64,000 nt of DNA. Origin: a virus. The stretch is from the IMG/VR virus record IMGVR_UViG_3300017917_001336, positions 62,001-126,000 of that record. One strand, written 5' to 3'. This document shows positions 1-64,000 of the stretch, piece after piece. The position numbers and the translations under genes were made by a program. Positions within the stretch are counted from its first letter, which is position 1, and the number at the start of each line of letters is the position of its first letter. The notes beneath the pieces were generated by a model. The model ran no database searches and had not been told where the DNA came from. It saw only the letters and a list, made by a program, of their open reading frames with translations.

Positions 1-1
1 G

Positions 2-3000
2 AACGCAGGTAAAGTATATCTACTAACAAGTCAAAAAGACTTAGTAGATAACTTTGGTACCCCTGTATTTAAAACAGATGTAAGTAACAACCCAATTCAC
101 GCTGGAGAACAAAACGAATATGGTCTTCAAGCAGCTTACAGCTTTTTAGGTGTTAGCAATCGTGCTTATGTAGTACGTGCTGATTTAGACCTAGGTCAAT
201 TATCAGCAAGAGCAGAAGCTCCAGCAGGTGCACCTAACAATGGTCAATATTGGTTTGACACATCAACAACAAAATTTGGTTTATTCCAATGGAACGCAGC
301 TGCAGCTACAGCAGGCGGTCAGTCATTTGGTAATAAAGTTCCAACAGTAATTACAAACTCAGCAAGCATTTCAGGTGGAGCACCGCTAACAAGCATTGGC
401 TCAGTTGGTGACTACGCTGTAGTTGGTATTGATGGAACTTATACATTATGGTTTAAGAAAGCAAAAACTAACACAGCCGCAGGTACATGGGTACGTGTTG
501 GTAGTACAGCATGGTCAGCAAGTTGGCCAGCAGCACAAGGTACTACTGCTAGCGGATCAGTTGGATTATCTGCAGGCGATACATTAACAATTACTGTTAA
601 TTCTACACCACATGCGTTTACTGGTCATACATCATTAGCGACCCTTGTTGCAGATATTAACACAGCATTAGACGATAGCGACGGTGCAGGCACAGGCGAC
701 TTAGACAACTCTGTTGATATGTTAGCTCTTGGTATCAGTGCAGCAGTTGTTAATGATCGTTTAGAAATTTATTCAACAGGCAACGAGTTTTCATTATCTG
801 GAACAACTGTTGCTAAGGTTGGACTTACAGCAGGCACATATTATGCTCCAGTAGCACAAATTAGCCCGCACTATACTGTTCCAACATTTAAAGCAAGTGA
901 AAACACAGGAACAGTTAACGGTTATCCAACTGGATCTATTTGGGTTAAAACAACAGAACCTAACTTAGGTGCAGCATGGAGAACTAAAGTTTACAGTTCA
1001 GTTAGCTCTTCATGGTCTAATGTAAGTGCTCCAATTTACAAAACAAGTGCTGCAGCACTTAAAGCACTTGATCCAAAAGGCGGCGGCATTAACTTAGCAC
1101 AAGGTGCGTTATATGTTAAGTCTAACGTAGAAGAAGCTGGCGATGGCAATATTGCTACAGCAGTTGATTTTAAAATTTATGCTAGAAGAACTAGCGGTGT
1201 AACATCAATTGTTTCTGGTACACCTAGTTTAACAAACGGTAGCTATACATTTAACATTGCTGAATCAGTTGCAGGTTCTGATGTTTTAACAAAAGACGCT
1301 GCTCCATCAACTCAAGAACTACAAGTTAGTTTCACAGTTAGTAGCAACACAGCTACAGCATTTGTTGCTGCATTAAACGCAGCACTAGTTGATGTATCAC
1401 ATAATGGTAATGCTTATACTAGTAGAGTAACAGCATCAGTTAATAGTGCAGGACAAGTTGTTATTACACATTTAGACGGTGGCGACATTTACTTCACAGA
1501 CGGTACAGGTTCTCCAATTGGTAATTTGTTTACCGCATACGATCCTGTTGATTCAACATCAACTGTAAATTTCTATGATGTAGTTGATGCATTAGGACAC
1601 GATTTTGTGGCTTCATTATGGTCACCATTTGCAGATATTACTCCAAGTTCATCTGCACCAACAACAACTGCTGCTGATAGCCAATTATGGTACAGCAGTA
1701 TTGTTGACGAAGTTGACATCATGGTACACGACGGATCAGCATGGGTAGGATACAAATCTTACTACCCTAGCACAAATCCAACAGGTCCAATTATTAGCGC
1801 AACTGCACCACTAACACAAACAGATGCAAGTCCATTAACAGATAACGATCTATGGATTGATACAAGTGATTTAGAAAATTATCCTAAGTTATACAAACGT
1901 CAAGGTTCAGGTGCTGGTGGTAAATGGATATTAGTTGACACAGCAGATGATACTACAACAGATGGCATTTTGTTTGCAGATGCTCGTTGGAGTACTTCCG
2001 GTGAAGATGATATGCCAGCTACAATTTTAGATTTACTAACTTCAGACTATGTAGATTTTGACGCTCCAGATCCAGCATTATATCCAAAAGGAATCATGCT
2101 ATGGAACTTACGTCGTAGCGGTAACAACGTGAAAAAGTTTGTTCGTAACTATGTTGATGTTAATGATATTAACACAAGAATGAATGAGAACATGACTAGT
2201 TACTATCCACATCGCTGGGTGACTGAATCTGGCAACCAAGAAAATGGTGCAGGAACTTTTGGTCGTAAAGCACAGCGTAAGGTTGTTATCCAAGCTCTAC
2301 AAGCATTAGTTAATACAAACCAACAAGTTCGTGACGAAGAATCACGTATCTTTAACTTAATTGCTTGCCCAGGTTATCCAGAACTAACAGGCGAACTAGT
2401 ATCACTAAACACAGATCGCGGTTTAACAGCATTTGTTGTTGCTGATACACCGGCACGTTTAACACCAGACGCTACAAGTTTAGCTAACTGGGGTAATAAC
2501 GTAGCAGGCGCATTGGAAGATAACGATAAAGGTTTAGTAACTAGCGATGAATACTTAGGTGTGTTCTATCCATGGGGTTACACAAGTGACAACTTAGGAA
2601 ATAACATTGTTGTTCCTCCAAGTCACATGATTTTACGCACTATTGCGTTAAATGACCAAGTTAGCTATCCATGGTTTGCACCTGCAGGTACACGCCGTGG
2701 TGGTATTACTAACGCTACAGCAGTTGGCTATGTTGACAGCAACGGAGAATTCCAATCAGTTGCATTAAACAACGGTCAGCGTGATACATTAGCAAGTGTT
2801 AAAGTTAATCCAATTACATTTATTACAGGAACAGGTCTTGTTAACTACGGTCAATATACTCGCGCTAAAAATGCAAGTTCATTAGATCGTATTAACGTAG
2901 CTCGTTTAGTGGTTTATCTACGTCGTCAATTGTCGCAGTTGGCAAAACCATATGTGTTTGAACCAAACGATAAGATTACACGTGATGAATTAAAAGGTGC

Positions 3001-3211
3001 AGCAGAAAGTTTATTACTAGAACTAGTCGGCCAACGTGCTCTTTATGATTATGTTGTAGTTTGCGATACAAGCAATAATACACCAACACGTATTGACCGT
3101 AATGAACTATATTTAGACATTGCGATTGAACCAGTTAAAGCAGTTGAATTTATTTACATTCCACTACGCTTAAAGAACACTGGCGAAATCAAAGGCCTAA
3201 ACAATCAATAA
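2..3211 (+). CDS. 18: Contractile tail sheath protein (gp18-like), 5' end outside window
   Basis: Main structural protein of the contractile tail sheath. The frame is open from base 2, so the gene starts upstream of the window; 1069 codons are visible. The C-terminal third (about 350 residues) is the most sheath-like, with a basic segment containing YLRRQLSQLAKPYVFEPND followed by the conserved domain that packs on the tube. The upstream part is rich in Ala, Thr, Ser and Gly and looks like surface-exposed inserted domains. T4 gp18 is 659 residues, so this protein is much longer. The tail tube gene follows after 16 bp, as in T4. Identity rests on family pattern and synteny; the start cannot be seen. 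Confidence 0.9.
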   Translation, partial: NAGKVYLLTSQKDLVDNFGTPVFKTDVSNNPIHAGEQNEYGLQAAYSFLGVSNRAYVVRADLDLGQLSARAEAPAGAPNNGQYWFDTSTTKFGLFQWNAAAATAGGQSFGNKVPTVITNSASISGGAPLTSIGSVGDYAVVGIDGTYTLWFKKAKTNTAAGTWVRVGSTAWSASWPAAQGTTASGSVGLSAGDTLTITVNSTPHAFTGHTSLATLVADINTALDDSDGAGTGDLDNSVDMLALGISAAVVNDRLEIYSTGNEFSLSGTTVAKVGLTAGTYYAPVAQISPHYTVPTFKASENTGTVNGYPTGSIWVKTTEPNLGAAWRTKVYSSVSSSWSNVSAPIYKTSAAALKALDPKGGGINLAQGALYVKSNVEEAGDGNIATAVDFKIYARRTSGVTSIVSGTPSLTNGSYTFNIAESVAGSDVLTKDAAPSTQELQVSFTVSSNTATAFVAALNAALVDVSHNGNAYTSRVTASVNSAGQVVITHLDGGDIYFTDGTGSPIGNLFTAYDPVDSTSTVNFYDVVDALGHDFVASLWSPFADITPSSSAPTTTAADSQLWYSSIVDEVDIMVHDGSAWVGYKSYYPSTNPTGPIISATAPLTQTDASPLTDNDLWIDTSDLENYPKLYKRQGSGAGGKWILVDTADDTTTDGILFADARWSTSGEDDMPATILDLLTSDYVDFDAPDPALYPKGIMLWNLRRSGNNVKKFVRNYVDVNDINTRMNENMTSYYPHRWVTESGNQENGAGTFGRKAQRKVVIQALQALVNTNQQVRDEESRIFNLIACPGYPELTGELVSLNTDRGLTAFVVADTPARLTPDATSLANWGNNVAGALEDNDKGLVTSDEYLGVFYPWGYTSDNLGNNIVVPPSHMILRTIALNDQVSYPWFAPAGTRRGGITNATAVGYVDSNGEFQSVALNNGQRDTLASVKVNPITFITGTGLVNYGQYTRAKNASSLDRINVARLVVYLRRQLSQLAKPYVFEPNDKITRDELKGAAESLLLELVGQRALYDYVVVCDTSNNTPTRIDRNELYLDIAIEPVKAVEFIYIPLRLKNTGEIKGLNNQ

Positions 3212-3227
3212 TATCGGAGCATAGAAT

Positions 3228-3854
3228 ATGGCAATCGCAAGTTTATCAAAATTTACAGTACCTTTAGCTAGTGATCAATCAGCTAGCGCACAAGGTATGT
3301 TGATGCCAAAGCTCAAATATCGCTTTAGAGTGATGTTTGAAAACTTTGGAGTATCAACACCAACAACAGAACTTACAAAACAAGTTCAAGATGCTGCAAG
3401 ACCAAACGTTCAGTTTGAAAACCAAAAGATTATGGTTTATAACTCAACAATTAACTATGCTGGCCGCCCAACTTGGCAGACAATGACTGTTAAGCTACGT
3501 GATGATGTAACTGGGTCAGTTAGCAAGTTAGTCGGCGAACAAATGCAAAAGCAGTTTGACTTCTTTGAACAAAGTTCAGCGGCTTCAGGCGGTGACTACA
3601 AGTTCTTAATGCGTGTAGAGATGTTAGACGGCGGTAACGGCGCTAATGCTCCAACAGTATTAGAAACTTGGGAGTGCTATGGTTGCTACGTTACTCAAGT
3701 TAACTACAACTCACTAGGTTATGGTGATCAAACTATGTTAACTATTGATTTAACAATTCAACCAGACAACTGTATCCAGACTACAGGTGGTGCAGCTGCA
3801 CCAACTATAAGAGCTCAAGGTACAGCAGCAACTGCATCAGGCAACAGAGTATAA
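3228..3854 (+). CDS. 19: Tail tube protein (gp19-like)
   Basis: 208 residues. Inner tail tube subunit around which the sheath contracts. Its position directly after the sheath gene, its length near the family norm (T4 gp19 is 163 residues) and a pattern typical of the gp19 family (FRVMFENF near residue 37, then a two-layer beta protein ending in a hydrophobic strand) support the call. It starts at ATG 16 bp after the sheath stop with TCGGAG upstream as ribosome binding site. A strong terminator follows at once, so sheath and tube form one late transcript. Confidence 0.9.
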   Translation: MAIASLSKFTVPLASDQSASAQGMLMPKLKYRFRVMFENFGVSTPTTELTKQVQDAARPNVQFENQKIMVYNSTINYAGRPTWQTMTVKLRDDVTGSVSKLVGEQMQKQFDFFEQSSAASGGDYKFLMRVEMLDGGNGANAPTVLETWECYGCYVTQVNYNSLGYGDQTMLTIDLTIQPDNCIQTTGGAAAPTIRAQGTAATASGNRV

Positions 3855-3860
3855 GAATAA

Positions 3861-3885
3861 GGGCCTACTTAGTAGGCCTTTATTT
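3861..3885 (+). terminator. Rho-independent terminator after the tail tube gene
   Basis: Perfect 8-bp inverted repeat GGCCTACT / AGTAGGCC around one T, followed by a T-rich run. It separates the sheath-tube transcript from the next gene. Confidence 0.9.
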
Positions 3886-3918
3886 TAGGCATTCATTATA
3901 TACGTAGATTATTCGTTG

Positions 3919-3926
3919 AATAAATA
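3919..3926 (+). promoter_or_regulatory. T4-type late promoter AATAAATA
   Basis: Late box 5 nt upstream of the ATG at 3932. The same nnTAAATA box recurs before virion genes in the window and matches the T4 gp55-dependent consensus TATAAATA except at the first two bases. Confidence 0.65.
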
Positions 3927-3931
3927 TTAGT

Positions 3932-4921
3932 ATGGCCTTTACCCCTAATCGATACTTACGACAAAACACATCAACAACATTGCGTGATCCGCAGCATGCC
4001 GCACGATTGTTTGTTGACGATCAATTTAGACTTGCACCTAAACACAAATTTTTATTCCACGTAGCATTTAATATTAATCCTGCCGCATTGTCAGATAGCA
4101 GTCTTATACAAAGGCACAGAAATGAAATTAATATGTTAGTTAAGAGTTGTGACTTACCTAACTTTAGTGTGCAATCTGAAACACTAAATCAATACAACAG
4201 AAAAAAGAATATTCAAACCATGATGAAATACAATGCAATAAACATTACGTTTCATGATGACAATATGGGGTTAGTAAATTATTTGTGGCAAAATTATTAC
4301 AGTTACTACTATGCTGATCCGTTAGTTTCTACAGACCCATCTGCATATAATAGAACAGCTACTAAAAACGGAAGTTTTATTAAAGTGCCTTATGGATTAG
4401 ATAACGGTAGTACATTACCATTTTTTAATTACATTACCATTTACCAAATGGCACGCCACGAGTATGTTAGTTATACTTTGCACACACCGTTGATTACCGC
4501 ATGGAATCATAATAAATTAGATTCATCGGCTACAGGTGTGCATGATAACTCAGTAACAGTTGCGTATGAAGCAGTATCATATGCATCGGGTGATGTCATC
4601 ACAGGAGACCCAGAAGGTTTTGGCCAAGAGCATTATGACACTGGCAGTAGCTCATTACAAGGTACTCCTTTAGCAGGATCACAATCCCCGTCGTTCGTTA
4701 ATAACAATCCAACAAACCCTATTGGTATTATTAACACCATAACAGAACAAGTTAGTACCTATCAAAATTCACAACAAAAAGCTAGCCCGTCTACTCCTGG
4801 AATAATTAATGCTGCTGTGACTCCAAACGCAACTACAGTTACCGGATTACAAGGAGTTGTATTTCCAAAAAGTAACATTGCTAACACAGATACAACAGTA
4901 GCATCACAAATTAAATTATAA
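3932..4921 (+). CDS. Tail tube-like structural protein (possible tube cap or baseplate junction)
   Basis: 329 residues. The N-terminal two thirds resemble the gp19 tail-tube fold: KHKFLFHVAFNINP near residue 36, then VKSCDLPNF, LNQYNRKKN and ITFHDDNMG, a pattern seen in T4-like tube and tube-cap proteins. The C-terminal 100 residues are low in charge and rich in Ser, Thr, Asn and Pro, probably exposed. It has its own late box and terminator-separated transcript start. In T4, gp48 and gp54 join tube to baseplate and share the tube fold, so one of these roles is plausible; a second tube-like structural protein is the alternative. The exact role is inference. Confidence 0.55.
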   Translation: MAFTPNRYLRQNTSTTLRDPQHAARLFVDDQFRLAPKHKFLFHVAFNINPAALSDSSLIQRHRNEINMLVKSCDLPNFSVQSETLNQYNRKKNIQTMMKYNAINITFHDDNMGLVNYLWQNYYSYYYADPLVSTDPSAYNRTATKNGSFIKVPYGLDNGSTLPFFNYITIYQMARHEYVSYTLHTPLITAWNHNKLDSSATGVHDNSVTVAYEAVSYASGDVITGDPEGFGQEHYDTGSSSLQGTPLAGSQSPSFVNNNPTNPIGIINTITEQVSTYQNSQQKASPSTPGIINAAVTPNATTVTGLQGVVFPKSNIANTDTTVASQIKL

Positions 4922-4933
4922 TTAGGAAAACAA

Positions 4934-5302
4934 ATGATATCTAATTTGCCATCAACAACAGTCACTGACTCTAGCTTAGAAGTTAGACAGTTTTTTAATA
5001 AATTTTACGACCATCAAGTTAGTTTTCCAGCAACAGAAATTGATAGTACTGTTGGATTTTTCCTCAAACATAATTTTGATGAAGAAAGTGCAAGAAGCAC
5101 CGCAATCGTTTTATTAAATCAAGCAAAAGAAGATGGCGTTAATGTATTCGAATTGTTAGATTCTTTAAAGCAATTAAATGATATTCAACTTAGTCAAGTT
5201 GTTGCACAAGTATTAAATGCTTACAGAGAAAAAACAAGTTTACTCGGTTATCGAGTAACACAAAACATTGACACATACGAAACTAGAAATATATTAGTGT
5301 AA
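4934..5302 (+). CDS. Conserved T4-like phage protein of unknown role, probably virion-linked
   Basis: 122 residues, mostly helical by pattern. Contains VSFPATEIDSTVGFFLKHNF and STAIVLLNQAKEDGVNVFELLD, a signature I recognise from a small conserved protein in structural clusters of T4-like cyanophages. It lies 12 bp after the tube-like gene and its stop overlaps the next start (TAATG at 5300-5304), so it is translated with the head and tail completion genes. No catalytic motif is visible. Confidence 0.7.
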   Translation: MISNLPSTTVTDSSLEVRQFFNKFYDHQVSFPATEIDSTVGFFLKHNFDEESARSTAIVLLNQAKEDGVNVFELLDSLKQLNDIQLSQVVAQVLNAYREKTSLLGYRVTQNIDTYETRNILV

Positions 5303-5739
5303 TGGGTAGAAAATTCGCAAGTGGCAAATTTCAAATGACACATCCAGAAAAGTATGTAGGAACTAAGGTGCCTACATACAGATCAAGCTGGGAGTGGAGT
5401 TTTATGCGATTTTGTGATACTAATGTTTCAGTACAAAAATGGGCTAGCGAAGCCGTTCAGATACCTTACAGAGATCCGTTAACTGGAAGACAAACAGTTT
5501 ATGTTCCTGATTTCTTTATTCAATATATTGATAAGAACAGGAAAATGCATGTTGAGCTTATCGAAATCAAACCTGCAAGCCAAGCAATATTAGAGCGTGT
5601 AGGTAAGAACAAATACAATCAAGCACAATATGTAAAAAATCAAGCTAAGTGGGCTGCGGCAAATCTATGGTGTAAACAGCAAGGTATAAAGTTTCGTATA
5701 GTTAGCGAAAATGATTTATTTCATAATGGCCAAGCATAA
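5302..5739 (+). CDS. 4: Head completion nuclease-like protein (gp4-like)
   Basis: 145 residues. Matches the gp4 head completion family of T4-like phages, which has a TnsA-type restriction endonuclease fold. YRSSWEWSFMRFCD lies near residues 26-39; the PD-(D/E)xK-like core is PDFFIQY near residue 70 and the ELIEIKP strand near residue 88. In T4, gp4 is needed to finish filled heads before tail joining. Start ATG overlaps the upstream stop. Nuclease activity is inferred from the conserved acidic and lysine residues. Confidence 0.85.
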   Translation: MGRKFASGKFQMTHPEKYVGTKVPTYRSSWEWSFMRFCDTNVSVQKWASEAVQIPYRDPLTGRQTVYVPDFFIQYIDKNRKMHVELIEIKPASQAILERVGKNKYNQAQYVKNQAKWAAANLWCKQQGIKFRIVSENDLFHNGQA

Positions 5740-5747
5740 GTAAGAGT

Positions 5748-6236
5748 ATGACTAAAAAACTTGAAGAAATTTTAAACTTACCCGAAAGCAAGAAAATTGT
5801 TAAGGACGAAGAAAAGAAAGCAGTTAAAAACAGTCTTTCTAAACCCGAACCTTTTTTGCGTAGTATGGAAGAATTTGACAAAATCTCAGCTAGTTTGCCA
5901 CAAGTAAAAGGGTTAGGCGATGCTGCAGATTCTGAATTTGATGCACTAGCTCAACGTGCTACGGATGCCTACGATGATCTAATCGATTTAGGCATGAACG
6001 TTGAAGCTCGTTATTCAGCACGTATTTTTGAAGTTGCTGGTACAATGCTTAAAAATGCTATCGATGCTAAATCAGCTAAAATTGACAAAAAACTAAAAAT
6101 GATTGAGCTACAGCTAAAGAAAGCTAAGTTAGATCAAGATGCGAGTACAGCAGATGACGGAATAAGTTTACAAGGTGACGGTGTTATTATTACAGACCGC
6201 AATAGTTTGTTGGAAAAACTTAAGAATTTGAAATAA
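5748..6236 (+). CDS. 16: Small terminase subunit (gp16-like)
   Basis: 162 residues, highly charged and alpha-helical. A central helical hairpin (about residues 60-130) contains RATDAYDDLIDLGMNVEARYSARIF split by a turn, then a lysine-rich coiled coil. The C-terminal tail VIITDRNSLLEKL matches the tail type of T4-like gp16 proteins. Small terminase recognises DNA and stimulates the large subunit. It lies 8 bp after the gp4-like gene and two genes upstream of the large terminase, consistent with a packaging cluster. Confidence 0.72.
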   Translation: MTKKLEEILNLPESKKIVKDEEKKAVKNSLSKPEPFLRSMEEFDKISASLPQVKGLGDAADSEFDALAQRATDAYDDLIDLGMNVEARYSARIFEVAGTMLKNAIDAKSAKIDKKLKMIELQLKKAKLDQDASTADDGISLQGDGVIITDRNSLLEKLKNLK

Positions 6237-6239
6237 ATA
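6232..6239 (+). promoter_or_regulatory. T4-type late promoter AATAAATA
   Basis: Late box overlapping the stop region of the small terminase gene and 18 nt before the ATG at 6258. Confidence 0.6.
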
Positions 6240-6257
6240 TAGTATCAGGATTATAAC

Positions 6258-6800
6258 ATGAAATCGTTTAAAGAATATCTAACAGAAAGCAAAAAAGTTT
6301 ACGAGTTTAAAATTAAACTTGCAGGCGATTTTGAAAAAGGCGGCGATGCTATTAAAAAAGCATTAGCACAGTACAAAGTTGAGTCTTGCTCATCAGGCAA
6401 GCGTACACCAATTGCGGAAACTCAGCCAGACTTCCCAAATCATAAAAATACAAACGTAACAGTTTTTGACGTTGTATTAGCATATCCAACAAATAGTCCA
6501 CGAGTACGTGCTGCTGTTGCTGAAGCTTTAGGTTGTGGTGAAGAATGCGTAAAAGTTCGTAATTTACAAGAAGAAGCAGAAGATGCCATCAATCACCAAC
6601 ACGATGAAAAAACAGGCGTTTCTGTGTTAAGCAAAGACTACGAAGCAAGTGATAATCAAAAACTTGTTGGTGATAAACATGTATTCAGTTTATTAAAAGA
6701 ATTAGGTAAAACCAAACACTCTGGTGAACAAGTTAAAGGCATCAACGATGAAATTTTAGCAAAGTCTGTTCCATCAGAAAAGACTGCTGGAGGAAAATAA
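6258..6800 (+). CDS. Candidate internal head protein with capsid-targeting-like N-terminus
   Basis: 180 residues. The first residues MKSFKEYLTES closely resemble the T4 capsid targeting sequence of internal proteins (MKTYQEFIAEA). They contain LTE, which fits the prohead protease gp21 consensus (L/I)-x-E followed by cleavage. The rest is a small alpha-beta domain (YEFKIKLAGDF, then FDVVLAYPTNSPRVRAAVAEALG) and an acidic C-terminal part. It has a late box and sits between the terminase genes; its stop overlaps the next start (TAATG). I infer packaging into the capsid and possible ejection with DNA. Confidence 0.6.
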   Translation: MKSFKEYLTESKKVYEFKIKLAGDFEKGGDAIKKALAQYKVESCSSGKRTPIAETQPDFPNHKNTNVTVFDVVLAYPTNSPRVRAAVAEALGCGEECVKVRNLQEEAEDAINHQHDEKTGVSVLSKDYEASDNQKLVGDKHVFSLLKELGKTKHSGEQVKGINDEILAKSVPSEKTAGGK

Positions 6801-7909
6801 TGAATTTTCAAGACTTACTAACAAGAATCAAATCAATTGAAGAAGGCAATGGCGCCGGTGCCGGCGACGAATGCGATACTAACATGCCTACATCAACTGA
6901 TAACTTACTAATTGGTGAAAAAGGTATTGGTGGTGATCCAACTGATGATCTTATTTCAGATGTTACCGCAAAGGAATGCGGAATGATGCCAACAGCTGGC
7001 CCAAAACAATCTGATTCAGTTACTATGAATGTTAGCATGAATGGCAGCGGCGCAGGTGGCATACGTGACCTGATGGCAATTTTAAAGAATATAGAACAAG
7101 GCGGCGGCAAAGGTGATGTAGTATTTGGAACTGATGAAAATGCGTCAGCAGGTGCTACAAGCTCTGGAGCCATTGCTCCAATACCTAACGCTAAAGAAGA
7201 ATTTGCAAATGAACCAGACACGCATGTGTCTTCAGCTGATGCAGTTACGCCAACTGGTAATGACTTATCAAGCAAGGGCGGTGAAGCTGAAAAAGTCAAT
7301 GGCGGCGGAAATCCAATGGGCGTAGATGAAGCACTCGTACAAAGATTATCACAGCACTATCAGCGCATTAAAGAAGATGTCGGCATGCCAAACACAGCAA
7401 GACCACAACAACGTGCAATTGATCCTGTGAGACAAGCAGATGTTCAGCAAATTCCACAAAAAGTATCGCCACAAGCAAACCGTCCGGGACTTGCACCAAA
7501 TGGTGATCCTAAATTGTGGGATATACAGTTTGAGTTACAGAAAAAAGGATATAAAATTAAAGCTGACGGCTTAAATGGGCCAGCAACTGAAAAAGCTGCA
7601 CGTGAAGCAGGACTTGTACATGATAGTATGCAAGACATTGCTAATCCTACCGCAGTAACGGTTGGTGATAAAATTGGACATACTTTAGGTTCTGGAACAG
7701 GTTGGATTGAAACTGCATGGAGAAACATCAAGCAAGGATTTAACCGAGGCCGTGCCGGACTTGAAGAAGGCGACGAACCAAAGACTATGAGTCGTGCAGC
7801 CAAAGGTGTTATGAAGTACGGTAAAGACGGTATGAAAGCACTAGCTAAAGCTGGCAAAGAAGGCAAAGACTTAGATAAAGTTAGAGACAAATATAACAAA
7901 TACGATTAA
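6800..7909 (+). CDS. Candidate internal protein with peptidoglycan-binding-like segment
   Basis: 369 residues. N-terminus MNFQDLLTRIKSIEEGNG is amphipathic and contains IEE, a possible prohead protease site like those of other internal-protein candidates here. Residues about 30-200 are Gly, Ala, Ser and Asp rich and probably disordered. Near residues 235-275 the pattern LWDIQFELQKKGYKIKADG-LNGPATEKAA is that of a peptidoglycan-binding domain 1 repeat. The C-terminus is lysine-rich (MKYGKDGMKALAKAGKEGKD). A role in the injected or tail-associated fraction is inference. Confidence 0.55.
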   Translation: MNFQDLLTRIKSIEEGNGAGAGDECDTNMPTSTDNLLIGEKGIGGDPTDDLISDVTAKECGMMPTAGPKQSDSVTMNVSMNGSGAGGIRDLMAILKNIEQGGGKGDVVFGTDENASAGATSSGAIAPIPNAKEEFANEPDTHVSSADAVTPTGNDLSSKGGEAEKVNGGGNPMGVDEALVQRLSQHYQRIKEDVGMPNTARPQQRAIDPVRQADVQQIPQKVSPQANRPGLAPNGDPKLWDIQFELQKKGYKIKADGLNGPATEKAAREAGLVHDSMQDIANPTAVTVGDKIGHTLGSGTGWIETAWRNIKQGFNRGRAGLEEGDEPKTMSRAAKGVMKYGKDGMKALAKAGKEGKDLDKVRDKYNKYD

Positions 7910-7944
7910 TATTGTTCGTTGCAGTAGGGTAGATTAAGACCCCA

Positions 7945-7970
7945 AAACCACCCTTAGGGGTGGTTTTTTT
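7945..7970 (+). terminator. Rho-independent terminator before the large terminase gene
   Basis: Stem AACCACCC / GGGGTGGTT followed by a run of seven T. It ends the packaging and internal-protein transcript just before the late box of the next gene. Confidence 0.9.
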
Positions 7971-7971
7971 A

Positions 7972-7979
7972 TGTAAATA
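7972..7979 (+). promoter_or_regulatory. Late-type promoter TGTAAATA
   Basis: TAAATA box directly after the terminator T-run and 4 nt before the ATG at 7984. Confidence 0.55.
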
Positions 7980-7983
7980 AAGT

Positions 7984-9576
7984 ATGGCTAAAAGTTTAGA
8001 TGGCGTCTTAACAAAAAAGGCGCATACTAAGGAAAAATTTACAGAACAGCAAGTACAAGACTTGCTAATGTGTGCTGACCCCGTAGAAGGGTACATGTAC
8101 TTTGTTAAGAATTTTTTCCATATTCAGCATCCTACCAAAGGCAAGGTTAAATTTGAACCTTTTGAATACCAGGAAAGGTTACTTCACTCATACCACGATT
8201 ATCGTTTTAATATTAACATGATGCCACGTCAGTCTGGAAAGACTACGTGTGCCGCAGGTTATTTGCTATGGTACGCCATGTTCCACCCTGATCAAACTAT
8301 TTTAGTTGCTGCTCACAAATATACAGGTGCTCAGGAAATTATGCAACGTATTCGCTACGGATATGAATTGTGTGCAGATTATATTAGAGCAGGTGTAATA
8401 AGTTACAATAAAGGATCTATTGAATTTGAAAACGGATCTCGTATTGTAAGTCAAACAACAACTGGAACAACGGGTCGTGGTATGTCTATTTCATTACTAT
8501 ACTGTGACGAGTTTGCGTTCGTACAACCTAATATTGCTGAAGAATTTTGGACTTCTATATCTCCTACACTAGCAACTGGTGGTAAGGCAATTATTACATC
8601 TACTCCTAATAGTGACGAAGATACATTTGCTAATATTTGGAAAGAAAGTAAAGAAACATTAGACGAGTATGGAAATGAAACAACAACAGGATTAGGGCGC
8701 AACGGATTTCATGGCTTTAGAGCCGAATGGTACGAACATCCTGACAGAGATGACGACTGGAGAAAAGCAGAATTAGGACGCATTGGCGAAGAGCGTTTCC
8801 GTCGTGAGTATGGATGTGAGTTCTTAATTTATGACGAAACTTTAATTAATTCTATTAAATTATCTGACATGACAGGTAAGGAGCCTGCATTTAAGATGGG
8901 GCAAATACGTTGGTACAAAAAACCAACATCGGGCAATACATACTTAGTGGGATTAGATCCTAGTTTAGGAACTGGTGGAGATTTTGCAGGTATACAAGTA
9001 TTTGAATTACCAAGTATGATTCAGTGTGCAGAGTGGCAACATAACTTAACAATCGTGCAAGATCAAGTTAAGTTGTTAAGAGATGTTATTAGATATATCC
9101 AGGACGAAATAGGACAAGATTATCAAAACAGCATTTACTGGAGTGTTGAAAATAATACGTTAGGTGAAGCTGCACTTGTAGTTATTGCTAATTTAGGCGA
9201 AGAAACATTTCCTGGCTTATTTTTAAGCGAGCCCGTAAGAAAAGGACATGTTCGTAAATTCCGTAAGGGATTTAATACTACACACGGATCAAAGATTTCA
9301 GCATGTAGTCGTTTAAAATATTTTATTGAAGAAAATAAAATGACTGTACACAGCAAGTCGTTAATTAGCGAGCTTAAAACATTTATTGCACAAGGCCCAA
9401 CGTTTAAAGCTAAAGAAGGACAACACGACGACCTTGTATCTGCATTATTACTAATAGTACGTATGACTGTAGTATTAGCAGAGTGGGATCCAGCTGTATT
9501 TGAAAAACTTAGCATCGAAAGTGTAATAGACGACGATTGGGAAGCTCCGCTGCCAATCTTCATTAGCAGTAATTAG
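7984..9576 (+). CDS. 17: Large terminase subunit, DNA packaging ATPase and nuclease (gp17)
   Basis: 530 residues, near the family norm (T4 gp17 is 610). Two domains are visible. In the ATPase, Walker A is MPRQSGKTT at about residues 80-88, Walker B is LLYCDEFAFV near residue 170, and the coupling segment IITSTPN lies near residue 200. The RNase H-like nuclease has its acidic residues in YLVGLDPSLGTGGDFAG near residue 320, WSVENN near residue 383 and GQHDDLVSALLL near residue 478. It drives genome translocation into the prohead and cuts the concatemer. It stands alone between a terminator and the next late box. Confidence 0.95.
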   Translation: MAKSLDGVLTKKAHTKEKFTEQQVQDLLMCADPVEGYMYFVKNFFHIQHPTKGKVKFEPFEYQERLLHSYHDYRFNINMMPRQSGKTTCAAGYLLWYAMFHPDQTILVAAHKYTGAQEIMQRIRYGYELCADYIRAGVISYNKGSIEFENGSRIVSQTTTGTTGRGMSISLLYCDEFAFVQPNIAEEFWTSISPTLATGGKAIITSTPNSDEDTFANIWKESKETLDEYGNETTTGLGRNGFHGFRAEWYEHPDRDDDWRKAELGRIGEERFRREYGCEFLIYDETLINSIKLSDMTGKEPAFKMGQIRWYKKPTSGNTYLVGLDPSLGTGGDFAGIQVFELPSMIQCAEWQHNLTIVQDQVKLLRDVIRYIQDEIGQDYQNSIYWSVENNTLGEAALVVIANLGEETFPGLFLSEPVRKGHVRKFRKGFNTTHGSKISACSRLKYFIEENKMTVHSKSLISELKTFIAQGPTFKAKEGQHDDLVSALLLIVRMTVVLAEWDPAVFEKLSIESVIDDDWEAPLPIFISSN

Positions 9577-9577
9577 T

Positions 9578-9585
9578 GATAAATA
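9578..9585 (+). promoter_or_regulatory. T4-type late promoter GATAAATA
   Basis: Late box overlapping the terminase stop region and 4 nt before the ATG at 9590. Confidence 0.6.
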
Positions 9586-9589
9586 TAAC

Positions 9590-11806
9590 ATGGACGCAAA
9601 TTTAGATAAAATCGCCAAAGATTTATATGGCAAAATACAGACCCGCTTTCGTAACATTAAAATTGGGGACGAAAACGCCGAAGTCTTGAGTAAAAAAGCA
9701 GACATTCCTAACGCTCGTTTCTTTGAATTTGAATACGAAGAAAACGGTGAACCGTTAGGAACTATTGCTATTACTTTAGATGCCGAAGACGGAATTGTAG
9801 TGCAAGTTAGCGGCGACCTAGTTAACGATGATGATACTACTACTCACCACGGAGCATATCAATTTATTCGCGGTTTTAGACAATTTGCTAAAGATAGATT
9901 ACTAAACTTTGATGTGCAAAATATTGGTAAAAGTAATTTAGATAAAAGAGATTATGAGTTTCAAGCGAAACGCAAGGAAGAACCTGTCATGCAACAACCA
10001 GCGATAATGGAAAATAAACTATACGGTAATGCTAGAATGAGCTATCAAGATTTAGGCGAAGCACGTTTAATTATTAAACACAGCCAACCTATCAACTTAG
10101 ATTTACCAGCAGGCCGAACAATGCATATTGAAAGCATTTACATTGAAAATGCTGAAGGTGAAAGATTCAAGTATCCGTACAAACATATCAATGGTGCTCG
10201 CGCATTAGCAGAACACATTAAGCATGGCGGTAATCCTTACGATGCAATTGGCAAACACATTTGTAACCTAAGCGAAGAACTTGCAAGCCTGAGAAAGTTT
10301 AAAGGATATGTTAGCCGTCAAGAACAGTTAAGCGAGGCAATGGCTAATGTAACATCTCGTGTTGTTGAACGTATTGAAGAAATCAAAGAAACAATCTCTA
10401 AATTACAAAGACCAGCTTACTACGAATCATTTGTAGAATCTTTTGAAGCACAAGAAGAACAAATGATTCCTGAAGAAGTACAAAATGATCTAATTGACCG
10501 TTTAACTATTCGCACGTTTAATGAAGAATTAAAATCTGTATTCCCATACATTTACAAATTTGTTGACGAATCAGAATTGCCAATTATTGAAGTAGGTGTT
10601 GAAGATATCCTAGGCGAAGAAAGCAAGACAGAATACTGCGATGCTTGTGATCGTCCAGAAAAAGACTGTGTATGCGATGATCATACTCGCAAGACAGACG
10701 AATCTTTAGATCCAGAGACAGCATTTGAATCATTTATGGACGATATTGTTCGTGAAGACAAGGACGAGTTACTAAGTCCTAACCCTGATGCACAAGCGGT
10801 GGCTATTAAAAAATTAAATGATTTATTAGCACAAAATATACAAATCGGTGTTAACGGTATGAATGCTATAGGTTCTCTAAAAGGAATCATAGATGATCCA
10901 AAATTTATTGATTTGTTGCAAACTGCTCCAGCTGAAACAGATCTAAATGATTTAGTACAAGGTTGGGTTGAAACTAATCACGAAGACCTATTACCTAAAT
11001 TAACATTTCCAGAGGGAGAAGAACCAGCACCAACACCTCAGCCAACTGTTACAGCAAATCAGGCTCCTGCTACTGAACCTCCTCCTGCAGCCGCAGAACC
11101 AACAACTGAGCCTACACTAGAACCTAGTGCAACAACTCCAACTGAACCAGCTCCAGTAGCAGAAGGTAAGAAAGATAAAGAAGAGGATAATGATCCTCCG
11201 TTTGATCCAGATCCTAAACCACACGGAAAAACAACTCCAGGTAAACATGGTCAGGGTTATTCACAAGCACGTCATTTAGCACGTCAAGGAATGGCCGCTG
11301 CTATGAAGAAAGCAGTCAAAGCAGGTGCAACTTTAGAAACAGCATTAGACTTTGGTTACGGTGTTAAAACTATCCAAGAAATTTTAGACGAATGCGGAAT
11401 GACTCCAGCAGATGTTGGATTTGATTCTCCACAGGAACAAGGCTTGCCAGGTATGCTAAAATACATTAGTGGTTTCTATAATAAAGAAGAAGGCAACTTC
11501 CCACTCGGCGGTATGCGTGTTAAAATTAAAGTTAAGAAAGCATTTGAAGATGGTGAGTTTGGCAGCGCAAGCCCAGAAGATCTAGCTAAAGTTATTCATT
11601 TTATTGATAAGAAAGATCCAAGCGGTGATGAACAACAAAGTATGTTAAAACTAGCAGGTGTCAAACATGATCATAACAAAGGTGTTCCAAAGTTTGACGA
11701 TCATATTGACGAGATTATGGCTGAACTAATAGAGACTAAGGAAACATCAAAGGGTTATACCGAAGATGAAACATTAGCTCGAATCATTGGATTAGCTAGA
11801 GGATAA
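9590..11806 (+). CDS. Large acidic protein of unknown function, probably late
   Basis: 738 residues. Not recognised as a named family. The N-terminal 150 residues look globular (RFFEFEYEENGEPLGTIAI). Residues about 260-330 are helical. A cysteine cluster CDACDRPEKDCVCDDH near residue 350 could bind zinc. Residues about 480-545 are a Pro, Thr, Glu and Ala linker, and the basic segment KPHGKTTPGKHGQGYSQARH follows. The C-terminal 180 residues look folded. A late box precedes it and a strong terminator follows. Its position next to terminase and composition suggest a virion or injected protein; that is inference. Confidence 0.6.
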   Translation: MDANLDKIAKDLYGKIQTRFRNIKIGDENAEVLSKKADIPNARFFEFEYEENGEPLGTIAITLDAEDGIVVQVSGDLVNDDDTTTHHGAYQFIRGFRQFAKDRLLNFDVQNIGKSNLDKRDYEFQAKRKEEPVMQQPAIMENKLYGNARMSYQDLGEARLIIKHSQPINLDLPAGRTMHIESIYIENAEGERFKYPYKHINGARALAEHIKHGGNPYDAIGKHICNLSEELASLRKFKGYVSRQEQLSEAMANVTSRVVERIEEIKETISKLQRPAYYESFVESFEAQEEQMIPEEVQNDLIDRLTIRTFNEELKSVFPYIYKFVDESELPIIEVGVEDILGEESKTEYCDACDRPEKDCVCDDHTRKTDESLDPETAFESFMDDIVREDKDELLSPNPDAQAVAIKKLNDLLAQNIQIGVNGMNAIGSLKGIIDDPKFIDLLQTAPAETDLNDLVQGWVETNHEDLLPKLTFPEGEEPAPTPQPTVTANQAPATEPPPAAAEPTTEPTLEPSATTPTEPAPVAEGKKDKEEDNDPPFDPDPKPHGKTTPGKHGQGYSQARHLARQGMAAAMKKAVKAGATLETALDFGYGVKTIQEILDECGMTPADVGFDSPQEQGLPGMLKYISGFYNKEEGNFPLGGMRVKIKVKKAFEDGEFGSASPEDLAKVIHFIDKKDPSGDEQQSMLKLAGVKHDHNKGVPKFDDHIDEIMAELIETKETSKGYTEDETLARIIGLARG

Positions 11807-11857
11807 TTGGCTTAAAAATACCAGATTTACGGCAAGATTTCTCTTGCTATACTAAAT

Positions 11858-11895
11858 AAAAGTGCGTACAATAACATGTATGCACTTTTTGTTTA
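11858..11895 (+). terminator. Long-stem terminator between the late block and gp32
   Basis: A 13-bp stem (AAAAGTGC G TACA paired with TGTA T GCACTTTT, one G-T pair) around the loop ATAACA, followed by T-rich sequence. Confidence 0.85.
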
Positions 11896-11910
11896 TGTAA
11901 GTTCATAAAC
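11891..11910 (+). promoter_or_regulatory. Perfect hairpin in the gp32 leader region
   Basis: GTTTATG and CATAAAC form a perfect 7-bp stem around TAAGTT, 40 nt upstream of the gp32 start. T4 gp32 represses its own translation by binding a structured leader. Whether this hairpin plays that part is unknown, and it could instead mark an RNA processing site. Confidence 0.35.
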
Positions 11911-11950
11911 ACTATAAGGCAAAACAAAGGCATATTAAAGGAGAAATATT

Positions 11951-12943
11951 ATGGCATCTTTGGCTGAAATTCGAGCAAAACTAAAAGCAGCTGAGCAACG
12001 TGGCTCAGACAACAATTCTAGAACCGGTGGAGACAATTCCATTTATGCGTTTTGGAACTTGAAAGAAGGTGATGAATCTGTTCTAAGATTCCTTCCAGAT
12101 GGAAACACCGATAACACTTTTTTCTGGGTAGAACGTGCAATGATTAAATTGCCATTCGCTGGAATTAAAGGTGAAGCAGAAAGCAAACAAGTAACTGTCC
12201 AAGTACCTTGCATGGAAATGTACGGTGATACTTGCCCAATTCTAACTGAAGTCCGTCCTTGGTTTAAGGATCCTGCATTAGAAGATATGGGTCGTAAATA
12301 CTGGAAGAAACGCAGTTACATTTTCCAAGGCTTTGTCGTCGAAGACGGCTTAAAGGAAAAAGAAACTCCAGAAAATCCAATTCGTCGTTTCATTATTGGT
12401 CCACAAATTTTCCAACTAATTCGTTCAGCACTAGTTGATCCTGAGTTGGATGAATTGCCAACAGACTTTATTAAAGGTCTAGACTTCCGTATGAAGAAAG
12501 GTAGCAAAGGCGGTTACGCTGACTACTCAACTTCTTCATGGGCACGTCGTGAACGTCCTCTAAGTGACGATGAACAAGCAGCTATTAAGGCACACGGCTT
12601 GTTTAATTTGTCCGACTTTTTACCTAAGAAACCAACTGATGTTGAACTTAAGGTAATGAAGGAGATGTTTGAAGCATCTGTTGACGGTGAAGCATATGAT
12701 ATGGAACGCTGGGGTCAGTATTTCAAACCAGCTGGCATGAGCCAAAACACTGGTGATCCTAACAAATCAACCACATCAACTCCTAAAGCATCTGCATCAG
12801 CAGATGACTATGATGACGAACCTGCTCCAGTAGCTAAGGCAGCACCTGCCCCTGCTCCAAAAGCAGAATCACAAGATGCAGGTAGTGGCGATAGCCGTGC
12901 CCAAGACATCTTGGCGATGATTCGTAATCGTCAAAAGCAGTAA
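11951..12943 (+). CDS. 32: Single-stranded DNA-binding protein (gp32)
   Basis: 330 residues (T4 gp32 is 301). It coats ssDNA in replication, recombination and repair. The N-terminal basic arm is MASLAEIRAKLKAAEQRG. The OB-fold core runs about residues 30-240, with YAFWNLKEGDESVLRFLPDG and the cysteine pair CMEMYGDTCP near residue 90. The C-terminal tail is acidic and Ala-Pro rich (DDYDDEPAPV), the usual protein-docking tail. The ribosome binding site AAAGGAGAAA is strong, as expected for an abundant protein. A terminator follows. Confidence 0.92.
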   Translation: MASLAEIRAKLKAAEQRGSDNNSRTGGDNSIYAFWNLKEGDESVLRFLPDGNTDNTFFWVERAMIKLPFAGIKGEAESKQVTVQVPCMEMYGDTCPILTEVRPWFKDPALEDMGRKYWKKRSYIFQGFVVEDGLKEKETPENPIRRFIIGPQIFQLIRSALVDPELDELPTDFIKGLDFRMKKGSKGGYADYSTSSWARRERPLSDDEQAAIKAHGLFNLSDFLPKKPTDVELKVMKEMFEASVDGEAYDMERWGQYFKPAGMSQNTGDPNKSTTSTPKASASADDYDDEPAPVAKAAPAPAPKAESQDAGSGDSRAQDILAMIRNRQKQ

Positions 12944-12952
12944 TTATATAAC

Positions 12953-12985
12953 GCTCGGGTTTGCGCCCGAGCCTTCACTATTTTA
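12953..12985 (+). terminator. Hairpin terminator after gp32
   Basis: GC-rich 7-bp stem GCTCGGG / CCCGAGC around TTTGCG, followed by a T-rich but interrupted tract. It may be partial, allowing some read-through to the recombination genes. Confidence 0.7.
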
Positions 12986-12996
12986 GGAGAATAACT

Positions 12997-13188
12997 ATGG
13001 CAAAATTAACAAAGCTAGCAAAGGTTAACGAGTCAATTACTATCAATCGTTATGATAACGCATGGATGGTTGAGATTGGCGGTCGTGACAAGAAGGAAGA
13101 TTGGAAAAACACCAAGACAGTATGTAATACTGAACAAGAACTGCTCGATGTAATTAAAGAGTGGAATACTATGGAGTTAGACACATAA
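12997..13188 (+). CDS. Small conserved protein before uvsX
   Basis: 63 residues from the ATG at 12997, chosen because TAGGAG lies just upstream. A small beta-rich protein (ITINRYDNAWMVEIGGRD). Its stop overlaps the uvsX start (TAATG), so the two are translationally coupled. No known function. Confidence 0.7.
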   Translation: MAKLTKLAKVNESITINRYDNAWMVEIGGRDKKEDWKNTKTVCNTEQELLDVIKEWNTMELDT

Positions 13189-14252
13189 TGGCCACTAAAG
13201 CATTTGATTTATCAAAATTTCGTAAAACACTAACTAAGTCTATTGATGGACTTAGCGTAGGTTTTACAGACCCAACTGATTGGGTTAGTACAGGCAATTA
13301 TGCCTTAAATTATCTTATTAGTGGAGATTTTAATAAAGGAATCCCATTAGGTAAGGTTACTGTGTTTGCAGGTGAATCTGGTGCAGGTAAATCTTACATT
13401 TGTTCTGGTAACATTGTAAGAAATGCACAACAACAAGGCATCTATGTTGTATTAATTGACAGCGAAAATGCGCTTGATGAAGAATGGTTAAAGGCACTTG
13501 GTGTTGATACTAGCGAAGACAAGCTTCTTAAGCTAAACATGGCTATGATCGATGATGTTGCTAAGACTATCAATGAATTCATCAAAGAATACAAAGAAAT
13601 GCCCGAGGAGTCACGTCCAAAAGTATTATTTGTTGTTGATTCTTTAGGTATGTTGTTAACCCCAACTGATGTAAATCAGTTTGAGGCAGGAGATCTAAAA
13701 GGTGACATGGGTAGAAAGCCAAAAGCACTTACGGCGCTTGTTCGTAACTGTGTTAATATGTTTGGTAGTCTCAATATTGGCTTGGTGGCAACAAATCATA
13801 CATACGCAAGCCAAGATATGTTCGATCCTGATGACAAAATCAGCGGAGGACAAGGATTCATTTACGCATCTTCTATCGTGGTTGCCATGAAAAAGCTAAA
13901 ACTTAAAGAAGACGAAGACGGTAACAAAGTTTCAGAAGTTAACGGTATTCGTGCCGCATGTAAAATCATGAAAACACGTTATGCTAAACCTTTTGAAGGC
14001 GTCCAAGTTAAGATTCCTTATGAAACAGGTATGAATCCTTACTCAGGTGTTGTTGACTTGTTTGAAAAAGAAGGATTACTCAAGCAAGAAGGTAACAGAC
14101 TTAAATGGGTCGATCCAGAAACTGGAGAAGAATTCAAATTCTATCGAAAAGAGTGGAAAGATGATAAATTAGATATGATAATGGAGAAATTCAATATCAG
14201 AGCTGAAACAAAAACTACCATTCCTGAGGAGATAGACGAGAATGTTGAATGA
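13188..14252 (+). CDS. uvsX: RecA-like recombinase UvsX
   Basis: 354 residues. Strand exchange protein of T4-like recombination-dependent replication. Walker A is GESGAGKS at about residues 62-69, Walker B is VLFVVDSLGML near residue 150, and the L1/L2 region contains NIGLVATNHTYAS and the GGQG motif near residue 222. The true start is the ATG at 13188, which overlaps the upstream stop; an in-frame upstream extension lacks a ribosome binding site. It heads an operon with the next two genes. Confidence 0.93.
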   Translation: MATKAFDLSKFRKTLTKSIDGLSVGFTDPTDWVSTGNYALNYLISGDFNKGIPLGKVTVFAGESGAGKSYICSGNIVRNAQQQGIYVVLIDSENALDEEWLKALGVDTSEDKLLKLNMAMIDDVAKTINEFIKEYKEMPEESRPKVLFVVDSLGMLLTPTDVNQFEAGDLKGDMGRKPKALTALVRNCVNMFGSLNIGLVATNHTYASQDMFDPDDKISGGQGFIYASSIVVAMKKLKLKEDEDGNKVSEVNGIRAACKIMKTRYAKPFEGVQVKIPYETGMNPYSGVVDLFEKEGLLKQEGNRLKWVDPETGEEFKFYRKEWKDDKLDMIMEKFNIRAETKTTIPEEIDENVE

Positions 14253-14475
14253 AACACAAATTGGTGATATCTGGTTGCTTTTTGCAGACTATATCGATAA
14301 AAAGCAAATAGAACAAGCCGCTGAAAGGTATGTGGATTTACTAGCAGATTACGGTGTTAGTGATCGTATTATGCAAAGTGCAACAGGAATTGATGAAAAT
14401 CTTGATGCCGCTATTGAATACTACCTTGACGAGCCCGATGAAGACGATGAAGATTACAAGGAATTGGATTTCTAA
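14242..14475 (+). CDS. Small acidic protein downstream of uvsX
   Basis: 77 residues with a very acidic C-terminus (DEPDEDDEDYKELDF). It overlaps uvsX by 11 bp and the next gene by 1 bp (TAATG), so the three are co-translated. No catalytic motif; a recombination accessory role is suggested only by context. Confidence 0.7.
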   Translation: MLNETQIGDIWLLFADYIDKKQIEQAAERYVDLLADYGVSDRIMQSATGIDENLDAAIEYYLDEPDEDDEDYKELDF

Positions 14476-14930
14476 TGAGTTGGTACGCTAAAGTTTCAAA
14501 AGACATTTCGTACATACCGGATGCAGTTGAGTATTTTAACGCTGAACTGCAAGATGCTAGGTCTGAATGCCGAATTACTGGCAATGTAGAAAAAGCTGCG
14601 GCAAATATGCCTGGTATCGTAGAACAACGATTTGGTCAGCTTCAAGAAATTGAGGCAATTTTGGAATATTTAAATATTGAGCTCCGTCGTTTAAAGAGCC
14701 AACACTTTCGCAAGTACTTAGAAAACTACCAACGTGCTCTAAGTTCAAGAGATTGTGAAAAATTTGTTGAAGGTGAGGCAGATGTTGTTGACTTTGAAAA
14801 AATTATCAACGAATTTGCCTTACTACGCAACAAATGGCTTGGAATCACAAAAGCATTAGATCAAAAACAGTGGCAACTTACAAATATTGTAAAATTGCGT
14901 GTTGCAGGTATGGAAGATGCAACGTTATAA
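14475..14930 (+). CDS. Helical protein, candidate recombination mediator (UvsY-like)
   Basis: 151 residues, almost entirely helical. The C-terminal half (RKYLENYQR, a short acidic link, then LRNKWLGITKALDQKQWQLTNI and KLRVAGMED) has the layout of T4 UvsY, where a W-containing helix precedes an ALDAIKSRGFAIKHI-like segment. It lies between uvsX and uvsW, and T4 uvsY is adjacent to uvsW. Sequence similarity is weak by eye, so the name is not assigned. A strong terminator follows. Confidence 0.6.
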   Translation: MSWYAKVSKDISYIPDAVEYFNAELQDARSECRITGNVEKAAANMPGIVEQRFGQLQEIEAILEYLNIELRRLKSQHFRKYLENYQRALSSRDCEKFVEGEADVVDFEKIINEFALLRNKWLGITKALDQKQWQLTNIVKLRVAGMEDATL

Positions 14931-14953
14931 CTAATTTGTCCAAACTTAACCAC

Positions 14954-14988
14954 ATAGGCCTTAAATATTTATGAGGCCTATTTTTTTT
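14954..14988 (+). terminator. Rho-independent terminator after the uvsX operon
   Basis: Stem ATAGGCCT / AGGCCTAT around an AT-rich loop, followed by eight T. Confidence 0.92.
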
Positions 14989-14996
14989 ATAAAAGG

Positions 14997-15024
14997 TTGA
15001 CTTTTAGATTTCCGGTGTTATAAT
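14997..15024 (+). promoter_or_regulatory. Sigma70-type promoter placing the start site on the ATG (leaderless)
   Basis: TTGACT, 16 bp, TATAAT. The -10 box ends 6 nt before the ATG at 15031, so initiation at the usual distance would begin at the start codon itself. Four other genes share this spacing. Confidence 0.75.
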
Positions 15025-15030
15025 AAAAAT

Positions 15031-16221
15031 ATGAAGACTATTGACCAATTATTATTGACTATTGTAAATGATACAAGCCCTACTATTGAAGAACAAATTG
15101 CTAGTAGAGATGCAAAAGTATTAAGAAGCCTTGCAACTGCAATTTCCAGTCAAAAATTTATAACTGAAAATCAATCAAAACTATTAATTAAAATTTTGTC
15201 AGAAAATTCTGAAAAAATCCAAAATTTTACAGATGAAATTTTAGTAACTATTTCAACACCGTCGTGGTCAAGAGTGTTTAGACAAATCGATCAAACAAAA
15301 AAATTATATATTTCTCAGTCAATTGACGGTGTTGACCTGTTAGTGGTAGAATTTGCATTTAATTCACAAGTTCGCAAACTTTTGTCAAATTTTTCCAAAA
15401 AAATCAGTGGTCTAGTTCAACACCATAACGGTAGAATTTATCATGCCGAGCTTACTGAAAGAAATATTGTTACATTGGTTGAGCTGTTAACACCACATAA
15501 TTTTGAAATTGAACAAAAAATCCAAGATTTTTACAAAACCATAAAATCTTGGTCAGAAAATGAGGTAAAAAATCAATTTTTAATTACCTCCATAACACAT
15601 CCAAATTTTCAAAAACACATAACAGAAGATTTGGGATTAGAAACTGAAATTGATAAAAACATTATTAATGACAGACGAGTAAGATATCAATATTTTGTTG
15701 AAGATATCAAAAAAACACCAGAAAATTTGACTGAAATTATTGCAAATCGAAAAAGTACAAAACTATGGATTGATCAAACCACTTGCGATCTTTCAGATGT
15801 TATTGCTAGTTTGATTTTCTTAAAAAGACTACCAATTCTTTTTATATTTGACACATATGACACTAAAGGGTGTGTTGAAAATTTGAAAATTTTGTCAAAA
15901 TCTTTGAAAAAAAATGAAATTTTTGACCAAGTAGGAATTTACTTTAGATTACCTAATTCAGAGACCGGTATAGAATTTAATAAATTTATTGCAGACAATC
16001 AATACAACTGCCAACTAGATCAAGACACAAAAATAGTGGCGGTGCAAAATGGAAAAATACCAAAATTTTTCCTAAAAACTGACTGGAAACCAATGAGCGT
16101 TATTGCAATTGGTAATTCATTAAAACAGACAAAAACAGCCGTCTATGCTAACATGTGTGACTTAATTATTTCATACACTACACAACAACCAATTATAGAG
16201 ACAAGAACGCTATGGGAGTAA
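15031..16221 (+). CDS. Unknown conserved-position protein upstream of uvsW
   Basis: 396 residues, rich in Lys, Ile, Asn, Glu and Phe and encoded with a very AT-rich codon choice (repeated AAAATTTT-like words), unlike its neighbours. No motif is recognised; helices dominate residues 1-250, and residues about 260-390 look like an alpha-beta domain (LPILFIFDTYDTKG, then KIVAVQNGKIPKFFLKTDW). It overlaps uvsW by 10 bp and is driven by an apparently leaderless promoter, so it is co-expressed with the recombination helicase. A role in recombination is contextual only. Confidence 0.65.
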   Translation: MKTIDQLLLTIVNDTSPTIEEQIASRDAKVLRSLATAISSQKFITENQSKLLIKILSENSEKIQNFTDEILVTISTPSWSRVFRQIDQTKKLYISQSIDGVDLLVVEFAFNSQVRKLLSNFSKKISGLVQHHNGRIYHAELTERNIVTLVELLTPHNFEIEQKIQDFYKTIKSWSENEVKNQFLITSITHPNFQKHITEDLGLETEIDKNIINDRRVRYQYFVEDIKKTPENLTEIIANRKSTKLWIDQTTCDLSDVIASLIFLKRLPILFIFDTYDTKGCVENLKILSKSLKKNEIFDQVGIYFRLPNSETGIEFNKFIADNQYNCQLDQDTKIVAVQNGKIPKFFLKTDWKPMSVIAIGNSLKQTKTAVYANMCDLIISYTTQQPIIETRTLWE

Positions 16222-17678
16222 AATTAGTCATAAAAGACGAGGTCAATATCAAATTTGAGAATCTTGCATTAGACGCTCGCAAGAAATTAGCCAACACCTT
16301 TAAATATGAGATTCCATACGCTAGATACCATCCGGCATTTAAATTAGGTCGATGGGATGGCATGGTTAGTTTGTTTGGATTAGGCGGTAATGGATACCTA
16401 AGTCAATTAGAAACTATATTAGACATACTTGGTAAAATGGGTGTTGAGATCGAAGAAGTAGAAGATCTAAGAACTACACAAAAAATATCCTTTATACCGG
16501 TTACAGAAACATACTGGGCGGATAAAGGCAAGGTCTGGCCAAAAGGGCATCCACAGGAGGGTCAGCCCATTATGCTTCGCGATTATCAAGTTGAAGCGAT
16601 TAATAAGTTTTTAGAAAATACGCAGGCATTACAAGAAATTGCAACCGGTGCCGGCAAGACAATTACTACTGCAACTCTGAGTCATCTTGCTGAAAAATAT
16701 GGTCGAACAATTACTATTGTTCCAAACAAATCACTAGTTGAACAAACTGAAGAAGATTTTCTAAATGTTGATTTAGATGTTGGTGTTTATTACGGAGATC
16801 GAAAAGATCTTAATAAAACTCATACAATATGTACTTGGCAAAGTCTCAACATTTTAGATAAAAAATCTAAAAATCATGAACAAGATATCGTTACTTTAGC
16901 AGAATTTTTAGATGGTGTAAAAACTGTAATTGTTGACGAGGTCCATATGGCTAAAGCTGAAGTTTTGAAAAATTTACTTACACAAAACTTATGTAACGCA
17001 GCAATTCGTTGGGGACTAACCGGAACAGTACCTAAAGAAAAATTTGAAAGCGAAAGTATTTTTGCCAGTATTGGTCCGGTAATTGGCGGTATTAAGGCGC
17101 ACGAACTACAAGAAAAAGGTGTGTTATCAAACTGCCATGTTAATGTAGTGCAAATGATAGATACCGTAGAATTTAGGAGTTATGCAGAAGAATTAAAGTA
17201 TCTTGTCACAGACGAAGATCGAATGATTTATATTAGTAAATTAATTAAGGGCATTAGTGAAACAGGCAATACGTTAGTGTTAGTTAATAGAATTGATTCA
17301 GGCAAATTTTTAATAAATGAAATCGAAGACGCTGTTTTTATTTCAGGCGAAGTAAAAACAACAGCAAGAAAGGAAGAATATGACGAAGTTAGGACCAGTA
17401 GCAACAAGATTATTGTGGCGACTTACGGTGTGGCCGCTGTGGGTATTAATATCCCTAGGATTTTTAATCTGGTTCTTTTGGAGCCCGGAAAGAGCTTTGT
17501 CCGCGTTATACAAAGTATTGGGCGAGGTATTAGAAAAGCCGAAGACAAAGACTTCGTTCAAATCTGGGACATTACCTCTACATGTAAGTACGCAAAGCGG
17601 CATCTTACGGAGAGGAAGAAATTTTATAAGGAAGCCAAATACCCGTTTACGTTAGAAAAAACGGATTGGTCTAAATAA
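16212..17678 (+). CDS. uvsW: Recombination DNA and RNA helicase UvsW
   Basis: 488 residues (T4 UvsW is 587 including the small UvsW.1). Superfamily 2 helicase that remodels D-loops and R-loops and switches origin use to recombination-dependent replication. A small N-terminal domain contains YHPAFKLGRWDGMVSLF near residues 39-55. The Q-like motif LRDYQVEAI precedes Walker A ATGAGKT at about residues 144-150. DEVH follows near residue 240, GLTGT after it, and motif VI is QSIGRGIR near residue 440. Confidence 0.92.
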   Translation: MGVKLVIKDEVNIKFENLALDARKKLANTFKYEIPYARYHPAFKLGRWDGMVSLFGLGGNGYLSQLETILDILGKMGVEIEEVEDLRTTQKISFIPVTETYWADKGKVWPKGHPQEGQPIMLRDYQVEAINKFLENTQALQEIATGAGKTITTATLSHLAEKYGRTITIVPNKSLVEQTEEDFLNVDLDVGVYYGDRKDLNKTHTICTWQSLNILDKKSKNHEQDIVTLAEFLDGVKTVIVDEVHMAKAEVLKNLLTQNLCNAAIRWGLTGTVPKEKFESESIFASIGPVIGGIKAHELQEKGVLSNCHVNVVQMIDTVEFRSYAEELKYLVTDEDRMIYISKLIKGISETGNTLVLVNRIDSGKFLINEIEDAVFISGEVKTTARKEEYDEVRTSSNKIIVATYGVAAVGINIPRIFNLVLLEPGKSFVRVIQSIGRGIRKAEDKDFVQIWDITSTCKYAKRHLTERKKFYKEAKYPFTLEKTDWSK

Positions 17679-17684
17679 GGAATC

Positions 17685-18191
17685 ATGCAGATATTAACAT
17701 TAGAAAACAAAACATTTAGTTTAAACAATCTACCAGACGAAGTAGATGATAGTACAAGATTTGCTGTGCTAGATAATAGTTCACCAACCGAACCCGACTT
17801 CTTTTTTATGCCGTTAATATTTTTAGAATCATTTAATGCACCTGCAATGGTTTTAAGAATTGGAGAAGACGAAGTAACAATGCCAATTGATTGGTCAATA
17901 GCTGTTGGGGATAGTACAGCAGCAAGTGATATTGAAATTTTACCATTAACTAGTCTAAATGATAGGGGCTTTGAAGCATTAATTTTTAATCCATTAAGTT
18001 CATTTAGAGTGGAATTTAAAAAGATTGAAATTGTAAATTTTTACAACGATGTTAAATGGTATTTCCCTAAAATGAAGAATGGACAATTACTAGCAGTCCC
18101 TACTACATTCGGCGATAAACCTAGCTGCGCATACTTTGTTAAAGAAATTAGTAGACAAAGTGAAATAATTCATCTGGATAAAATATTATGA
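17685..18191 (+). CDS. Conserved T4-like phage protein, function unknown
   Basis: 168 residues. Contains FAVLDNSSPTEPDFFFMPLIFLESFN and, near the C-terminus, NFYNDVKWYFPKMKNGQLLAVP split over two strands. I recognise this pattern from cyanophage genomes, always unnamed. It starts 6 bp after uvsW and overlaps the oxygenase gene by 4 bp (ATGA), forming one operon with it. Confidence 0.72.
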   Translation: MQILTLENKTFSLNNLPDEVDDSTRFAVLDNSSPTEPDFFFMPLIFLESFNAPAMVLRIGEDEVTMPIDWSIAVGDSTAASDIEILPLTSLNDRGFEALIFNPLSSFRVEFKKIEIVNFYNDVKWYFPKMKNGQLLAVPTTFGDKPSCAYFVKEISRQSEIIHLDKIL

Positions 18192-18832
18192 CATTAAGAG
18201 TTGCATACTTTCAACCCACAGTATTAGCCATTGACGATATACCGCCAATGGAATTTAGTAAGATCTATAATCTTGCTGAATCATTACACGGACACCCCGA
18301 ACTTAACGATAGCGGAAATCCTATGATTAGCATTAGAGGTGGTCAACAGATACATGTATATCCTAATCAGTTAGGGCTTGATGTTACATGGCTAGTTAAA
18401 TGGTTAGAAACTATCTGTCAAGGGTATTTAGAACTAATTTCTGCACAATCAGGCACCGAAGAATTAAAATATTGTCAACCAAAAATTGTAAGTATATGGA
18501 CTATTAGACAGTTTGAAGGTGATTATCAAGAAATGCATAGTCATCCAGGCGGGCACCTTAGCGGAAACATGTACATTAGTTCTCCAGAGTTAGCACCCGG
18601 TAGTAGTTCGAGTGATAGTCAAATTTTATTTCGATTGCCTGTAACTAAGGATATTACTAAATTTGTAATGAATGATACTTGGAAATATAATCCAACACCG
18701 GGTACTGTTATTTTGTTTCCAAGCACATTACCTCACACAGTTTATCCATGGAAGGGAACTGGACATAGAACTGTCATGGCATTTGATGCTGTATTAGAAC
18801 CAAAAAAGGATCTTCAAGATGGGAACTCTTAA
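18188..18832 (+). CDS. 2-oxoglutarate and Fe(II)-dependent oxygenase-like protein
   Basis: 214 residues. Double-stranded beta-helix oxygenase of the type common in aquatic T4-like phages. The iron ligands are visible as H-x-H in EMHSHPGGHLSGNMYI near residue 115 and the distal histidine in FPSTLPHTVYPW near residue 180; arginine of GHRTVMAFD, which binds 2-oxoglutarate, follows near residue 192. Substrate unknown; hydroxylation of a protein or a nucleotide is possible. It overlaps both neighbours. Confidence 0.82.
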   Translation: MTLRVAYFQPTVLAIDDIPPMEFSKIYNLAESLHGHPELNDSGNPMISIRGGQQIHVYPNQLGLDVTWLVKWLETICQGYLELISAQSGTEELKYCQPKIVSIWTIRQFEGDYQEMHSHPGGHLSGNMYISSPELAPGSSSSDSQILFRLPVTKDITKFVMNDTWKYNPTPGTVILFPSTLPHTVYPWKGTGHRTVMAFDAVLEPKKDLQDGNS

Positions 18833-19085
18833 ACCTGGAGCCACTTATATTTACGAGCGTGACAAAGGTGTTGTTTATGCTAGAGAAGTTGGGGCAGATC
18901 CTAGCACTAAAAAAGCAATTGGTTGGGACCACGACTCTAACATTTACAAATCGATGTCAGATAACTATCATAATTCGATACTTTGGAAAAATATTTTTGA
19001 AGAAGCAAAAACCAATCACACTTTACAACAAGCAATTGAACGTGTTATAATATTATATAAATTGAGTGTATCTAAGTATGAGTGA
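18819..19085 (+). CDS. Small conserved phage protein, function unknown
   Basis: 88 residues. GATYIYERDKGVVYAREVGA near the start resembles an unnamed small protein found in T4-like cyanophages. It overlaps the oxygenase gene by 14 bp and the next gene by 8 bp. Confidence 0.68.
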   Translation: MGTLKPGATYIYERDKGVVYAREVGADPSTKKAIGWDHDSNIYKSMSDNYHNSILWKNIFEEAKTNHTLQQAIERVIILYKLSVSKYE

Positions 19086-19554
19086 AAAAGTTGAACTAAA
19101 AGAGAAGTTACAAGCAGTTGATCAAAACGTCCGAGAACTATGGGATGCGATGGATGCTGAACAGCAAAAAGCTCTTAAGAACGAATTTTTTATTCTTAAT
19201 CGGTATATTAGTAATGTCCAAGGACAAAAAAGAGAAATACAAGAACATTTTGTTTTAACAGTCAACGAATATTTTAACAAGCATTGGAACTTACTGCAAA
19301 AACATCCTAAACTTATGTGGATGTTGTTGTGTATGTGTAATTACAACGGACAAACATTTTTCCATCAGTGGATTGGTAACAAAAAGAAAGACAGCACCAA
19401 CAATAAAAAAACTAAATTTTTGTTAGAAATATATCCTAATAAAAAATCTGATGAGATTGAATTGCTTAGTATAATGACTACTGATAAGGAAATAAAAGAC
19501 CTTGCAAAACGCCACGGATTTGATGATGCAACTATCGCAAAAAAGTTTAAATGA
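19078..19554 (+). CDS. Conserved helical protein of unknown function in the replication cluster
   Basis: 158 residues from ATG 19078, preferred over an upstream in-frame ATG because the upstream gene already covers that stretch. Helical; contains FFILNRYISNVQGQ, HPKLMWMLLCMCNYNG and KTKFLLEIYPNKKSDEIELLS. The layout faintly recalls the small clamp-loader subunit gp62, but no diagnostic motif is seen and I do not assign it. It overlaps the next gene by 4 bp. Confidence 0.62.
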   Translation: MSEKVELKEKLQAVDQNVRELWDAMDAEQQKALKNEFFILNRYISNVQGQKREIQEHFVLTVNEYFNKHWNLLQKHPKLMWMLLCMCNYNGQTFFHQWIGNKKKDSTNNKKTKFLLEIYPNKKSDEIELLSIMTTDKEIKDLAKRHGFDDATIAKKFK

Positions 19555-20246
19555 TGTCTTTAATTGATTCTCAAGCATATACCTGCCAGTATTGCGGACA
19601 TAAATTTTCAAAAGAAAAAACATTAGCAGTACATGTCTGCGAGCAAAAACGTAGGGCGTTAGCTAAAACAGAAAGACATGTTGTTCTTGGGTTTGACACA
19701 TACAATAAATTTTTTAGAATGTCTCAAAATTCAAAGCACGATAAAACATACGAAGAATTTGCAAAAAGTCCATACTATAATGCTTTTGTAAAATTTGGCA
19801 GTTTTGTAAGCAATGTTAATCCGTTATATCCAGATAAGTTTATTCATTATGTAGTCACAAGTGGTGTTAAGTTAGACCATTGGTGTAGAGACGAACTTTA
19901 TGAGAAGTATGTGTTAGATCTTATTAAAACAGAAAATGTTGAAACTGCATTAGAACGCAGCATTAGACATATGATGGACTGGGCAGACAATAATCAAGCA
20001 CAATGGAATCATTACTTTTTATATGTTAGTCTTAACAGAGCAACGTACGATATTAAGGACGGAAAAGTTAGTCCTTGGGTAATACTAAACTCTAAAAACG
20101 GCAAAGAAATGTTACAAAAACTCAGTGATGAACAGCTGGCGGCAATAAGTAATATTATAGATTTACAATTTTGGCTTAATAAATTTAAGAAACTGCCAGC
20201 TGATACAGAATTAGTGCGGCAAGTAGTTAAGGAATCAAACATATGA
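19551..20246 (+). CDS. Zinc-finger protein of the replication cluster
   Basis: 231 residues. An N-terminal C2H2-like finger, CQYCGHKFSKEKTLAVHVC (residues about 12-30), is followed by a helical body with PYYNAFVKFGSFVSNVN and DKFIHYVVTSGVKLDHWCRD. The same architecture occurs as an unnamed protein in cyanophages. Size and helical layout would allow a helicase-loader role like T4 gp59, which is speculation. Two tandem ATG codons (19551 and 19554) are possible starts. Overlaps both neighbours by 4 bp. Confidence 0.65.
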   Translation: MMSLIDSQAYTCQYCGHKFSKEKTLAVHVCEQKRRALAKTERHVVLGFDTYNKFFRMSQNSKHDKTYEEFAKSPYYNAFVKFGSFVSNVNPLYPDKFIHYVVTSGVKLDHWCRDELYEKYVLDLIKTENVETALERSIRHMMDWADNNQAQWNHYFLYVSLNRATYDIKDGKVSPWVILNSKNGKEMLQKLSDEQLAAISNIIDLQFWLNKFKKLPADTELVRQVVKESNI

Positions 20247-20440
20247 CAAATCCATCAAACCATGTAAGCGGAAATCCAGACGCACTACATTTAGATTTAG
20301 AAGTAATTGTATCAGAAGAAGATAATTCTGTTTATGTAAAATTTATTGGCTTTGATACCATTGAAGAAGCAGACGATTATGCAACCTACTTAACTGATAC
20401 ACTTCCGTTATTACTATTTGAGTCACAGGTGAAACATTGA
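20243..20440 (+). CDS. Small acidic protein, function unknown
   Basis: 65 residues; small alpha-beta pattern (LDLEVIVSEEDNSVYVKFIG then EEADDYATYLTDTL). It starts within the ATGA overlap of the zinc-finger gene. No family recognised. Confidence 0.6.
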   Translation: MTNPSNHVSGNPDALHLDLEVIVSEEDNSVYVKFIGFDTIEEADDYATYLTDTLPLLLFESQVKH

Positions 20441-20637
20441 AAACTAGAATTTTACACGATGGCAAAATTGTTGAAGAACTTGACGAAGCACGAGTGTATT
20501 CTATTAAGACAAGATGCCCCGATAAGTGGGTACTAATCGATATGGAAACAGGGGAGCAATACCGGCCATATCGAACAGATGGTAAAAATGATTGGGAACA
20601 AGTACATGCAGTTGAATGGAAAAGGGTTGATTACTAA
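20437..20637 (+). CDS. Small protein with TTG start
   Basis: 66 residues. No ATG is available near the start; TTG at 20437 overlaps the upstream TGA (TTGA), like other coupled junctions here. Beta-rich (RILHDGKIVEELDEARVYSIK). Its stop overlaps the start of the DnaE-like gene (TAATG). Confidence 0.55.
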   Translation: MKTRILHDGKIVEELDEARVYSIKTRCPDKWVLIDMETGEQYRPYRTDGKNDWEQVHAVEWKRVDY

Positions 20638-21215
20638 TGCCTGATATTGATATTGACTTTGCTGACAGAACAAAGGCACTTGAGCATTTCAAGCATGTTA
20701 CTGCGGCTATTGAAGATAATAGTACTTTTAAAAAGCACAATACTGGAATATATTGTACTTCTGTGCCGCACAACCCGTTCACAGGGCTAAGTACAATAGA
20801 TTATAAAGAAGCAGAAGATAGAGGTTATTTCAAGATAGATTTCTTGAACGTTAGTGTATATGATAAAGTGCGTGACCGAGCACATCTTAAACAATTAATG
20901 GAGACTGAACCACTATGGGATCTACTGGAACAAGACGATTTCACGGATTTACTATTCCACGTAAATGGGCATGGGAGCTTATTGAGACAGATGAAGCCTA
21001 CTTCCATCGAAGAATTGGCAATGTGTCTCGCTTTAATCCGCCCAGCGAAGAAACACCTTATAGGGAAGGGATGGACGGAGATTGGGAAGACGATTTGGGA
21101 GAAGCCAGAGAACGGTGAGTATTACTTTAAGAAAGCTCACGCTATTGCTTACGCTCATGTTGTAGTAGTGCAAATGAACTTAATTTGTGAAAGTATTAGT
21201 TACGGATTTAGTTAA
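20637..21215 (+). CDS. Miniature DnaE-like (DNA polymerase III alpha palm) protein
   Basis: 192 residues. Several active-site blocks of bacterial DnaE appear in order but strongly shortened. PDIDIDF at residues 2-8 corresponds to PDFDVDF, which carries the catalytic pair D401 and D403 in E. coli. GYFKIDFLNV near residues 63-72 corresponds to the KFDFLG block with D555. LRQMKPTSIEELAMCLALIRP matches the [20 protein letters not shown] block, and FKKAHAIAYA matches FNKSHSAAYA. The PHP, fingers, beta-binding and OB domains are absent. It sits among replication genes. Whether it polymerises DNA or is a regulator is unknown. Confidence 0.8.
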   Translation: MPDIDIDFADRTKALEHFKHVTAAIEDNSTFKKHNTGIYCTSVPHNPFTGLSTIDYKEAEDRGYFKIDFLNVSVYDKVRDRAHLKQLMETEPLWDLLEQDDFTDLLFHVNGHGSLLRQMKPTSIEELAMCLALIRPAKKHLIGKGWTEIGKTIWEKPENGEYYFKKAHAIAYAHVVVVQMNLICESISYGFS

Positions 21216-21586
21216 CGAGTTTTTCTAACAAGTTGAACAGATTTACGTTTAACCCGCTTCATTGTTAAGTTCATTAAGTTTACTACAGGTCCTAGTATTA
21301 TTCGAACATCTTTGCTATTAAACGTCTTAATTGCGTATGCAAATGGTTGTATTTGATCCTTGCAAATAATACTAATGGGATACTGTCTATTTGATTCCCA
21401 CCACCAAGTTTCTCCTATTTCTAAAAATAGAGCTTGCTCTTCGGGGGATCTTATAGCGTTAAGATCGTAGAAACTTGTTACATACTGATCTTGATTAATT
21501 ATAATACCCACATACTCGCTATCGCCGTAGTTTAGTACGCTGATAAAGGGCATATTTTGTTCAATGTTGTCTCTTAATTTTGCCAT
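21212..21586 (-). CDS. Conserved T4-like protein on the opposite strand
   Basis: 124 residues. MAKLRDNIEQNMPFISVLNY and, at the C-terminus, DVRIILGPVVNLMNL then MKRVKRKSVQLV are signatures I know from an unnamed protein in T4-like cyanophages. It is convergent with the DnaE-like gene (4-bp overlap of stops) and divergent from the next gene. A perfect late box TATAAATA lies upstream at 21633-21640 on its strand, so it is probably a late gene inserted among middle genes. Confidence 0.75.
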   Translation of the reverse strand: MAKLRDNIEQNMPFISVLNYGDSEYVGIIINQDQYVTSFYDLNAIRSPEEQALFLEIGETWWWESNRQYPISIICKDQIQPFAYAIKTFNSKDVRIILGPVVNLMNLTMKRVKRKSVQLVRKTR

Positions 21587-21591
21587 AAATA
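21584..21591 (+). promoter_or_regulatory. Late promoter CATAAATA
   Basis: Late box 23 nt before the ATG at 21615. It overlaps the first codons of the - strand gene ending at 21586. Confidence 0.6.
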
Positions 21592-21614
21592 GTATATAAA
21601 GGGTCTTGCCAGGT

Positions 21615-22703
21615 ATGCAAAAAATCTCAAGTTATTTATATCCGAATAGAGTAATACTATTAGCCGATTTGGCGGGCTTTCCTGTGGAGTGGACAAACGT
21701 GTACCAAAGAACAATAAAAATTTACAATGGCATTGATAATACTATCGAGTTTGATATTAAGAATGCTGATCAAAAACGTATCGATTTAGATACATTAACG
21801 AATATTGAATTGAATGTTATGGATGCCCAAGGGATTGCATTACCTAACAGCCCTTATACTATAACACCGTTTGATCAAACTAGCAGAAAAGGTTTAGCAT
21901 CTGTTACAATTCCGCAAGATGACTTAATTGATTTAACATCTCAAAATCTAAAGTATAGTGTGAGTGCTAATTCCAACGGAAACAACGTATTACTATATTG
22001 TGATAGTAGATTTGGTGCTGTAGGTACTATTGAGCTAGTCGGTAGTGCAATGCCTGTAGATAGAGCTAGTAGAACATATGATTCTTTTACCGCAGAAATT
22101 GATTTAAAAGGCTTCCCAACTTGGCATTCTAGTGCAATACCTACAAAATTTTATGAAGCAGTTCCTACAACAACATTACAGTTTGATATTGATGTTAAGG
22201 GGTTAACTGGAAACGTTTGGATTGAAGGCACTAAGAAAAGCACCATTAATACCGAAGCATTCAAAACTGGAGATATAGTATATTCTTTCTCAGATTGTAA
22301 TGACACTACTGACACACTTTCTTCGCCAGCTTTGAATATAGGTGATTATCAATATTTTAGAGTTTCTTATGCTACACAACTTGGAAACGGCATTGGTGCA
22401 GCATTTGCAGTTACTCAGCGAGATGGCGACTATGATGTAGTTGTTAGAGCAGGCGGAACTGGTTATGCTGTAGGAAGTCAAATTAAAATTTTTGGTAGCT
22501 TAATTGGCGGAACTGACGGTGTGAACGATCTAATTATAACGGTTACCCAAGTTGACGGCGCATCAACTGGATACATTTCAAGTTATTCTGTTAGTTCAGC
22601 TTCTGGTATTTCTTGGACAGGTAATGCAGCACCTGGCTCGTCAACATTTGTAGTAACGGGCAAAAATATTACCGGAACTGTTGACAAAGTTACAGTAAAT
22701 TAA
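21615..22703 (+). CDS. Probable virion structural protein
   Basis: 362 residues from ATG 21615; an in-frame TTG at 21606 is less likely. Beta-rich with many Thr, Ser, Gly and Asn. Segments such as IKIYNGIDNTIEFDIKNADQ, FDQTSRKGLASVTIP and YDSFTAEIDLKG suggest repeated beta-sandwich domains of a fibre, neck or head-decoration type. A Gly-rich stretch (VVVRAGGTGYAVGSQIKIFG) resembles a fibre-associated module. It has a late box although surrounded by replication genes. The stop is followed by the primase promoter. Confidence 0.65.
   Translation: MQKISSYLYPNRVILLADLAGFPVEWTNVYQRTIKIYNGIDNTIEFDIKNADQKRIDLDTLTNIELNVMDAQGIALPNSPYTITPFDQTSRKGLASVTIPQDDLIDLTSQNLKYSVSANSNGNNVLLYCDSRFGAVGTIELVGSAMPVDRASRTYDSFTAEIDLKGFPTWHSSAIPTKFYEAVPTTTLQFDIDVKGLTGNVWIEGTKKSTINTEAFKTGDIVYSFSDCNDTTDTLSSPALNIGDYQYFRVSYATQLGNGIGAAFAVTQRDGDYDVVVRAGGTGYAVGSQIKIFGSLIGGTDGVNDLIITVTQVDGASTGYISSYSVSSASGISWTGNAAPGSSTFVVTGKNITGTVDKVTVN
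21633..21640 (-). promoter_or_regulatory. Perfect T4 late promoter TATAAATA on the - strand
   Basis: Exact T4 late consensus read on the - strand, 46 nt upstream of the ATG at 21586. It lies inside the first codons of the divergent + strand gene. Confidence 0.7.
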
Positions 22704-22710
22704 GTATAAT
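22681..22710 (+). promoter_or_regulatory. Sigma70-type promoter for primase, leaderless arrangement
   Basis: TTGACA, 18 bp, TATAAT, then exactly 6 nt to the ATG at 22717. The -35 box is inside the last codons of the upstream structural gene. Confidence 0.75.
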
Positions 22711-22716
22711 AGTGCT

Positions 22717-23721
22717 ATGAGCCTCATAGCCGATACTTTACTAACTTATCTTCCTGCTAAAAAGAAACACACTCCAAGTGGTTGGATTAGTTTTAACGCA
22801 CCCTGTTGTGGTGATAAGCGTATGCGTGGCGGATTTATTGTTAACGCAGGCGATGCAGTAAGTTATCATTGTTTTAATTGCGGGTTCAAAGCAAGTTGGC
22901 AACCTGGCCGAACAATCAGTCAAAAGATGAATAAACTCATGCGGGATTTGAACATGCCCGATGATGTTATTAGCCAATTAAGATTAGAAGCATTGCGTCT
23001 TAATGAAAATTCAAACGCAACTGTGAGACAAGTTATTCCAACATTCGAAGAACGTGCTTTGCCAATGGACGCAAAGAGTTTAGAAGAATGGAGTACCTGG
23101 ATTGAGCTACAGGGTTGGGAAAATACTGACCAAGAACTAATCAATGCGTTTTGTTATTTACGAAACAACCGAGCAATAGATCCATATTCATATCCGTTTT
23201 ATTGGACTAACAAAATAGGATTTAAAAATAGAATTATTATTCCTTTTTATAAAGACGGCAAAGTTGTAGGCTATACTGCCCGTGCTACTAATGATGCTAA
23301 ACCTAAGTTTATTAGTGAACAACAACCAGGTTATGTTTTTAATTTAGATAGACAAACGCAGGATAAAGAATTCGTAATTGTATGTGAAGGCCCATTTGAT
23401 GCGATAAGTATTGACGGCTGTGCAATTTTAGGTGCAGAAATTAAAGATAGTCAAAACTGGTTATTAAAACAACTAGGCAAAGAAATTATCTTAGTACCAG
23501 ATAGAGACCATGAAGGCCCACGTACAGTAGAACAAGCACTAGAATTTGGTTGGTCAGTTAGCATGCCTGAATGGTCCGACGGCGTTAAAGACGTTAATGA
23601 CGCAGTTAAAAAATATGGACGTTTAGCAACACTATATTTGATTTTGCAATCACGAGAATCAAATAACCTTAAAATACAACTAAAGGCAAAGAAATGGTTC
23701 AAGGAACAAGAGAATGTATAA
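22717..23721 (+). CDS. 61: DNA primase (gp61)
   Basis: 334 residues (T4 gp61 is 342). Synthesises RNA primers for lagging strands with the gp41 helicase. The N-terminal zinc-binding domain uses a CCGD pair (C30, C31) and HCFNCGFKASWQPG (C52, C55). The TOPRIM core has EFVIVCEGPFDAISIDG near residue 218 and ILVPDRDHEGPRTV near residue 257, with the acidic residues present. It is followed in one operon by a mini-protein, a carbamoyltransferase-like gene and the helicase. Confidence 0.93.
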   Translation: MSLIADTLLTYLPAKKKHTPSGWISFNAPCCGDKRMRGGFIVNAGDAVSYHCFNCGFKASWQPGRTISQKMNKLMRDLNMPDDVISQLRLEALRLNENSNATVRQVIPTFEERALPMDAKSLEEWSTWIELQGWENTDQELINAFCYLRNNRAIDPYSYPFYWTNKIGFKNRIIIPFYKDGKVVGYTARATNDAKPKFISEQQPGYVFNLDRQTQDKEFVIVCEGPFDAISIDGCAILGAEIKDSQNWLLKQLGKEIILVPDRDHEGPRTVEQALEFGWSVSMPEWSDGVKDVNDAVKKYGRLATLYLILQSRESNNLKIQLKAKKWFKEQENV

Positions 23722-23827
23722 ACTTTGGCAATTCTTAAAAAACCCGTTTACGTATATTCAAAATCGTAGATTGCTCAAGAAACGACTCGACGAGTTGCGT
23801 AAAAGAGATCCGTTTATATACAAATGA
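23714..23827 (+). CDS. Basic 37-residue protein between primase and carbamoyltransferase
   Basis: 37 residues, 30% Lys and Arg: MYKLWQFLKNPFTYI, then NRRLLKKRLDELRKRDPFIY. It overlaps primase by 8 bp and the next gene by 4 bp (ATGA). The closing RKRDPFIY motif recalls similar mini-proteins in T4-like cyanophages, supporting a real gene. Possibly a membrane- or protein-binding amphipathic helix; function unknown. Confidence 0.7.
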   Translation: MYKLWQFLKNPFTYIQNRRLLKKRLDELRKRDPFIYK

Positions 23828-24771
23828 TTGAATGGGGAATAAATGCTCTAAACCACGGCAGTAGTTTAGCCGTGTTTAAGAGTGGAGAATATAAAGCTAA
23901 TATGATAGCTAATACTGACGAGATTCCGAGCGAAATAATTCGTTCAGCATTAGATTACGGGTCTCCAGATAAAATATACTGGTACGAAAATCCATGGACG
24001 AAAAAGGCTAGACAAATTTACGCAGGACAATATAAGACAGCAATTGATTTGTCTGTGCTTCCAAGTAAATATCTTAAACGTGCGAGGCTAGACTATGCAT
24101 CCTTATATTATACTCCTCATCATGCTAGTCATGCTGCCGCTGGGTATTATACTAGTCCTTTCAACCATACTGCGATTGTGGTTTTAGATGCTATTGGCGA
24201 ATTTGATTGTGCAAGTATTTGGGAAGGAAAACACGGAGAAATTCGGAAAGTGTGGAGCAAACGTTATCCACATAGTTTAGGATTATTTTATTCAGCCTTT
24301 ACAAAATTACTTGGATTAGAGCCAATTAAACAGGAATTTTTATTACAACAAATGAGCGATCAAGGAAACCCTAATAAGTATTATTTTGATGTAAAAGAGT
24401 ATATAGGTACGTTAGTGCAAGCTCATAAAAATATGCATAGAGGCATTAACGATTGGCCGCATGAAATTAAAAATTTACAAGATCAATGTGATATTGCAGC
24501 CGCAGTTCAAGAAATATTTACAGAACAAGTAGATATGGTAATGAAACAAGCTATCGAGCTGACTGGCGCTGATTCTTTGGTGTACATGGGCGGTTGTGCT
24601 ATGAATAGTAAAACAAACAAACAAGTTGTCGAACCTAAATTTAAATGGATTTGGTCATTGCCAAATCCCGGCGATCCTTCTAGTTCAATTGGTGCAGTTA
24701 CATATCACAATAAACAACGAGTCTGGCGTAATGATTGGACACCAATCAAACATATTGCTATTAAGGTATAA
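23824..24771 (+). CDS. Carbamoyltransferase-like protein, Kae1-type domain only
   Basis: 315 residues. Matches the N-terminal Kae1-like (ASKHA) domain of the NodU/CmcH/TobZ carbamoyltransferases: INALNHGSSLAVF at the start, the metal-binding YTPHHASHAAAGYYTSPF near residue 100, the phosphate loop VVLDAIGEFDCASIW, then MGGCAMNSKTN and LPNPGDPSSSIGAV. Full-length family members have about 550 residues with a YrdC-like carbamoyl-adenylate domain, missing here. Relatives are found in cyanophages. DNA base or nucleotide modification is one possible role. Confidence 0.82.
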   Translation: MIEWGINALNHGSSLAVFKSGEYKANMIANTDEIPSEIIRSALDYGSPDKIYWYENPWTKKARQIYAGQYKTAIDLSVLPSKYLKRARLDYASLYYTPHHASHAAAGYYTSPFNHTAIVVLDAIGEFDCASIWEGKHGEIRKVWSKRYPHSLGLFYSAFTKLLGLEPIKQEFLLQQMSDQGNPNKYYFDVKEYIGTLVQAHKNMHRGINDWPHEIKNLQDQCDIAAAVQEIFTEQVDMVMKQAIELTGADSLVYMGGCAMNSKTNKQVVEPKFKWIWSLPNPGDPSSSIGAVTYHNKQRVWRNDWTPIKHIAIKV

Positions 24772-24783
24772 AGATAATATAAT
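24755..24783 (+). promoter_or_regulatory. Sigma70-type promoter for the helicase gene, leaderless arrangement
   Basis: TTGCTA, 17 bp, TATAAT, then exactly 6 nt to the ATG at 24790. The -35 is imperfect. The spacing repeats that seen before primase and three other genes. Confidence 0.62.
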
Positions 24784-24789
24784 ATAACA

Positions 24790-26220
24790 ATGAAACAAAA
24801 TACAGATTACGGTTACGATATTCAAAAAGTATATTTAGAAATGATGCTTGCAGATGCAGCAACATTTGCTCGATGTCAAACAATTTTTGATCCTAGCTTG
24901 TTTGATAGAAAATTGCAACTAGGCGCAGAGTTTATCAATGAATATATTAAAGAACATTCAGTGATGCCAACTGAAGAGATTGTAAATGCTGCTACCAGCA
25001 TGAATTTTAAAGTTCCACACGATTTAAGAGAAGAGCACTTTGATTGGCTATTAAACGATTTTGAAACTTTTACAAGGCACAAAGGTCTTGAACGTGCTAT
25101 CCTTGAATCAGCAGACATGTTAGAAAAAGGTGAGTACGGAACTGTAGAAGAAAAAATTAAAAAAGCAGTACAAGTTGGTCTAACCAAAGACATGGGCACT
25201 GATTACTGGGCTGATCCTAGGGCCCGTCTAATGAAAATCAAAGATAAGAATGGTCAAATTAGTACAGGCTGGAAGTCAGTTGATGACAAACTATTTGGCG
25301 GAATGAATCGAGGCGAATTGAATATTTTTGCGGCAGCTTCGGGTGGCGGTAAGTCTTTGTTCCTTGCAAACTTAGGTGTTAACTGGGCAATGGCAGGATT
25401 AAATGTAATTTACTTAACACTTGAACTTAGTGAAGAACTAGTGTCAATGCGTGTTGATTCGATGATTACAGGAATTCCAACTAGAGAAATTTTTAAGAGT
25501 CTTGATGATGTAGAAATGAAAGTTAAAATGATTGGTAAAAAATCTGGTAGCTTTCAAGTCAAGTACATGCCAAGCGGTAAAACAGCAAACGATATTAGAA
25601 GTTATCTAAAAGAATATGAAATTAGAATGGGCCAAAAGTGTGATGTATTGTTAGTTGACTACTTAGACTTGTTAATGCCAATGAGTAAGAAGATTTCAGC
25701 AGAAAACTTGTTTATTAAAGACAAGTATGTCTCTGAAGAATTGCGTAACTTAGCAATGGAAAAGAATTGTATTTTTGTAACTGCGGCACAGTTAAATCGC
25801 GGAGCAGTTGAAGAAGTAGAATTTGATCATTCACACATTTCAGGTGGACTATCTAAAATCCAAACCGCAGATAATGTAATTGGTATCTTTACTAGTCGTG
25901 CAATGCGTGAACGTGGACGTTATCAAATTCAATTTATGAAAACACGTAGTTCTAGTGGTGTTGGACAAAAAATTGATTTAGAATTTAACATTGATACTTT
26001 AAGAATTACTGATCTTGAACAAGAAGATAGTTATGGCAATAGTAGCGTACAAAGTGCAGGTAGCACACTATTGGCTAGTATTAAAAATCGAGCAACCGTT
26101 GATGCCCAAACTGGAGAAATTGATCCAAACAGTTTAACACCAGTACCAAAAATTAAAGCACAAGTTGAATCGAGTAAACTAAGAGAATTACTTAACAATT
26201 TACCATCCGACGATCTTTGA
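24790..26220 (+). CDS. 41: Replicative DnaB-like helicase (gp41)
   Basis: 476 residues (T4 gp41 is 475). Hexameric 5'-3' helicase at the fork, partner of primase. The N-terminal helical domain spans about residues 1-140. In the RecA-like core, Walker A is ASGGGKS at about residues 183-190, LTLELSEELVSMRVD follows, and Walker B is CDVLLVDYLDLL near residue 282. FVTAAQLNRGAVE lies near 325 and the arginine-finger region with MKTRSSSGVG near residue 384. Primase and helicase are separated only by two small genes, unlike T4 where they are adjacent. Confidence 0.94.
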   Translation: MKQNTDYGYDIQKVYLEMMLADAATFARCQTIFDPSLFDRKLQLGAEFINEYIKEHSVMPTEEIVNAATSMNFKVPHDLREEHFDWLLNDFETFTRHKGLERAILESADMLEKGEYGTVEEKIKKAVQVGLTKDMGTDYWADPRARLMKIKDKNGQISTGWKSVDDKLFGGMNRGELNIFAAASGGGKSLFLANLGVNWAMAGLNVIYLTLELSEELVSMRVDSMITGIPTREIFKSLDDVEMKVKMIGKKSGSFQVKYMPSGKTANDIRSYLKEYEIRMGQKCDVLLVDYLDLLMPMSKKISAENLFIKDKYVSEELRNLAMEKNCIFVTAAQLNRGAVEEVEFDHSHISGGLSKIQTADNVIGIFTSRAMRERGRYQIQFMKTRSSSGVGQKIDLEFNIDTLRITDLEQEDSYGNSSVQSAGSTLLASIKNRATVDAQTGEIDPNSLTPVPKIKAQVESSKLRELLNNLPSDDL

Positions 26221-26245
26221 TTATCTGGCAGTTTATTGTAAAATT

Positions 26246-26253
26246 AATAAATA
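26246..26253 (+). promoter_or_regulatory. T4-type late promoter AATAAATA
   Basis: Late box 25 nt upstream of the ATG at 26279, just after the helicase gene. Confidence 0.6.
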
Positions 26254-26278
26254 CGCATATAACTGCTAGGAAACCGCC

Positions 26279-26722
26279 ATGGAATTGCACCACATCAAAG
26301 ATTTATCTGACCCTCTTGTTAAAGTAATTAAGGACGATCCCGTTCGCCCACACATCCCATTAGAACAAAGAATTAATGATGCTGCTGAAATTTTAATTCT
26401 TAAGGCAGGAGAAGAAATTCTTGCGGCTACTTGTATGCAGTGGTTAAAAGACATTCCTGAAGACGAACAAGATCTAGTTGAAATGGAAAAGGATAAAGAA
26501 GTAGCAGTATTCTATACTATTTGGAGTTATAAGCCAGGTGCAGGACAAGCATTGATTAAACAAGCTGCAGATTGGTTATTAAGCGAATATAAGGATATTA
26601 AAAACATTGTTACGCTAAGTCCACAAACAGAAATGGCTCGTCGTTTCCACCATAAAAACGGTGCTAAAACTCTACGAGAAAATCAAACAAGTGTTAATTA
26701 CGAATATTACTCAAAAAAGTAA
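26279..26722 (+). CDS. GNAT-like acetyltransferase-type protein
   Basis: 147 residues. The fold pattern fits a small GNAT protein: a strand-helix start, AAEILILKAGEEILAATCMQWL, then VAVFYTIWSYKPGAGQALIKQA with an acetyl-CoA loop-like PGAG-Q, and EMARRFHHKNGAKTLRENQ near the C-terminus. Relatives occur in cyanophages without known targets. It has a late box and a terminator, so it forms its own late transcript. Confidence 0.65.
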   Translation: MELHHIKDLSDPLVKVIKDDPVRPHIPLEQRINDAAEILILKAGEEILAATCMQWLKDIPEDEQDLVEMEKDKEVAVFYTIWSYKPGAGQALIKQAADWLLSEYKDIKNIVTLSPQTEMARRFHHKNGAKTLRENQTSVNYEYYSKK

Positions 26723-26741
26723 CTAGTAAATCACACAAATA

Positions 26742-26761
26742 AACCCCGAAAGGGGTTTTTC
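26742..26761 (+). terminator. Rho-independent terminator before the tail fibre gene
   Basis: AACCCC GAAA GGGGTT hairpin with a GNRA-type loop, followed by TTTCTTT. Confidence 0.9.
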
Positions 26762-26768
26762 TTTGGGC

Positions 26769-26776
26769 GATAAATA
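26769..26776 (+). promoter_or_regulatory. T4-type late promoter GATAAATA
   Basis: Late box immediately after the terminator and 27 nt before the ATG at 26804. Confidence 0.65.
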
Positions 26777-26803
26777 CAGTACCTATTCAAGGACTGTGAC
26801 CTA

Positions 26804-29569
26804 ATGAAACACGTAAGATTACCGGCGTATGACGCTTACGATTTAGATAGACTAAGCTATTCTAACGGCGAATTAGTAAATGATACAACTAATGCGATTA
26901 TCCGTTATATGGACGGAGAAACCCCTGGCGGCTTTAAAATTGCTACCCAAGACTATGTGCAGGCTAATGCTATTACACAGTCTAACTTAGATTCAGCATT
27001 AACTGTAAAATTACAACCATATGCAAAAACAACAGATTTAGCACCATACGCTCTTACAGTTGATGTAAACAATGCGATTGCTGCTATTCCAGTTTACTCA
27101 TTACCAACTGCATCTACCTCAATTAAAGGTGGTGTTAAGGTTGATGGTACAACGATTCTTATCGATGGTAATGGTGTTATTAGCGGTGCTAATCAATATG
27201 TGTTGCCAACAGCCGGTGTAGGATCAGGTGGAACAAAAGGTGGTGTTAAGGTAGACGGCACAACAATTCTTATTGATGGCAACGGTGTTATCAGTGGTGC
27301 TAACCAATATGTACTTCCTACAGCATCTACTACAGTTAAAGGTGGGGTTATTATACCTGCTGTGGGGACTAGCGGTCTTAACAACTCAGCAGGATCGATT
27401 ACACTAGCTACTGCTAGCACTACACAGTTAGGTGGTGTTAAAGTTGATGGTACAACTATTACTATCAGTAATGGAGTTATCAGCGGTAGTAATCAATACG
27501 TATTACCAACTGCAACAACATCAGTTTTAGGCGGCGTAACTGTTCCTGCAACAGCTAACTCAGGTTTAACAAATACATCAGGTGCAATACGTATTGCAAC
27601 AGCTAGTACAAACCAAATTGGTGGTGTTAAAGTAGACGGTGTTACAATTACTATTAACGGTTCTGGTGTTATTTCTGCTAACATTACAGGTGCAATTATT
27701 TTCCAAGGCGGTTGGGATGCTAGTCTTAACAGTCCAACCCTAAACAACTCTAGTGGTGCATTTAACGTAAACGGTTATGAATTTGTTACAACTGTAGCTG
27801 GTACAGTAAACTTTGGTGCAGGTAACGTAACATTTGCTGTTGGTGATAACGTAATTTATGATGGTACTAAATGGGTTAAAGTTCCTATTGGTTCAAGTGC
27901 TGGACAAACTAATAGTATATTAACAGTTAACAACTCAGGCACAGGTGATGCAAGTGGTACAACTTTTAATGGTTCTTCTCCTATAACAATCAGTTACAAC
28001 TCAGTAGGAGCAAGTCCGTTAGCTGGAAGTAGTAGTTTAACAACTGTAGGCACAATAACATCTGGTACATGGAGCGGCAATATTATTAGCCCAACTTACG
28101 GCGGTACTGGGATTAACAATGGCTCTTATACATTAACAATTACAGGCGCCAACAGAACATTAGATCAAAACGTATCGTCAGGTTCTAGCCCATCATTTGA
28201 CGGAACAAACTTTTCTGGAACTGCATCAAGTTTATCAGTAGGGTCAGCTTCAAATGCAACATCAGCAACATCAGCAGGTAAGTCAACAAACATTGCTGGT
28301 GGTACTGCTAATAGAATTCCTTATCAAACTGCTGCAGATACAACAAGTTTTATTGCTGCACCTGCAGACGGTACATTCCTTAATTATACTACAGCAGGTG
28401 GACTAGCATGGACTAGTACAATAGCGGCTACTACTGCAACAAACGTAAGTGGTGGTGCAGCCAACAGAATTGTATATCAAACAGGTGCTAGTACTACAGG
28501 ATTTATAGCTGCGCCAGCAAGTACCAACACATACTTACAATGGAACGGAACAGCGTTTGTGTTTGCCGCAGTTTCTGGTGCAACTGGTGGTACAGTAACA
28601 TCTGTTAGTGGTACTGGTACAGTTAGCGGTATAACATTATCAGGTACTGTAACATCTACTGGTAACTTAACATTAGGCGGCTCTTTAAGTTTAGTAAGCC
28701 CTCCTGCAATTGGTTCAACAACACCAAACACCGGTGCATTTACTATCCTTACAGTTAACTCAGCTTCAACTTCAGCAGTTACACTAAGCCCAACAGGAAC
28801 TGGTACAGTAACTATAAACCCAACAACTGCTGGTACAATTAATAACATGAGTATTGGTGCTACAACAGCATCAACTGGACGCTTTACAACAATTACGTCA
28901 ACTGTTACTACTGGTACTGCTCCATTTACTGTTGCTTCAAGCACTAACGTGGCTAACTTAAATGCTAGTTCGTTAAACGGTGCAACTTTTGCAAGCCCCG
29001 GACAAATCGGTTCAGTTACTGCATCGTCAGGAAGATTTACTACTATTGAATCAACAGTAACAACAGGTACTGCACCATTTACAGTAGCGTCTACAACTAA
29101 CGTGGTCAACTTAAACGCTAGTTCACTGAATGGTGCAACGTTTGCAAGTCCAGGATCAATTGGTAGTAGCGTAGCAGGCAGTGGTGCATTTACTACTGTA
29201 ACTGCTACAACAAGCGTTAAGGCCAGTGGTAGTGGTGGTGTTGGTTATAACACAGGTGCTGCCGCAGGTGGTACTGTAACACAGTTAGTTTCACGTACAA
29301 CAGGTGTTACCCTTAACAAAATTACTGGACAAATTACTTTGTTTACAGCAGCTGGTGATAACACTCAATGGTTAACATTTACAGTTACTAATAGTACTGT
29401 AGTCGCAACTGACGTTGTTATTGTTACTGGAGATACTGCTACTAACAAATATATTGCCAACGTGTCTAATGTAACTGCAGGATCGTTTGATATTACTTAC
29501 TTCTCTTTTGGTACAGCTATTGATGCACCAACATTTAACTTTGCTGTAATCAAAGGATCAAATAACTAA
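26804..29569 (+). CDS. Tail fibre-like protein with internal repeats
   Basis: 921 residues, rich in Thr, Ser, Gly, Asn and Val with almost no Cys. The N-terminal 100 residues (LPAYDAYDLDRLSYSNGELVN) look like an attachment domain. Residues about 100-300 hold repeats of the form KGGVKVDGTTI followed by NGVISG-NQYVLPTA. Residues about 400-830 hold repeats such as GGTANRIPYQTAADTTSFI and TTGTAPFTVAS with NVVNLNASSLNGATFASPG. Such repeats are typical of trimeric beta-structured host-recognition fibres. No C-terminal chaperone peptidase motif is visible. The next gene converges and overlaps its stop by 4 bp. Confidence 0.8.
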   Translation: MKHVRLPAYDAYDLDRLSYSNGELVNDTTNAIIRYMDGETPGGFKIATQDYVQANAITQSNLDSALTVKLQPYAKTTDLAPYALTVDVNNAIAAIPVYSLPTASTSIKGGVKVDGTTILIDGNGVISGANQYVLPTAGVGSGGTKGGVKVDGTTILIDGNGVISGANQYVLPTASTTVKGGVIIPAVGTSGLNNSAGSITLATASTTQLGGVKVDGTTITISNGVISGSNQYVLPTATTSVLGGVTVPATANSGLTNTSGAIRIATASTNQIGGVKVDGVTITINGSGVISANITGAIIFQGGWDASLNSPTLNNSSGAFNVNGYEFVTTVAGTVNFGAGNVTFAVGDNVIYDGTKWVKVPIGSSAGQTNSILTVNNSGTGDASGTTFNGSSPITISYNSVGASPLAGSSSLTTVGTITSGTWSGNIISPTYGGTGINNGSYTLTITGANRTLDQNVSSGSSPSFDGTNFSGTASSLSVGSASNATSATSAGKSTNIAGGTANRIPYQTAADTTSFIAAPADGTFLNYTTAGGLAWTSTIAATTATNVSGGAANRIVYQTGASTTGFIAAPASTNTYLQWNGTAFVFAAVSGATGGTVTSVSGTGTVSGITLSGTVTSTGNLTLGGSLSLVSPPAIGSTTPNTGAFTILTVNSASTSAVTLSPTGTGTVTINPTTAGTINNMSIGATTASTGRFTTITSTVTTGTAPFTVASSTNVANLNASSLNGATFASPGQIGSVTASSGRFTTIESTVTTGTAPFTVASTTNVVNLNASSLNGATFASPGSIGSSVAGSGAFTTVTATTSVKASGSGGVGYNTGAAAGGTVTQLVSRTTGVTLNKITGQITLFTAAGDNTQWLTFTVTNSTVVATDVVIVTGDTATNKYIANVSNVTAGSFDITYFSFGTAIDAPTFNFAVIKGSNN

Positions 29570-31569
29570 ACGCCAGCTAACTTACGCACACGAGTTAGCT
29601 CTGCGCTTTCTTTAAATCCGTCTATAGTATTTGATGCACTTGCCGGGGTATTAAAGTTTTGTGTTGGCGATTGCGGAGGAGTAGTTCCGTATGCATGGTC
29701 TACTAGCATGTCAATAAACTGTTCAACAGTATTGCCAAATGCCTTGTTAGCCGCCACTGCAGCCGCAAAACCTGTACCAGCACCGATGATAGCCGCCGGA
29801 ATAACACCTATAACAGTTGGACTGGCCACAGTACCTGCCAAGGCCGCGCCAAATATAGCAGCCACAATCTCAAGACCAAAACGTGCAATAGGTTGTGCAA
29901 TAATCTTAGTAACTTCAGCACGATACTGATCCTGTGTCATCTTCTTAGGATCAAGTGCTTGATACTTGGCAACAGCATCGCTTACTTCAACGTAAATTGA
30001 ATAACCTAACAACAACCAACCACCTGCTTTAAATGCAGCACCAGTAGCGGCTTTGGCATTTGTTACAGCAGTCTTAGGTGCTTGTGCTACTTTAGCGGCA
30101 AACTCATCAGCGGCTAAATCTAAACGTGTGGTGCCAATTTTAACCGAGTTCCAAGTATTTGGTAATAAACTTTTTTGAATACTGTCTTGTGGAATGCCTG
30201 TTAAGAATGCACGGAATCGAGCACTCCAAGATGCTTTACCAGCGGCACTGGATAAATCAACTGGACTGGTTTGTTGTTGGCTAACAAACTTAACAGCTTT
30301 GTTAAACAGTTTACGAAACTCTGGATCTTTAAGTGCAGAACTAAGTGCTTCCTTTTGAAACTCGGGCGCACTAGTTTTTAAACTACTACGCAAAAAATTT
30401 CTAAATTCTTTGTCCGCTACTTCACCATTGGGAAATGACTTGGGCATTTTGTTAGGGTCAACAAACTCAGCAGTAATGTTTTGATCCAAGAAGCTTTTTT
30501 CAATCATAGCAACAATTTGCTCGTTAGACATCTTGGGTTTAACATCCCGGGCCATTTGTTCCACGGCTTGTTGTAATCGTGAGTTAAGTTCTACAGGGTC
30601 ACGCCAATAAGCATCACCATGATAGTCTGTGGGTATCTTAGGATTAGCTGGCGCCGCACCGGTCTTTAAACGATCACGTAACACAGCCATTTCTTGACGA
30701 TGTGCTGTTAGTCGTTCGCTAGCTGACTTAATAGCAGCTTGATCACCACTGCGAGTAGCGGCAGTTAGTGTTTTTTGTAATTCAGGTTCTTGTTTGACTA
30801 ATTCAGCTAAACGATCGCGATTTTCTACAGCTTGTCGTAAAAATGAGTTAGGAATAGTCTTAGGATCAGTACCCGGAGGAATAGCATCTAGTTGGGCCTT
30901 AAACTTAGCACGGTCGGCGTTTGCATTAACTCGACGCTGTGTGTCAGCCATGCTCATACCTTGTAGTGCGTTATAATGGTGATTTAATTCGTGAGCAATA
31001 GTAGAACGCATACCCTTTAAATCACTAGTAACACGATTGGTAACCCAAAGTCTGTTTGCACGTGGCCCCGGAGAATTAATATTCATGTTGCCCGTGATAG
31101 TTTCTGTGGGTATGTTAATTTGTAGTTTATGCCCTTGCTTTTCTAACCAACTAGCCATGCGGGGATCTTGGCGGAAATCACCCATGCTTGGGCGAGCATT
31201 AGCCTTGTCTGATCGGGCCAAGTCCCAGGGATCAGCAACCTTTGGATTATACTGATAGCCCGTCTTAGGATCAGCAAACCATGTACTAGCACTAGCACGG
31301 GGCATGTCAATAGTATATCCCCCATCGGGTAACTGTTTAAACTTAGCCATGGGCTCAAAGTTAACTTGCCCAGACTGCGCTAATATCTGAACTTGTGGAC
31401 TTTTAAAATCTGCAGGATTAATACCCATGTCTGTTAAATTAACACGAGACCCGTCTTTGACTTTACCGGGGTTGGCATTTAAGTAGTCAATGATCTTTTG
31501 ACTAATTAGTGATAGTTCCTGTTGTGCAACAGCATCTTCTTGTACTAATTGAATATATTCGCGGAGCAT
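29566..31569 (-). CDS. Large candidate internal (ejected) protein with HEXXH metallopeptidase motif
   Basis: 667 residues. N-terminus MLREYIQLVQEDAV resembles capsid-targeting sequences with a possible prohead protease site after VQE. Near residue 190, STIAHELNHHYNAL contains HELNH, an exact HEXXH zinc-peptidase motif. Helical, charged regions follow. Near residues 560-620 a hydrophobic stretch (EIVAAIFGAALAGTVAS, then GVIPAAIIGAGTGFAAAVAA) could insert in a membrane. A late-type box GGTAAATA lies just upstream. I infer a capsid-packaged protein delivered into the host, with protease activity possible. Confidence 0.65.
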   Translation of the reverse strand: MLREYIQLVQEDAVAQQELSLISQKIIDYLNANPGKVKDGSRVNLTDMGINPADFKSPQVQILAQSGQVNFEPMAKFKQLPDGGYTIDMPRASASTWFADPKTGYQYNPKVADPWDLARSDKANARPSMGDFRQDPRMASWLEKQGHKLQINIPTETITGNMNINSPGPRANRLWVTNRVTSDLKGMRSTIAHELNHHYNALQGMSMADTQRRVNANADRAKFKAQLDAIPPGTDPKTIPNSFLRQAVENRDRLAELVKQEPELQKTLTAATRSGDQAAIKSASERLTAHRQEMAVLRDRLKTGAAPANPKIPTDYHGDAYWRDPVELNSRLQQAVEQMARDVKPKMSNEQIVAMIEKSFLDQNITAEFVDPNKMPKSFPNGEVADKEFRNFLRSSLKTSAPEFQKEALSSALKDPEFRKLFNKAVKFVSQQQTSPVDLSSAAGKASWSARFRAFLTGIPQDSIQKSLLPNTWNSVKIGTTRLDLAADEFAAKVAQAPKTAVTNAKAATGAAFKAGGWLLLGYSIYVEVSDAVAKYQALDPKKMTQDQYRAEVTKIIAQPIARFGLEIVAAIFGAALAGTVASPTVIGVIPAAIIGAGTGFAAAVAANKAFGNTVEQFIDMLVDHAYGTTPPQSPTQNFNTPASASNTIDGFKESAELTRVRKLAGV

Positions 31570-31574
31570 GATAG

Positions 31575-31582
31575 TATTTACC
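31575..31582 (-). promoter_or_regulatory. Late-type promoter GGTAAATA on the - strand
   Basis: Box read on the - strand 5 nt upstream of the ATG at 31569. Confidence 0.55.
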
Positions 31583-31584
31583 GC

Positions 31585-31591
31585 GCGAAGC
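31585..31591. repeat. GCGAAGC mini-hairpin, copy 1
   Basis: First of three GCGAAGC words in the divergent intergenic region 31570-31701. The single-stranded DNA heptamer GCGAAGC is known to form an unusually stable hairpin with a GAA loop. Confidence 0.6.
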
Positions 31592-31613
31592 GGCAGCGCA
31601 GATTTTAAGAAGC

Positions 31614-31620
31614 GCGAAGC
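31614..31620. repeat. GCGAAGC mini-hairpin, copy 2
   Basis: Second copy, extended to CGCGAAGCG; a nearby GCGC pair could lengthen the structure. Confidence 0.6.
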
Positions 31621-31640
31621 GTTAGCGCAAAAAAATAACC

Positions 31641-31647
31641 GCGAAGC
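31641..31647. repeat. GCGAAGC mini-hairpin, copy 3
   Basis: Third copy, extended to CCGCGAAGCGG (4-bp stem, GAA loop). The region is much richer in GC than the surrounding phage DNA. Confidence 0.6.
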
Positions 31648-31688
31648 GGCAACGGTAAACGCGATACCGAGCGTTCTGTTGGCTGTGC

Positions 31689-31696
31689 CATAAATA
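31689..31696 (+). promoter_or_regulatory. Late promoter CATAAATA
   Basis: Late box 5 nt upstream of the ATG at 31702. Confidence 0.6.
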
Positions 31697-31701
31697 ATTA
31701 T

Positions 31702-32133
31702 ATGTTAAACATGACTGCAATCAACGGTTTCCGCAGCATCTTAGCTGACACTTGCACCCGCCATGGTTGGCAAGCACCCGAAACTGTACTAGACTACTCT
31801 GTTAAGATTCTAGCTGACAAGCTGGATAAAAATCCATGGCAACCTGAGCCTAGCTACGCAGAACGCTATATGACCCTTAAAAGCATCACAGAAGCTATAG
31901 AATTGGGCAATACTTGTTGGTTCACTAGGGCTGTATTTCCAGAGCTAATGCAGCGTAGAGGTTTAAGCAGCCGTTACTTTGTAGATATGGGTCAAGGATG
32001 CTATAGTATGGTTCTTAAGCATAATCCGCACCCAGCTATATCTATACTAAACAAACACTTTGAGTTTACAGCTGAAATAGCATATACAGCAGTACGCCAC
32101 TTTAACAGTCAGCGTGAAATGTGGGATTTATAA
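31702..32133 (+). CDS. Unknown late protein
   Basis: 143 residues; start at ATG 31702 or the in-frame ATG at 31711. Mixed helical protein with several Cys, His and aromatic residues (DTCTRHGWQAPETVLDYSVK, then VFPELMQRRGLSSRYFVDMG). No family recognised. The late box suggests late expression, and its stop overlaps the convergent gene by 6 bp. Confidence 0.6.
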   Translation: MLNMTAINGFRSILADTCTRHGWQAPETVLDYSVKILADKLDKNPWQPEPSYAERYMTLKSITEAIELGNTCWFTRAVFPELMQRRGLSSRYFVDMGQGCYSMVLKHNPHPAISILNKHFEFTAEIAYTAVRHFNSQREMWDL

Positions 32134-32340
32134 GGGCAAACCTGTAGCTAAGTCTAGTGCGGGATCTACATGTTCTACACTAGAACCAAAACGTATAATA
32201 AACTCTGTTAGTAACGGACCTTCTGGGATCCAAAAACGTGTACGATTTAAGTGCATTTCACTGGCTATACTATGACTCTTGATATAGTTGATAACGTGTA
32301 CAAAGTTTGGATTTTGGGTTAGAATATAATAGTGTCTCAT
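32128..32340 (-). CDS. Small protein, function unknown
   Basis: 70 residues (RHYYILTQNPNFVHVINYI, FWIPEGPLLTEFIIRFG). The start overlaps the upstream stop by ATGA, so it is coupled to the 43-residue gene before it. Convergent with the late gene ending at 32133. Confidence 0.6.
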   Translation of the reverse strand: MRHYYILTQNPNFVHVINYIKSHSIASEMHLNRTRFWIPEGPLLTEFIIRFGSSVEHVDPALDLATGLPL

Positions 32341-32468
32341 GCTAGAATATTTACTTGTGTGCCCTTGGGACGAGTATTATTATAGAGCCACATGTGATAA
32401 CGATGTAGTGTATTGTAGCTAGTACGATTAGGCGGGGATTGTTTTAAGTATTGAGCAGTTGTCCACAT
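32337..32468 (-). CDS. 43-residue protein with the shared early-gene Shine-Dalgarno
   Basis: 43 residues, aromatic and basic (MWTTAQYLKQSPPNRTSYN, then LHRYHMWLYNNTRPKG). The exact leader AAGGAGCGAAACTATG is the same module found before the early - strand genes, which argues for a real gene. No TTGACA/TATAAT is seen upstream; a TTAAATA sequence lies 20 nt before the leader and may be the promoter. Confidence 0.62.
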   Translation of the reverse strand: MWTTAQYLKQSPPNRTSYNTLHRYHMWLYNNTRPKGTQVNILA

Positions 32469-32496
32469 AGTTTCGCTCCTTGTGACAACGTATTTA

Positions 32497-32718
32497 ATGA
32501 TATTTGACTATTGCCCAGAATGGGTCCTGCAGGATAAAAAAATAGCCGCGCAAAAAATTATAGGGAAGTACTTACAGATTCATGATGGTGATTTTGAGTC
32601 TATATGGGGTGTTTTTTTAGGTTGCGCTGTTGCAAAAATGCCACACATTTTATATTATATACCCCGACCCCCCATAAACCGAACCGAGCCCCACCGACCA
32701 CCGAGAGGCCGAACCTGA
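32497..32718 (+). CDS. Doubtful small frame
   Basis: 73 codons from ATG 32497. The first 50 residues look protein-like (MIFDYCPEWVLQDKKIAAQK), but the rest is a Pro and Arg-rich read of a C-rich tract, and no ribosome binding site is seen. It may be a decayed or wrongly extended gene. Confidence 0.22.
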   Translation: MIFDYCPEWVLQDKKIAAQKIIGKYLQIHDGDFESIWGVFLGCAVAKMPHILYYIPRPPINRTEPHRPPRGRT

Positions 32719-32722
32719 GACC

Positions 32723-32771
32723 AAAAAAAACCCCTAGGATACCGGGAGCGAATCGGGTTTATACCTAGGGG
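32723..32771 (-). terminator. Early-operon terminator with anti-Shine-Dalgarno loop
   Basis: Read on the - strand: CCCCTAGG, a 25-nt interior, CCTAGGGG, then eight T. The interior contains CGATTCGCTCCCGGTA, whose TTCGCTCC is the exact complement of the GGAGCGAA Shine-Dalgarno shared by the early genes. Confidence 0.85.
32740..32755. repeat. 16-bp direct repeat, copy 1
   Basis: TACCGGGAGCGAATCG on the + strand, identical to 32816-32831 and lying in the loop of the terminator hairpin. Confidence 0.9.
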
Positions 32772-32808
32772 CACTACAAAGGCCGTTGCCTCGTTGGCGT
32801 CGACCGCT

Positions 32809-32841
32809 GACAGCTTACCGGGAGCGAATCGTTGGGCTGTC
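32809..32841 (-). ncRNA. Second hairpin exposing the same anti-Shine-Dalgarno sequence
   Basis: Read on the - strand: GACAGC, 21-nt loop, GCTGTC. The loop holds the same 16 nt as the terminator loop (CGATTCGCTCCCGGTA). Two copies in adjacent hairpins of one 3' untranslated region suggest a small regulatory RNA; transcription and processing are not shown by sequence alone. Confidence 0.5.
32816..32831. repeat. 16-bp direct repeat, copy 2
   Basis: Identical to 32740-32755, in the loop of the second hairpin. Confidence 0.9.
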
Positions 32842-32864
32842 TACTACAGTATGCACTACAGCTC

Positions 32865-33770
32865 TTAGCGGCTGTTACGCATACACGTTACTTCTACTAC
32901 GCTACGCCAGTTGCTGGGCATACTAACACGAATGTCCGCAACCTTAAGCACCATACGCAGGCTTAGCTCTCGCATACGCTCTGCATTGTTATTAATGTAG
33001 TCTACTACTTCTTGCTTGTCCTCATCAGTTAGCTTGTAGTCATCGAGCATACCGCACTCGTTAACTACCTGCTTGATACGCAACAGCTTCTCACGGGTAG
33101 TATCAATAGTCAGATCCAAATAGTGACAACGTGACTCCAATGCTTCCAAGTGATCGCGCAGCTTCTTTGACTTAACGTGATCGAACTTGATGTTGCTAAT
33201 AAAGATAGCACCACCGTGGAAGTCGAAACTGTTGGGCACACCTTCTTGTCTAAGCAAACGGCTGTCCGTGTTCCAATGGATAGTACGCTTCTTACCTGAG
33301 TCTAGCGCAGCCTTTAGGATGTTCAAGCTAAGGTCATCTAGCAGTACAGAGTCGCAGTCATCAAACACTAGGATGCATTTACGATCGCTGAACTCGTAGA
33401 GCTTTTTGTACAAGCCAATGGCACTCATTGCGCCCTTGACTACTTCGTATTTCTTCAGCTTGGTATCGTTGGCTACATTAGCAAACACATCATGCTTGCC
33501 CAGTACCCGTTCTACACCAAAGCTCTTACCAACACCCGGAGGGCCAGTTACGATCATAGCACGAACATCACCCTTCTTTACAGCACGGGTCATGTCTTCT
33601 AGAATCTGAAAACGTTGGCCCAAACGTTCCATAATACTTTCATCGGACTCGGCTTTGAGCTGGCGCTCTTTTTCTTTAATATAGTCCTTGTCCTGCTCCA
33701 AGCTGGCTGTAGTGCCTGCTGAGCTCTTTTTACCTTTGGGCATGTCTGCTAGTGTCATTACTTTTGCCAT
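32865..33770 (-). CDS. AAA+ ATPase, early
   Basis: 301 residues. A lysine and glutamate-rich N-terminal 60 residues precede a single AAA+ module. Walker A is GPPGVGKS at about residues 76-83, Walker B is CILVFDDCDSVLL near residue 133, sensor 1 is GAIFISN near residue 187 and an arginine-rich segment follows. The protein resembles single AAA ATPases encoded in many large myoviruses, whose role (DNA metabolism or remodelling) is not settled. It has its own sigma70-type promoter and the leader AAAGGAGCGAA, and is the last gene of the early array. Confidence 0.85.
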   Translation of the reverse strand: MAKVMTLADMPKGKKSSAGTTASLEQDKDYIKEKERQLKAESDESIMERLGQRFQILEDMTRAVKKGDVRAMIVTGPPGVGKSFGVERVLGKHDVFANVANDTKLKKYEVVKGAMSAIGLYKKLYEFSDRKCILVFDDCDSVLLDDLSLNILKAALDSGKKRTIHWNTDSRLLRQEGVPNSFDFHGGAIFISNIKFDHVKSKKLRDHLEALESRCHYLDLTIDTTREKLLRIKQVVNECGMLDDYKLTDEDKQEVVDYINNNAERMRELSLRMVLKVADIRVSMPSNWRSVVEVTCMRNSR

Positions 33771-33799
33771 GTGTGTTCGCTCCTTTATTTAAAACATCT

Positions 33800-33828
33800 A
33801 GTATACTATCGAATGCAGTCTTGGTCAA
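33800..33828 (-). promoter_or_regulatory. Early promoter for the AAA+ ATPase
   Basis: - strand TTGACC, 17 bp, TATACT. The -35 overlaps the stop codon of the upstream small gene. Confidence 0.8.
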
Positions 33829-33983
33829 CTCTTTTGAAACACGCTTTGCACATAGCACTCGGAGCCATATTGGGCTTCTACTAGTGCTCGAGCCTGTTGC
33901 GGATGGTTGGCCTGAACCACTTGGGTAATGTTTCTCAGTTGGGTGTCGCCACCCACTGAGAATGTAACTTCATACATGTTCAT
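33825..33983 (-). CDS. 52-residue protein, function unknown
   Basis: 52 residues: MNMYEVTFSVGGDTQLRN, then QANHPQQARALVEAQYG and ECYVQSVFQ. The pattern (strand, VVQANHPQQARALVEAQYG helix, strand) is typical of small phage proteins. Start overlaps the upstream stop (TAATG); its own stop lies inside the next promoter's -35 box. Confidence 0.68.
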   Translation of the reverse strand: MNMYEVTFSVGGDTQLRNITQVVQANHPQQARALVEAQYGSECYVQSVFQKS

Positions 33984-34324
33984 TAGTCGAGCCTCGAACC
34001 TGCGTAAGCATCAAACCCATACTTGCGGAGTACTTGGGCGCAAGCTTCTGCACCCGCTTCTAGTGTATCCACGTTCTGGACATAGAGCCCGGATGGGTTC
34101 CAAAGCTGGAATGCCTTGTTATAGCTTTGGCGGATGCCTGCTTCTTTGAGTGTGCGACCCAGTTTGGTGTTGCCTTTGATACCCAGGATATCAACCCAGG
34201 CAAAGCCACATGCGAACTGGTCACGTCCGCCTAGTTTGGTTTGGAAGAACAGGGTTGCTGCTTCGGTAGCTGCTTGGCTAGCTTCTGCTACGATGTCTTT
34301 GACTTGCTCGACTGTATATTGCAT
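33983..34324 (-). CDS. Small conserved-type phage protein
   Basis: 113 residues. Helical N-terminus rich in Ala, then DQFACGFAWVDILGIKGNTK and QSYNKAFQLWNPSG, a pattern seen in unnamed small proteins of diverse myoviruses. Leader AAGGAGCGAACC and promoter 34357-34385. Confidence 0.72.
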   Translation of the reverse strand: MQYTVEQVKDIVAEASQAATEAATLFFQTKLGGRDQFACGFAWVDILGIKGNTKLGRTLKEAGIRQSYNKAFQLWNPSGLYVQNVDTLEAGAEACAQVLRKYGFDAYAGSRLD

Positions 34325-34356
34325 GGTTCGCTCCTTGCTGTGTTGTTTAAGTATGT

Positions 34357-34385
34357 ATTATACTATTTCAGGGCCGGGTTGTCAA
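34357..34385 (-). promoter_or_regulatory. Early promoter
   Basis: - strand TTGACA, 17 bp, TATAAT; consensus at both boxes. It lies within the last codons of the upstream 45-residue gene. Confidence 0.88.
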
Positions 34386-34500
34386 CCGTTTGATTCCGGT
34401 ATTTTTGGACTAGACCTTCTGCGGCCATTGCGATGCAGAGTATAGCAAGGAATGCCCAAAGCTCGATGGTCATATAAAATGCGTTGATTACTTCGTTCAT
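34363..34500 (-). CDS. 45-residue single-span membrane protein
   Basis: MNEVINAFYMTIELWAFLAI then LCIAMAAEGLVQKYRNQ: one hydrophobic helix and a basic tail. Start overlaps the upstream stop (ATGA). The 3' third of the gene doubles as the next promoter. Confidence 0.62.
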   Translation of the reverse strand: MNEVINAFYMTIELWAFLAILCIAMAAEGLVQKYRNQTVDNPALK

Positions 34501-34829
34501 GCTGCCTCCTTAAGGGTTAGAATTTTTGCAGGGTAAGTAATAGAACCTTCCCACTCCAACTGGCTCTTTTCGAACTCAGTCATGTAATCATCGGCTACTA
34601 CACCGTAGGACACGATGTATTGGCGTGAGCCTATATCATCCCACTCTACTTCAGAACGGAAGTAGTTGACCAGCTCTGCTAGAGCTTCATCGGAGCGACC
34701 TGCTGCACCCAGCGGATAGAAGTAGTCCTCACCGCCTTTGAACTTCCAATACTGTGGGCACTCGCCGGTGCCGTCCCAATCGTGGGCACCATAGTTTTCC
34801 ATGTATTGGCAAGTAATGTGCAGTTTCAT
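34497..34829 (-). CDS. Small protein, function unknown
   Basis: 110 residues, aromatic-rich. QYMENYGAHDWDGTGECPQYWKFKG near the N-terminus (read with a break at GTG) resembles an unnamed family found in phages of many hosts. Leader AAAGGAGCGAATATG; promoter 34859-34887. Confidence 0.72.
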   Translation of the reverse strand: MKLHITCQYMENYGAHDWDGTGECPQYWKFKGGEDYFYPLGAAGRSDEALAELVNYFRSEVEWDDIGSRQYIVSYGVVADDYMTEFEKSQLEWEGSITYPAKILTLKEAA

Positions 34830-34858
34830 ATTCGCTCCTTTGTTTAACTTATGCTGCT

Positions 34859-34887
34859 AGTATAGCAAATTTGGGCTAGGCTGTCAA
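34859..34887 (-). promoter_or_regulatory. Early promoter with extended -10
   Basis: - strand TTGACA, 17 bp ending TGC, TATACT. Confidence 0.88.
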
Positions 34888-34891
34888 CCAA

Positions 34892-35119
34892 TTAGTCCCA
34901 GCTCTTTTTATCACCGAACTGCTCGTTCCACTGGTAGCCTGCGAGATAGGCTTGAACTTCTGTAGGTGTTAGATCCGTTACACGATCCGATGTGCCAGTG
35001 CCACCAACATAGTAATGTGGCTGGCGTCCACGGCCGTAGTAGCTGTCTGCAGAGCCTCTATCAAAAGGGCCGCCGTGGCGTTGATCGTATGCGTCTCGGG
35101 ATTCGTATGTAAATGGCAT
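34892..35119 (-). CDS. Small Tyr and Gly-rich protein
   Basis: 75 residues from ATG 35119, chosen because AAGGAGCGATACA precedes it; the longer frame runs through the promoter. Central RGSADSYYGRGRQPHYYVGG is flexible, and the C-terminal DLTPTEVQAYLAGYQWNEQFG looks helical. Similar short proteins occur in T4-like and other phages. Function unknown. Confidence 0.72.
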   Translation of the reverse strand: MPFTYESRDAYDQRHGGPFDRGSADSYYGRGRQPHYYVGGTGTSDRVTDLTPTEVQAYLAGYQWNEQFGDKKSWD

Positions 35120-35146
35120 TGTATCGCTCCTTGTTAGTATGTGTAC

Positions 35147-35175
35147 ATTATAGCAAGGAACAGCCAAACTGTCAA
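35147..35175 (-). promoter_or_regulatory. Early promoter inside an inverted repeat
   Basis: - strand TTGACA, 17 bp ending TGC, TATAAT. The -35 box lies in the loop of an 11-bp inverted repeat (35159-35169 with 35178-35188, one G-T pair). Confidence 0.88.
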
Positions 35176-35203
35176 CCGTTTGGTTGTTGTATTTTTACAA
35201 CAG

Positions 35204-35280
35204 TGGCCTGCCCGGAGGGAATCGAACCCCCAACCTACGGCTTAGAAGGCCGTTGCTCTATCCGGTTGAGCTACGGGCAG
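35204..35280 (-). tRNA. tRNA-Arg (anticodon TCT), CCA encoded
   Basis: 77 nt on the - strand including 3' CCA. Acceptor CTGCCCG pairs with CGGGCAG, the D arm contains AGCTCAACCGGATAGAGC, the anticodon loop is CTTCTAA (anticodon TCT, reading AGA), and the T arm contains GGTTCGATTCC. AGA is a frequent codon in the AT-rich phage genes, so it may supplement the host pool. Confidence 0.95.
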
Positions 35281-35285
35281 ATGAA

Positions 35286-35363
<78 letters not shown>

Positions 35364-35370
35364 GGTTGTG

Positions 35371-35559
35371 TTATCTACTTAGCTGTTTGATTGATTGGTA
35401 GTCACCATCACTGGTTTCTTCGAATACTTCTACAAAGTCGCACCCGTCATTAAATGTACGTTCTGCGAGTTGTATTGCTTCCTTCTTAGAGTGTGTGGTT
35501 TCGATGAGTTCTTGATGGCCATCTAGCTCGGCCCAAACTTCATACTGAGTCCAGCTCAT
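35371..35559 (-). CDS. Small protein, function unknown
   Basis: 62 residues; a beta-alpha-beta pattern (YEVWAELDGHQELIETTHSK then EAIQLAERTF). Overlaps the upstream gene by 20 bp. It lies just upstream of the tRNA genes and is probably co-transcribed with them. Confidence 0.62.
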   Translation of the reverse strand: MSWTQYEVWAELDGHQELIETTHSKKEAIQLAERTFNDGCDFVEVFEETSDGDYQSIKQLSR

Positions 35560-35731
35560 TTCTTTCTTTCTGGTTAAGAAGATCGCAAAGCATCTGTCCT
35601 AGTTGCTCTGCTTCGTGTCTATTGTCTCTTGCAATGATGCAGAGCACCCGCCCAGCTGGGACTGATTTAAAGTCCCTAACAACTACCCTATTAGGGCCGT
35701 AGTCGTCACTGAGCGAGCATCCGTATCGCAT
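35540..35731 (-). CDS. Small protein, function unknown
   Basis: 63 residues; alpha-beta pattern (NRVVVRDFKSVPAGRVLCII, then EAEQLGQMLCDLLN). It begins immediately after the stop of the gene upstream. Unusually it lacks the GGAGCG leader, consistent with translation coupled to the upstream gene. Confidence 0.6.
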   Translation of the reverse strand: MRYGCSLSDDYGPNRVVVRDFKSVPAGRVLCIIARDNRHEAEQLGQMLCDLLNQKERNELDSV

Positions 35732-36097
35732 TTAGAAAGGTGCGTCTTCTGCGTCTGCAGGAACAGCAGCCTTAGCCTTAGTCTTTGACTGTGCCTTAGC
35801 AGGAGCCTTCGCAGGTGCTGCCTTAGCTTTAGGAGCTTTGGGTGCCTTAGGAGCCTTGTCTTCCAAGTACTCCGCAATCGCTGACTGTGCAGCGGCGTCC
35901 TGGAACTCGTCCATAGACTGAAGCTGTTTGACAGCCTCATACTTCGAAACAGCTTCGTCGAGCTCAGCAAGACGAATGTCTTCGTGGCCATGTTTAGCCA
36001 GTACTTTGATACGCATAATATCAGTTGCAAAGCGCACCTTGTACTCGCCATTGAGTTTCGAAACGCCAACGATGTTAAAAGTTTTATCTGTAGCCAT
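35732..36097 (-). CDS. Small DNA-metabolism-like protein with SSB-type acidic tip
   Basis: 121 residues from ATG 36097 (ribosome binding site AGAGGT); a longer frame runs through the promoter. Residues 1-75 form a small domain (TFNIVGVSKLNGEYKVRFA, DIMRIKVLAKHGHEDIRLAE). Then a Lys-Ala-Pro linker (repeats of KAPKAP) leads to the C-terminal ADAEDAPF. That tip resembles the bacterial SSB tail (DDDIPF-type: acidic residues then Pro-Phe) that recruits repair and replication proteins. Related N-terminal domains occur in cyanophages. The mimicry is inference. Confidence 0.72.
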   Translation of the reverse strand: MATDKTFNIVGVSKLNGEYKVRFATDIMRIKVLAKHGHEDIRLAELDEAVSKYEAVKQLQSMDEFQDAAAQSAIAEYLEDKAPKAPKAPKAKAAPAKAPAKAQSKTKAKAAVPADAEDAPF

Positions 36098-36157
36098 TGT
36101 AATACCTCTTTCTGTGTGTGGTTTAAGTTTATATGCCAGTTTCCTTAGCATGTTTCT

Positions 36158-36186
36158 ATTATAAGTTCATTTGCTCGGTTTGTCAA
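36158..36186 (-). promoter_or_regulatory. Early promoter
   Basis: - strand TTGACA, 17 bp, TATAAT; overlaps the 3' end of the upstream gene. Confidence 0.88.
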
Positions 36187-36436
36187 CCGTTTTGTGCCTC
36201 TTTTGGGCAACCAATTTCTCTTTCTCTTTGCCAAATTCCTTTTCTGAGTAGTATTCAATCAAATGGTGTCTAATCATTAGGGTTAGATCCATTCCGGAAT
36301 CATCTGGGCAGATAAATCGGACTGGACAGTATCCCCAACTCCTCGTTTGGACAAACTGGTAATACCAGCGCCTATGATCCTTGTTGTAAGGATCAAAGGC
36401 TACCAGCGGGCGTGAATAATATTCTAACTTACTCAC
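36167..36436 (-). CDS. Small protein with GTG start, function unknown
   Basis: 89 residues; GTG at 36436 overlaps the stop of the small frame before it. Contains PLVAFDPYNKDHRRWYYQFV and CPVRFICPDDSGMDLTLMIR with a lysine-rich C-terminus. Its last codons cover the next promoter. Family not recognised. Confidence 0.6.
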   Translation of the reverse strand: MSKLEYYSRPLVAFDPYNKDHRRWYYQFVQTRSWGYCPVRFICPDDSGMDLTLMIRHHLIEYYSEKEFGKEKEKLVAQKRHKTVDKPSK

Positions 36437-36536
36437 GATCCTCTATCCATAGACGCATAATTGCATCCAATTGGTCCATCGCTTCTTTACTTGCTACCAT
36501 GTGGTTCCAATCCTCTCTTTTCAATGCCATCTTCAT
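36429..36536 (-). CDS. Short candidate gene bridging two genes
   Basis: 35 codons from ATG 36536 (MKMALKREDWNHMVASKEAM then DQLDAIMRLWIEDRE); a start at ATG 36500 with GAGAGGA upstream is also possible. It overlaps the end of the 211-residue gene and the GTG start of the next, the usual coupled layout here. Weakly supported. Confidence 0.4.
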   Translation of the reverse strand: MKMALKREDWNHMVASKEAMDQLDAIMRLWIEDRE

Positions 36537-37122
36537 ACCATTCCTGGACTTCGTCCATTTCCTCTGCTTCATACTCTGCCATTGACTCACTGATACCAAA
36601 CATCTCGTCCAGTTCCTCGCCAATGGTGTCTACAACAGTCTTAGAGTTGGTGCCACCGTAATCGTAGCACTCGTCGTAACCGTCTTCGAACTTGCCCACA
36701 TAAGCCATACCTGGCTCGTAGTAGTAAGCACGAACTTCAAAGCCTTGCTCAACCAACTCTTCGTAAACACCCATAGGAGGGCTCCACGCAGAGTCAAATC
36801 CAAATTCAATAGTGTTGTCTTCTACAACAACAGCCTCAGGGTCATAAGCATCAACATCCCATTTGGTGCCCCAGCGGCCTACGCAGAAGTCATACCAGTT
36901 GCCATAGCCATACTTCTCGACATTTTCAGCAGTCTTACGAACCAATTCAATTTGGTCCGGGTTGTCATCGCTACCCACGCAACCTGCTACAATGTTCAGG
37001 TCCTCTGGAACAGGAATGACGTGTTTAAGGAATCTGCCTTCGCGGACAGCACTCGCAAGCGCCTCTATTTTAGCAGAGTCAGTGTGTGAAATTGTGACGT
37101 TGTTATTGCACCAATTAGGCAT
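36487..37122 (-). CDS. Api92/YubB-like ferredoxin-fold phage protein
   Basis: 211 residues. Begins MPNWCNNNVTISH, the signature of the Api92-like/YubB (DUF1281) phage and plasmid proteins, followed by FLKHVIPVPEDL and NWYDFCVGRWGTKWDV near residue 75. The distal half is very acidic and Tyr-rich. Function of the family is unknown. Leader TAGGAGCGAACT; co-transcribed with the gene upstream (18-bp gap). Confidence 0.82.
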   Translation of the reverse strand: MPNWCNNNVTISHTDSAKIEALASAVREGRFLKHVIPVPEDLNIVAGCVGSDDNPDQIELVRKTAENVEKYGYGNWYDFCVGRWGTKWDVDAYDPEAVVVEDNTIEFGFDSAWSPPMGVYEELVEQGFEVRAYYYEPGMAYVGKFEDGYDECYDYGGTNSKTVVDTIGEELDEMFGISESMAEYEAEEMDEVQEWYEDGIEKRGLEPHGSK

Positions 37123-37140
37123 AGTTCGCTCCTATGTTGT

Positions 37141-37404
37141 TTAAGAAAATTCGTAAAAGGTTACGCTAGGGTCAATGCTCATCAACTCGCGGGCTGCACG
37201 GCGCAGATAAGTTGCACGGTCCTGCAGGGCCTTACCACGCAGTTCGCCATCGCAAGTAAGGTTCTCTGGGCTAAGGTCCGCATCCAAAGAGTTCGCAATC
37301 TTCTGGCGGTCCTCTGCGTTGAGCAGGCTCAAGGCCTTGCTACCAAAGATAGCACCCCAACGGTTCTTTTGCTCTACATAGTGTTCGATAGTTGAAATAT
37401 TCAT
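37141..37404 (-). CDS. Small protein, function unknown
   Basis: 87 residues, helical (KALSLLNAEDRQKIANSLDA, DRATYLRRAARELMSIDPSV). Leader CAGGAGCGAAA and promoter 37434-37462. Confidence 0.65.
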   Translation of the reverse strand: MNISTIEHYVEQKNRWGAIFGSKALSLLNAEDRQKIANSLDADLSPENLTCDGELRGKALQDRATYLRRAARELMSIDPSVTFYEFS

Positions 37405-37433
37405 TTTCGCTCCTGTTTATTTACTATAACTCT

Positions 37434-37462
37434 ATTGTAAGCTCAAATGATCACTTTGTCAA
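37434..37462 (-). promoter_or_regulatory. Early promoter
   Basis: - strand TTGACA, 17 bp, TACAAT. The -35 box overlaps the stop of the upstream gene. Confidence 0.8.
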
Positions 37463-37696
37463 CCGGAACTGATCAATAACCCTATTAGCTTCAGGGAAAT
37501 CGGTGTTGTTTTTCTGCAACATTTCCTCGTCCACGCACTCCATAATCATTAGACGCTGGAGCAGTTCTGCTTGGTGTTGCTGGGCAGGGTCGAGCGCATC
37601 GTACCAGTTGAGGAAGTCCTCTTCGGTTTCAAGTTCGTTCCACATGAAGTCCAGCATCTCCACTTGTTCTTCAGTTAGGTTGTTGATCGTAGGCAT
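37451..37696 (-). CDS. Small acidic helical protein
   Basis: 81 residues, acidic, helical (LTEEQVEMLDFMWNELETEE then AELLQRLMIMECVDEEM). One base separates it from the upstream stop, so it is coupled to the HTH-like gene. Function unknown. Confidence 0.62.
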   Translation of the reverse strand: MPTINNLTEEQVEMLDFMWNELETEEDFLNWYDALDPAQQHQAELLQRLMIMECVDEEMLQKNNTDFPEANRVIDQFRLTK

Positions 37697-37697
37697 A

Positions 37698-37874
37698 TTA
37701 GGAGTTGATAGTTGCGTTAGGGCTGTATTCCTCGTCTACACCGCACCCGTTGGACTCAATCCAATCGTATACGATATCCACAGGACAGCCTAGTTGGACA
37801 GCAATACTCTTAGGGCCATAGCCCTCAATGTAGAGCTGTTCAATGTCGTATGCTAGGTCTTTCAGTTTAGTCAT
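37698..37874 (-). CDS. 58-residue helix-turn-helix-like protein
   Basis: 58 residues. MTKLKDLAYDIEQLYIEGYG then PKSIAVQLGCPVDIVYDWIE has the helix-turn-helix pattern of sigma or resolvase-type DNA-binding segments (G in the turn, hydrophobic anchors). Similar mini-proteins occur in T4-like cyanophages. It overlaps the upstream gene by 8 bp. A DNA-binding regulator is plausible. Confidence 0.7.
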   Translation of the reverse strand: MTKLKDLAYDIEQLYIEGYGPKSIAVQLGCPVDIVYDWIESNGCGVDEEYSPNATINS

Positions 37875-38079
37875 CGTAGGCCTCCTCGCCCAATTCAGTT
37901 ACTTCTTCTTCCAGCACCATTACGTCAATGATGCGAGCTGTTTGATCTTCGTTGCTTACGCCCTGGAACGCAGTACGAAAGGATTGATACTCACCGAGGA
38001 AGTCATAGACATCCATTCGGTCCCAGCCCTCTGGCACTTCAATCTCTTGCCGGAGGATAGTTGTTACATAGGCTTTCAT
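37867..38079 (-). CDS. Small acidic protein, function unknown
   Basis: 70 residues (YVTTILRQEIEVPEGWDRMD, acidic C-terminus EEEVTELGEEAYDD). Overlaps the upstream gene by 4 bp (ATGA) and the downstream gene by 8 bp, with AGGAGGCAGC as ribosome binding site. Confidence 0.62.
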   Translation of the reverse strand: MKAYVTTILRQEIEVPEGWDRMDVYDFLGEYQSFRTAFQGVSNEDQTARIIDVMVLEEEVTELGEEAYDD

Positions 38080-38558
38080 GCTGCCTCCTTCTCTGCTTGG
38101 AACGCAAATGCTTCTTCCAGTGTAAGGAACTCGCCGTCAGTGCCGTAAAAGTCAACAAACCAAGTAGCCTTGCCGTTTACATTGCGCAGGATGTATTCGT
38201 ACTCCTCACGCTGGTGCTCTCGTGCATATTCCTCAAAGTTCTTAAAACGCTTGGCACCCACACCCTCTTCGCCGCGATCGCGACCGTAGAAGGTAGTAAT
38301 TTGTTGGCGTGCTTCTTGCTCTGCTTGGTACTCAGGGGTACCGTACTTGGCTTGTATGTCAAAGCTGTGCTTCTCGCCAATCTCAGGGCCCAGCGAGCTA
38401 ACATCGCCCAAGTCCATAAGCTTCTGCACTTTGAAGGGATCCATGTAGTGATCGCGCAGGATAACACCGTTGTGATCTAAGTAACCGTCCCAGTGGCAGT
38501 AGATCTGATCCACAGTACCGTCTGCGTATTCAATTGCAATAGTTGATCGTGTAGCCAT
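38076..38558 (-). CDS. Conserved phage protein of unknown function
   Basis: 160 residues. MATRSTIAIEYADGTVDQIY then CHWDGYLDHNGVILRDHY is a well-conserved start found in unnamed proteins of many T4-like and other large phages, followed by KVQKLMDLGDVSSLG. The C-terminus is GKATWFVDFYGTDGEF then LTLEEAF. Leader CAGGAGCGAAA and promoter 38590-38618. Confidence 0.8.
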   Translation of the reverse strand: MATRSTIAIEYADGTVDQIYCHWDGYLDHNGVILRDHYMDPFKVQKLMDLGDVSSLGPEIGEKHSFDIQAKYGTPEYQAEQEARQQITTFYGRDRGEEGVGAKRFKNFEEYAREHQREEYEYILRNVNGKATWFVDFYGTDGEFLTLEEAFAFQAEKEAA

Positions 38559-38589
38559 TTGTTTCGCTCCTGTGTGTGTTTAAGCCTTA

Positions 38590-38618
38590 ATTATACAACC
38601 TTTTGGGTCCGCTGTCAA
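38590..38618 (-). promoter_or_regulatory. Early promoter
   Basis: - strand TTGACA, 17 bp, TATAAT; consensus at both boxes. Overlaps the end of the upstream gene. Confidence 0.88.
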
Positions 38619-38851
38619 GCCACTTCTTTGTAGACTTTGTAGCCGTAGATCGCCAGCTTGCGGATAGCCGATTGGATCTCGCCGTAGGTCTCGTTGAGGT
38701 CTTCTAGGCACTTCTTAGCATCTTTGATAGTGTCTGCGGTGCAGGTCTCGCCTGAGTAGATGTGTCTGCAGTCGTAGTAACGATCGCCATCGTCAGTGAC
38801 CAGTTGGTAAGTGCCAAAGGTCTTGTACATTGTCATCTCGCCTGTTTTCAT
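38615..38851 (-). CDS. Small protein, function unknown
   Basis: 78 residues from ATG 38851 after AAGGAGCGAGCG; a longer frame would start inside the structured leader and is rejected. Contains TYQLVTDDGDRYYDCRHIYS then IKDAKKCLEDLNETYGEIQ. It is preceded by an unusually long 210-nt leader. Confidence 0.65.
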   Translation of the reverse strand: MKTGEMTMYKTFGTYQLVTDDGDRYYDCRHIYSGETCTADTIKDAKKCLEDLNETYGEIQSAIRKLAIYGYKVYKEVA

Positions 38852-39064
38852 CGCTCGCTCCTTGTTGATTAATCTGTTGGGGAACTCCGGACTAGCCGCT
38901 AGCACCGTCTGCTAGATCGTCTGCCTTCGTCATTACCGCCTACCTTCTCCGCCGCTTCTCCGAGCTTACGCCCTGTTTCATGTGCTTAGATTGAGCGTGA
39001 CCGTCGCCACTGTCCTAACCCTCTAAGCACCTAACGGTGTAGGTAACCCCTAATTCCTTACTAT
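38852..39064 (-). ncRNA. Structured leader or small RNA, about 210 nt
   Basis: Gene-free, GC-richer than its surroundings and transcribed from promoter 39071-39099. It holds a perfect 9-bp helix (38982-38990 with 39022-39030, GTGCTTAGA and complement) and a 6-bp hairpin (38899-38904 with 38910-38915). Other early genes have leaders of about 25-40 nt, so this long insert is likely a functional RNA, either a 5' regulatory leader or a separate transcript. No known RNA family was recognised. Confidence 0.5.
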
Positions 39065-39067
39065 GTG

Positions 39068-39325
39068 TTAATTATAAGCCCAAACCTCAACCTTGTCAAC
39101 CTCTGCAATAACCCTACTGCCTGTATGGGTAATGTAAACTTTAGTACTATCTGTACCGCCTTCAACTAGGAAGACAGCCATGTAGACGAATTGCCCACCG
39201 TTGCTTATGCCCAGGAACTTGCACGAGCTGAACGCAGGGCCCTTATAGCCATTCTCGCGGGCTAGGCTGTTGAGCGTAGGCCCATTGTAGGAGATAAGAG
39301 TTTTTAGTGTCTCTGGGGTAATCAT
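39068..39325 (-). CDS. Small protein whose end encodes the next promoter
   Basis: 85 residues (LISYNGPTLNSLARENGYK, GQFVYMAVFLVEGGTDSTKV). The ribosome binding site GAGGAG is inside the upstream gene, with ATGA overlap. The final residues V-D-K-V-E-V-W-A-Y-N are encoded by the next promoter: GTTGAC for the -35 and TATAAT for Tyr-Asn. Confidence 0.65.
   Translation of the reverse strand: MITPETLKTLISYNGPTLNSLARENGYKGPAFSSCKFLGISNGGQFVYMAVFLVEGGTDSTKVYITHTGSRVIAEVDKVEVWAYN
39071..39099 (-). promoter_or_regulatory. Early promoter embedded in a coding end
   Basis: - strand TTGACA, 17 bp, TATAAT. Drives the structured leader and the gene at 38615-38851. Confidence 0.88.
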
Positions 39326-39474
39326 TTAGGCTCCTCAATTTTTAAGTTAGACAACACGGCTTCTAGTGTGTCGTAAGCCATTTGCCAACGATCCCCAGGG
39401 ATGTTATAGATCTGACTAATAGCATCGTTGAGAGTAGCTAGAGCCTCTAGCTTCTTGTAGTCTTGCTCAGTCAT
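39322..39474 (-). CDS. 50-residue protein, function unknown
   Basis: MTEQDYKKLEALATLNDAIS then QIYNIPGDRWQMAYDTLEAV: two helices. Overlaps both neighbours by 4 bp (ATGA), as expected for a coupled operon gene. Confidence 0.62.
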   Translation of the reverse strand: MTEQDYKKLEALATLNDAISQIYNIPGDRWQMAYDTLEAVLSNLKIEEPK

Positions 39475-39791
39475 TCTGCATCCTCCTCTACTGCTTCGTC
39501 TTCCAAGCAGTCAAAGCAGTCCTCTACACGATTGTGTCCCTGATAGATAGTGTAGTCGCCAATTTGTGTTTTACATTCTTTGTCAATGTACTCGAAGCCG
39601 CCGTAGTACTCTAAGCTACGGGCATTGTCGCTAACAATAACACGCTCGCCTCTGTCAATGTACACACGGCCGCAACGGATGTCTAGTCCCAGCTTGTCAG
39701 CACTCACCCGTTCCATACCCGCTACAAAACGCTCAATGCCGTAGCTAACCTCGTCTACAACATCCAAAATGCTAGTGCAGTCTTTAAACAT
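39471..39791 (-). CDS. Small acidic protein, function unknown
   Basis: 106 residues with a beta-rich core (LGLDIRCGRVYIDRGERVIV, then SLEYYGGFEYIDKE) and an acidic Cys-containing tail. Leader AAAGGAGCGAAACT and promoter 39823-39851. Confidence 0.65.
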   Translation of the reverse strand: MFKDCTSILDVVDEVSYGIERFVAGMERVSADKLGLDIRCGRVYIDRGERVIVSDNARSLEYYGGFEYIDKECKTQIGDYTIYQGHNRVEDCFDCLEDEAVEEDAE

Positions 39792-39822
39792 AGTTTCGCT
39801 CCTTTTGTTTAACTTAGCCTAT

Positions 39823-39851
39823 AGTATAGCACCGAGGGCCCAAACTGTCAA
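39823..39851 (-). promoter_or_regulatory. Early promoter with extended -10
   Basis: - strand TTGACA, 17 bp ending TGC, TATACT; spacer begins GTTTGGGC, shared with several neighbours. Confidence 0.88.
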
Positions 39852-40072
39852 CCCCATGCTTTCAATAACCCTGCACAGCACACAAGTATTCCCGCAAGGT
39901 TGACAAGGATTTGTGCTTTGTTGCGTACCCTATAGCTCCACATAAAATAAAAGCTACCACCGCATAGCCCTGCTACTAAATTGTAGGGGTACAGTTGGGG
40001 GTAAAAAGACATTAATATGTACATTGTGAGGAGGCACATAGTGCCTGCCCACTGTAGCATATTATTAAACAT
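39848..40072 (-). CDS. Small membrane protein with three hydrophobic segments
   Basis: 74 residues from ATG 40072. Hydrophobic segments MLQWAGTMCLLTMYILMSFY, YNLVAGLCGGSFYFMWSY and AQILVNLAGILVCCAGLL suggest three membrane spans. The size and layout recall small SemiSWEET- or holin-like proteins, but no motif decides. Overlaps the upstream gene by 8 bp. Confidence 0.66.
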   Translation of the reverse strand: MFNNMLQWAGTMCLLTMYILMSFYPQLYPYNLVAGLCGGSFYFMWSYRVRNKAQILVNLAGILVCCAGLLKAWG

Positions 40073-40250
40073 TGTCTGCCTCAAATTCCATTACGTCACA
40101 GCGCAAGTCCTCTACAATGTCCTCAATCCTGCAATGCGTCTCATAGCACACGTCACTGTCACCCAGTGCATCTTGTATAAGTGCGTCTGCGTCCTCTAGC
40201 AATTCCATTGCCTCGCGCAGTTTAGCTGCTTTTTGTTTTGCTGTTAGCAT
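40065..40250 (-). CDS. Small acidic helical protein
   Basis: 61 residues (KLREAMELLEDADALIQDAL, HCRIEDIVEDLRCDVMEFEA). Leader AAGGAGCGACACT and promoter 40281-40309. Function unknown. Confidence 0.66.
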   Translation of the reverse strand: MLTAKQKAAKLREAMELLEDADALIQDALGDSDVCYETHCRIEDIVEDLRCDVMEFEADNV

Positions 40251-40280
40251 AGTGTCGCTCCTTGCTGTTTAAGTGTTTTA

Positions 40281-40309
40281 ATTATAGCGCACATAGCCCA
40301 ATCTGTCAA
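40281..40309 (-). promoter_or_regulatory. Early promoter flanked by a perfect inverted repeat
   Basis: - strand TTGACA, 17 bp, TATAAT. Arms AGCGCACAT (40286-40294) and ATGTGCGCT (40312-40320) are exact complements and bracket the spacer and -35. Confidence 0.88.
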
Positions 40310-40328
40310 CCATGTGCGCTTGTGTTAA

Positions 40329-40661
40329 TTAAAACGCCCCTTCAAAAATTTGTTGTGTTTCGTATGCATACAAATCGCCTGTAGCCTTTTCGCGTACAGT
40401 AATCCAATCCTGTGCATAAAAGCGTTCTTGCTCATATGCGCTACCCATAAAAAAGTAACAGTCTACAGTCTCAAACTCAATCTCGTCTGTAGCAAATTGT
40501 TTAACAATGTATTCACCACATTCATCAGCGTCTAACGCATACCCGTGTTCACCAACGCTACCTAGTACATTAGCAATCCAGCGTTCCTGCTGCTCTTGCG
40601 TGTCCTCTGTGTATGTAATGTCTTGCAGTTTGCACAATTTTACAAAATTACGCTTTTCCAT
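40329..40661 (-). CDS. Small acidic protein, function unknown
   Basis: 110 residues (QERWIANVLGSVGEHGYALD, FFMGSAYEQERFYAQDWITV). Leader AAGGAGCGAAAA. Its promoter is the degenerate site described at 40691-40718. Confidence 0.65.
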   Translation of the reverse strand: MEKRNFVKLCKLQDITYTEDTQEQQERWIANVLGSVGEHGYALDADECGEYIVKQFATDEIEFETVDCYFFMGSAYEQERFYAQDWITVREKATGDLYAYETQQIFEGAF

Positions 40662-40690
40662 TTTTCGCTCCTTCTAATTACAGTACAGCT

Positions 40691-40718
40691 AGTATAGCAC
40701 AGCTAGCCTAGCTGTGCT
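40691..40718 (-). promoter_or_regulatory. TATACT -10 fused to a 23-nt palindrome in place of a -35 box
   Basis: - strand TATACT at 40691-40696. No TTGACA is present 17 bp upstream; instead a near-perfect palindrome, AGCACAGCTAG, C, CTAGCTGTGCT (40696-40718), fills the spacer. It is the only early promoter in the array lacking a -35 and could be an operator or need an activator. Confidence 0.6.
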
Positions 40719-40727
40719 GTGCTTACA

Positions 40728-41051
40728 TTACGCCTCCATGCTAGCAAGCTCGTCCTCTTGCATACCTTGTTCTGTAAAGCTAACAGCAAAGCCTACAGCG
40801 TCACTAATAGCAGTTTCAAACCCACTATCTGTATAAATGTCCCATGTGCTGTTGTGTTGCACATTTACCATTGTATAAAATTCGCTGTCGTAAATGTTAT
40901 TAATAATAGTAATACCTGTTACATTAATAACACGCCCTGCCTCACAGCCCCACAAGCCGTCGCCTGCTGTAGTAACTGTAAATGCACACATAAATTCTGT
41001 AATAATACAGTCTACGTCACGCTCGTAACGCACAAGCACTAATTTTTGCAT
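40728..41051 (-). CDS. Small protein, function unknown
   Basis: 107 residues, beta-rich (FMCAFTVTTAGDGLWGCEAG, RVINVTGITIINNIYDSEFY) with an acidic C-terminus. Leader AAAGGAGCGATGT and promoter 41081-41109. Confidence 0.65.
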   Translation of the reverse strand: MQKLVLVRYERDVDCIITEFMCAFTVTTAGDGLWGCEAGRVINVTGITIINNIYDSEFYTMVNVQHNSTWDIYTDSGFETAISDAVGFAVSFTEQGMQEDELASMEA

Positions 41052-41080
41052 ACATCGCTCCTTTTGCTACTTAAAAAACA

Positions 41081-41109
41081 ATTATAGCACAGCAAGCCCA
41101 AAATGTCAA
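41081..41109 (-). promoter_or_regulatory. Early promoter flanked by a perfect inverted repeat
   Basis: - strand TTGACA, 17 bp ending TGC, TATAAT. Arms AGCACAGCAAG (41086-41096) and CTTGCTGTGCT (41110-41120) are exact complements; the first 8 bases match the arm of the palindrome at 40696. Confidence 0.88.
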
Positions 41110-41134
41110 CTTGCTGTGCTAATAACCCTACAGT

Positions 41135-41365
41135 TTAGTCTATTATTTGCACATTAGCACAGCGCAAAGTCTGCATAGCAGTATTAATGCTTTTTAATAC
41201 TTCTGCTTGTGCATTTACATAATCTGTACTACAAATATCTCCTGTAACTAGTACAGCATTTTTAACAGTTACTACATTATGCTTATCAAAACTAAAAATT
41301 ACGCGATAAGTGTTAAGACGCTTGTTTACTACTACTTTAGCTAACACAGTACAATTTGTTTGCAT
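41135..41365 (-). CDS. Small protein, function unknown
   Basis: 76 residues (TVLAKVVVNKRLNTYRVIFS, then a C-terminal helix QAEVLKSINTAMQTLRCANV). Leader AGAAGGAGCGTGT and promoter 41389-41417. Confidence 0.64.
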   Translation of the reverse strand: MQTNCTVLAKVVVNKRLNTYRVIFSFDKHNVVTVKNAVLVTGDICSTDYVNAQAEVLKSINTAMQTLRCANVQIID

Positions 41366-41388
41366 ACACGCTCCTTCTAAGTGTTTGT

Positions 41389-41417
41389 ATTATAGCGCAG
41401 CTAGCCCAAAATGTCAA
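41389..41417 (-). promoter_or_regulatory. Early promoter
   Basis: - strand TTGACA, 17 bp, TATAAT; spacer TTTTGGGC as in the promoter at 41081. The -35 overlaps the stop region of the upstream gene. Confidence 0.88.
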
Positions 41418-41653
41418 ATCCCTACAGCTTGTAGGGTCTTTAGTTCTTGTTGCAATTCTGCCACACGCTGTTTTTGCAGTTGTGCAATAAACTTGACTTT
41501 TTTAGTTTCGATGTCTTTGCGGAACTTATTAATGCTTACATTTAGCATATAAGAGGTTTGTCCGTAGCTTTGCAGCTTATTTTGTGTTTTGTACACATGA
41601 GCACGAGCGGCAGACATAGCGTATGCGTTTACAGTATTAGCGTATTGACCCAT
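41414..41653 (-). CDS. Small basic coiled-coil protein
   Basis: 79 residues from ATG 41653 (ribosome binding site AAAAGGAAC); a longer frame runs through the promoter and terminator and is rejected. Basic helices, ending in the coiled coil KFIAQLQKQRVAELQQELKT. Function unknown. Confidence 0.66.
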   Translation of the reverse strand: MGQYANTVNAYAMSAARAHVYKTQNKLQSYGQTSYMLNVSINKFRKDIETKKVKFIAQLQKQRVAELQQELKTLQAVGI

Positions 41654-41674
41654 CTTTGTTCCTTTTAAAAATGT

Positions 41675-41703
41675 ATTATAGCACACTTTGGACCCGCTGT
41701 CAA
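41675..41703 (-). promoter_or_regulatory. Early promoter with extended -10
   Basis: - strand TTGACA, 17 bp ending TGC, TATAAT. Confidence 0.88.
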
Positions 41704-41737
41704 CAACCCTAACGACCGTAGGGTCTCTCATGATCCA

Positions 41738-41766
41738 TTGACGCCTAACCCAAAAGGCAGTATAAT
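41738..41766 (+). promoter_or_regulatory. Sigma70-type promoter facing right, no gene downstream
   Basis: + strand TTGACG, 17 bp, TATAAT. It points away from the early array toward a gene-free 110-nt stretch and then antisense to the gene at 41884. Confidence 0.75.
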
Positions 41767-41772
41767 ACATGT

Positions 41773-41885
41773 ATTCGAACAAAGGGGGGTGGACGTCGAG
41801 GCTGGGCGTCAGTTTCTGAGCCTGAAATAAGAAAAAGTGTGGCATCTGCGCCACACTCTAGAATACCCTGGTTGACAGCAGGGTT
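41773..41885 (+). ncRNA. Candidate small RNA A (+ strand)
   Basis: Begins after promoter 41738-41766. Its 5' part shares TTCGAACA and GGGG-n-TGGACG-n-CGAGG with candidate RNA B at 43702. It ends in hairpins GTGTGGC / GCCACAC and CCCTG / CAGGG. No T-run follows on this strand, so the 3' end is uncertain. Confidence 0.4.
41829..41858 (-). terminator. Terminator of the - strand genes at 41884-42425
   Basis: - strand AGTGTGGC, GCAGAT, GCCACACT followed by TTTTTCTT. Ends the two-gene transcript before the next promoter. Confidence 0.88.
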
Positions 41886-42147
41886 ACATGCTCCAGTATG
41901 CCTCGCTGGATGGGCTACAGTATCTGGGCGTATCAAATCGTTCCATGTACTCTTTACCACCCATCATGTTGATCCGCTTGACCATAGTCTCATGGATTTC
42001 ATAGCGGAACCCTTGACTGGCTCGCCACGTATGCTTGACAGTATGCTCTAGGGTCTTGAGGTCTGTAGTATCATAGTCACTATAATGCACTCGGCGCTCG
42101 CCTGCCTTGGTGCGAGCATCCTTTTTGTATATGATAACGGTATACAT
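41884..42147 (-). CDS. Small protein, function unknown
   Basis: 87 residues, basic (MYTVIIYKKDARTKAGERRV, SQGFRYEIHETMVKRINMMG). Start overlaps the upstream stop (TAATG-type). Terminator follows. Confidence 0.64.
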   Translation of the reverse strand: MYTVIIYKKDARTKAGERRVHYSDYDTTDLKTLEHTVKHTWRASQGFRYEIHETMVKRINMMGGKEYMERFDTPRYCSPSSEAYWSM

Positions 42148-42425
42148 TATGCAGCCTCCAACATTGACAGTGGAACGGAGTAGACCATGTTCATGCTAGG
42201 GATATGCACATCGGCCTTCTTGATCTTGATCTTGCGGATCGTTCCCACTACGGTACCACCCAACTTGGCATGGGTCAGTTTAACCTTATCGCCACTGTGG
42301 AAGGTGCAGGCGTTAACCCGGGCAGTCTTTGAACGGGCAAAGGCCACAGCGTCTACAATACTTTGCAGATCCTGCGCAGACCACGCACCCGAAATAATTG
42401 CACGATTGATAGTACCAATATCCAT
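42147..42425 (-). CDS. KOW/SH3-like small protein
   Basis: 92 residues. The N-terminal helix region is SAQDLQSIVDAVAFARSKTA. The C-terminal half, FHSGDKVKLTHAKLGGTVVG then TIRKIKIKKADVHIP, fits a small SH3/KOW-type barrel often used to bind nucleic acid. Leader AAAAAGGAGCGTGAA and promoter 42455-42483. Confidence 0.7.
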   Translation of the reverse strand: MDIGTINRAIISGAWSAQDLQSIVDAVAFARSKTARVNACTFHSGDKVKLTHAKLGGTVVGTIRKIKIKKADVHIPSMNMVYSVPLSMLEAA

Positions 42426-42454
42426 TTCACGCTCCTTTTTGTCTAAGTGTTTCT

Positions 42455-42483
42455 ATTATATGCTCAAACGCACCCGCTGTCAA
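42455..42483 (-). promoter_or_regulatory. Early promoter
   Basis: - strand TTGACA, 17 bp, TATAAT; consensus at both boxes. Confidence 0.88.
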
Positions 42484-42491
42484 CCTACTAA

Positions 42492-42506
42492 GCAGCGGGG
42501 CCTATT
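42492..42506. repeat. GCAGCGGGGCCTATT repeat, copy 1
   Basis: Shares 15 bp with 44414-44428 and 13 bp with 44620-44632. Confidence 0.7.
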
Positions 42507-43209
42507 ATGCAGCTACAGCGATTGGAATCATACGGCGAACGAACCCAGTGGTGTCCTTCTTAGCACGACCCTTAGCCTTAAGCCCTGCGATGCAACCCTT
42601 AGGGTCCAAAAAGCGCAGGTCAGTGTCGTCTGCATTAATTACAGGACGGCCCATGTAAGAGTCTGGGAGCTTGTCAAAGACAGCAGCCACGTTCATACCT
42701 GCACTCACTGCCTTTTGTACGTCTGCTTCGTTACCGTCTGCAGCTGAGAACGTCAAGTGATAGTTGGGCAGGTGTGCTACCTTGCGTCCAAGCACCTTAG
42801 TATAGTCATAGAACTGTACATTGGGGAACTTCTCAATGATACCGTACTTCTCCCAAGCCAAGTCCGATGTACCGTTAAGGCGGAACACGGGTGTCAAACC
42901 CAGCTTCGCAGACTGTTTGATGCCCAGCTTGATGTCCTTCTCCAGCTGAGCCATAAATGCATCACGCTGCTCAAAGAACATCCTAGTCTTGCGAATGCGA
43001 GCCTGCTGGATCATGTTGGTGTTTTCACCGCGCTTGAACATACCACCGCGCCCGGCAGTATTCAAACAGGCAGCGGTACAGCCTGCGGTGCGCTTAGGGC
43101 AAGTCTCCTTACCGGACAGCGTCGCAGGAGCAAGATGCAGAATAAAGCTAAGATAGCCCAATTTTGCACCCTTTTGGATCTTGGGATTTGCAGTACTTAG
43201 AAGTTTCAT
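42505..43209 (-). CDS. Gp88-family phage protein
   Basis: 234 residues. Matches the Gp88-type family of phage proteins of unknown function: LLSTANPKIQKGAKLGYLSF then ILHLAPATLSG and a cysteine cluster CPKRTAGCTAACLNTAGRGG near residues 37-56, followed by NTNMIQQARIRKTRMFFEQR. The C-terminal half alternates strands and helices (FRLNGTSDLAWEKYGIIEKF, VQFYDYTK), suggesting a TIM-barrel-like enzyme; the cysteines could hold a metal cluster. Leader ATGGAGCGAAC and promoter 43241-43269. Confidence 0.8.
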   Translation of the reverse strand: MKLLSTANPKIQKGAKLGYLSFILHLAPATLSGKETCPKRTAGCTAACLNTAGRGGMFKRGENTNMIQQARIRKTRMFFEQRDAFMAQLEKDIKLGIKQSAKLGLTPVFRLNGTSDLAWEKYGIIEKFPNVQFYDYTKVLGRKVAHLPNYHLTFSAADGNEADVQKAVSAGMNVAAVFDKLPDSYMGRPVINADDTDLRFLDPKGCIAGLKAKGRAKKDTTGFVRRMIPIAVAA

Positions 43210-43240
43210 GTTCGCTCCATGTTCGTTTAAGTTAGCCTAT

Positions 43241-43269
43241 AGTATAGCAAGAATTAATAACCCTGTCAA
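43241..43269 (-). promoter_or_regulatory. Early promoter with extended -10
   Basis: - strand TTGACA, 17 bp ending TGC, TATACT. The -35 overlaps the end of the upstream GIY-YIG gene. Confidence 0.88.
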
Positions 43270-43589
43270 CCGTCGGTGTATTGGTCGTTGAGCGAGGGTT
43301 GATGCTGCTTGACCCATGCCCGTTCCCAAGCATAAGCTTCAGCCCGCCCACGTATGACAGCCAGTACTTCGTGTTCCCAGTCTGTCCAAGCACCAGCACG
43401 GATATATTCGTATACAGTCCACGCCTGCTGTTCGTGACGAGCCCGGCTAATATGCTTACGCCAACGCTCTGCCACTGCCTTAGGTACTGTACGGGTGCCC
43501 TTACGGGTCAAGCCCACGTATACATTGCCTTCATGCATAGCAGCGTAGATAACATAGTTTGAATCTTTACGAGCAGTTCTTTTTGTCAT
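43266..43589 (-). CDS. GIY-YIG endonuclease-like protein
   Basis: 107 residues from ATG 43589. NYVIYAAMHEGNVYVGLTRK is a GIY-YIG signature (VIY then YVG), the motif-2 arginine lies in AERWRKHISRARH, and WEHEVLAVI near the end carries the motif-4 glutamate. Single small nuclease domains of this kind occur in phages as homing or host-DNA nucleases. A longer upstream frame is rejected because a consensus promoter ends 6 nt before this ATG, implying a leaderless message. Confidence 0.8.
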   Translation of the reverse strand: MTKRTARKDSNYVIYAAMHEGNVYVGLTRKGTRTVPKAVAERWRKHISRARHEQQAWTVYEYIRAGAWTDWEHEVLAVIRGRAEAYAWERAWVKQHQPSLNDQYTDG

Positions 43590-43595
43590 AGTCGT

Positions 43596-43624
43596 ATTAT
43601 AGCATTCCGAGCCCAAACTGTCAA
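43596..43624 (-). promoter_or_regulatory. Early promoter, leaderless arrangement
   Basis: - strand TTGACA, 17 bp ending TGC, TATAAT, then 6 nt to the ATG at 43589. First promoter of the early array, spacer GTTTGGGC. Confidence 0.88.
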
Positions 43625-43666
43625 CCACAATAACCCTACAGCTGACTCGGGTATTTTTGCCCCGAG

Positions 43667-43695
43667 TTGACAGCCTGCCCAAAATGCAGTATAAT
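43667..43695 (+). promoter_or_regulatory. Sigma70-type promoter facing right for candidate RNA B
   Basis: + strand TTGACA, 17 bp, TATAAT. Divergent from the early promoter at 43596-43624. A 7-bp hairpin ACTCGGG / CCCGAGT (43645-43667) abuts the -35 box. Confidence 0.85.
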
Positions 43696-43701
43696 TTGGG
43701 C

Positions 43702-43832
43702 ATAGGTTCGAACAGCTACACTGGGGATGGACGGCGAGGGTGCGCAGGTGATTCTAAGTTAGTAAGTGCCAACTTAGCCCGTGGTTAAAATACAACAAAC
43801 TAGAAAAACCCGGTTGACAAAACGGGTTTTTG
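43702..43832 (+). ncRNA. Candidate small RNA B (+ strand)
   Basis: About 130 nt between a consensus promoter and a strong terminator, with no substantial reading frame. It contains TTCGAACA and GGGGATGGACGGCGAGG, shared with candidate RNA A, and the internal hairpin CTAAGTT / AACTTAG. The terminator is AAAAACCCG (43804-43812) with CGGGTTTTT (43823-43831). A standalone small RNA is the simplest reading. Confidence 0.62.
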
Positions 43833-43840
43833 GGCTGGGT

Positions 43841-43875
43841 GTCTCGGCCCGGCCGAGACCGTCTCGGCCCCTTTT
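43841..43875 (+). terminator. Alternating hairpins with second terminator
   Basis: Arms GTCTCGGCC, GGCCGAGAC and GTCTCGGCC lie in succession (43841-43849, 43851-43859, 43861-43869). The last two can pair as GGCCGAG / CTCGGCC around ACCGT and are followed by CCTTTTT; the first two can pair instead. Confidence 0.7.
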
Positions 43876-43901
43876 TCTCAAAAACCATTCCGAACCGCCG
43901 C

Positions 43902-44096
43902 CTAATTTTGAATGGGTTTTTCTATGAACTTGCAAGCGTCATATTGATTATCAAATATTTCATACTCGCAACTGACATCGTTATATTTGAATATATGTAA
44001 ATTCCTAGTGGCCATGCACATGCTGATAGCTATATTATAGTCTTTACCTGCTACATGTACGTGTGCTAAATGCACTATAGTATTAGGGGTCATCAT
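43902..44096 (-). CDS. Small protein, function unknown
   Basis: 64 residues (IVHLAHVHVAGKDYNIAISM then NLHIFKYNDVSCEYEIFDNQ), beta-rich. GTTAAATA lies just upstream of two tandem ATG codons (44096, 44093), resembling a late box; AAGGAG lies too far upstream for a standard ribosome binding site. Moderately supported. Confidence 0.48.
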   Translation of the reverse strand: MMTPNTIVHLAHVHVAGKDYNIAISMCMATRNLHIFKYNDVSCEYEIFDNQYDACKFIEKPIQN

Positions 44097-44413
44097 ATAT
44101 TTAACAGTTCGAGCTCCTTATAGCAGTTAGCAGGATCCCCACTGTGACTCCTACGAGACTCCTAGCGTGTGACAAAGTGCAAGTAGAATGCTCGATTGTG
44201 TGATCTAGATCACCCCACCATGCGTATAGAGTCATACACAGGGGTCTCAGAATAGAAAAAGTGCAGAAAAGTGTAGAATTGTGTGATAAAGTGTGACAGA
44301 ACCTAGAAAATGCGTCAGAATCGTGGCAGGCACCCTGGAACACGGTGGTCCTAGAATTTTCTACCTTGAGGTCGAGACGGGCATAGTTAAAATGGATACT
44401 ATGTATCTAGACC

Positions 44414-44428
44414 GCAGCGGGGCCTATT
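44414..44428. repeat. GCAGCGGGGCCTATT repeat, copy 2
   Basis: Identical to 42492-42506 over 15 bp. Confidence 0.7.
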
Positions 44429-44619
44429 GCACACACGCACATAAACCCCCGCCCAATTGTTCTCAGCCTATATATAAGTTTTGCCAAAGCACTTGCACCC
44501 TTAACTAATAGCCTCTATACTATATGCATAAGGGTCCGCCCAATCGTATCTTATACTATAGTTCTACTGTGCTAGTAAGGTTTAGAAACTGATGCAGTCA
44601 TAGTGCTCTATACATGTAC

Positions 44620-44632
44620 GCAGCGGGGCCTA
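44620..44632. repeat. GCAGCGGGGCCTA repeat, copy 3
   Basis: Shares 13 bp with the two other copies. Confidence 0.7.
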
Positions 44633-44678
44633 AGCGGAGTTCGTAGAACGAGCCTCCTATGTATAACTGTGAGTTATT

Positions 44679-44762
44679 ATGATTATATTTGATTACATGT
44701 ACATACTAGCGTTAATCGCTATAGTAGTCTACATAGTATATAAGTTGAACAAGCCATTATGA
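44679..44762 (+). CDS. 27-residue membrane mini-protein
   Basis: MIIFDYMYILALIAIVVYIV then YKLNKPL: almost wholly a membrane helix with a basic end. It overlaps the next gene by ATGA, the usual operon junction here. Function unknown. Confidence 0.5.
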   Translation: MIIFDYMYILALIAIVVYIVYKLNKPL

Positions 44763-44959
44763 ATGCATTTACTGTATATAAGATCTTACAGCATGACACT
44801 AAGCAACTGTTATTAGTACAGGGTTTTGGTTCTGTAGAGTTTCAACTAAGCGTATATGATGAACACACAGGTACTACGCTCAAGAGACTATCTAACTGTA
44901 CTATAGAAGAATTTGAAGAAGCCATTAAAATTTTACGGGGAACTTGCGAGAGTCAGTAA
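44759..44959 (+). CDS. Small protein, function unknown
   Basis: 66 residues (FTVYKILQHDTKQLLLVQGF, LSVYDEHTGTTLKRL). Coupled to the mini-protein before it. Its end overlaps the convergent - strand gene by 35 bp. Confidence 0.55.
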   Translation: MNAFTVYKILQHDTKQLLLVQGFGSVEFQLSVYDEHTGTTLKRLSNCTIEEFEEAIKILRGTCESQ

Positions 44960-45146
44960 GGGCATTTAGCTTTTCGTGTAAGCGGGCAAATACTACATTG
45001 TCCATGTGATTCTTTTGTAACACTACATCCGCTAATATACCCAAAGCCCAAGCCAAGTGTTCGTTATGTGTGTAGTCAGGGTGTATGCTGTGACTAACTT
45101 CTAATACATTTAACACTAAGTTTTTTACTCTGCTTGGGTCTACCAT
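44925..45146 (-). CDS. Small helical protein, function unknown
   Basis: 73 residues (VKNLVLNVLEVSHSIHPDYT, HLAWALGILADVVLQ). It starts 4 bp after the upstream stop and is probably co-transcribed with it. Confidence 0.58.
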   Translation of the reverse strand: MVDPSRVKNLVLNVLEVSHSIHPDYTHNEHLAWALGILADVVLQKNHMDNVVFARLHEKLNALTDSRKFPVKF

Positions 45147-45150
45147 AAGA

Positions 45151-45342
45151 TTATTGTTGTGCTGGTTCGTACGCTACTTTGATTACGCCAACCCAGTCAC
45201 TTGCTCCTGTTTGTTCTGCGGCCCATGCATCAGCTGCTAGTCTAGCTTCAGCAGTTTCAGCTATGAGTGTGTTGGGTTTTTCTACAGTTTTGTTGAGTGT
45301 TTCTGAATGTGCATGTATAGTATGTGTAAATGGAAATGCCAT
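45151..45342 (-). CDS. Small protein, probably late
   Basis: 63 residues (HTIHAHSETLNKTVEKPNTL, ARLAADAWAAEQTG, DWVGVIKVAYEPAQQ). Strong ribosome binding site AGAGGAGAA and a late box AATAAATA upstream at 45362-45369. Confidence 0.62.
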   Translation of the reverse strand: MAFPFTHTIHAHSETLNKTVEKPNTLIAETAEARLAADAWAAEQTGASDWVGVIKVAYEPAQQ

Positions 45343-45361
45343 AATATTCTCCTCTTTGTAC

Positions 45362-45369
45362 TATTTATT
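45362..45369 (-). promoter_or_regulatory. Late promoter AATAAATA on the - strand
   Basis: Late box read on the - strand, 19 nt upstream of the ATG at 45342. Confidence 0.55.
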
Positions 45370-45475
45370 GGAATACAATTAAGTACCCAGAGTAAAGGGG
45401 AAGAGGCATGACTTCCCCTTTGCGAATGGTTAGCGGAGCGATCTGGACTACATGTGCGCTCAAAATTTTTCGCTG

Positions 45476-45492
45476 ACGCTTCGCGTATTTTT
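45476..45492 (+). terminator. Compact hairpin ACGC-TTC-GCGT with T-run
   Basis: Perfect 4-bp stem with a TTC loop (complement of GCGAAGC, as in the 31.6-kb cluster), followed by ATTTTT. Confidence 0.5.
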
Positions 45493-45498
45493 GGCGCT

Positions 45499-45516
45499 GC
45501 CGCCCTACGGCTTTTT
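45499..45516 (+). terminator. Hairpin GCCG-CCCTA-CGGC with T-run
   Basis: Second of two tandem short terminator-like hairpins before the promoter at 45523. Confidence 0.6.
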
Positions 45517-45522
45517 GGGCTC

Positions 45523-45551
45523 TTGACTGGCACCATTTTTTATGTTATAGT
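45523..45551 (+). promoter_or_regulatory. Sigma70-type promoter opening the + strand accessory block
   Basis: TTGACT, 17 bp, TATAGT, about 26 nt before the ATG at 45578. Confidence 0.72.
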
Positions 45552-45577
45552 TATGCTTATTAGGCGGAGAATAGGCT

Positions 45578-45952
45578 ATGCAACTTAAAGTGTACAATCC
45601 ACAACATGCTCGTCGTGATGTTTACTTCTTTGAAGTAGCCGAGTTTCACTACTATACGGGTGAGGAAGTTAATGTTAAATGGGCCAAGGCGTGTGAAATG
45701 GGTTTCAAGACTGATGACGCGGTTGGCTTGCGTATTATACAGCGCAAGTGGATTCGTGAAATTGATGGCCAGCCCTATGTGTATAAGGATGAGCTAGAAG
45801 TCAAGCCTTCGGGCATCATTGAGGTTGCAGGCTCTAAAGGATCTGTGTATTATCTAGATATAGGCCAGGGTACTTGTACATGCCCGGGCTTTACATTTAG
45901 GGGTGCTTGCAAGCACATAGCTGAACATGTCAAATCATCCGGAAGAAGTTGA
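45578..45952 (+). CDS. SWIM zinc-finger protein
   Basis: 124 residues. The C-terminal SWIM motif is GTCTCPGFTFRGACKHIAEH (CxC then CxH), near residues 96-116; the N-terminal 90 residues (VYFFEVAEFHYYTGEEVNVK) are not recognised. SWIM fingers bind DNA or proteins, often in recombination factors. Ribosome binding site GGCGGAGAA. First gene of a long + strand operon; overlaps the next by 26 bp. Confidence 0.8.
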   Translation: MQLKVYNPQHARRDVYFFEVAEFHYYTGEEVNVKWAKACEMGFKTDDAVGLRIIQRKWIREIDGQPYVYKDELEVKPSGIIEVAGSKGSVYYLDIGQGTCTCPGFTFRGACKHIAEHVKSSGRS

Positions 45953-46289
45953 ATATTTTATACGCAAATATGAAGCTCAAATAGAGCCCAGCCGCAAACG
46001 AGTGGCTTACAAGCGGCCACCATATAACTATGCACTAGCATTTGATGAGCCATACACATACTCCGTAGACATAGAACGTGAGCCTTGTGTAGAAATAACC
46101 CTACCCCCTGAACGTTTTAGAGATTTATTGGATCAGCAACATACCCTGACACGCTTGATGGAAGATTCGGGACGTTATGGGGAAATGCTAGCCGAAATGC
46201 GAGCAGAAGAACGGGTACGCCAGGATAACCCTGCTGTGGCCCGTGCTTGGCGTAACTATGTTACCCTATTAGAATTAGCAAGGAGATAG
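45927..46289 (+). CDS. Small charged protein, function unknown
   Basis: 120 residues, charged and helical (EVEYFIRKYEAQIEPSRKRV, RFRDLLDQQHTLTRLMEDSG, NPAVARAWRNYVTLLELARR). The closing NPAVxxAWxxYxxLLELA pattern recurs in phage proteins with tail-like helices here (54131). Overlaps the SWIM gene. Confidence 0.66.
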   Translation: MSNHPEEVEYFIRKYEAQIEPSRKRVAYKRPPYNYALAFDEPYTYSVDIEREPCVEITLPPERFRDLLDQQHTLTRLMEDSGRYGEMLAEMRAEERVRQDNPAVARAWRNYVTLLELARR

Positions 46290-46290
46290 T

Positions 46291-46389
46291 ATGGAATTTG
46301 ATATAATAGCTACCCTGGTAGCATTTGGTTTGATAGCCCTATTTGTTGTGGGCATGTATAAGTGTGTAAAGGGTGACTCGGATGATTAA
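46291..46389 (+). CDS. 32-residue membrane mini-protein
   Basis: MEFDIIATLVAFGLIALFVV then GMYKCVKGDSDD: one membrane helix, charged tail. Ribosome binding site AAGGAG 8 nt upstream; overlaps the next gene by 8 bp. Function unknown. Confidence 0.6.
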   Translation: MEFDIIATLVAFGLIALFVVGMYKCVKGDSDD

Positions 46390-46771
46390 AGGTATTAACG
46401 GGGGCCAGTTTATAACAGTCCAGGGTGGCTCACCATCATCTACATACGTTAACAACTATTCAGGTGGCCAGGGTGTGGGCAATATGCGCTACAATACTTC
46501 TAGCCAGAACGTTGAAGTGTATGATGGTAATAACTGGGTACAGCTAGCCATGAGCTATGCTAGTGTAGAGCTGTCGGGTGATGCTCAAAGTTTACTACGC
46601 TGGGCCCAAGATGAACGTTCACGTCAGAGTCGTCGTCAAGAGCTAATTAAAAACAATCCTGCACTACAAAAAGCCTATGAAGCTATTGCTCGTGCTGAAG
46701 CTAACTTTGACATCCTGGAAAAGTTTGTGGAGAACGACAGTGAATCAGGTCAAGTCCAATCCAGCCCATAA
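46382..46771 (+). CDS. Conserved aquatic-phage protein, possibly structural
   Basis: 129 residues from ATG 46382 (a GTG at 46373 is an alternative). MIKGINGGQFITVQGGSPSS then NMRYNTSSQNVEVYDGNNWV resembles a beta motif found in unnamed cyanophage proteins and fibre-like proteins. A helical C-terminus follows (NPALQKAYEAIARAEANFDI). Function unknown. Confidence 0.7.
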   Translation: MIKGINGGQFITVQGGSPSSTYVNNYSGGQGVGNMRYNTSSQNVEVYDGNNWVQLAMSYASVELSGDAQSLLRWAQDERSRQSRRQELIKNNPALQKAYEAIARAEANFDILEKFVENDSESGQVQSSP

Positions 46772-47066
46772 CGAGGGTAGTATCAAACTACCCGGGGAAA
46801 CGGACCCGGACTTTGCTCGTGTAGTTCACGAGTATCTTAGCCATTTTGCTTACTATAAAATCAAAAAGGACTATGCTCAACGTGAGCGTTTATACGAGTG
46901 GTGTGCCCAATACATGGGTGAAAAGTACCGGGATTGGTTTGTACACGAAGGTGGCAAGTATGACAAATGGTGGACCATAAACATACGCAGTCCAAAACAT
47001 TGCACCATTTTTAGTTTACGCTGGTCCGATATCATTATCGAATTTGTTGACAGAAAATCTAAATAG
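46740..47066 (+). CDS. RWS-motif small protein (first member)
   Basis: 108 residues from GTG 46740, preceded by GGAGA; earlier frame codons overlap the upstream gene. Ends CTIFSLRWSDIIIEF, the F-x-L-R-W-S signature shared with the tandem family at 49.5-51.7 kb. The middle has ERLYEWCAQYMGEKYRDWFV, where YEWC resembles the MREWCEKSFG helix of other members. Confidence 0.66.
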   Translation: MNQVKSNPAHNEGSIKLPGETDPDFARVVHEYLSHFAYYKIKKDYAQRERLYEWCAQYMGEKYRDWFVHEGGKYDKWWTINIRSPKHCTIFSLRWSDIIIEFVDRKSK

Positions 47067-47075
47067 TGCTAAACT
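47047..47075 (+). promoter_or_regulatory. Sigma70-type promoter
   Basis: TTGACA, 17 bp, TAAACT, about 27 nt before the ATG at 47103. The -10 is weak. Confidence 0.55.
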
Positions 47076-47102
47076 AAGGCTATCGTATATCTAAAGGTAG
47101 CT

Positions 47103-47339
47103 ATGTTTACTGCTGAAACTTTTCAATCTAAGCACGACATCCGCACAATTCGCCAAGGCGAACCTAACTTCATGCTAAGTGATGGCATGGTCATGTATCC
47201 ACGGGCTATGATTCATATCATGCCTGAATGTCCGTTGCGTGTTCGCGAAATGATTAATTGGGCTATTACCGAAGGATATGTTAAAACCGTAGCACATGTT
47301 CAAGGAAAGGAACTGACATGGGAACAACTCACAAAATAA
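47103..47339 (+). CDS. Small protein, function unknown
   Basis: 78 residues (FMLSDGMVMYPRAMIHIMPE, PLRVREMINWAITEGYVKTV). Resembles a short unnamed protein of T4-like phages; overlaps the next gene by 22 bp. Confidence 0.64.
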   Translation: MFTAETFQSKHDIRTIRQGEPNFMLSDGMVMYPRAMIHIMPECPLRVREMINWAITEGYVKTVAHVQGKELTWEQLTK

Positions 47340-47497
47340 CTGGCTTTAGAAACTGGCTACAGGAAATGTGGATGTTACACAAGGACGAGTATAGTGAAAT
47401 GCACTTGCCAATTCCAGAATCAGATCAAGCTGAATACTTTCAAAAGTACAAGTATTGGCTTAAACGTGAATACCGCCACCAAACTAAGGATGAATAA
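47318..47497 (+). CDS. 59-residue aromatic protein
   Basis: MGTTHKITGFRNWLQEMWML then EYFQKYKYWLKREYRHQ. The pattern GFRNWLxEMxxxHKxEY ... YFxKYKxWLKREY recalls small proteins in cyanophages. ATG overlaps the upstream gene; function unknown. Confidence 0.68.
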   Translation: MGTTHKITGFRNWLQEMWMLHKDEYSEMHLPIPESDQAEYFQKYKYWLKREYRHQTKDE

Positions 47498-47499
47498 TA

Positions 47500-47868
47500 A
47501 TGTTTGATTCTATTTTTATATTGTTAGCCTTGCTGTTTATCAAGCATTGGTACATTGACTTTGTTAATCAATCTAATGAAGAAGTAGCGGGCAAAGGCAT
47601 TTACGGCAATGCTCACGGGCTTATGCACTCTATCAAGCATGGTGCGGCTACGTTCTTAATTTTCCTGTTGTTTAGCAAAGACTTTCCTTTTAGCGTGATT
47701 ATTGGCTTTTTGGACTTTGTGCTACACTATCACATTGACTGGGCCAAAATGAATATCAACAAGCGTTTTAAATATACAATTGAAATGCCGCAGTTCTGGG
47801 CTTGGCTTGGTGCTGATCAATTAGCTCATTCGTTAACTTATCTAGGATTGGTTTGGTTAGCAGTATGA
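47500..47868 (+). CDS. DUF3307-like membrane protein
   Basis: 122 residues, about four membrane spans. KHWYIDFVNQ near the start, FLDFVLHYHIDWAKMNINKR near residues 70-90 and FWAWLGADQLAHSLTYLGLV at the end carry the histidines and charged residues typical of DUF3307. The function of this membrane family is unknown. Overlaps the next gene by 4 bp. Confidence 0.75.
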   Translation: MFDSIFILLALLFIKHWYIDFVNQSNEEVAGKGIYGNAHGLMHSIKHGAATFLIFLLFSKDFPFSVIIGFLDFVLHYHIDWAKMNINKRFKYTIEMPQFWAWLGADQLAHSLTYLGLVWLAV

Positions 47869-48107
47869 AAGAACTTCCTGTTCACAAAGACAAATTAGGC
47901 CGCGAAATTAAAGTAAATGACTTTGTGGCTTATCCTACTCATAACAGCCTTGAGTTCGGCAAGGTTATGAAAATTAACAACAAGATGATTGGTGTGTTGC
48001 CTGTTATTCAAAAGTACAAGCATCACAAAAATACAAACAAGTATCCATCTGATCTAGTTCGTTTAGAAGCACAGGATATGACATGGTATATACTAAAGAA
48101 CTCGTAG
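47865..48107 (+). CDS. Small barrel-like protein
   Basis: 80 residues from ATG 47865 (ATGA overlap). KDKLGREIKVNDFVAYPTHN then LEFGKVMKINNKMIGVLPV fits a small SH3-like barrel found in phage proteins. Function unknown. Confidence 0.66.
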   Translation: MKELPVHKDKLGREIKVNDFVAYPTHNSLEFGKVMKINNKMIGVLPVIQKYKHHKNTNKYPSDLVRLEAQDMTWYILKNS

Positions 48108-48301
48108 ACCCAATGAAACTTCCCTGTGGAGGTACAGCATACTTTGATCAAGACTCGGGTATTGCTTATCGTTGTCAAGATTGCATGGCTGTAGTTGGAT
48201 CAATTGGGCAACCACAACGATGTAAAGATGCGGCTCAAAAATATGAAAATTGGGCGGCCATGGGTGGCGAGCCCTGGGATTACTTTGAGGAAGCAGAATA
48301 A
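48083..48301 (+). CDS. Small zinc-binding-like protein
   Basis: 72 residues. MKLPCGGTAYFDQDSGIAYR then CQDCMAVVGSIGQPQRC supplies four cysteines. C-terminal WAAMGGEPWDYFEEAE. Similar short cysteine proteins accompany T4-like genomes. Overlaps upstream by 25 bp. Confidence 0.64.
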   Translation: MVYTKELVDPMKLPCGGTAYFDQDSGIAYRCQDCMAVVGSIGQPQRCKDAAQKYENWAAMGGEPWDYFEEAE

Positions 48302-48399
48302 TGACTGATAACATGACACTGAATATTATTTGTGCTATAATCGTAGGCGTGCCTATGTTTTATGTAGCATGGCGAATTTTAAATCTAATGGAGAAATAA
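48301..48399 (+). CDS. 32-residue membrane mini-protein
   Basis: MTDNMTLNIICAIIVGVPMF then YVAWRILNLMEK: one membrane helix. Start overlaps the upstream stop (TAATG). Confidence 0.58.
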   Translation: MTDNMTLNIICAIIVGVPMFYVAWRILNLMEK

Positions 48400-48400
48400 G

Positions 48401-48868
48401 ATGAATGTAGTCAAAGGTGATCTGCTACAAATGGGCAAGGATAATGAATTTGATATTATCATGCACGGCTGTAACTGTTTTTGTATAATGGGTGGCGGTA
48501 TTGCTGCTCAAATATCAGATCAATTTCCAGATGCTCGTTTAGCAGACGACGAAACTGTGCGTGGTGACGCTGGGAAGTTAGGCACTTATACTATAGGTAT
48601 GCACGGTAGACTTGTTATTCTAAACTGCTATACTCAATTTAGAACTTCAGCAGGTGCGGGTGACGATGTATTTGAATATACAGCCTTTGAGCGTGTATTA
48701 GATAAAATTTCTATGCGTTTTGGCAAATGGCGCATTGGACTGCCTTTAATAGGTATGGGCCTCGCTGGTGGAAACCCTGAACGCATTGTTCCTATGATTG
48801 AACGTTTTGCTAGTAAAGTTGAAAGGCAGGGCGGATCTGTTACACTGGTTGAGTGGGAACGCAAATGA
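48401..48868 (+). CDS. Macro domain protein (ADP-ribose-binding hydrolase-like)
   Basis: 155 residues, a single macro domain. MNVVKGDLLQM opens the ligand pocket, HGCNCFCIMGGGIAAQISDQ near residues 22-41 is the catalytic loop region (the usual asparagine of the N-x-x-x-xMGxG motif is N24), and GLPLIGMGLAGGNPERI near residues 115-131 is the second ADP-ribose loop. Such proteins hydrolyse or bind ADP-ribose derivatives. In a phage it could remove ADP-ribose marks or NAD-derived defence signals; that role is inference. Confidence 0.85.
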   Translation: MNVVKGDLLQMGKDNEFDIIMHGCNCFCIMGGGIAAQISDQFPDARLADDETVRGDAGKLGTYTIGMHGRLVILNCYTQFRTSAGAGDDVFEYTAFERVLDKISMRFGKWRIGLPLIGMGLAGGNPERIVPMIERFASKVERQGGSVTLVEWERK

Positions 48869-49158
48869 TTAATTTAAAATTTGAATTAACTAATCCGTGG
48901 ACTGATCGCTTTGAAAGCATTCAGTGTTGGGTAGGTGTTACACCTTTTAAACACAAGTTCTGGGAAGTTCAAATAATGAAAACAGATGACATCGTGTCAT
49001 TTGACTTGCGTGTTACAACTAGACGAGATCACGCAGGAGCAGAACTATGGTTAGGCTTGTTAGGCTACAGCATCAATTTTAATGTTTACGACAATCGCCA
49101 TTGGAACCATAGCGAAGGTCGTTGGATGATTTATACCGAAGAGGAGGGGTTGCATTAA
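48865..49158 (+). CDS. Small beta-rich protein, function unknown
   Basis: 97 residues from ATG 48865 (ATGA overlap). NLKFELTNPWTDRFESIQCW then FKHKFWEVQIMK is a pattern seen in unnamed T4-like phage proteins. Its stop overlaps the next start (TAATG). Confidence 0.66.
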   Translation: MINLKFELTNPWTDRFESIQCWVGVTPFKHKFWEVQIMKTDDIVSFDLRVTTRRDHAGAELWLGLLGYSINFNVYDNRHWNHSEGRWMIYTEEEGLH

Positions 49159-49583
49159 TGTTAGATTGTTTAATTCTAGGCGATAGCCTTGCAGTAGGTG
49201 TAGGACAAATCCGCAAAGAGTGTGTTACTTACGCAAAAAGCGGAATCAATAGTTATGACTATGTTAATCGTCATGTGTTGCATACTAACGGTTCAAACAA
49301 AGAAGCTAAGACTGTTATTATCAGCTTAGGTAGTAATGACACAAAGAACATCGAAACGTACGACGAACTAGATACATTGCGTCAAATGGTTAAAGCAGAT
49401 CGTGTATATTGGATACTGCCTAACATTAAAGAAACAAAACGCAAAGCCGTTTGGATGGTTGCTGACAAATACAAAGATCATGTTATTGATGCTAGACAGT
49501 ATGACCGCAGTCCAGATCATGTACATCCAACTTATACAGGCTACAAAGGCATAGCAAATGAAACCCGTCGTACTGACCGTTGA
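49158..49583 (+). CDS. SGNH hydrolase-like protein
   Basis: 141 residues from ATG 49158 (GAGGAGGGG upstream). SGNH blocks: LILGDSLAVGVGQI with the nucleophilic serine near residue 8, the glycine block near SGINSYDYV, VIISLGSNDT with the asparagine near residue 57, and the C-terminal SPDHVHPTYTGYKGIA with D-x-x-H near residue 127. Esterase or acyl-hydrolase; one of three SGNH genes in the window. Overlaps the RWS family gene by 26 bp. Confidence 0.82.
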   Translation: MLDCLILGDSLAVGVGQIRKECVTYAKSGINSYDYVNRHVLHTNGSNKEAKTVIISLGSNDTKNIETYDELDTLRQMVKADRVYWILPNIKETKRKAVWMVADKYKDHVIDARQYDRSPDHVHPTYTGYKGIANETRRTDR

Positions 49584-49839
49584 CCAATGGAAAACTATTC
49601 GTTCTGAATTGCAAACAGAATATCCACGAACTGTCTTTATGCTTAGAGATAAGATGAAACGTGTATTAGGTTTTACTGTGCGTGAACATAAGGCATGGCT
49701 TTCTGAACCTAAGACATCAGGAGATGATTTAAACTTTGGATATTATGAGTTTCAAATCCATTTAGATTTCTTTTCAGAAAAGAAACGTACAATGTTCTTA
49801 ATGAAATTTAGTGAAGTGATTAGTAATGCAGAACTGTGA
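49558..49839 (+). CDS. RWS-family small protein
   Basis: 93 residues. VVLTVDQWKTIRSELQTEYP at the start; ends KKRTMFLMKFSEVISN, a divergent form of the family C-terminus. Overlaps the next member by 14 bp. First gene of a contiguous block of eight related genes. Confidence 0.65.
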   Translation: MKPVVLTVDQWKTIRSELQTEYPRTVFMLRDKMKRVLGFTVREHKAWLSEPKTSGDDLNFGYYEFQIHLDFFSEKKRTMFLMKFSEVISNAEL

Positions 49840-50056
49840 AGTAGGCCCATTCCGTTTGCCAGGTATTGCTTTTGATAAAGGCGAGTTGCCTACTGACTTG
49901 TTAGAAGAAATGCAATCATGGGCTAATGCTGAAGGTGTTGGCATGAGCACTACAGATAGACTTTGGTCTTTTAAGAAAGAAGCACATCGCGAATGGTTTA
50001 TTTTACGCTGGTCTGATGACATAAGCAAACGATGCAAAAAGGAAGACGATGCTTAA
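49826..50056 (+). CDS. RWS-family small protein
   Basis: 76 residues: FDKGELPTDLLEEMQSWANA helix, WSFKKEAHREWFILRWSDD C-terminal strand with the family motif. Overlaps both neighbours. Confidence 0.68.
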   Translation: MQNCEVGPFRLPGIAFDKGELPTDLLEEMQSWANAEGVGMSTTDRLWSFKKEAHREWFILRWSDDISKRCKKEDDA

Positions 50057-50345
50057 AAAGAAATTGCTCACTGATCGATCAGGTAACTTACAAGAACAAA
50101 TTCTAGAAGAGAAAGCAAAAGAACTTGCTGACGAGATGGACGCTGAAGTTTTGCGAGGTATGCTATGTGAACTTGGATGGCATCAAGTTGTTATAGCACC
50201 AGTGACGTGGGAAACTGGTGATAGAATCGATTTGTGGGTAACAAAAACAATTAAAGGAAGGCATTGGAATCGTGGTCTTGTTTGGTTGTTTGAAGACGAT
50301 AAAGATGCTATGTGGTTTAAAATGAGGTGGATGTCAAATGAGTGA
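50049..50345 (+). CDS. RWS-family small protein
   Basis: 98 residues: KAKELADEMDAEVLRGMLCE helix, WLFEDDKDAMWFKMRWMSNE C-terminus. Overlaps both neighbours by 8 bp. Confidence 0.68.
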   Translation: MLKKKLLTDRSGNLQEQILEEKAKELADEMDAEVLRGMLCELGWHQVVIAPVTWETGDRIDLWVTKTIKGRHWNRGLVWLFEDDKDAMWFKMRWMSNE

Positions 50346-50748
50346 ATCAGCAGAATTAGAACCGTGGCAACAACGTGCTTTAGATAAAATGAAGTCGTTT
50401 AAAGGCAAAGGTGTTGTACAAATTACAGGCCGTAATGCCGGTAAGAGTCATTGGAATAGTGTTGCTGTAAAACGGCTGTTTGATGACATTTACAGTCGTC
50501 CAATTGAAGCACTAATTTTCGATGTAGGAACAGTATACGGTGCTAGGTATTATACTGTTGAACCTATTGGCGGTAATTGGCCAGAGATGGAACATTGGTG
50601 TTATGCAACGTTTGGTGACAGCGGAGACAATATGTGGGGTGAGAAAAAAGCACCTAAACCTTCTGAGCGTTGGTATATGAATAACCGAAAGTTTTGGTTC
50701 CGTAATGAAAAAGATCGCGATTGGTTTGTGATAAGGTGGAACGCATGA
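50338..50748 (+). CDS. RWS-family protein fused to a P-loop-like segment
   Basis: 136 residues. The first 60 residues contain VVQITGRNAGKSHWNSVAVK, a P-loop-like GRNAGKS as in terminase-type ATPases, but no Walker B. The rest follows the family layout: ARYYTVEPIGGNWPEMEHWC, then FWFRNEKDRDWFVIRWNA. The upstream P-loop piece may be a fusion from a packaging ATPase or a genuine nucleotide-binding loop. Confidence 0.68.
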   Translation: MSESAELEPWQQRALDKMKSFKGKGVVQITGRNAGKSHWNSVAVKRLFDDIYSRPIEALIFDVGTVYGARYYTVEPIGGNWPEMEHWCYATFGDSGDNMWGEKKAPKPSERWYMNNRKFWFRNEKDRDWFVIRWNA

Positions 50749-50945
50749 TTATAGATAAAAGTGTATACTGGAATCGTGTTGTTGATCATTACTACGATGA
50801 CATTCATTGGGTAGATGGTGCTCCACGCAATATCTACGATTGGTTAGAAACAGAGTTTACTATAACATCTGATACAGGAAGCTCAGTTTTAGAATTCAAA
50901 GATGCAAGTAAGGCAACATTCTTTGTAATGAGGTTTGGTTCATGA
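50745..50945 (+). CDS. RWS-family small protein
   Basis: 66 residues from ATG 50745 (ATGA overlap). IDKSVYWNRVVDHYYDDIHW, IYDWLETEFTI, and C-terminus LEFKDASKATFFVMRFGS. Confidence 0.66.
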   Translation: MIIDKSVYWNRVVDHYYDDIHWVDGAPRNIYDWLETEFTITSDTGSSVLEFKDASKATFFVMRFGS

Positions 50946-51172
50946 TTACACAAGAACGCAAAAGCAAGTATAAGCACAAAGTAATGGTAGATAGCGGCAC
51001 TGACAGCGTATCCTTTAAGGAGATGCGTGAATGGTGCGAGAAGAGTTTTGGCCCAGGCGGCCGAAGTAAGAAGCTACGCTGGCGTGTAGGTTGGACTGAC
51101 AGTATTGATACATTTTATTTTAAAAGCGGCAAAGATGCTATGATGTTTACTTTACGGTGGAGTCATGCCTAA
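50942..51172 (+). CDS. RWS-family small protein
   Basis: 76 residues. YKHKVMVDSGTDSVSFKEMR, EWCEKSFGPGG, then FYFKSGKDAMMFTLRWSHA. ATGA overlap with the upstream gene and 8-bp overlap downstream. Confidence 0.68.
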   Translation: MITQERKSKYKHKVMVDSGTDSVSFKEMREWCEKSFGPGGRSKKLRWRVGWTDSIDTFYFKSGKDAMMFTLRWSHA

Positions 51173-51404
51173 TAAGTTTCGTGTTGATGTTGGCACACCC
51201 TGGAAAGATCCATGGGCTACTTATTTTGAGAACTTCTATCATCATTGTCAAGACATTGCTATTAAAGGCAAGTATCATGTTGATACTGTGTGCAACTACG
51301 AACTAAAACCACATGGTAGGTTAATCAAAACTAAAACACAAGGATGGTATTTACGTTGGGACGACGAGAAGTACCATACAGCATTTGTATTGAGGTGGTC
51401 TTAA
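51165..51404 (+). CDS. RWS-family small protein
   Basis: 79 residues. FRVDVGTPWKDPWATYFENF, then WYLRWDDEKYHTAFVLRWS ending exactly at the motif. The stop overlaps the next ATG (TAATG). Confidence 0.68.
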   Translation: MPNKFRVDVGTPWKDPWATYFENFYHHCQDIAIKGKYHVDTVCNYELKPHGRLIKTKTQGWYLRWDDEKYHTAFVLRWS

Positions 51405-51673
51405 TGGGAATGACTTACGAATATAAGGCATGGAATATGCAGGACAAAGCAGAGCGTGATAGGTACTTTGATGCAATTAGACGTATGCGCCGCGAGTATA
51501 CAGAAGAATATAAAGGTATATATGATCTTACTGTCAGACCAACAGTTCATTATTGGGCTGAAGAAAAATATGGATTTGCAATGGCTATGGACGGTACCGG
51601 CAACTATACTGCTGAGTATACTGTAACCAATCCTAAGAAATTTATGTTGTTTAAAATAAAGTATTGGAAATGA
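51404..51673 (+). CDS. Divergent RWS-family protein
   Basis: 89 residues from ATG 51404. YDLTVRPTVHYWAEEKYGFA, then VTNPKKFMLFKIKYWK, a weaker form of the C-terminus (F-K-I-K-Y). Last of the eight contiguous genes. Confidence 0.62.
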   Translation: MGMTYEYKAWNMQDKAERDRYFDAIRRMRREYTEEYKGIYDLTVRPTVHYWAEEKYGFAMAMDGTGNYTAEYTVTNPKKFMLFKIKYWK

Positions 51674-51942
51674 AAGCACCAGCACCTCCAGGATATGAAT
51701 GGGTAAAGATTAAAGATTTGAAACCTACCGCAATTATTACTAATGGATGCGACTGTTATCCGTGGCATGAAGTATTTGCTTGGTGGCCAGTTAAAACTGT
51801 AGCAGGCCGATATGTTTGGCGCCAAAAAATATTCAAACGTAAAGTTTGGGTAGTTTGGGGCGATGGCTTTCATATGGAGCCGGAAGTACAGTATGCAACA
51901 GCATTTGATCTAATAACACATAATGATACAAGACTTGCATAG
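51670..51942 (+). CDS. Small aromatic protein, function unknown
   Basis: 90 residues from ATG 51670 (ATGA overlap). PPGYEWVKIKDLKPTAIITN then YPWHEVFAWWPVKTVAGRYV and RKVWVVWGDGF; six tryptophans. Overlaps the methyltransferase gene by 20 bp. Confidence 0.64.
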   Translation: MKAPAPPGYEWVKIKDLKPTAIITNGCDCYPWHEVFAWWPVKTVAGRYVWRQKIFKRKVWVVWGDGFHMEPEVQYATAFDLITHNDTRLA

Positions 51943-53041
51943 ACTTTGGGGTGTAACAAATTATGTTACATCGGATCAGTTTACTGGTTATGAATCAGTA
52001 GACGATATTCTTGCAGGCTACACAAAGGAAGTGTATGATAAAGATCCAGAAGGCACAATAGAAAATGTGTTTAATACATATAGATCTATTAATCTTGTGC
52101 CAATTGTTTACTATACAGAAGAAGGCTTAATCAAAGCAATCAAAGAACTAACAGATACAACTGCTAATCCTGTAATAGATAATGTAATTGGTTTAGGAAA
52201 CAATCAAGGACAGACTATTAATCGTTTTTTATTTCCAAACATGATGACTGCTGAACCAAAAGGCAGAGGATCAAATAGTTTGCGTGATAGATTCTTGGAT
52301 GATCGTAAACTCAAACGTGCTATTAAATTATGCTTTGAACACAGAGAAGGCAACAATTTAGTAAGTCCTACAGCATTACGTAGAGCATTGGAATTAGTTA
52401 CAGGTGAGAATGTACAGAACTTTAAATGCCTTAATGCTCGTGCCATTGTAGAAGACTTATGTCCGGTTATGTGGGGCAATGTATATGATTATTCAGCAGG
52501 GTACGGTGGCAGGCTGTTAGGTATAACCACAAGTCGTATGCGTTACAATTATCTAGCAGTTGACCCAAATACTGAAACAGTTAATTACCTTAATTACTTA
52601 AATGAGCTAATTGATCAAGCAGTAGGTAATAAAGGTAGTATAATACAAAGTGTAAGCGAAGAATATCAGCCTACAGATATTGATCTTGCCTTTAGTAGCC
52701 CTCCTTATTTTAATCTAGAAAAGTACAGCGATGAACCTACACAATGTATGGTACGCTATACTACAATGGATGAATGGTTCGACGGATATGTTGTTCCTAC
52801 AATGAAGAACATACATAAAGGACTTAATGCAGATGGTGTGTTTGCTACAAACATTGCTGACTACAAAAGCTACGGAAATAAAGAATATCTTGTTGTTGAT
52901 CGTTGGATTGAAACAGCAGAGAGTTTAGGTTTTAAGTTTGAAAAAACTATTAAAATGATGTTAAATACTCGTCCAGGTGTTGGCAACAATAAAACTGAAG
53001 GTCGAGAGAAGTTTGAAGGCGTTTACGTTTTTAGGAAATAA
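51923..53041 (+). CDS. DNA methyltransferase-like protein (SPPY type)
   Basis: 372 residues. The SAM-dependent core lies in the C-terminal half: motif I-like DYSAGYGGRLLGITTS near residue 190, a DxxxxxxN segment in AVDPNTETVNYL, the catalytic motif IV SSPPYFNLEKYS near residue 258, and the C-terminal GVGNNKTEGREKFEGVYVF. SPPY is typical of N4-cytosine methyltransferases. The N-terminal 180 residues may give target specificity. No partner restriction enzyme is seen, so protection of phage DNA is a likely use. Ends 1 bp before the nucleotidase gene. Confidence 0.8.
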   Translation: MIQDLHRLWGVTNYVTSDQFTGYESVDDILAGYTKEVYDKDPEGTIENVFNTYRSINLVPIVYYTEEGLIKAIKELTDTTANPVIDNVIGLGNNQGQTINRFLFPNMMTAEPKGRGSNSLRDRFLDDRKLKRAIKLCFEHREGNNLVSPTALRRALELVTGENVQNFKCLNARAIVEDLCPVMWGNVYDYSAGYGGRLLGITTSRMRYNYLAVDPNTETVNYLNYLNELIDQAVGNKGSIIQSVSEEYQPTDIDLAFSSPPYFNLEKYSDEPTQCMVRYTTMDEWFDGYVVPTMKNIHKGLNADGVFATNIADYKSYGNKEYLVVDRWIETAESLGFKFEKTIKMMLNTRPGVGNNKTEGREKFEGVYVFRK

Positions 53042-53042
53042 A

Positions 53043-53558
53043 ATGATTATATATTTAGATATGGATGATGTCGTTGCTGACTGGCGTGATGCCGCAGAAA
53101 CTTTGCTTAAATTAAAGTTTCCAAACGGAGATCAGTGGGCACGAATCCCAGACGATAAGTGGCAAGAACTAAAACGTGCTAGTCGTTTTTATCGTGACTT
53201 GCCTATGAAGCATGGTGCAAAAGAGTTAGTTGATTTTTGTCTTAATGCAGTGGAGTACGGACTTGCAGATGAAGTTCGCTTCCTGACTGCTATACCACAC
53301 AACAACGATATGCCTTGGACATTCCAAGATAAGGTTTGGTGGGCACATGAACGTTTCCCAAACATTCCTGTATTCTTTGGTCCTTATAGTCACGATAAGC
53401 AAGATCATTGTCGCCCCGGAGATATCTTAATTGACGATCGTACAGACAACTGTATGCAATGGGAAGCCCGTGGCGGACTTGCACACATTTATAGAACTTG
53501 GGAAGGATGCAGACCATGGCTGGAACTTACACTAAATCCAATGCCCGAGCTACCGTAA
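53043..53558 (+). CDS. Deoxyribonucleotidase-like HAD hydrolase (NT5C type)
   Basis: 171 residues from ATG 53043. IYLDMDDVVADWRDAAETLL carries the HAD nucleophile and acid D-x-D; FLTAIPHNNDMPW holds the motif II threonine; ILIDDRTDNCMQWEARGG near residue 136 is motif III with the paired aspartates. Matches the 5'(3')-deoxyribonucleotidase family, which dephosphorylates deoxynucleotides and occurs in phages to adjust nucleotide pools. Confidence 0.82.
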   Translation: MIIYLDMDDVVADWRDAAETLLKLKFPNGDQWARIPDDKWQELKRASRFYRDLPMKHGAKELVDFCLNAVEYGLADEVRFLTAIPHNNDMPWTFQDKVWWAHERFPNIPVFFGPYSHDKQDHCRPGDILIDDRTDNCMQWEARGGLAHIYRTWEGCRPWLELTLNPMPELP

Positions 53559-53857
53559 GTGAGCACTTGGGTATGTCTACTAAAACTACACAGAAATACC
53601 AAGTATATGGCGATGAAGTTTACGAACGACGAGTAGTACATAAATTTACTATGGGTGATGTTGAAGACCCCGAGTTGTATGCTGCCCAACCAATTTACGA
53701 ATGGCAACAAACTGAACACGGACAATGGGTAATGAAATATGGTAAAGATCCACAGTACCATATGAACATGGAACCAGTTACTTACGGATACCAAATTGTT
53801 ATCACAGCCCATATTACGCCCAAACGCTGGACAGAGTATTGCTTACGATTTGCTTGA
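53516..53857 (+). CDS. Small protein, function unknown
   Basis: 113 residues from ATG 53516 (AAGG 8 nt upstream). AGTYTKSNARATVSEHLGMS then KTTQKYQVYGDEVYERRVVH; the C-terminal part is beta-rich (VTYGYQIVITAHITPKRW). Overlaps the nucleotidase by 43 bp. Confidence 0.6.
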   Translation: MAGTYTKSNARATVSEHLGMSTKTTQKYQVYGDEVYERRVVHKFTMGDVEDPELYAAQPIYEWQQTEHGQWVMKYGKDPQYHMNMEPVTYGYQIVITAHITPKRWTEYCLRFA

Positions 53858-53882
53858 CAGGAGGCATCACCGATGCTATAAT
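53854..53882 (+). promoter_or_regulatory. Consensus promoter, leaderless arrangement
   Basis: TTGACA, 17 bp ending TGC, TATAAT, then 6 nt to the ATG at 53889. Overlaps the stop of the upstream gene. Confidence 0.85.
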
Positions 53883-53888
53883 AACGAC

Positions 53889-54134
53889 ATGAATGAACAA
53901 CCAGAATACAATAACGAAGAAGAGGCTGAAGTAGCCCAAATCTTATCTATAACCCGTAGTATGGCGGCTGTTAATAAAGTGCAAGAAGCACTAGCCAAAC
54001 AACGTCTGCTACCTAGTCTGGAAGAATGTGAGGAATGCGGCGAAGAAATTCCAAAAGAGCGACAACTTGCTATTAAAGGAGTTACCCGTTGCATCTATTG
54101 CCAAGAACTACTGGAACGAAAAGGTCGTGTGTGA
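53889..54134 (+). CDS. TraR/DksA-type zinc-finger protein
   Basis: 81 residues from ATG 53889, chosen because a consensus promoter ends 6 nt before it. Acidic N-terminus (NNEEEAEVAQILS), helix with AVNKVQEALAKQRLLPSLEE, then the zinc finger CEECGEEIPKERQLAIKGVT with RCIYCQELLER. DksA and TraR proteins bind the RNA polymerase secondary channel; a short TraR-like protein could redirect host transcription. Confidence 0.8.
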   Translation: MNEQPEYNNEEEAEVAQILSITRSMAAVNKVQEALAKQRLLPSLEECEECGEEIPKERQLAIKGVTRCIYCQELLERKGRV

Positions 54135-54595
54135 GCAAAACAATTTTTTACAAAAAGGTTGGCAGGCGCTATCAGCCTGTAGCAGAGTTTGACAATGAAT
54201 ATATGGACAGTTTTCCAAAAGGCAACCACTTGGTTATGTGTTATCCAGGAGGCCAATCTCGCAGGTTTAATATTGATCCTGCTTATGCCCCACTGATAGC
54301 AGCTGGTCGTGTTGCTGAAGATGCTATCAGCAAACATATCATGGAAGTTAGTTCATTGCGAGTTCCAGATAAGGAAAAGCCATTAACTGACGAACAACGC
54401 AATGCCTGGCAAGCATTTAGTAAAGCAATGGGCAAGGAAGTGTATGCCCTTGAATACTGCTCATACCGTGAAGCCGCCGAGCAAGGTGTAAAAGCTATGA
54501 TGGATGAAGCAGAGAAACTATTAGAAAACCCTGTCGTTCGCAAAGCATACGAACGATTCCTATTAATCTGTGAACTTACAAAGGAACACACATGA
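54131..54595 (+). CDS. Conserved T4-like phage protein, function unknown
   Basis: 154 residues from GTG 54131, overlapping the upstream stop by 4 bp. SKTIFYKKVGRRYQPVAEFD then MDSFPKGNHLVMCYPGGQSR and RFNIDPAYAPLIAAGRVAED is a signature I recall from unnamed cyanophage proteins. Helical C-terminus ENPVVRKAYERFLLICELTK. Function unknown. Confidence 0.76.
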   Translation: MSKTIFYKKVGRRYQPVAEFDNEYMDSFPKGNHLVMCYPGGQSRRFNIDPAYAPLIAAGRVAEDAISKHIMEVSSLRVPDKEKPLTDEQRNAWQAFSKAMGKEVYALEYCSYREAAEQGVKAMMDEAEKLLENPVVRKAYERFLLICELTKEHT

Positions 54596-54879
54596 AAGAA
54601 GTTTGGTTATTTTTAAAATGGAAGTGGGCAAAGTTTACCTTTGCTGACAAGTGTTGGTTTGGTGGCGCATTCCTGGTAGGTTCGGGAACATATGAAATGT
54701 GGACACATCCACAAGATCCAATCCCATTGAGGGTGCTTGTTGGATTTGGACTTTGGTTTACTGTTCTAACTAAATGGTTTATAGTTGATCAAATCAAAGA
54801 CCAATGGTTGAAATACAAAAAAGAAAAATCAGAGCTGTTTAACACAATTAAGGAGAGTGAACATGCAAGTAAGAGTTGA
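54592..54879 (+). CDS. Small membrane protein
   Basis: 95 residues. Hydrophobic segments CWFGGAFLVGSGTYEMW and LVGFGLWFTVLTKWFIV give two spans; the ends are lysine-rich. ATGA overlap upstream, 17-bp overlap downstream. Confidence 0.68.
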   Translation: MKEVWLFLKWKWAKFTFADKCWFGGAFLVGSGTYEMWTHPQDPIPLRVLVGFGLWFTVLTKWFIVDQIKDQWLKYKKEKSELFNTIKESEHASKS

Positions 54880-55069
54880 AGAAAACGCAGAAGATATTGG
54901 TAAGTGTGGTTGTGGCCGCAGTCCTACAGGTAAGTGTATTGGTCTCCATACACTAACTGAACAACAATGGATTGAAGGCAAAACACAAATCCTTGCTAAC
55001 ATTGCTATTGGCAGAACTAATATTGGTATTGAAAAACCCGTTGGGGAGCCGGACGATGAAGTGGTTTGA
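54863..55069 (+). CDS. CDGSH-like iron-sulfur protein
   Basis: 68 residues from ATG 54863 (AAGGAG upstream). KCGCGRSPTGKCIGLHTLTE matches the short CDGSH-type layout C-x-C-x2-S-...-C-x-G-x-H, although aspartate of the canonical CDG is replaced. Such motifs bind a 2Fe-2S cluster. Small CDGSH-like proteins are common in T4-like phages. Confidence 0.7.
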   Translation: MQVRVEENAEDIGKCGCGRSPTGKCIGLHTLTEQQWIEGKTQILANIAIGRTNIGIEKPVGEPDDEVV

Positions 55070-55391
55070 CAAATGGTTTTATAAACAAGCCAAAAAGGCT
55101 TGGGACAACAAAGACCAATATGAAGAAGAAAGTAATTACGTCTTAAGTGCAAAAGAAGCTAGGAGTCTAAAAATGGGAACAATGGGTGCAGTACAAATTG
55201 ATAGAGGCCGCGCAGAAGGCGAAGATCGGATTAGTTTTGAACTAACATCAGCAGTTGGCGGACGCATTCTTAATGTACGCAGATATGATCAGCGTAAAGA
55301 TCAGCATGATCAACAAACCTATGTAATTCCTAGCGGCGAAGATGTAGGTGCTAGAGTAGCTAAAATTTTGAACTTGGAATTGCTTAAATAA
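55056..55391 (+). CDS. Small protein, function unknown
   Basis: 111 residues from ATG 55056, overlapping the CDGSH-like gene by 14 bp. Basic N-terminus (KWFDKWFYKQAKKAWDNKDQ), then a beta-rich part GGRILNVRRYDQRKDQHDQQ and IPSGEDVGARVAKILNLE. Function unknown. Confidence 0.64.
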   Translation: MKWFDKWFYKQAKKAWDNKDQYEEESNYVLSAKEARSLKMGTMGAVQIDRGRAEGEDRISFELTSAVGGRILNVRRYDQRKDQHDQQTYVIPSGEDVGARVAKILNLELLK

Positions 55392-55414
55392 ACTATCCTT
55401 TCTGGAGAATCATA

Positions 55415-55774
55415 ATGGAAGAAGTTCTATTGTACGTGATTGCACTTGGTTTTGCATTTTGGTTAGGTTGGCATCTTAGAAGCATCGTAATGATAGCCAA
55501 TTTAGCAACCAATCCCGATAAAGTTATTAAGATGCTTGAAAAAATCAAAGAAATTAATGCCGCCGAAGCAGACGGAAAAGATGCATCAGAGCTCGAAGGA
55601 ACAGAAATTGCACCAGAGCAAGTAGGAAACGTATGGTATGCTTATGCAAAAGATTCTGGACAATTCCTTGGTCAAGGTCCAACATTTGAAGATGCGCTCA
55701 AAATGGCCGCCGAACGATTTCCTAATAAAAAGTTTTGGTGTAAAAAACCAAAAGAAGTTAGCCATAACACTTGA
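55415..55774 (+). CDS. Membrane-anchored small protein
   Basis: 119 residues. One N-terminal membrane helix (LLYVIALGFAFWLGWHL), then a soluble domain ending NVWYAYAKDSGQFLGQGPTF with EDALKMAAERFPNKKFW, a fold common in small phage proteins. Ribosome binding site TGGAGA. Its end overlaps the next promoter. Confidence 0.68.
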   Translation: MEEVLLYVIALGFAFWLGWHLRSIVMIANLATNPDKVIKMLEKIKEINAAEADGKDASELEGTEIAPEQVGNVWYAYAKDSGQFLGQGPTFEDALKMAAERFPNKKFWCKKPKEVSHNT

Positions 55775-55799
55775 TAAAATTTTTATATTGTAATATACT
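55771..55799 (+). promoter_or_regulatory. Sigma70-type promoter for the winged-helix-like gene
   Basis: TTGATA, 17 bp, TATACT, with a 45-nt leader before the ATG at 55846. Confidence 0.7.
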
Positions 55800-55845
55800 G
55801 TGTATAGCTGTTGAATTACAGCATAATCTAAAAAGAGGAAACAAT

Positions 55846-56118
55846 ATGAAATTTTTTAATCCAGAAACTAAGACTTACAAAGTGTTTAACGCATTGTATA
55901 ATGGCGATGCTCTAACCCAATCACAAGCTGAAAAGCGTTTTGGTGTTAAGAACCTAGGTGCCGAAGTTAGCCGTATCCGTCACAATGGTTACGCTGTTTA
56001 TGCAAACACACGTAAGGCAGGTAACGGTGTTCAAGTTACTGAGTATGTTATGGGTAAGCCAAGCCGTGAAATCGTTGCTCTAGGCTACAAAGCTAAGGCA
56101 ATGGGTATCACTCTTTAA
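55846..56118 (+). CDS. Winged-helix DNA-binding-like protein
   Basis: 90 residues from ATG 55846 (AGAGGAAAC upstream). YKVFNALYNGDALTQSQAEK then RFGVKNLGAEVSRIRHNGYA and VYANTRKAGNGVQVTEYVMG reads as a winged helix: helix pair, recognition helix, beta wing. Short single-domain proteins of this type occur in T4-like phages, probably as regulators. It has its own promoter and terminator, indicating strong separate expression. Confidence 0.76.
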   Translation: MKFFNPETKTYKVFNALYNGDALTQSQAEKRFGVKNLGAEVSRIRHNGYAVYANTRKAGNGVQVTEYVMGKPSREIVALGYKAKAMGITL

Positions 56119-56126
56119 TTAAGAGA

Positions 56127-56140
56127 GGTTAGGCCTAACC
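56127..56140. repeat. Perfect 14-bp palindrome
   Basis: GGTTAGGCCTAACC just after the winged-helix-like gene; possible operator or part of its 3' structure. Confidence 0.6.
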
Positions 56141-56146
56141 AACTCA

Positions 56147-56175
56147 AAAAGCCCCACATGCTTGGGGCTTTTTTT
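56147..56175 (+). terminator. Rho-independent terminator after the winged-helix-like gene
   Basis: AGCCCCA / TGGGGCT stem around a CATGCT-type loop, followed by seven T. Confidence 0.92.
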
Positions 56176-56186
56176 ATACATACAGT

Positions 56187-56477
56187 ATGATAATAGACTT
56201 TTTTAAACCTACTATAGATTGGATACGCGATGACTGGACTAGTAACCCATTTCGCTTTTGTATTGAGGTATTGGCTTGGGCAATCTCAATTGGCTGTAGC
56301 ATCACTATGGCTGTCACTGTCCCTAACCCGCCTCTTCTTGCTTTATATCCTGTGTGGATCACTGGCTGTGCTATGTATGCTTGGGCTAGTTATACTAGGA
56401 AATCATTTGGCATGTTGGCTAACTACATCTTGTTAACAACTATCGACACAATCGGATTGATAAGGATGTTAACATGA
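56187..56477 (+). CDS. Conserved membrane protein
   Basis: 96 residues, about three spans: IEVLAWAISIGCSITMAV, ALYPVWITGCAMYAWASY, NYILLTTIDTIGLIRML. The pattern DW-SNPFRF-IEVLAWA recurs in unnamed proteins of aquatic T4-like phages. Overlaps the next gene by 4 bp. Confidence 0.74.
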   Translation: MIIDFFKPTIDWIRDDWTSNPFRFCIEVLAWAISIGCSITMAVTVPNPPLLALYPVWITGCAMYAWASYTRKSFGMLANYILLTTIDTIGLIRMLT

Positions 56478-56656
56478 AGTTGAATGAAATTTATGGAAGT
56501 GTCGATGGTAAAGTTTTTAAAGTTGTAGCCATCTATAATCCTAATGAAGAAAACGACCCTTGGGTTGAATTTATTAACACAGACACAGAGCAAAAATACT
56601 CATGCAGACAAGAAGCATTCTTACTGCGATACTCATTATTGCCGCAACCTCGTTAA
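56474..56656 (+). CDS. Small protein, function unknown
   Basis: 60 residues (KVFKVVAIYNPNEENDPWVE, FINTDTEQKYSCRQEAFLLR), a small beta barrel by pattern. ATGA overlap upstream; overlaps the lipoprotein gene by 55 bp. Confidence 0.64.
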   Translation: MKLNEIYGSVDGKVFKVVAIYNPNEENDPWVEFINTDTEQKYSCRQEAFLLRYSLLPQPR

Positions 56657-56832
56657 ACGGCTGTGCCGTCTATACTGTTGCTAGTGTAGGTAGTTATGCA
56701 ACCACGGGCAAAGGTATTGGTGATCATGTTGGATCAGCAGTATCAGGCGGCGATTGCAACTTAATCAAACATACAGTTAATGGAAAATATGTTTGCGAAA
56801 TGCCTGTTGTCTATAATCGCAATGGATTCTAA
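56602..56832 (+). CDS. Small lipoprotein
   Basis: 76 residues. A signal peptide MQTRSILTAILIIAATSLNG ends in a lipobox (L-N-G-C, Cys 21), so the mature protein is about 56 residues with a lipid-anchored N-terminus. A Gly-rich middle (YATTGKGIGDHVGSAVSGGD) and two later cysteines follow. Phage lipoproteins may act in superinfection exclusion or lysis. It largely overlaps the previous gene in another frame. Confidence 0.75.
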   Translation: MQTRSILTAILIIAATSLNGCAVYTVASVGSYATTGKGIGDHVGSAVSGGDCNLIKHTVNGKYVCEMPVVYNRNGF

Positions 56833-56839
56833 ATAAATA
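56832..56839 (+). promoter_or_regulatory. T4-type late promoter AATAAATA
   Basis: Late box 19 nt before the ATG at 56859, adjoining the lipoprotein stop. Confidence 0.62.
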
Positions 56840-56858
56840 CAGAATCGAGGATAACATT

Positions 56859-57107
56859 ATGTCATTTCAATATACAGTATGGGCTAGAAGTCCAAGTTTA
56901 CAACAAGAAGTTAGAGAGTTTAATTTAACAGGCGGCCAAAACAATCCGTACCCAGATCAAAATGCAGCTAATCAAGCCGCTGGATCACTTGTTAACCGTT
57001 TAAATACAGAACGTTATCTACACACAGCAGATTGGCAACCTTTGGTAAAGTACGAAGAACTTGGTATCCAAACCTTTATCAATGCAATGAACAATCGAGT
57101 TCTTTAA
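56859..57107 (+). CDS. Small late protein, function unknown
   Basis: 82 residues (YTVWARSPSLQQEVREFNLT, NAANQAAGSLVNRLNTER). Late box upstream; convergent overlap of 29 bp with the - strand gene. Confidence 0.66.
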   Translation: MSFQYTVWARSPSLQQEVREFNLTGGQNNPYPDQNAANQAAGSLVNRLNTERYLHTADWQPLVKYEELGIQTFINAMNNRVL

Positions 57108-57306
57108 TATATTCTGTTCTTAAAATACGCTCAGCTTTTTTGTTGTCTTGCGTATAATACAATCGTGGGTCACCCCACCCAAACATTTCGCATACCCATT
57201 CTCCTAAATATTTGGATTGGCAGTTATTAAACGCATACCAAAATAGGAGTTTATCTAACTCTTTTGTAGTTAGATAATGGGTAGTGTTAGTCATATAATG
57301 TTCCAT
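57079..57306 (-). CDS. Small protein on the - strand, probably late
   Basis: 75 residues from ATG 57306. YLTTKELDKLLFWYAFNNCQ then EWVCEMFGWGDPRLYYTQDN. A TGTAAATA box lies 5 nt upstream on this strand (57312-57319). No ribosome binding site is evident. Convergent with the gene at 56859. Confidence 0.55.
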   Translation of the reverse strand: MEHYMTNTTHYLTTKELDKLLFWYAFNNCQSKYLGEWVCEMFGWGDPRLYYTQDNKKAERILRTEYIKELDCSLH

Positions 57307-57311
57307 AATAA

Positions 57312-57319
57312 TATTTACA
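57312..57319 (-). promoter_or_regulatory. Late-type promoter TGTAAATA on the - strand
   Basis: Box 5 nt upstream of the ATG at 57306. Confidence 0.45.
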
Positions 57320-57326
57320 TTTGAAC

Positions 57327-57355
57327 TTGACAATTTAGCCTAATGGTACTATAAT
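57327..57355 (+). promoter_or_regulatory. Consensus sigma70-type promoter
   Basis: TTGACA, 17 bp, TATAAT; 30 nt before the ATG at 57386. Confidence 0.85.
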
Positions 57356-57385
57356 ACAAACTGTATTAACTAATTAAGGCTCACA

Positions 57386-58516
57386 ATGAAATTTGCATTC
57401 CAATACGAAGATGTAGTTAAAAAACCAAACCCAATGGTTAAGATTAATCCTCTTAAGCGTGGCTCTGGTAAGACTGTTAACTTACAAGATCGTGTAGATA
57501 CTCTTAATAAGAGTGCCGCTTGGAAGAAAACTATCAAAGCGTGGAACAATCAAAGTAAGCAGTTTGACCTAACACGACTTCCTAAAGTATCTATGGAAGA
57601 ATTAGGTGTACTAGACATTGACGAAGACATCCAACGTGCATTAGATGACAAACATTGTGCTAACAAAATTGCCAATCCAGATTTGTTTGATCCAGCATTG
57701 CTTCAGCCTGTAGTTTGTATTAAAACATCTAAAGGCAAGTTTATCAGTATTGATACACAACATACTGTCAGCACTATTGCTGCATTAATTGATGCCGGAC
57801 TTGTTCCAGGTGTTAAGAACTGGAAAACATTTAAGTATCCATTTACATACATTGAAACTGACAACCTTGCTTATGCTCGCCGAGCATTTGGCATTCTCAA
57901 CGGCAAGGGTAAGAAGAAACAGTCTGCCTATCAGGACTTGCGTAATGCTGTCTTTACAATCCGTATCGATAAAGATAAAACAGATTCAGACGAAGTTGCT
58001 CTTGAAAGGAAAGTTGCTATTGCAGAAAAGCATAATTGCTTTCCTGTAGAAGTAGATAGCGATTTGTCAAAGTATCCAGGAACATTTACTAACATTGCTA
58101 CATTCAAAACTCTTAACGAAGATGAGCTCGAAGTATCGTGTGGGTGGCATGATAAGTACTTCCACTATGAAAACGTTCACGTTAGTTTGTTCTTTATCTT
58201 CCGAGACTTGTGCCGACAGTTTGGTAGTGCAAAACTAAAAATTACTCCTAAGTTACAAGAAGAACTTGCCGCATTAGTGCAAAGCTGTTTTGGTAACTTG
58301 TCACAGTTCCAAGAATCAGTAACAGAAGCACATCGCCGTTGGACTGAAAAGCGTTATGGATATCAGGCTAACTGGGACGATGATGCGTATGCTTGTGCAT
58401 TGATTCAACTTTATCAACACTTTGGTGGTAAGGAAAAAGTTGCTCCTACCTTACTAGATCACTTTGACGGACTCATTGAGTTCTTTGATGAAGACATTTT
58501 AAACTTAGCAGACTAA
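57386..58516 (+). CDS. ParB/Srx-like nuclease-domain protein
   Basis: 376 residues. VVCIKTSKGKFISIDTQHTV near residue 110 resembles the core of ParB-type N-terminal domains, where DGxHR is replaced by DTQHT. The N-terminus (PMVKINPLKRGSGKTVNLQD) supplies the usual preceding strand. The rest is helical and charged. Phages carry many ParB-like proteins of unknown target. It has its own consensus promoter and overlaps the next gene by 1 bp. Confidence 0.68.
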   Translation: MKFAFQYEDVVKKPNPMVKINPLKRGSGKTVNLQDRVDTLNKSAAWKKTIKAWNNQSKQFDLTRLPKVSMEELGVLDIDEDIQRALDDKHCANKIANPDLFDPALLQPVVCIKTSKGKFISIDTQHTVSTIAALIDAGLVPGVKNWKTFKYPFTYIETDNLAYARRAFGILNGKGKKKQSAYQDLRNAVFTIRIDKDKTDSDEVALERKVAIAEKHNCFPVEVDSDLSKYPGTFTNIATFKTLNEDELEVSCGWHDKYFHYENVHVSLFFIFRDLCRQFGSAKLKITPKLQEELAALVQSCFGNLSQFQESVTEAHRRWTEKRYGYQANWDDDAYACALIQLYQHFGGKEKVAPTLLDHFDGLIEFFDEDILNLAD

Positions 58517-58860
58517 TGTATCATTTTTACTTAATCCAGTCACTAGGCGGCCGAGCAGGTTTTGGTATCGCGCAGGACATCAAAGAACGCAATAAACAAT
58601 ACTGCTCTCATGCAGGCGGTATTGTCAACATGCACGTCTATACTGGATTAAGGGCACACGCTAAGGCTTTAGAACGCACAATTAAAACTCAGTACGTTGA
58701 TAATATCTGGATAATTGAAGATTGGAAAACAGAATGGTTAAATGATTCTGTTCCAATGGAAGTTCTTAAAAAATATGTTGATGATCTAATAAAAGAACGT
58801 CACTTTAAGTTAAAATGCATCGCTCAAGATTGGAACTTCTTACAAGACATTCCTGAGTAA
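58516..58860 (+). CDS. GIY-YIG-like nuclease-type protein
   Basis: 114 residues. FYLIQSLGGRAGFGIAQDIK then ERNKQYCSHAGGIVNMHVY has the strand-turn-strand of a GIY-YIG domain (YLIQ ... FGIA), arginine of ERNKQY and the glutamate of ALERTIKTQY. Residues for catalysis are present in order but the GIY and YIG words are degenerate. Second GIY-YIG-type gene in the window. Confidence 0.66.
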   Translation: MYHFYLIQSLGGRAGFGIAQDIKERNKQYCSHAGGIVNMHVYTGLRAHAKALERTIKTQYVDNIWIIEDWKTEWLNDSVPMEVLKKYVDDLIKERHFKLKCIAQDWNFLQDIPE

Positions 58861-58863
58861 ATA
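58856..58863 (+). promoter_or_regulatory. Late promoter AGTAAATA
   Basis: Box 4 nt before the ATG at 58868, overlapping the upstream stop. Confidence 0.5.
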
Positions 58864-58867
58864 CTTT

Positions 58868-59686
58868 ATGAGAGTTCTAATCACCGGCCATGAAGGATTC
58901 ATAGGTCGTAATATGCTTGCCTGGTGTGCAGCAGAAGAAGGTTGGGAAGTTGACGGGTATGAATGGCATCCTGTTGAGCGTCCTGATGTCCGAGAATATG
59001 ATTGGGTAATTCACCTGGGTGCTATTGCTGATATGACGTTTACAGACGTTGATCAGATAATGAAACAAAACTATGAGTTCAGCCAGTGGCTTTTTGACGA
59101 GTGCAACAAACACGGTGTAAACCTACAATATGCAAGTTCTAGTTCTGTTTATGGCGACACTAATGATTTTAGTGAACACGCAGCATGCCACCCACAAACA
59201 CCTTATGCGTGGAGCAAATACCTATTTGATCGTTGGTGGCCACAACAGCGTGTAAAAATTATGGTTCAAGGATTCCGTTACTTTAATGTATACGGAAAAT
59301 GGATGCACTTACGAGGTAATCGCGCTAATGCTATAGTTAAATGGCGTAATCAAGCTCGTAAAGAAGGTAAGATTACAGTATGGGAAAATGCTGAACATAT
59401 TAAACGTGATTGGACTTGGGTAGGCGATGTTTGCCGTCTGCACATTGATTTTATCAAACACGTAAATGGATCCGGTATTTGGAACTGTGGCGCAGGTCTT
59501 GCTCATTCATTTTTAGATATTGCTGAAGAAATAGCAGAACAAGAGGGTGTTGAAATAGAGTTTATTCCTGTTCCAGACGAAGAGAAAACCCGCTTTAGAC
59601 ATAAAACTAAAGCAGATTTAACTAATCTTAAAGCAACCATAGGTAAACGAAAGTGGCTCAACGTATTTGAGTTTCTAGCTCAGTAA
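58868..59686 (+). CDS. NAD-dependent sugar epimerase (HldD-like)
   Basis: 272 residues. Extended short-chain dehydrogenase: the Rossmann loop is VLITGHEGFIGRNM, HLGAIADMTFTD follows, and the catalytic YASSSSVYGD ... TPYAWSKYLFD gives Y-x-x-x-K near residues 116-120. The pattern resembles ADP-L-glycero-D-manno-heptose-6-epimerase, which alters lipopolysaccharide core sugars, more than general UDP-glucose epimerases. Likely use is changing the host surface or a phage glycan; the substrate is inferred. Confidence 0.82.
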   Translation: MRVLITGHEGFIGRNMLAWCAAEEGWEVDGYEWHPVERPDVREYDWVIHLGAIADMTFTDVDQIMKQNYEFSQWLFDECNKHGVNLQYASSSSVYGDTNDFSEHAACHPQTPYAWSKYLFDRWWPQQRVKIMVQGFRYFNVYGKWMHLRGNRANAIVKWRNQARKEGKITVWENAEHIKRDWTWVGDVCRLHIDFIKHVNGSGIWNCGAGLAHSFLDIAEEIAEQEGVEIEFIPVPDEEKTRFRHKTKADLTNLKATIGKRKWLNVFEFLAQ

Positions 59687-59690
59687 TTCT

Positions 59691-59698
59691 AATAAATA
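59691..59698 (+). promoter_or_regulatory. T4-type late promoter AATAAATA
   Basis: Late box 23 nt before the ATG at 59722. Confidence 0.62.
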
Positions 59699-59721
59699 TA
59701 GTATTAACTGAGTCGTTTACT

Positions 59722-60495
59722 ATGAGAGCAAAACAATTTTTACCTGAAGCACCGTTAGGCATTAGTCAAAAACGCCCTTCACGTCAAGGAAGTCGTCCAG
59801 AGCGCGGACACGAGCCTGTAGAGCGTTATACTACCACTAAGGAAGAATGGAGCCAAAAGTATAAAAATAGCATTAATTGTAGTCACCCTAAAGGTTTTAG
59901 CCAAAAGGCTCACTGTGCAGGTAAGAAGAAGCATAACGAATCTGCTGACATGGAAATGACTTGCCCAGATTGCGGAATGTGTGAAACACACGGCGACCAC
60001 ATGATGGAAGTTAAACAACGTCTTGATGCTAAATGCTGGAAAGGTAAACACAAAGAAGGCACAAAAATTAAAGGTGGTGTTCGTGTAAACAACTGTGTAC
60101 CTAACGAAAGTTTATCAGAAGGTAAAACACAAAAACAAGAAACACCTAAGCCACGTAACTTTGTGGCAAAGAACGCTATCAATACAGGTGCAGGCGCACA
60201 CAAAGATAAAAAGAAAGCAGCTAAACAAGGTGATGTTAAGCATAAAGGTAAGATGATGGATCTTGCTGAAATGGAAGACATTTTAGAAAAAGCAAGTCTT
60301 AAACTATGTAAGAGCTCAACACCAGACGAAGATTTAGGTGCTAGTAATCTAGCTTCATGTAAGTCACAAGGATTACGTGCCCGTGACGGAAACAAATCGC
60401 ATAAGTTAGGAAAAACTAAAAAGAGTCGTGTGAAGGTTGGCGGTCACAAGATCAAAGGCAACAAATACGGCGGCCCGTTACCTGACTGGAGTTAA
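59722..60495 (+). CDS. Basic candidate internal head protein
   Basis: 257 residues, strongly basic. N-terminus MRAKQFLPEAPLGISQ has LPE, fitting the prohead protease consensus. Cysteine-bearing segments INCSHPKGFSQKAHCAGKKK and CWKGKHKEGTKIKGGVRVNN recur in proteins of aquatic T4-like phages; MEMTCPDCGMCETHGDHMME could bind zinc. The C-terminus is lysine- and glycine-rich (KVGGHKIKGNKYGGPLPDWS). A DNA-binding, capsid-packaged protein is the best reading. Confidence 0.66.
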   Translation: MRAKQFLPEAPLGISQKRPSRQGSRPERGHEPVERYTTTKEEWSQKYKNSINCSHPKGFSQKAHCAGKKKHNESADMEMTCPDCGMCETHGDHMMEVKQRLDAKCWKGKHKEGTKIKGGVRVNNCVPNESLSEGKTQKQETPKPRNFVAKNAINTGAGAHKDKKKAAKQGDVKHKGKMMDLAEMEDILEKASLKLCKSSTPDEDLGASNLASCKSQGLRARDGNKSHKLGKTKKSRVKVGGHKIKGNKYGGPLPDWS

Positions 60496-60496
60496 G

Positions 60497-62011
60497 ATGC
60501 GATTTTCAGAATTTAAAAGATATTTCTTTGAAGCAGATGGAGAGCCGGGATATTACACTATTGGTGATAGCCATGCTAAAGGTATTGCCGATGCCGCAGG
60601 TCATCCATGGATTAACAGCGCAGTAGGTGGCAGGACCAGTACAAGTCCAGAAATAAGAGCAAAGGTTCCTACTGTTACTCCAGGTAGTATCGTAGTAGTT
60701 GCCGCAGGAGCCAATGACACAGCAAACTCTTATAGAGCATCTGTAGAAAGTGGAAACAAAGTTAAACTTGTAGATCCTAAGGTTATTGCTAGTAATGTAG
60801 CAGACTTAGTTAACATGGTCAAGGCACAAAAGCCAAAGAAGATTATATTTTTATTGTTTCCAAATGGCAAAGGAAGAACAAAAGGTAGCGCCAAGTGGTA
60901 TAACGGAGATTACCAAGAGGATGTTAGGTCAGCTATCAAATCAGCAGTATCTGGTGTAGAAATTATTGATCAAAGCGGCTACCCGATTGCTCCAGATCAA
61001 ATACACTCAGATTGGAATGTATATAGCAGATTAGGTAAAGAAATTGTACAACGCAACCCATTAGGTGGAATTTCAGGTGCACCTGAAACAAAATCAGGAA
61101 GAGAAGTAAATCCAATGCTTGCCCGCCGACATCCAGACTGGAATTTTAACAAGACTGGGTCTTCGGGAAATCCAGACGAACAACTACAGAAAGAAGGCGA
61201 AAAGTTCTTTATCGATGTTCCAACAAGTCGCAGAGGAACAGCAGTACGTGATGTACAACAAGCATTAGAAAAATTAGGGTATAGTGTTGGCCCTCCAGGG
61301 CTTGACGGTCTTCGAGGCAAGTATACTATTGCAGCAGTAAGAGCTTTCCAGCGTGACAACCCACCATTAGAACAAGACGGTGACCCGGGCCCAGAAACTG
61401 TTGCTAAACTAAACGCTATAATTAAAGCTAAACCAGAAAAGTTCAAAGGTCTAGTTAGAAGTAAACCAAACCAAGTTAAGTCATGGGGTGGTGGCTCTGC
61501 TGAAGCAGATGTTGGTGATTTATTAACTGACACAGATGATAATATTGAACAAGCAAGAAAATCAGCCGAACAGTACCTTGGTCGTAAAATGAGTGACACT
61601 GAGTGGACAGCATTACTTAAAGTAACTGCCGCAGAAGAAAATAATACTGAAGCACTTGGTTGGGTAATAGGCGCAATTTTAAATCGCGTTAAGCAAGGAA
61701 GCTGGGGTGATGATGTTGTATCAGTCTTAACAGCTGGCGGACAGTTTGAACCAGTAACGGGCACTTATGACAAAGTGAACAAACGCTGGTTAGGAAAAGG
61801 ATTACCCGCACTACCAATTCCTAGCGGAACAAAACTTCGTAAGATCTTAACAGGTGCAACGGAATTCCTTCCAAGTGTACCAAGTGATATTGTTAACTTT
61901 ACATCAGCTATTGATGCTGCATATAATAAACCTGGTCATAACATTAGTTATAAAAAACAACTGTTAGACCGCGGCGGTGTGCGTAAAGGTAACTCTATCT
62001 TTGCTAGATAA
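60497..62011 (+). CDS. Candidate internal protein: SGNH + peptidoglycan-binding + SleB-like hydrolase
   Basis: 504 residues from ATG 60497. N-terminus MRFSEFKRYFFEADGE resembles a capsid-targeting sequence. Residues about 20-170 are an SGNH hydrolase (TIGDSHAKGIADAAG, VVVAAGANDTANS, APDQIHSDWNVY). Residues about 240-305 form a peptidoglycan-binding repeat (VRDVQQALEKLGYSVGPPG, FQRDNPPLEQDGDPGPETVA). Residues about 360-470 look like a SleB-type cell wall hydrolase (WTALLKVTAAEENNTEALGW, VLTAGGQFEPVTG). I infer a cell-wall-degrading protein delivered with the genome or in the virion. Confidence 0.78.
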   Translation: MRFSEFKRYFFEADGEPGYYTIGDSHAKGIADAAGHPWINSAVGGRTSTSPEIRAKVPTVTPGSIVVVAAGANDTANSYRASVESGNKVKLVDPKVIASNVADLVNMVKAQKPKKIIFLLFPNGKGRTKGSAKWYNGDYQEDVRSAIKSAVSGVEIIDQSGYPIAPDQIHSDWNVYSRLGKEIVQRNPLGGISGAPETKSGREVNPMLARRHPDWNFNKTGSSGNPDEQLQKEGEKFFIDVPTSRRGTAVRDVQQALEKLGYSVGPPGLDGLRGKYTIAAVRAFQRDNPPLEQDGDPGPETVAKLNAIIKAKPEKFKGLVRSKPNQVKSWGGGSAEADVGDLLTDTDDNIEQARKSAEQYLGRKMSDTEWTALLKVTAAEENNTEALGWVIGAILNRVKQGSWGDDVVSVLTAGGQFEPVTGTYDKVNKRWLGKGLPALPIPSGTKLRKILTGATEFLPSVPSDIVNFTSAIDAAYNKPGHNISYKKQLLDRGGVRKGNSIFAR

Positions 62012-62023
62012 GATTCATAGGAG

Positions 62024-62031
62024 CGTAAATA
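62024..62031 (+). promoter_or_regulatory. Late-type promoter CGTAAATA
   Basis: Box 4 nt before the ATG at 62036, overlapping AGGAG. Confidence 0.48.
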
Positions 62032-62035
62032 CGCT

Positions 62036-62584
62036 ATGAATTTAATTGGCAATTTATTAATCGCACCACCCGCAGTCAAAGGTAACTTCTGGTATAAAAC
62101 AGTTATCATGGTAACTGAAAACCACATGCAGGGATCAGTCGGTCTTGTACTAAACAAGCGAAGTCATATGTCTATTAAAGAGTTTGGATCAGAGCTCGGG
62201 TACGACATAGACTTACCTGGATTTGTTTATCTTGGCGGCCCTGTTAATGTAAAGAGTCTTAGTTTCTTACATAGCAACGAATGGGTAAGCAAGAACACAA
62301 TGCGTATCAGTAACGAGTTTAGTCTAAGCTCGGCAGATGACATACTTCCTCGTTTAGCTATGGGTGATACTCCAGAACGTTGGAGATTATTTTTGGGCAT
62401 GTGTGGTTGGGCACATGGACAGCTAGCAGGCGAAATAAAAGGAAAAGCACCTTGGACACATGAAACAAGTTGGCTTTTGGCTAGTGCTGATTCAGAATTG
62501 GTTTTTGGCAACGATAATAAAGAACAATGGTGCAACGCCATTGATAGAGCCGGTTTAGAGTTTGCTCAAAATATGTTGGCATAA
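62036..62584 (+). CDS. YqgE/AlgH (UPF0301) family protein
   Basis: 182 residues, the family's usual length. GNLLIAPPAVKGNFWYKTVI, MQGSVGLVLNKRSHMSIKEF, VYLGGPVNVKSLSFLHSNEW and FLGMCGWAHGQLAGEIKGKA are the characteristic blocks. The family's biochemical role is unresolved in bacteria. Presence in a phage suggests capture from a host. Confidence 0.88.
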   Translation: MNLIGNLLIAPPAVKGNFWYKTVIMVTENHMQGSVGLVLNKRSHMSIKEFGSELGYDIDLPGFVYLGGPVNVKSLSFLHSNEWVSKNTMRISNEFSLSSADDILPRLAMGDTPERWRLFLGMCGWAHGQLAGEIKGKAPWTHETSWLLASADSELVFGNDNKEQWCNAIDRAGLEFAQNMLA

Positions 62585-62587
62585 ATA
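62580..62587 (+). promoter_or_regulatory. Late promoter CATAAATA
   Basis: Late box across the stop of the YqgE-like gene, 65 nt before the ATG at 62653. Confidence 0.45.
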
Positions 62588-62652
62588 ACTTTTGAGTGTA
62601 TAATATATACTTCATAGGTTGGGTCTGTAACACAATCGAAAGAGGTAAAAAA

Positions 62653-63171
62653 ATGTCAGACACGTTGGTCTTGAATGCCGACGGATTGCCTGTAAGCGTA
62701 ATGCCGTTGAGCGTAATCCCTTGGGAAGAAAGCATCAAGTACATGGTTTTAGATAAAGCCGATGTATTGCTATGGCACGAAAATTGGATCGTGCATTCTG
62801 CTACTTGGGAAACACCAGTCCCTTCTGTTATCATGTTACGTGAGTACATGAAAGCAAAGCAAACAGTTCGTTTCTCAAGAGCGAATGTTTACTTGCGAGA
62901 TGATGGAAAATGTATGTATTGCGGTACACATGTAGAACGCAAGGACTCAACATTGGACCACGTACACCCAATTTCAAAGGGTGGTAAAACTACGTGGGAA
63001 AATACAGTTACCGCTTGCGGTCCATGTAATGCTGACAAGGCAGATAAGACCCATACTCATAAGCCTAAAATCAAACCTTATAAGCCTGACTACTACGAAC
63101 TTGTAAATAAGCGTAAGAAGCAAGGCTTCCATAACTTAAGGTTTCAAGAATGGCTCCAATTCATCGCTTAA
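62653..63171 (+). CDS. HNH endonuclease-type protein
   Basis: 172 residues from ATG 62653 (AAAGAGGT upstream). The zinc-bearing HNH core is CMYCGTHVERKDSTLDHVHP near residues 94-113, then SKGGKTTWENTVTACGPCNA, with four cysteines in two CxxC knuckles and the DH motif. The N-terminal part (TLVLNADGLPVSVMPLSVIP) is the one seen in host-type HNH proteins with an extra N-terminal domain. May be a homing-type or DNA-processing nuclease. Confidence 0.85.
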   Translation: MSDTLVLNADGLPVSVMPLSVIPWEESIKYMVLDKADVLLWHENWIVHSATWETPVPSVIMLREYMKAKQTVRFSRANVYLRDDGKCMYCGTHVERKDSTLDHVHPISKGGKTTWENTVTACGPCNADKADKTHTHKPKIKPYKPDYYELVNKRKKQGFHNLRFQEWLQFIA

Positions 63172-63587
63172 AAAAAGTCCTCTGGACTACACTAGGTCTA
63201 CTTAGTTTAGGAATGGCCTATATAGGGGTTGTCACACCTGGCATCCCCTATTCTCCTTTTGTAGTATTTGCTGCATACTGTTTTAGCAAAGGCAGTGAGC
63301 GTTTGCATCGTTGGATTTATAATCATAAGCTGTTTGGACCATTTCTTACTAATTGGGGTCAGAAGCGTGTGTTTCCGCTTAAACTAAAATTTTTTATGCT
63401 GGGTATGATGAGTCTTAGTCTAGTACTCATGTACACAGGAGGAGTTCCACTTCGTGGTATATACTATACTGGTGCTTTTATGGCCTGTGTTGCCGTTTGG
63501 GCTTGGCGTTATCCTTCCTCTGTTGCCGAATATGATAAGCGTATTGAAGAAGGCCGTAAGATAGGTTGGTTTAACAATTACATATGA
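63150..63587 (+). CDS. YbaN-like (DUF454) membrane protein
   Basis: 145 residues. VLWTTLGLLSLGMAYIGVVT then PGIPYSPFVVFAAYCFSKGS and ERLHRWIYNHKLFGPFL are the signatures of the DUF454/YbaN inner-membrane family, with three to four spans. Function unknown. Overlaps the HNH gene by 22 bp and the next gene by 4 bp. Confidence 0.84.
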   Translation: MAPIHRLKKVLWTTLGLLSLGMAYIGVVTPGIPYSPFVVFAAYCFSKGSERLHRWIYNHKLFGPFLTNWGQKRVFPLKLKFFMLGMMSLSLVLMYTGGVPLRGIYYTGAFMACVAVWAWRYPSSVAEYDKRIEEGRKIGWFNNYI

Positions 63588-64000
63588 AACTCCTAGAGCT
63601 TGAAAATAGAAATGGAGAGCTTTGGAGTGGTGGAGATACGCCTACAAAGTTTCAACGTAATTTAGAATTACAGCCTGCAAATTGGTTGTGGCGTACTAAA
63701 GAAGTAAAATACACTCTTAACGAACAAAAGTATCGAGCACCGTCTTGGGACACAGTCGACTGGGCTAACAGTATTATTTTCTTTGGCGACAGTATGGTAT
63801 ATGGAGTAGGTGCAAGCGACGAAGATACTGTAGCACATCAGCTAAGTTTGCAAATGAACTGCCCTGTTATCAATTTAGGACAAGGGGAAGTTGGACTTGG
63901 GTTTTACTGGGGCAATGCAATTATCCTGCGAGAACATAATATTAAACCAAAAGCAGTATGTTTTGTGTGGCCTGATAGGATCCGACAATGCGAGTACTTG
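63584..64000 (+). CDS. SGNH hydrolase-like protein, 3' end outside window
   Basis: 139 codons visible from ATG 63584, which overlaps the upstream stop by ATGA. SIIFFGDSMVYGVGASDEDT near residue 63 is the SGNH block I nucleophile region, and VINLGQGEVGLGFYWGNAII supplies the glycine block. The distal N and H blocks lie beyond the window. Third SGNH gene here. Confidence 0.78.
   Translation, partial: MKLLELENRNGELWSGGDTPTKFQRNLELQPANWLWRTKEVKYTLNEQKYRAPSWDTVDWANSIIFFGDSMVYGVGASDEDTVAHQLSLQMNCPVINLGQGEVGLGFYWGNAIILREHNIKPKAVCFVWPDRIRQCEYL

Follow-up and report, generated by a model that had tools for sequence, protein, structure and literature searches.

In the phage studied here, the loops of two successive hairpins downstream of an AAA+ ATPase gene carry a core word, TTCGCTCC, whose complement, GGAGCGAA, serves as an extended Shine-Dalgarno (SD) sequence ahead of many genes in the same block, and this complementarity has almost certainly been kept by selection. 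Loop and leader appear to pair as RNA, most likely through an RNA from the 3' end that occludes the ribosome-binding sites of early genes, and the product is probably an antisense RNA that represses early translation at least partly in trans, while the case for and against its serving an early-to-late switch is evenly balanced. The window analyzed is a stretch of 64,000 nucleotides (bases 62001-126000 of a viral record of 147,567 bases, or 147.6 kb), in whose numbering positions are given, and it was compared with relatives gathered by ATPase protein homology alone, such that their selection was blind to the words.

Hairpin loops and leader words in the window

Downstream of the ATPase stop codon the 16-mer CGATTCGCTCCCGGTA occurs as two exact copies on the - strand (32816-32831 and 32740-32755), with no third copy in the window and a chance expectation of 0.09 matches at three or fewer mismatches. 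RNA folding places both copies in hairpin loops and a run of eight T directly follows the second hairpin (Table 1), which bears out the first-pass annotation of an identical 16-nt sequence in two successive loops after the ATPase gene, the second with eight T. That annotation also had the loop sequence complementing the early SD, which is exact over 8 nt and does not extend over all 16, the outer bases of the 16-mer being the repeated inner stem. Even a single TTCGCTCC in the ~130-nt 3' region has a chance probability of ~0.0016. The presumed RNA sits in the 3'UTR and has its terminator in common with the ATPase mRNA; the promoter scan gave no promoter of its own just upstream of 32723-32866 on the - strand, and hence processing has to be assumed for a free RNA. 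Folded as a whole, the 145 nt do only mildly better than shuffled sequence (z -1.6). Rfam covariance models run over the window scored above gathering for two tRNAs only and for no family in the loop region, where the best score (32723-32766) was that of NsiR1, with 13.4 bits against the 39 needed.

The word GGAGCGAA, counted on both strands, has 12 copies in the window against 0.8 expected from shuffles, and the same 12 are the only sites in the whole 147.6 kb record, namely ten - strand sites beginning ~9-13 nt ahead of start codons between 32.4 and 43.2 kb, together with the two loops. The shorter word GGAGCG is present in 16 - strand leaders of the window, ten of these having the full GGAGCGAA, and in only one + strand leader. 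A recount agrees with the earlier tally of 16 and ten, with the proviso that the 16 were selected for having the word and that the block has ~10 more - strand starts with a different SD (GGAGGC, GAGGAG and the like), mostly in genes overlapping the preceding gene.

The promoter scan found ten perfect TTGACA-N17-TATAAT sites and several sites of 10-11/12 on the - strand from 33.8 to 43.6 kb, ~16 in the block, and in most of them 23-32 nt separate the end of the -10 box from the start codon of a gene with the word. The block had been described as one operon, a description that does not hold because it contains ~16 sigma70 promoters of its own; it consists rather of several transcription units, probably with the double hairpin as their common end, and its status as "early" is presumed from these strong, host-type promoters. 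The association of word and promoter extends to the relatives, which are treated below as clades A to D. In clade A, a promoter scoring at least 10/12 lies within 80 nt of 290 of 308 word leaders (operon strand) compared with 59 of the 301 leaders, on both strands, that have a different SD, and in clade B such promoters accompany 254 of 288 word leaders. The word therefore marks the first genes of strong transcription units, and genes without it are mostly internal. Ten 12/12 promoters per 10 kb, ahead of nearly each small early gene, represent an unusually dense arrangement, and the block also includes genes for tRNA-Arg(TCT) and tRNA-Met(CAT) (35204-35363, - strand).

Table 1. Positions in the window of the ATPase gene, the loop hairpins, the promoter cluster and the word-bearing leaders.
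Feature	Position	Strand	Remarks
AAA+ ATPase gene, 301 aa, host gene of presumed RNA	32865-33770	-	phrog_1250; T4 nrdC.10 homologue
Presumed 3'UTR-derived RNA, ~145 nt, with both loops	32723-32866	-	
Hairpin 1	32809-32841	-	Stem GACAGC/GCTGTC plus 2-bp inner stem; 9-nt loop ATTCGCTCC at 32821-32829
Hairpin 2 (terminator hairpin)	32731-32771	-	Outer stem CCCCTAGG/CCTAGGGG, inner CCG/CGG; 9-nt loop ATTCGCTCC at 32745-32753
Eight-T run	32723-32730	-	Intrinsic terminator tail; 3' end of presumed RNA
Near-consensus sigma70 promoter cluster	33800-43624	-	Ten at 12/12
Own leader of ATPase (ORF 32865-33770), GGAGCGAAC	33776-33783 (word)	-	
Leader GGAGCGAA of ORF 33983-34324	34327-34334	-	sigma70 promoter 12/12 upstream
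Leader GGAGCGAA of ORF 34497-34829	34831-34838	-	Promoter 11/12
Leader GGAGCGAA of ORF 36487-37122	37125-37132	-	
Leader GGAGCGAA of ORF 37141-37404	37406-37413	-	Promoter 11/12
Leader GGAGCGAA of ORF 38076-38558	38563-38570	-	Promoter 12/12
Leader GGAGCGAA of ORF 39471-39791	39795-39802	-	Promoter 11/12
Leader GGAGCGAA of ORF 40329-40661	40664-40671	-	
Leader GGAGCGAA of ORF 42505-43209 (phrog_1617)	43211-43218	-	Promoter 11/12
Leader GGAGCGAA of possible 43-aa ORF 32337-32468 (ORF unsupported)	32472-32479	-	Beyond terminator; reachable only in trans
Six GGAGCG leaders without full GGAGCGAA	35119-42440	-	ORF starts 35119, 38851, 40250, 41051, 41365, 42425

Loop and leader among relatives of the phage

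ATPase homology replaced the 16-mer as search key, which had given 98 matches in viral contigs, a good part of them expected by chance. No DNA relative was found among isolate phages and none in GTDB genomes. No cultured phage is near enough to be expected to have the system, the closest by ATPase being PA5oct (46% identity), whose leaders and 3' end have no such words; an RNA-seq-based putative lncRNA is located in PA5oct ~2 kb upstream of the ATPase gene (L332:3085-3703). The first-pass annotation implied that leaders and loops should change together in relatives, and this is true in three of the four clades (A, B and C); in clade D one phage, L381, also fits, and most loci have uniform GGAGCA leaders with no matching loop nearby.

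Clade A comprises ~55 loci in which one to three hairpins with GATTCGCTCCC follow the ATPase gene. The 9-nt loop ATTCGCTCC and its closing G-C pair are constant and the stems vary, the second and third pairs (CG/CG, TG/CA, CCG/CGG, GTG/CAC and others) being paired in 94% and 74%, and the outer stems differing almost everywhere but still pairing (in 46 of 47 terminator hairpins, with 34 distinct arms). Such repeated-loop hairpins with diverged stems are what characterizes sRNAs of the SmelA075/099 type. A test that demanded strictly contiguous stems underestimated the hairpins, whose inner stem is interrupted after 2-3 bp; RNA folding, with shuffled flanks as the control, was used instead and put TTCGCTCC in a predicted hairpin loop in 68 of 101 cases (67%) as opposed to 9% in the control. 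Near the ATPase stop, 129 occurrences of TTCGCTCC are in the loop sense and two in the leader sense. In the clade A leaders the bases after GGAG are C (75%), G (66%), A (63%) and A (60%), a bias that is absent from the opposite strand, and the ATPase gene's own leader has the class word in 50 of 56 clade A and 32 of 44 clade B genes.

In clade B (~49 relatives), the 3' region carries hairpins that present GCCCTC in the loop, from one to about six of them, and the leaders read GAGGGC; GCCCTC lies in a predicted loop in 74 of 128 cases (58%), compared with 7% with shuffled flanks. Of 862 leaders in loci whose loops are TTCGCTCC, 287 contain GGAGCG and 2 GAGGGC; of 840 in loci whose loops are GCCCTC, 4 contain GGAGCG and 276 GAGGGC. 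Related sequences enter these counts repeatedly, and loop class agrees with leader class in 102 loci and disagrees in none. On a tree of the ATPases, A and B are separated by essentially one change, L161 forming an additional, deep branch of type A, and this rules out reading A and B as many independent switches. Many leaders per genome had to change with the loop, and the count of events is still one. The clade B arrays downstream of the ATPase gene (L204, L231, L236, L203) consist of consecutive loop hairpins whose number differs among relatives, which suggests dosage by copy number.

In the more distant clade C, the hairpin after the ATPase gene has words such as CTAGCTCCTA, ATTGCTCCG, AATGCTCCT and TTTCGCTCC, which the general leaders do not match and the ATPase gene's own leader alone fits. 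Leader/loop pairs include ACGGAGCAA/TTGCTCCGT, AGGAGCATTC/GAATGCTCCT, GGAGCGAA/TTCGCTCC (L270) and TAGGAGCTAA/TTAGCTCCTA (L291), frequently in the form GGAGC(N)TAG with one base bulged. Over 19 distinct loop/leader combinations, in a final permutation that used the length-consistent start codon, the mean duplex energy was -12.3 kcal/mol compared with -11.2 (sd 0.28) for shuffled leaders, 1 of 20,000 shuffles being as good. The two bases after GGAGC matched exactly in 9 of the 19, against 3.3 expected and with 0 of 20,000 shuffles reaching this; as the rows are related, neither figure is a strict probability. The other ten combinations have no exact 2-nt extension and some of them fit through a bulged base. 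When uncertain start codons were used, the permutation showed a smaller excess (6.40 vs 6.01, sd 0.10). In the sister rows L295 and L306 both words differ together, and words recur on separate branches of the tree. Most simply, the system would have begun as the autoregulation of a single gene and later widened to a regulon, the reverse order being possible.

Clade D (L333-L411) has uniform AAGGAGCA leaders (GGAGCA) in many loci, most of which are without a matching loop near the ATPase gene, and thus uniform leaders can exist with no antisense RNA nearby. Some clade D loci have a structured RNA after an HTH-like gene (motif PSREIVALGY), the GCTCC loops of which fit GGAGC only and not the extension. 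In L381, 10 of 27 leaders are GGAGCAA and there are hairpins with TTGCTCC loops, one of them a T8 terminator, so that this clade D phage is apparently an independent instance of the system; its two TTGCTCC arrays (L381:4380-4475 and 6521-6580) have several words in hairpin loops and the leaders read TAGGAGCAA.

Related hairpins occur at further sites. Type A phages have ATTCGCTCC hairpins after a small HTH-like gene as well (L161:2322-2400, L240:5613-5740, L117:4330-4375), with one more at L161:8476-8494, and the HTH-like homologue of the window (55846-56118, + strand) has an ordinary terminator. A conserved structured RNA of the form GCTCCAAAGTCC, GGGGTAGTGTCCCC, GGCCA, GCTCC loop, TGTTAGTG lies after the HTH-like gene in several loci and is found at L248:5547-5680, L390:6090-6180, L382:2790-2880 and L157:7365-7400; it is possibly an undescribed RNA family. 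An intergenic hairpin at L172:14519-14541 (ccggtTGACAACTCCAGCaccgg, loop TGACAACTCCAGC) fits the TGGAGTTG leaders of that relative, and it was not counted, being 5 kb from the ATPase gene and without a terminator.

Pairing, proposed action and alternative readings

In the ribosome, the leader SD pairs with the 3' end of the 16S RNA, CACCUCCUUA. Nothing is contributed to this pairing by the extension CGAA (GGC in clade B), which gives three to four more pairs with the loop, and the computed energies are -13.1 kcal/mol for loop:leader and -7.6 kcal/mol for 16S:leader. Pairs of the wrong class are weak (-5.4 kcal/mol for loop A with leader B, -6.1 for loop B with leader A). A block of initiation would be expected because the pairing site covers the SD, an effect already known from other anti-SD sRNAs (for example PMC4132741).

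In the mechanism proposed here, early transcripts would start at strong sigma70 promoters with a leader of ~25 nt containing the extended SD GGAGCGAA, and would probably run to a shared terminator, ending in two hairpins that each present the 9-nt loop ATTCGCTCC. These two loops would be the active sites of an antisense RNA derived from the 3' end, and their 8-bp pairing with GGAGCGAA would close the ribosome-binding site both on the RNA's own mRNA and, in trans, on other early mRNAs. As early transcription would feed into a single common 3' end, the RNA would accumulate with the total of that transcription, and the synthesis of early proteins would come under negative feedback after a delay. 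Processing into a stable RNA, repression, the participation of a chaperone or nuclease, and the timing are each points that we infer.

The 3' loops of each mRNA could instead kiss the leader of the same molecule (5'-3') and tune its translation or stability in cis only and without a free regulator, in keeping with the fit of the clade C loop to the ATPase gene's own leader alone, with the class word in most ATPase leaders of clades A and B, and with the missing promoter match for a free RNA. Such an arrangement is unlikely, however: ~50 loci (for example L109, L116, L162, L163 and L205) have genes with the word on the far side of the terminator array, mostly without further loop words in the locus sequence examined, and clade B has several loop hairpins after a single gene, more than one leader would require. 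The many word-bearing genes past the array speak for action in trans. In the window phage, where the whole record has two loops only, the leader at 32472 is past both, its 43-aa ORF being unsupported.

In T4-type phages, copying or homogenizing of early-promoter cassettes has been proposed, and if promoter plus SD were spread over the block in this way the leaders would owe their likeness to this alone and the loop complement would be unrelated or a by-product. The nearly fixed distance between word and promoter and the uniform clade D leaders without loops nearby are consistent with this, but it predicts neither complementary words in loops with stem turnover, nor the GAGGGC/GCCCTC switch, nor the clade C co-variation, and it is very improbable. 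We consider it equally implausible that a protein (a translational repressor or anti-terminator) recognizes the hairpin loops. The closing G-C pair and the inner CCG/CGG stem conserved around the loop would suit it, yet a protein that binds single-stranded RNA would recognize an identical word and not its complement, the inner stems switch among CG/CG, GTG/CAC and others, and the 129 to 2 preponderance of the loop sense near the ATPase stop speaks against a protein or DNA site alike. Least probable of all is a reversed direction, in which the hairpin RNA is itself the target of early leaders, mainly hits host mRNAs, or is a sponge with early mRNAs as competitors. The pairing evidence is symmetric and host targets are possible, GTDB genomes having given no relative that points to a host, but the leader word clusters at the ribosome-binding sites of the phage and varies together with the loop.

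Going back to the antisense RNA, we lean slightly toward an address-code regulon, in which early genes share an SD with three to four extra nucleotides that are useless to the ribosome and complementary to the loops of a 3'-end RNA. The early class would be silenced in trans and genes with other SDs would escape; loop and address would drift together, and related phages would use mutually blind codes (GGAGCGAA and GAGGGC). Such a regulon may have grown out of the autoregulation of one ATPase gene.

Known systems and meaning for phage biology

Several known RNAs share parts of this arrangement. SmelA075 and SmelA099 of Rhizobiales are sRNAs with three or four hairpins that have the same anti-SD loop, CCUCCUCCC, on variable stems (PMC3927594), and the hairpins described here likewise combine a shared SD-complementary loop motif with varying stems. 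Unlike these bacterial, trans-encoded sRNAs with a loop against the general SD (PMC3927594), the phage loops lie in a 3'UTR and fit a clade-specific extended SD with which they co-vary, and CCUCCUCCC is absent, the loops being ATTCGCTCC, GCCCTC, TTGCTCC and others. Listeria LhrC has redundant UCCC sites, two of them in loops including that of the terminator, which bind the SD region of targets and impede translation (PMC4132741). The redundant C-rich loop sites directed against the SD, the terminator loop among them, are a likeness to LhrC and other UCCC-motif sRNAs, whereas LhrC is bacterial and stress-induced (PMC4132741), has no coding of a target class by an SD extension and shows no sequence relation. 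OppZ and CarZ are 3'UTR sRNAs that base-pair with their own transcript and inhibit its translation, with a role of RNase E shown (PMC7398697). The clade C case resembles them in that a predicted 3'-end RNA is complementary to the translation start of its own transcript; unlike it, OppZ and CarZ are non-phage, have no repeated loops reported in the abstract and do not address a many-gene leader class (PMC7398697).

Among phage RNAs, the antisense RNAs c4 (P1/P7) and sar (P22) block translation initiation, c4 probably via loops (PMC12197685). The putative RNA would likewise be a phage RNA directed at translation initiation on phage mRNA, but c4 and sar have one target, ant, in immunity control, with no regulon and no location at the 3' end of an early block (PMC12197685), compared with 16 leaders in the window and hundreds over the relatives here. 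The T4 endoribonuclease RegB inactivates many early transcripts, its own included, at GGAG in initiation regions (PMC3014915). RegB is a protein that cuts RNA and the present candidate is an RNA with complementary loops, the analogy being one of role only (PMC3014915). Parts of the system resemble known ones, namely multi-loop anti-SD sRNAs and 3'UTR autoregulatory sRNAs, and the open-licence literature searched yielded no phage RNA that addresses an early gene class by a shared SD extension and no early regulon of this kind.

The end of the early phase is well described for T4, where it involves promoter shut-off, RegB and RegA, and to our knowledge is poorly described for most other large lytic phages. 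If the proposal is true, an RNA reading the extension of the early SD would provide a simple way to turn off translation, with delay and dose sensing built in, and this putative switch is seen in more than 100 uncultured phage contigs. The system makes a clear prediction for metatranscriptomes and offers a natural pair of orthogonal leader/antisense codes that is testable in E. coli. It also illustrates how a one-gene autoregulatory 3'UTR might turn into a regulon-wide switch.

What the first reader, a model, noticed from the sequence alone, without database searches (positions are those of the whole stretch)
33800..43624. Array of near-identical strong promoters, roughly one per early gene or gene pair
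Sixteen - strand promoters in 10 kb have -35 TTGACA (one TTGACC), -10 TATAAT, TATACT or TACAAT, and a spacer of exactly 17 bp in every case by my count. Many add an extended -10 (TGC before the box) and the spacer word TTTGGGC, and feed a repeated leader (TTAAACA ... AGGAGCG). Repeating a full promoter before each small gene, rather than using one operon promoter, suggests duplicated expression cassettes or a strategy to out-compete host promoters at entry.
Basis: seen in the sequence. Interest (0 to 1): 0.7.

Follow-up and report, generated by a model that had tools for sequence, protein, structure and literature searches.

The report
Per-gene early promoters of T4-like phages
A stretch of small, probably early genes in an uncultured T4-like phage carries sixteen near-perfect bacterial promoters with identical geometry. 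Related phages share this layout, each gene tends to keep its own promoter when its neighbours change, and one lineage has changed the spacing in all its promoters at once.

Summary
Sixteen minus-strand sigma70-type promoters lie between 43624 and 33800, all with a 17-bp spacer. Shuffled sequence gives about 0.04 such sites at 11 or more matches of 12, against 15 observed. The record is a 147,567-bp virus contig with T4-like genes. The array ends at a homologue of T4 nrdC.10, inside a run of small genes of unknown function. About 117 related uncultured contigs carry the same kind of array: 1408 sites at 17 bp, 17 at 16 bp and 16 at 18 bp. A nested lineage has switched its whole array to 16 bp and TATTAT. 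A promoter stays with its gene in about 89% of orthologue pairs even when the upstream neighbour differs. Recent duplication is not the main story: units are barely more alike within a genome than between genomes. Best reading: a hyperplastic early region of promoter-leader-gene modules, akin to T4-type early promoters and PeSL cassettes, read by host RNA polymerase at entry. Timing and activity are inferred, not shown. Two promoter-driven RNA elements were found alongside. One is a 186-nt structured RNA with strong covariation and no Rfam match. It also occurs in tRNA clusters of contigs up to about 350 kb.

The parts
43596..43624 (-). promoter, TTGACA-17-TATAAT, TGC; start codon about 7 nt after the -10 (probably leaderless gene 43266-43589)
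   Evidence: same layout in L045:232
43241..43269 (-). promoter, TTGACA-17-TATACT, TGC
42455..42483 (-). promoter, TTGACA-17-TATAAT
41675..41703 (-). promoter, TTGACA-17-TATAAT, TGC
41389..41417 (-). promoter, TTGACA-17-TATAAT
41081..41109 (-). promoter, TTGACA-17-TATAAT, TGC; 11-bp inverted repeat with the -35 in its loop
40691..40718 (-). degenerate 17th site: near-perfect 11-bp-arm palindrome ending in TGC-TATACT, no -35; resembles L027:2785 with the loop deleted
40281..40309 (-). promoter, TTGACA-17-TATAAT; 9-bp inverted repeat around the -35
39823..39851 (-). promoter, TTGACA-17-TATACT, TGC
39071..39099 (-). promoter, TTGACA-17-TATAAT; feeds structured RNA B, then gene 38615-38851
38872..39057 (-). 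RNA B: 186-nt structured RNA, no Rfam match
38590..38618 (-). promoter, TTGACA-17-TATAAT
37434..37462 (-). promoter, TTGACA-17-TACAAT
37123..37145 (-). leader with AGGAGCG but no promoter before gene 36487-37122; L027 carries a promoter at this same junction
36158..36186 (-). promoter, TTGACA-17-TATAAT; feeds genes 36097-35371 and probably two tRNAs
35147..35175 (-). promoter, TTGACA-17-TATAAT, TGC
34859..34887 (-). promoter, TTGACA-17-TATACT, TGC
34357..34385 (-). promoter, TTGACA-17-TATAAT
33800..33828 (-). promoter, TTGACC-17-TATACT, before the nrdC.10-like ATPase
32865..33770 (-). ATPase, PHROG 1250, homologue of T4 nrdC.10; end of the array
42505..43209 (-). gene in the array, PHROG 1617, unknown function
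43667..43695 (+). divergent promoter, TTGACA-17-TATAAT, of RNA element A copy 1
43707..43745 (+). RNA element A core, copy 1
43804..43830 (+). hairpin followed by T-run, probable terminator of RNA A copy 1 (works on either strand)
   Evidence: sequence
41738..41766 (+). promoter, TTGACG-17-TATAAT, of RNA element A copy 2
41774..41810 (+). RNA element A core, copy 2

Best explanation
This is the hyperplastic early-gene region of a T4-related myovirus. Small genes sit in modules made of a consensus sigma70-type promoter, a roughly 20-25-nt leader with a GGAGCG ribosome site, and one to four ORFs. Shown by sequence: the promoters, their single spacer length, the leader, the clade-wide conservation, the linkage of promoter to gene, and a lineage-wide switch of spacer length. 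Inferred: host RNA polymerase reads them directly at DNA entry, each module starts its own transcript, and most transcripts read on into the next module because strong terminators are few. Because each gene brings its own promoter and ribosome site, modules can be gained, lost and reordered without breaking expression. The uniform geometry is kept by selection for the host polymerase, probably with some copying of promoter-leader sequence within a genome.
For: Non-chance array. The array ends at an nrdC.10 homologue; in T4 that gene also lies in a run of small genes of unknown function. In related contigs, on the ATPase strand upstream, 643 sites have 17-bp spacing against 1-21 at any other length from 12 to 23, and the control DNA has 53 at 17 bp in 1.26 Mb. 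A fixed leader puts GGAG 17-22 nt after the -10. Promoters follow their genes, with 88.9% retention when the neighbour differs, and neighbours change more at promoter-bearing genes. At gene 37122 a promoter is present in L027 and absent in the window and L019, with the flanking gene end and leader alignable. There are 117 contigs of 17-bp type and 4 of 16-bp type, and the 16-bp lineage is a single supported clade nested among 17-bp relatives (100/99 inside a 96/90 clade).
Against: No RNA data exist, so start sites, timing and the role of host RNA polymerase are unproven. The host is unknown. AsiA and RegB homologues were not found with Pfam models, so T4's later shut-off steps cannot simply be carried over. 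Gene calls are my own and orthologue pairs are not independent, so percentages are descriptive.
Confidence: 0.8

Rival explanations
1. The array arose mainly by recent duplication of one promoter-leader cassette within this genome.
For: A few relatives hold near-identical copies (L067/L068 four copies, L045, L025). Same-genome leaders are slightly more alike than random draws (0.484 against 0.451 +/- 0.007, none of 200 draws as high).
Against: Window units are 20-69% identical to each other. Spacers are barely above background (0.357 against 0.341 +/- 0.005). Downstream genes are mostly unrelated to one another.
Confidence: 0.1
2. The promoters are PeSL cassettes in the strict sense: composite promoter plus stem-loop that serve as sites of homologous recombination between unrelated genes.
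For: Inverted repeats around the -35 or in the spacer are in excess: arms of 7 or more bp crossing the -35 in 8.7% against 2.1% in permutations, spacer hairpins of 5 or more bp in 15.6% against about 4%. Neighbours change more at promoter-bearing junctions. The word AGGGTTAT is about eight-fold enriched in the 60 nt upstream.
Against: Only about 28% of promoters have such a stem-loop. Folding near promoters is only modestly stronger than inside genes. A first, unfiltered adjacency test showed no difference. Recombination itself was not observed.
Confidence: 0.35
3. The uniform geometry reflects a phage-encoded sigma factor or polymerase rather than host sigma70.
For: Strict uniformity of spacer length within each lineage, and an all-at-once switch to 16 bp with TATTAT in one lineage.
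Against: The hexamers and 17-bp spacing are the textbook sigma70 optimum. The set lies before small genes with the layout of early genes, which normally need host polymerase.
Confidence: 0.08
4. Most sites are inactive; one or two promoters feed a long operon.
For: Genes are close packed and few strong terminators lie between modules on this strand.
Against: Promoter matches persist at orthologous genes across contigs with 45-75% protein identity, while the spacer sequence between the hexamers turns over, which implies selection on the promoter itself.
Confidence: 0.1

Closest known systems
T4-type early promoters (T4, RB69, RB49, RB43, Aeh1, 44RR)
   Same: Many strong host-type promoters before small early genes, often before novel ORFs (RB69: 57 predicted; PMC1524935). 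They are described as very strong and good competitors for host polymerase (PMC2988021). RB49, RB43 and Aeh1 prefer G at -33, closer to TTGAC.
   Different: The -35 is TTGACA rather than GTTTAC; no excess of TTGACA-17-TATAAT in the nrdC regions of T4, KVP40 or PA5oct. Density here is about 1.5 to 2 per kb with one spacer length per lineage.
PeSLs (promoter-early stem-loops) of T4-like phages (Arbiol 2010; Comeau 2014)
   Same: Early promoter units at gene junctions in hyperplastic regions with frequent gene shuffling; stem-loops attached to some units.
   Different: A stem-loop is found in only about a quarter of units. The two papers themselves were not in the held library, so the comparison rests on citing papers and memory.
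Start-associated sequences (SAS/ESAS) of Cluster K mycobacteriophages (PMC3203893)
   Same: Repeated units before starts of small genes, some with inverted repeats, that stay with a gene family across genomes.
   Different: SAS is a 13-bp start-linked word proposed for translation initiation, not a promoter; unrelated sequence and host.

Membership tests
T4-type early promoter set | multiple sigma70-type promoters before small early genes on one strand | tested here: met
T4-type early promoter set | T4 consensus -35 (GTTTAC) with UP element | tested here: not met
   -35 is TTGACA; UP element not assessed
T4-type early promoter set | transcribed by host RNA polymerase immediately after infection | not testable with these tools
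   no RNA data, uncultured virus
PeSL cassettes | early promoter combined with a stem-loop | tested here: inconclusive
   stem-loops significantly enriched but in about 28% of units; weak folding signal
PeSL cassettes | units lie at junctions where genes are shuffled | tested here: met
   upstream neighbour conserved 29.7% with promoter, 43.3% without; the unfiltered test showed no difference
PeSL cassettes | mediate homologous recombination | not tested
   one promoter indel at gene 37122 against L027 is suggestive only
Recent tandem duplication | units of one genome nearly identical | tested here: not met
   20-69% identity in the window
Known RNA family (for RNA B and RNA A) | match to an Rfam 15 family | tested here: not met
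   for the window (both), for ten other loci that hold B

The most novel reading that the evidence does not exclude
Spacer length and -10 sequence are locked per phage lineage across the whole array and switch all at once (17/TATAAT to 16/TATTAT), through concerted evolution tuned to the host polymerase. In addition, one promoter of the array drives a member of a new, widespread virus-specific structured RNA family (RNA B), which also sits in tRNA clusters of contigs of up to about 350 kb.
Probability: 0.55. Interest if true: 0.7.

Novelty: new variant of a known kind. Interest (0 to 1): 0.52.

Why it matters
Roughly 120 uncultured contigs give some 1400 natural copies of one promoter grammar, plus a related lineage with another grammar. 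That makes it directly testable how strictly a host polymerase sets spacer length, and how phages change a whole regulon at once. The module structure suggests how phages can take up small genes that work at once. The associated RNA family looks new and widespread, and its function is open.

Tried and rejected
Chance: rejected. Simple recent duplication: rejected for the window. RegB cleavage of the GGAG leaders and AsiA-based switching: no homologue found by Pfam model in the record, so not claimed. A protein operator at the inverted repeats: arm sequences differ between promoters (41109, 40309 and the 40718 palindrome), so a shared operator is unlikely; a hairpin fits better, but no formal covariation test was made for these arms. 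First adjacency test: no difference at promoter junctions; it used spurious ORFs as well, and the filtered test did show one. Near DNA relatives in cultured phages: only the tRNAs match. A pattern scan for the spacer word found one contig. Bacterial genomes: RNA B word absent; eight hits of the degenerate RNA A pattern were not inspected and may well be chance. Single-sequence folds of RNA B and A are unremarkable against shuffles (z -0.5 and -1.3); the case for B rests on covariation.
Full report
What is there. The minus strand from 43624 to 33800 holds sixteen sigma70-type promoters, every one with a 17-bp spacer. Eleven match the 12 consensus positions completely, four match 11 and one matches 10. 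On this strand, 300 dinucleotide shuffles give 0.04 sites of 11 or more matches at this spacing, against 15 observed. A leader ending in GGAGCG follows thirteen. The promoter at 43624 instead puts its start codon about 7 nt after the -10, as in L045, so that gene is probably leaderless. A seventeenth, broken site lies at 40691-40718: its -35 is gone and a near-perfect palindrome remains, much like L027:2785 with the loop removed. Each promoter serves one to four genes.

Where it is. The window belongs to a 147,567-base virus record. Its large ORFs look like those of a T4-type myovirus by my reading of the translations, and the terminase is closest to PA5oct at 55.5%. The array ends at an ATPase of PHROG 1250, a homologue of T4 nrdC.10. 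Most other genes in the array have no family. Elsewhere in the record only three more perfect 17-bp sites occur.

It is a clade-wide trait. A search with the ATPase gave 80 related contigs. Upstream of the ATPase, on its strand, sites with 11 or more matches number 643 at 17 bp and 1 to 21 at every other spacing from 12 to 23. With a second set of relatives and a slightly different filter, 117 contigs are of the 17-bp type: 1408 sites at 17, 17 at 16 and 16 at 18. The 49 counted at 20 bp are probably second readings of the same promoters with a repeated -10 three bases on; I did not check them one by one. Four contigs (L083, L084, L210, L211) are of the 16-bp type: 67 sites at 16 and 4 at 17, mostly with TATTAT as -10. 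On an ATPase tree (three of these contigs as rows) the 16-bp type is one supported clade (100/99) nested with 17-bp relatives in a clade supported at 96/90, so one switch of the whole array is the simplest reading. The midpoint root, some long branches and one poorly supported deep fork (80/55) limit this, but the nesting does not depend on the long rows alone.

Modules. With my own gene calls and reciprocal best hits, a promoter is kept at the orthologous gene in 91.5% of cases when the upstream gene is the same and 88.9% when it differs. The upstream neighbour is conserved for 29.7% of genes that carry a promoter and 43.3% of those that do not. An earlier, unfiltered version of the test showed no difference; it included spurious ORFs. 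At gene 36487-37122 the window and L019 have the leader but no promoter, while L027 has a complete promoter between the same gene end and the same leader. These pairs are not independent, so I give no probabilities.

Descent of the units. Inside the window the 35 variable positions of the units are 20-69% identical. Between genomes, spacers of orthologous genes fall to about 0.40 identity once the proteins differ by more than 10%. Spacers of different genes within a genome reach 0.357 against 0.341 for random draws, and leaders 0.484 against 0.451. So there is a weak within-genome dialect and an occasional recent copy, but no wave of duplication. The hexamers and spacing stay fixed while the rest turns over, as expected under selection on the promoter.

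Stem-loops. In T4-like phages, early promoters joined to a stem-loop (PeSLs) are proposed to mediate shuffling (cited in PMC4503421 and PMC3950731; the primary papers were not held). Here inverted repeats that cross the -35 or lie in the spacer are clearly in excess but occur in about 28% of units, and the folding signal is modest. The arms differ in sequence between units, which argues against a common protein operator, though no formal covariation count was made for them. The arrays therefore work like PeSL regions in respect of shuffling, without a stem-loop being a general feature.

Function. The most likely use is immediate transcription by host RNA polymerase. For T4 this class of promoter is described as competing extremely well with host promoters (PMC2988021), and early promoters before novel ORFs are common in its relatives (PMC1524935). 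That step is inference here: there are no RNA data and no known host. T4's AsiA and RegB were not found by Pfam model.

RNA elements inside the array. The promoter at 39099 first feeds a 186-nt RNA (38872-39057). A covariance model built from ten copies finds it in 14 array loci above background, and an exact 19-mer finds it in 74 viral contigs, where the model scores nearly all strongly. On 51 distinct rows, 94.2% of cells pair, against at most 53% when partners are slid; 24 of 37 pairs show changes on both sides, and no shuffle reaches any of the five measures. The alignment was fitted to the model, which favours it, but the slid controls fall far short. There is no Rfam match, no blastn match of substance in 50,697 cultured phage records and no copy of the 19-mer in 84,980 species genomes. 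In many of the other contigs it sits in tRNA clusters, framed by complementary arms and preceded by a word that resembles boxA. Its role is unknown.

The two plus-strand promoters (43667, 41738) each feed a short conserved element, TTCGAA-stem-GGGRTGGACGNCRAGG. Of 29 distinct copies in viral DNA, 28 have a sigma70-type promoter just upstream. The small stem is supported by pairing of its ends (2.85 of 3 pairs, permuted 1.68, none of 1000 as high). In seven viral copies DnaA-box-like words cluster within 450 nt (25 exact against 0.6 expected, counted over all copies including eight bacterial hits that contribute no exact box), but not at the two window copies. That hints at a replication origin in some relatives and nothing more.

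Verdict. As a kind, this is a T4-type early promoter region; the single spacer length per lineage and its concerted switch are what make it unusual.

Noticed in passing
window 38872-39057 (-); L099-L172: RNA B: 186-nt structured RNA with strong covariation and no Rfam match, in 74 further viral contigs including several over 250 kb, often inside tRNA clusters.
   Followed up: partly
window 43707-43745 and 41774-41810 (+); L173-L201: RNA element A: short conserved element right after a strong promoter; DnaA-box clusters follow it in seven viral copies.
   Followed up: partly
L083, L084, L210, L211: Arrays with a 16-bp spacer and TATTAT; in L210 and L211 nearly all have TGC before the -10.
   Followed up: yes
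window 43589-43596 (-): Probable leaderless start: ATG about 7 nt after the -10, same layout in L045:232.
   Followed up: no
window 35204-35363 (-): Two adjacent tRNA genes (Arg TCT, Met CAT) inside the array.
   Followed up: no
window, 60 nt upstream of array promoters: Word AGGGTTAT is about eight-fold enriched upstream of promoters in the clade, perhaps a terminator relic.
   Followed up: partly
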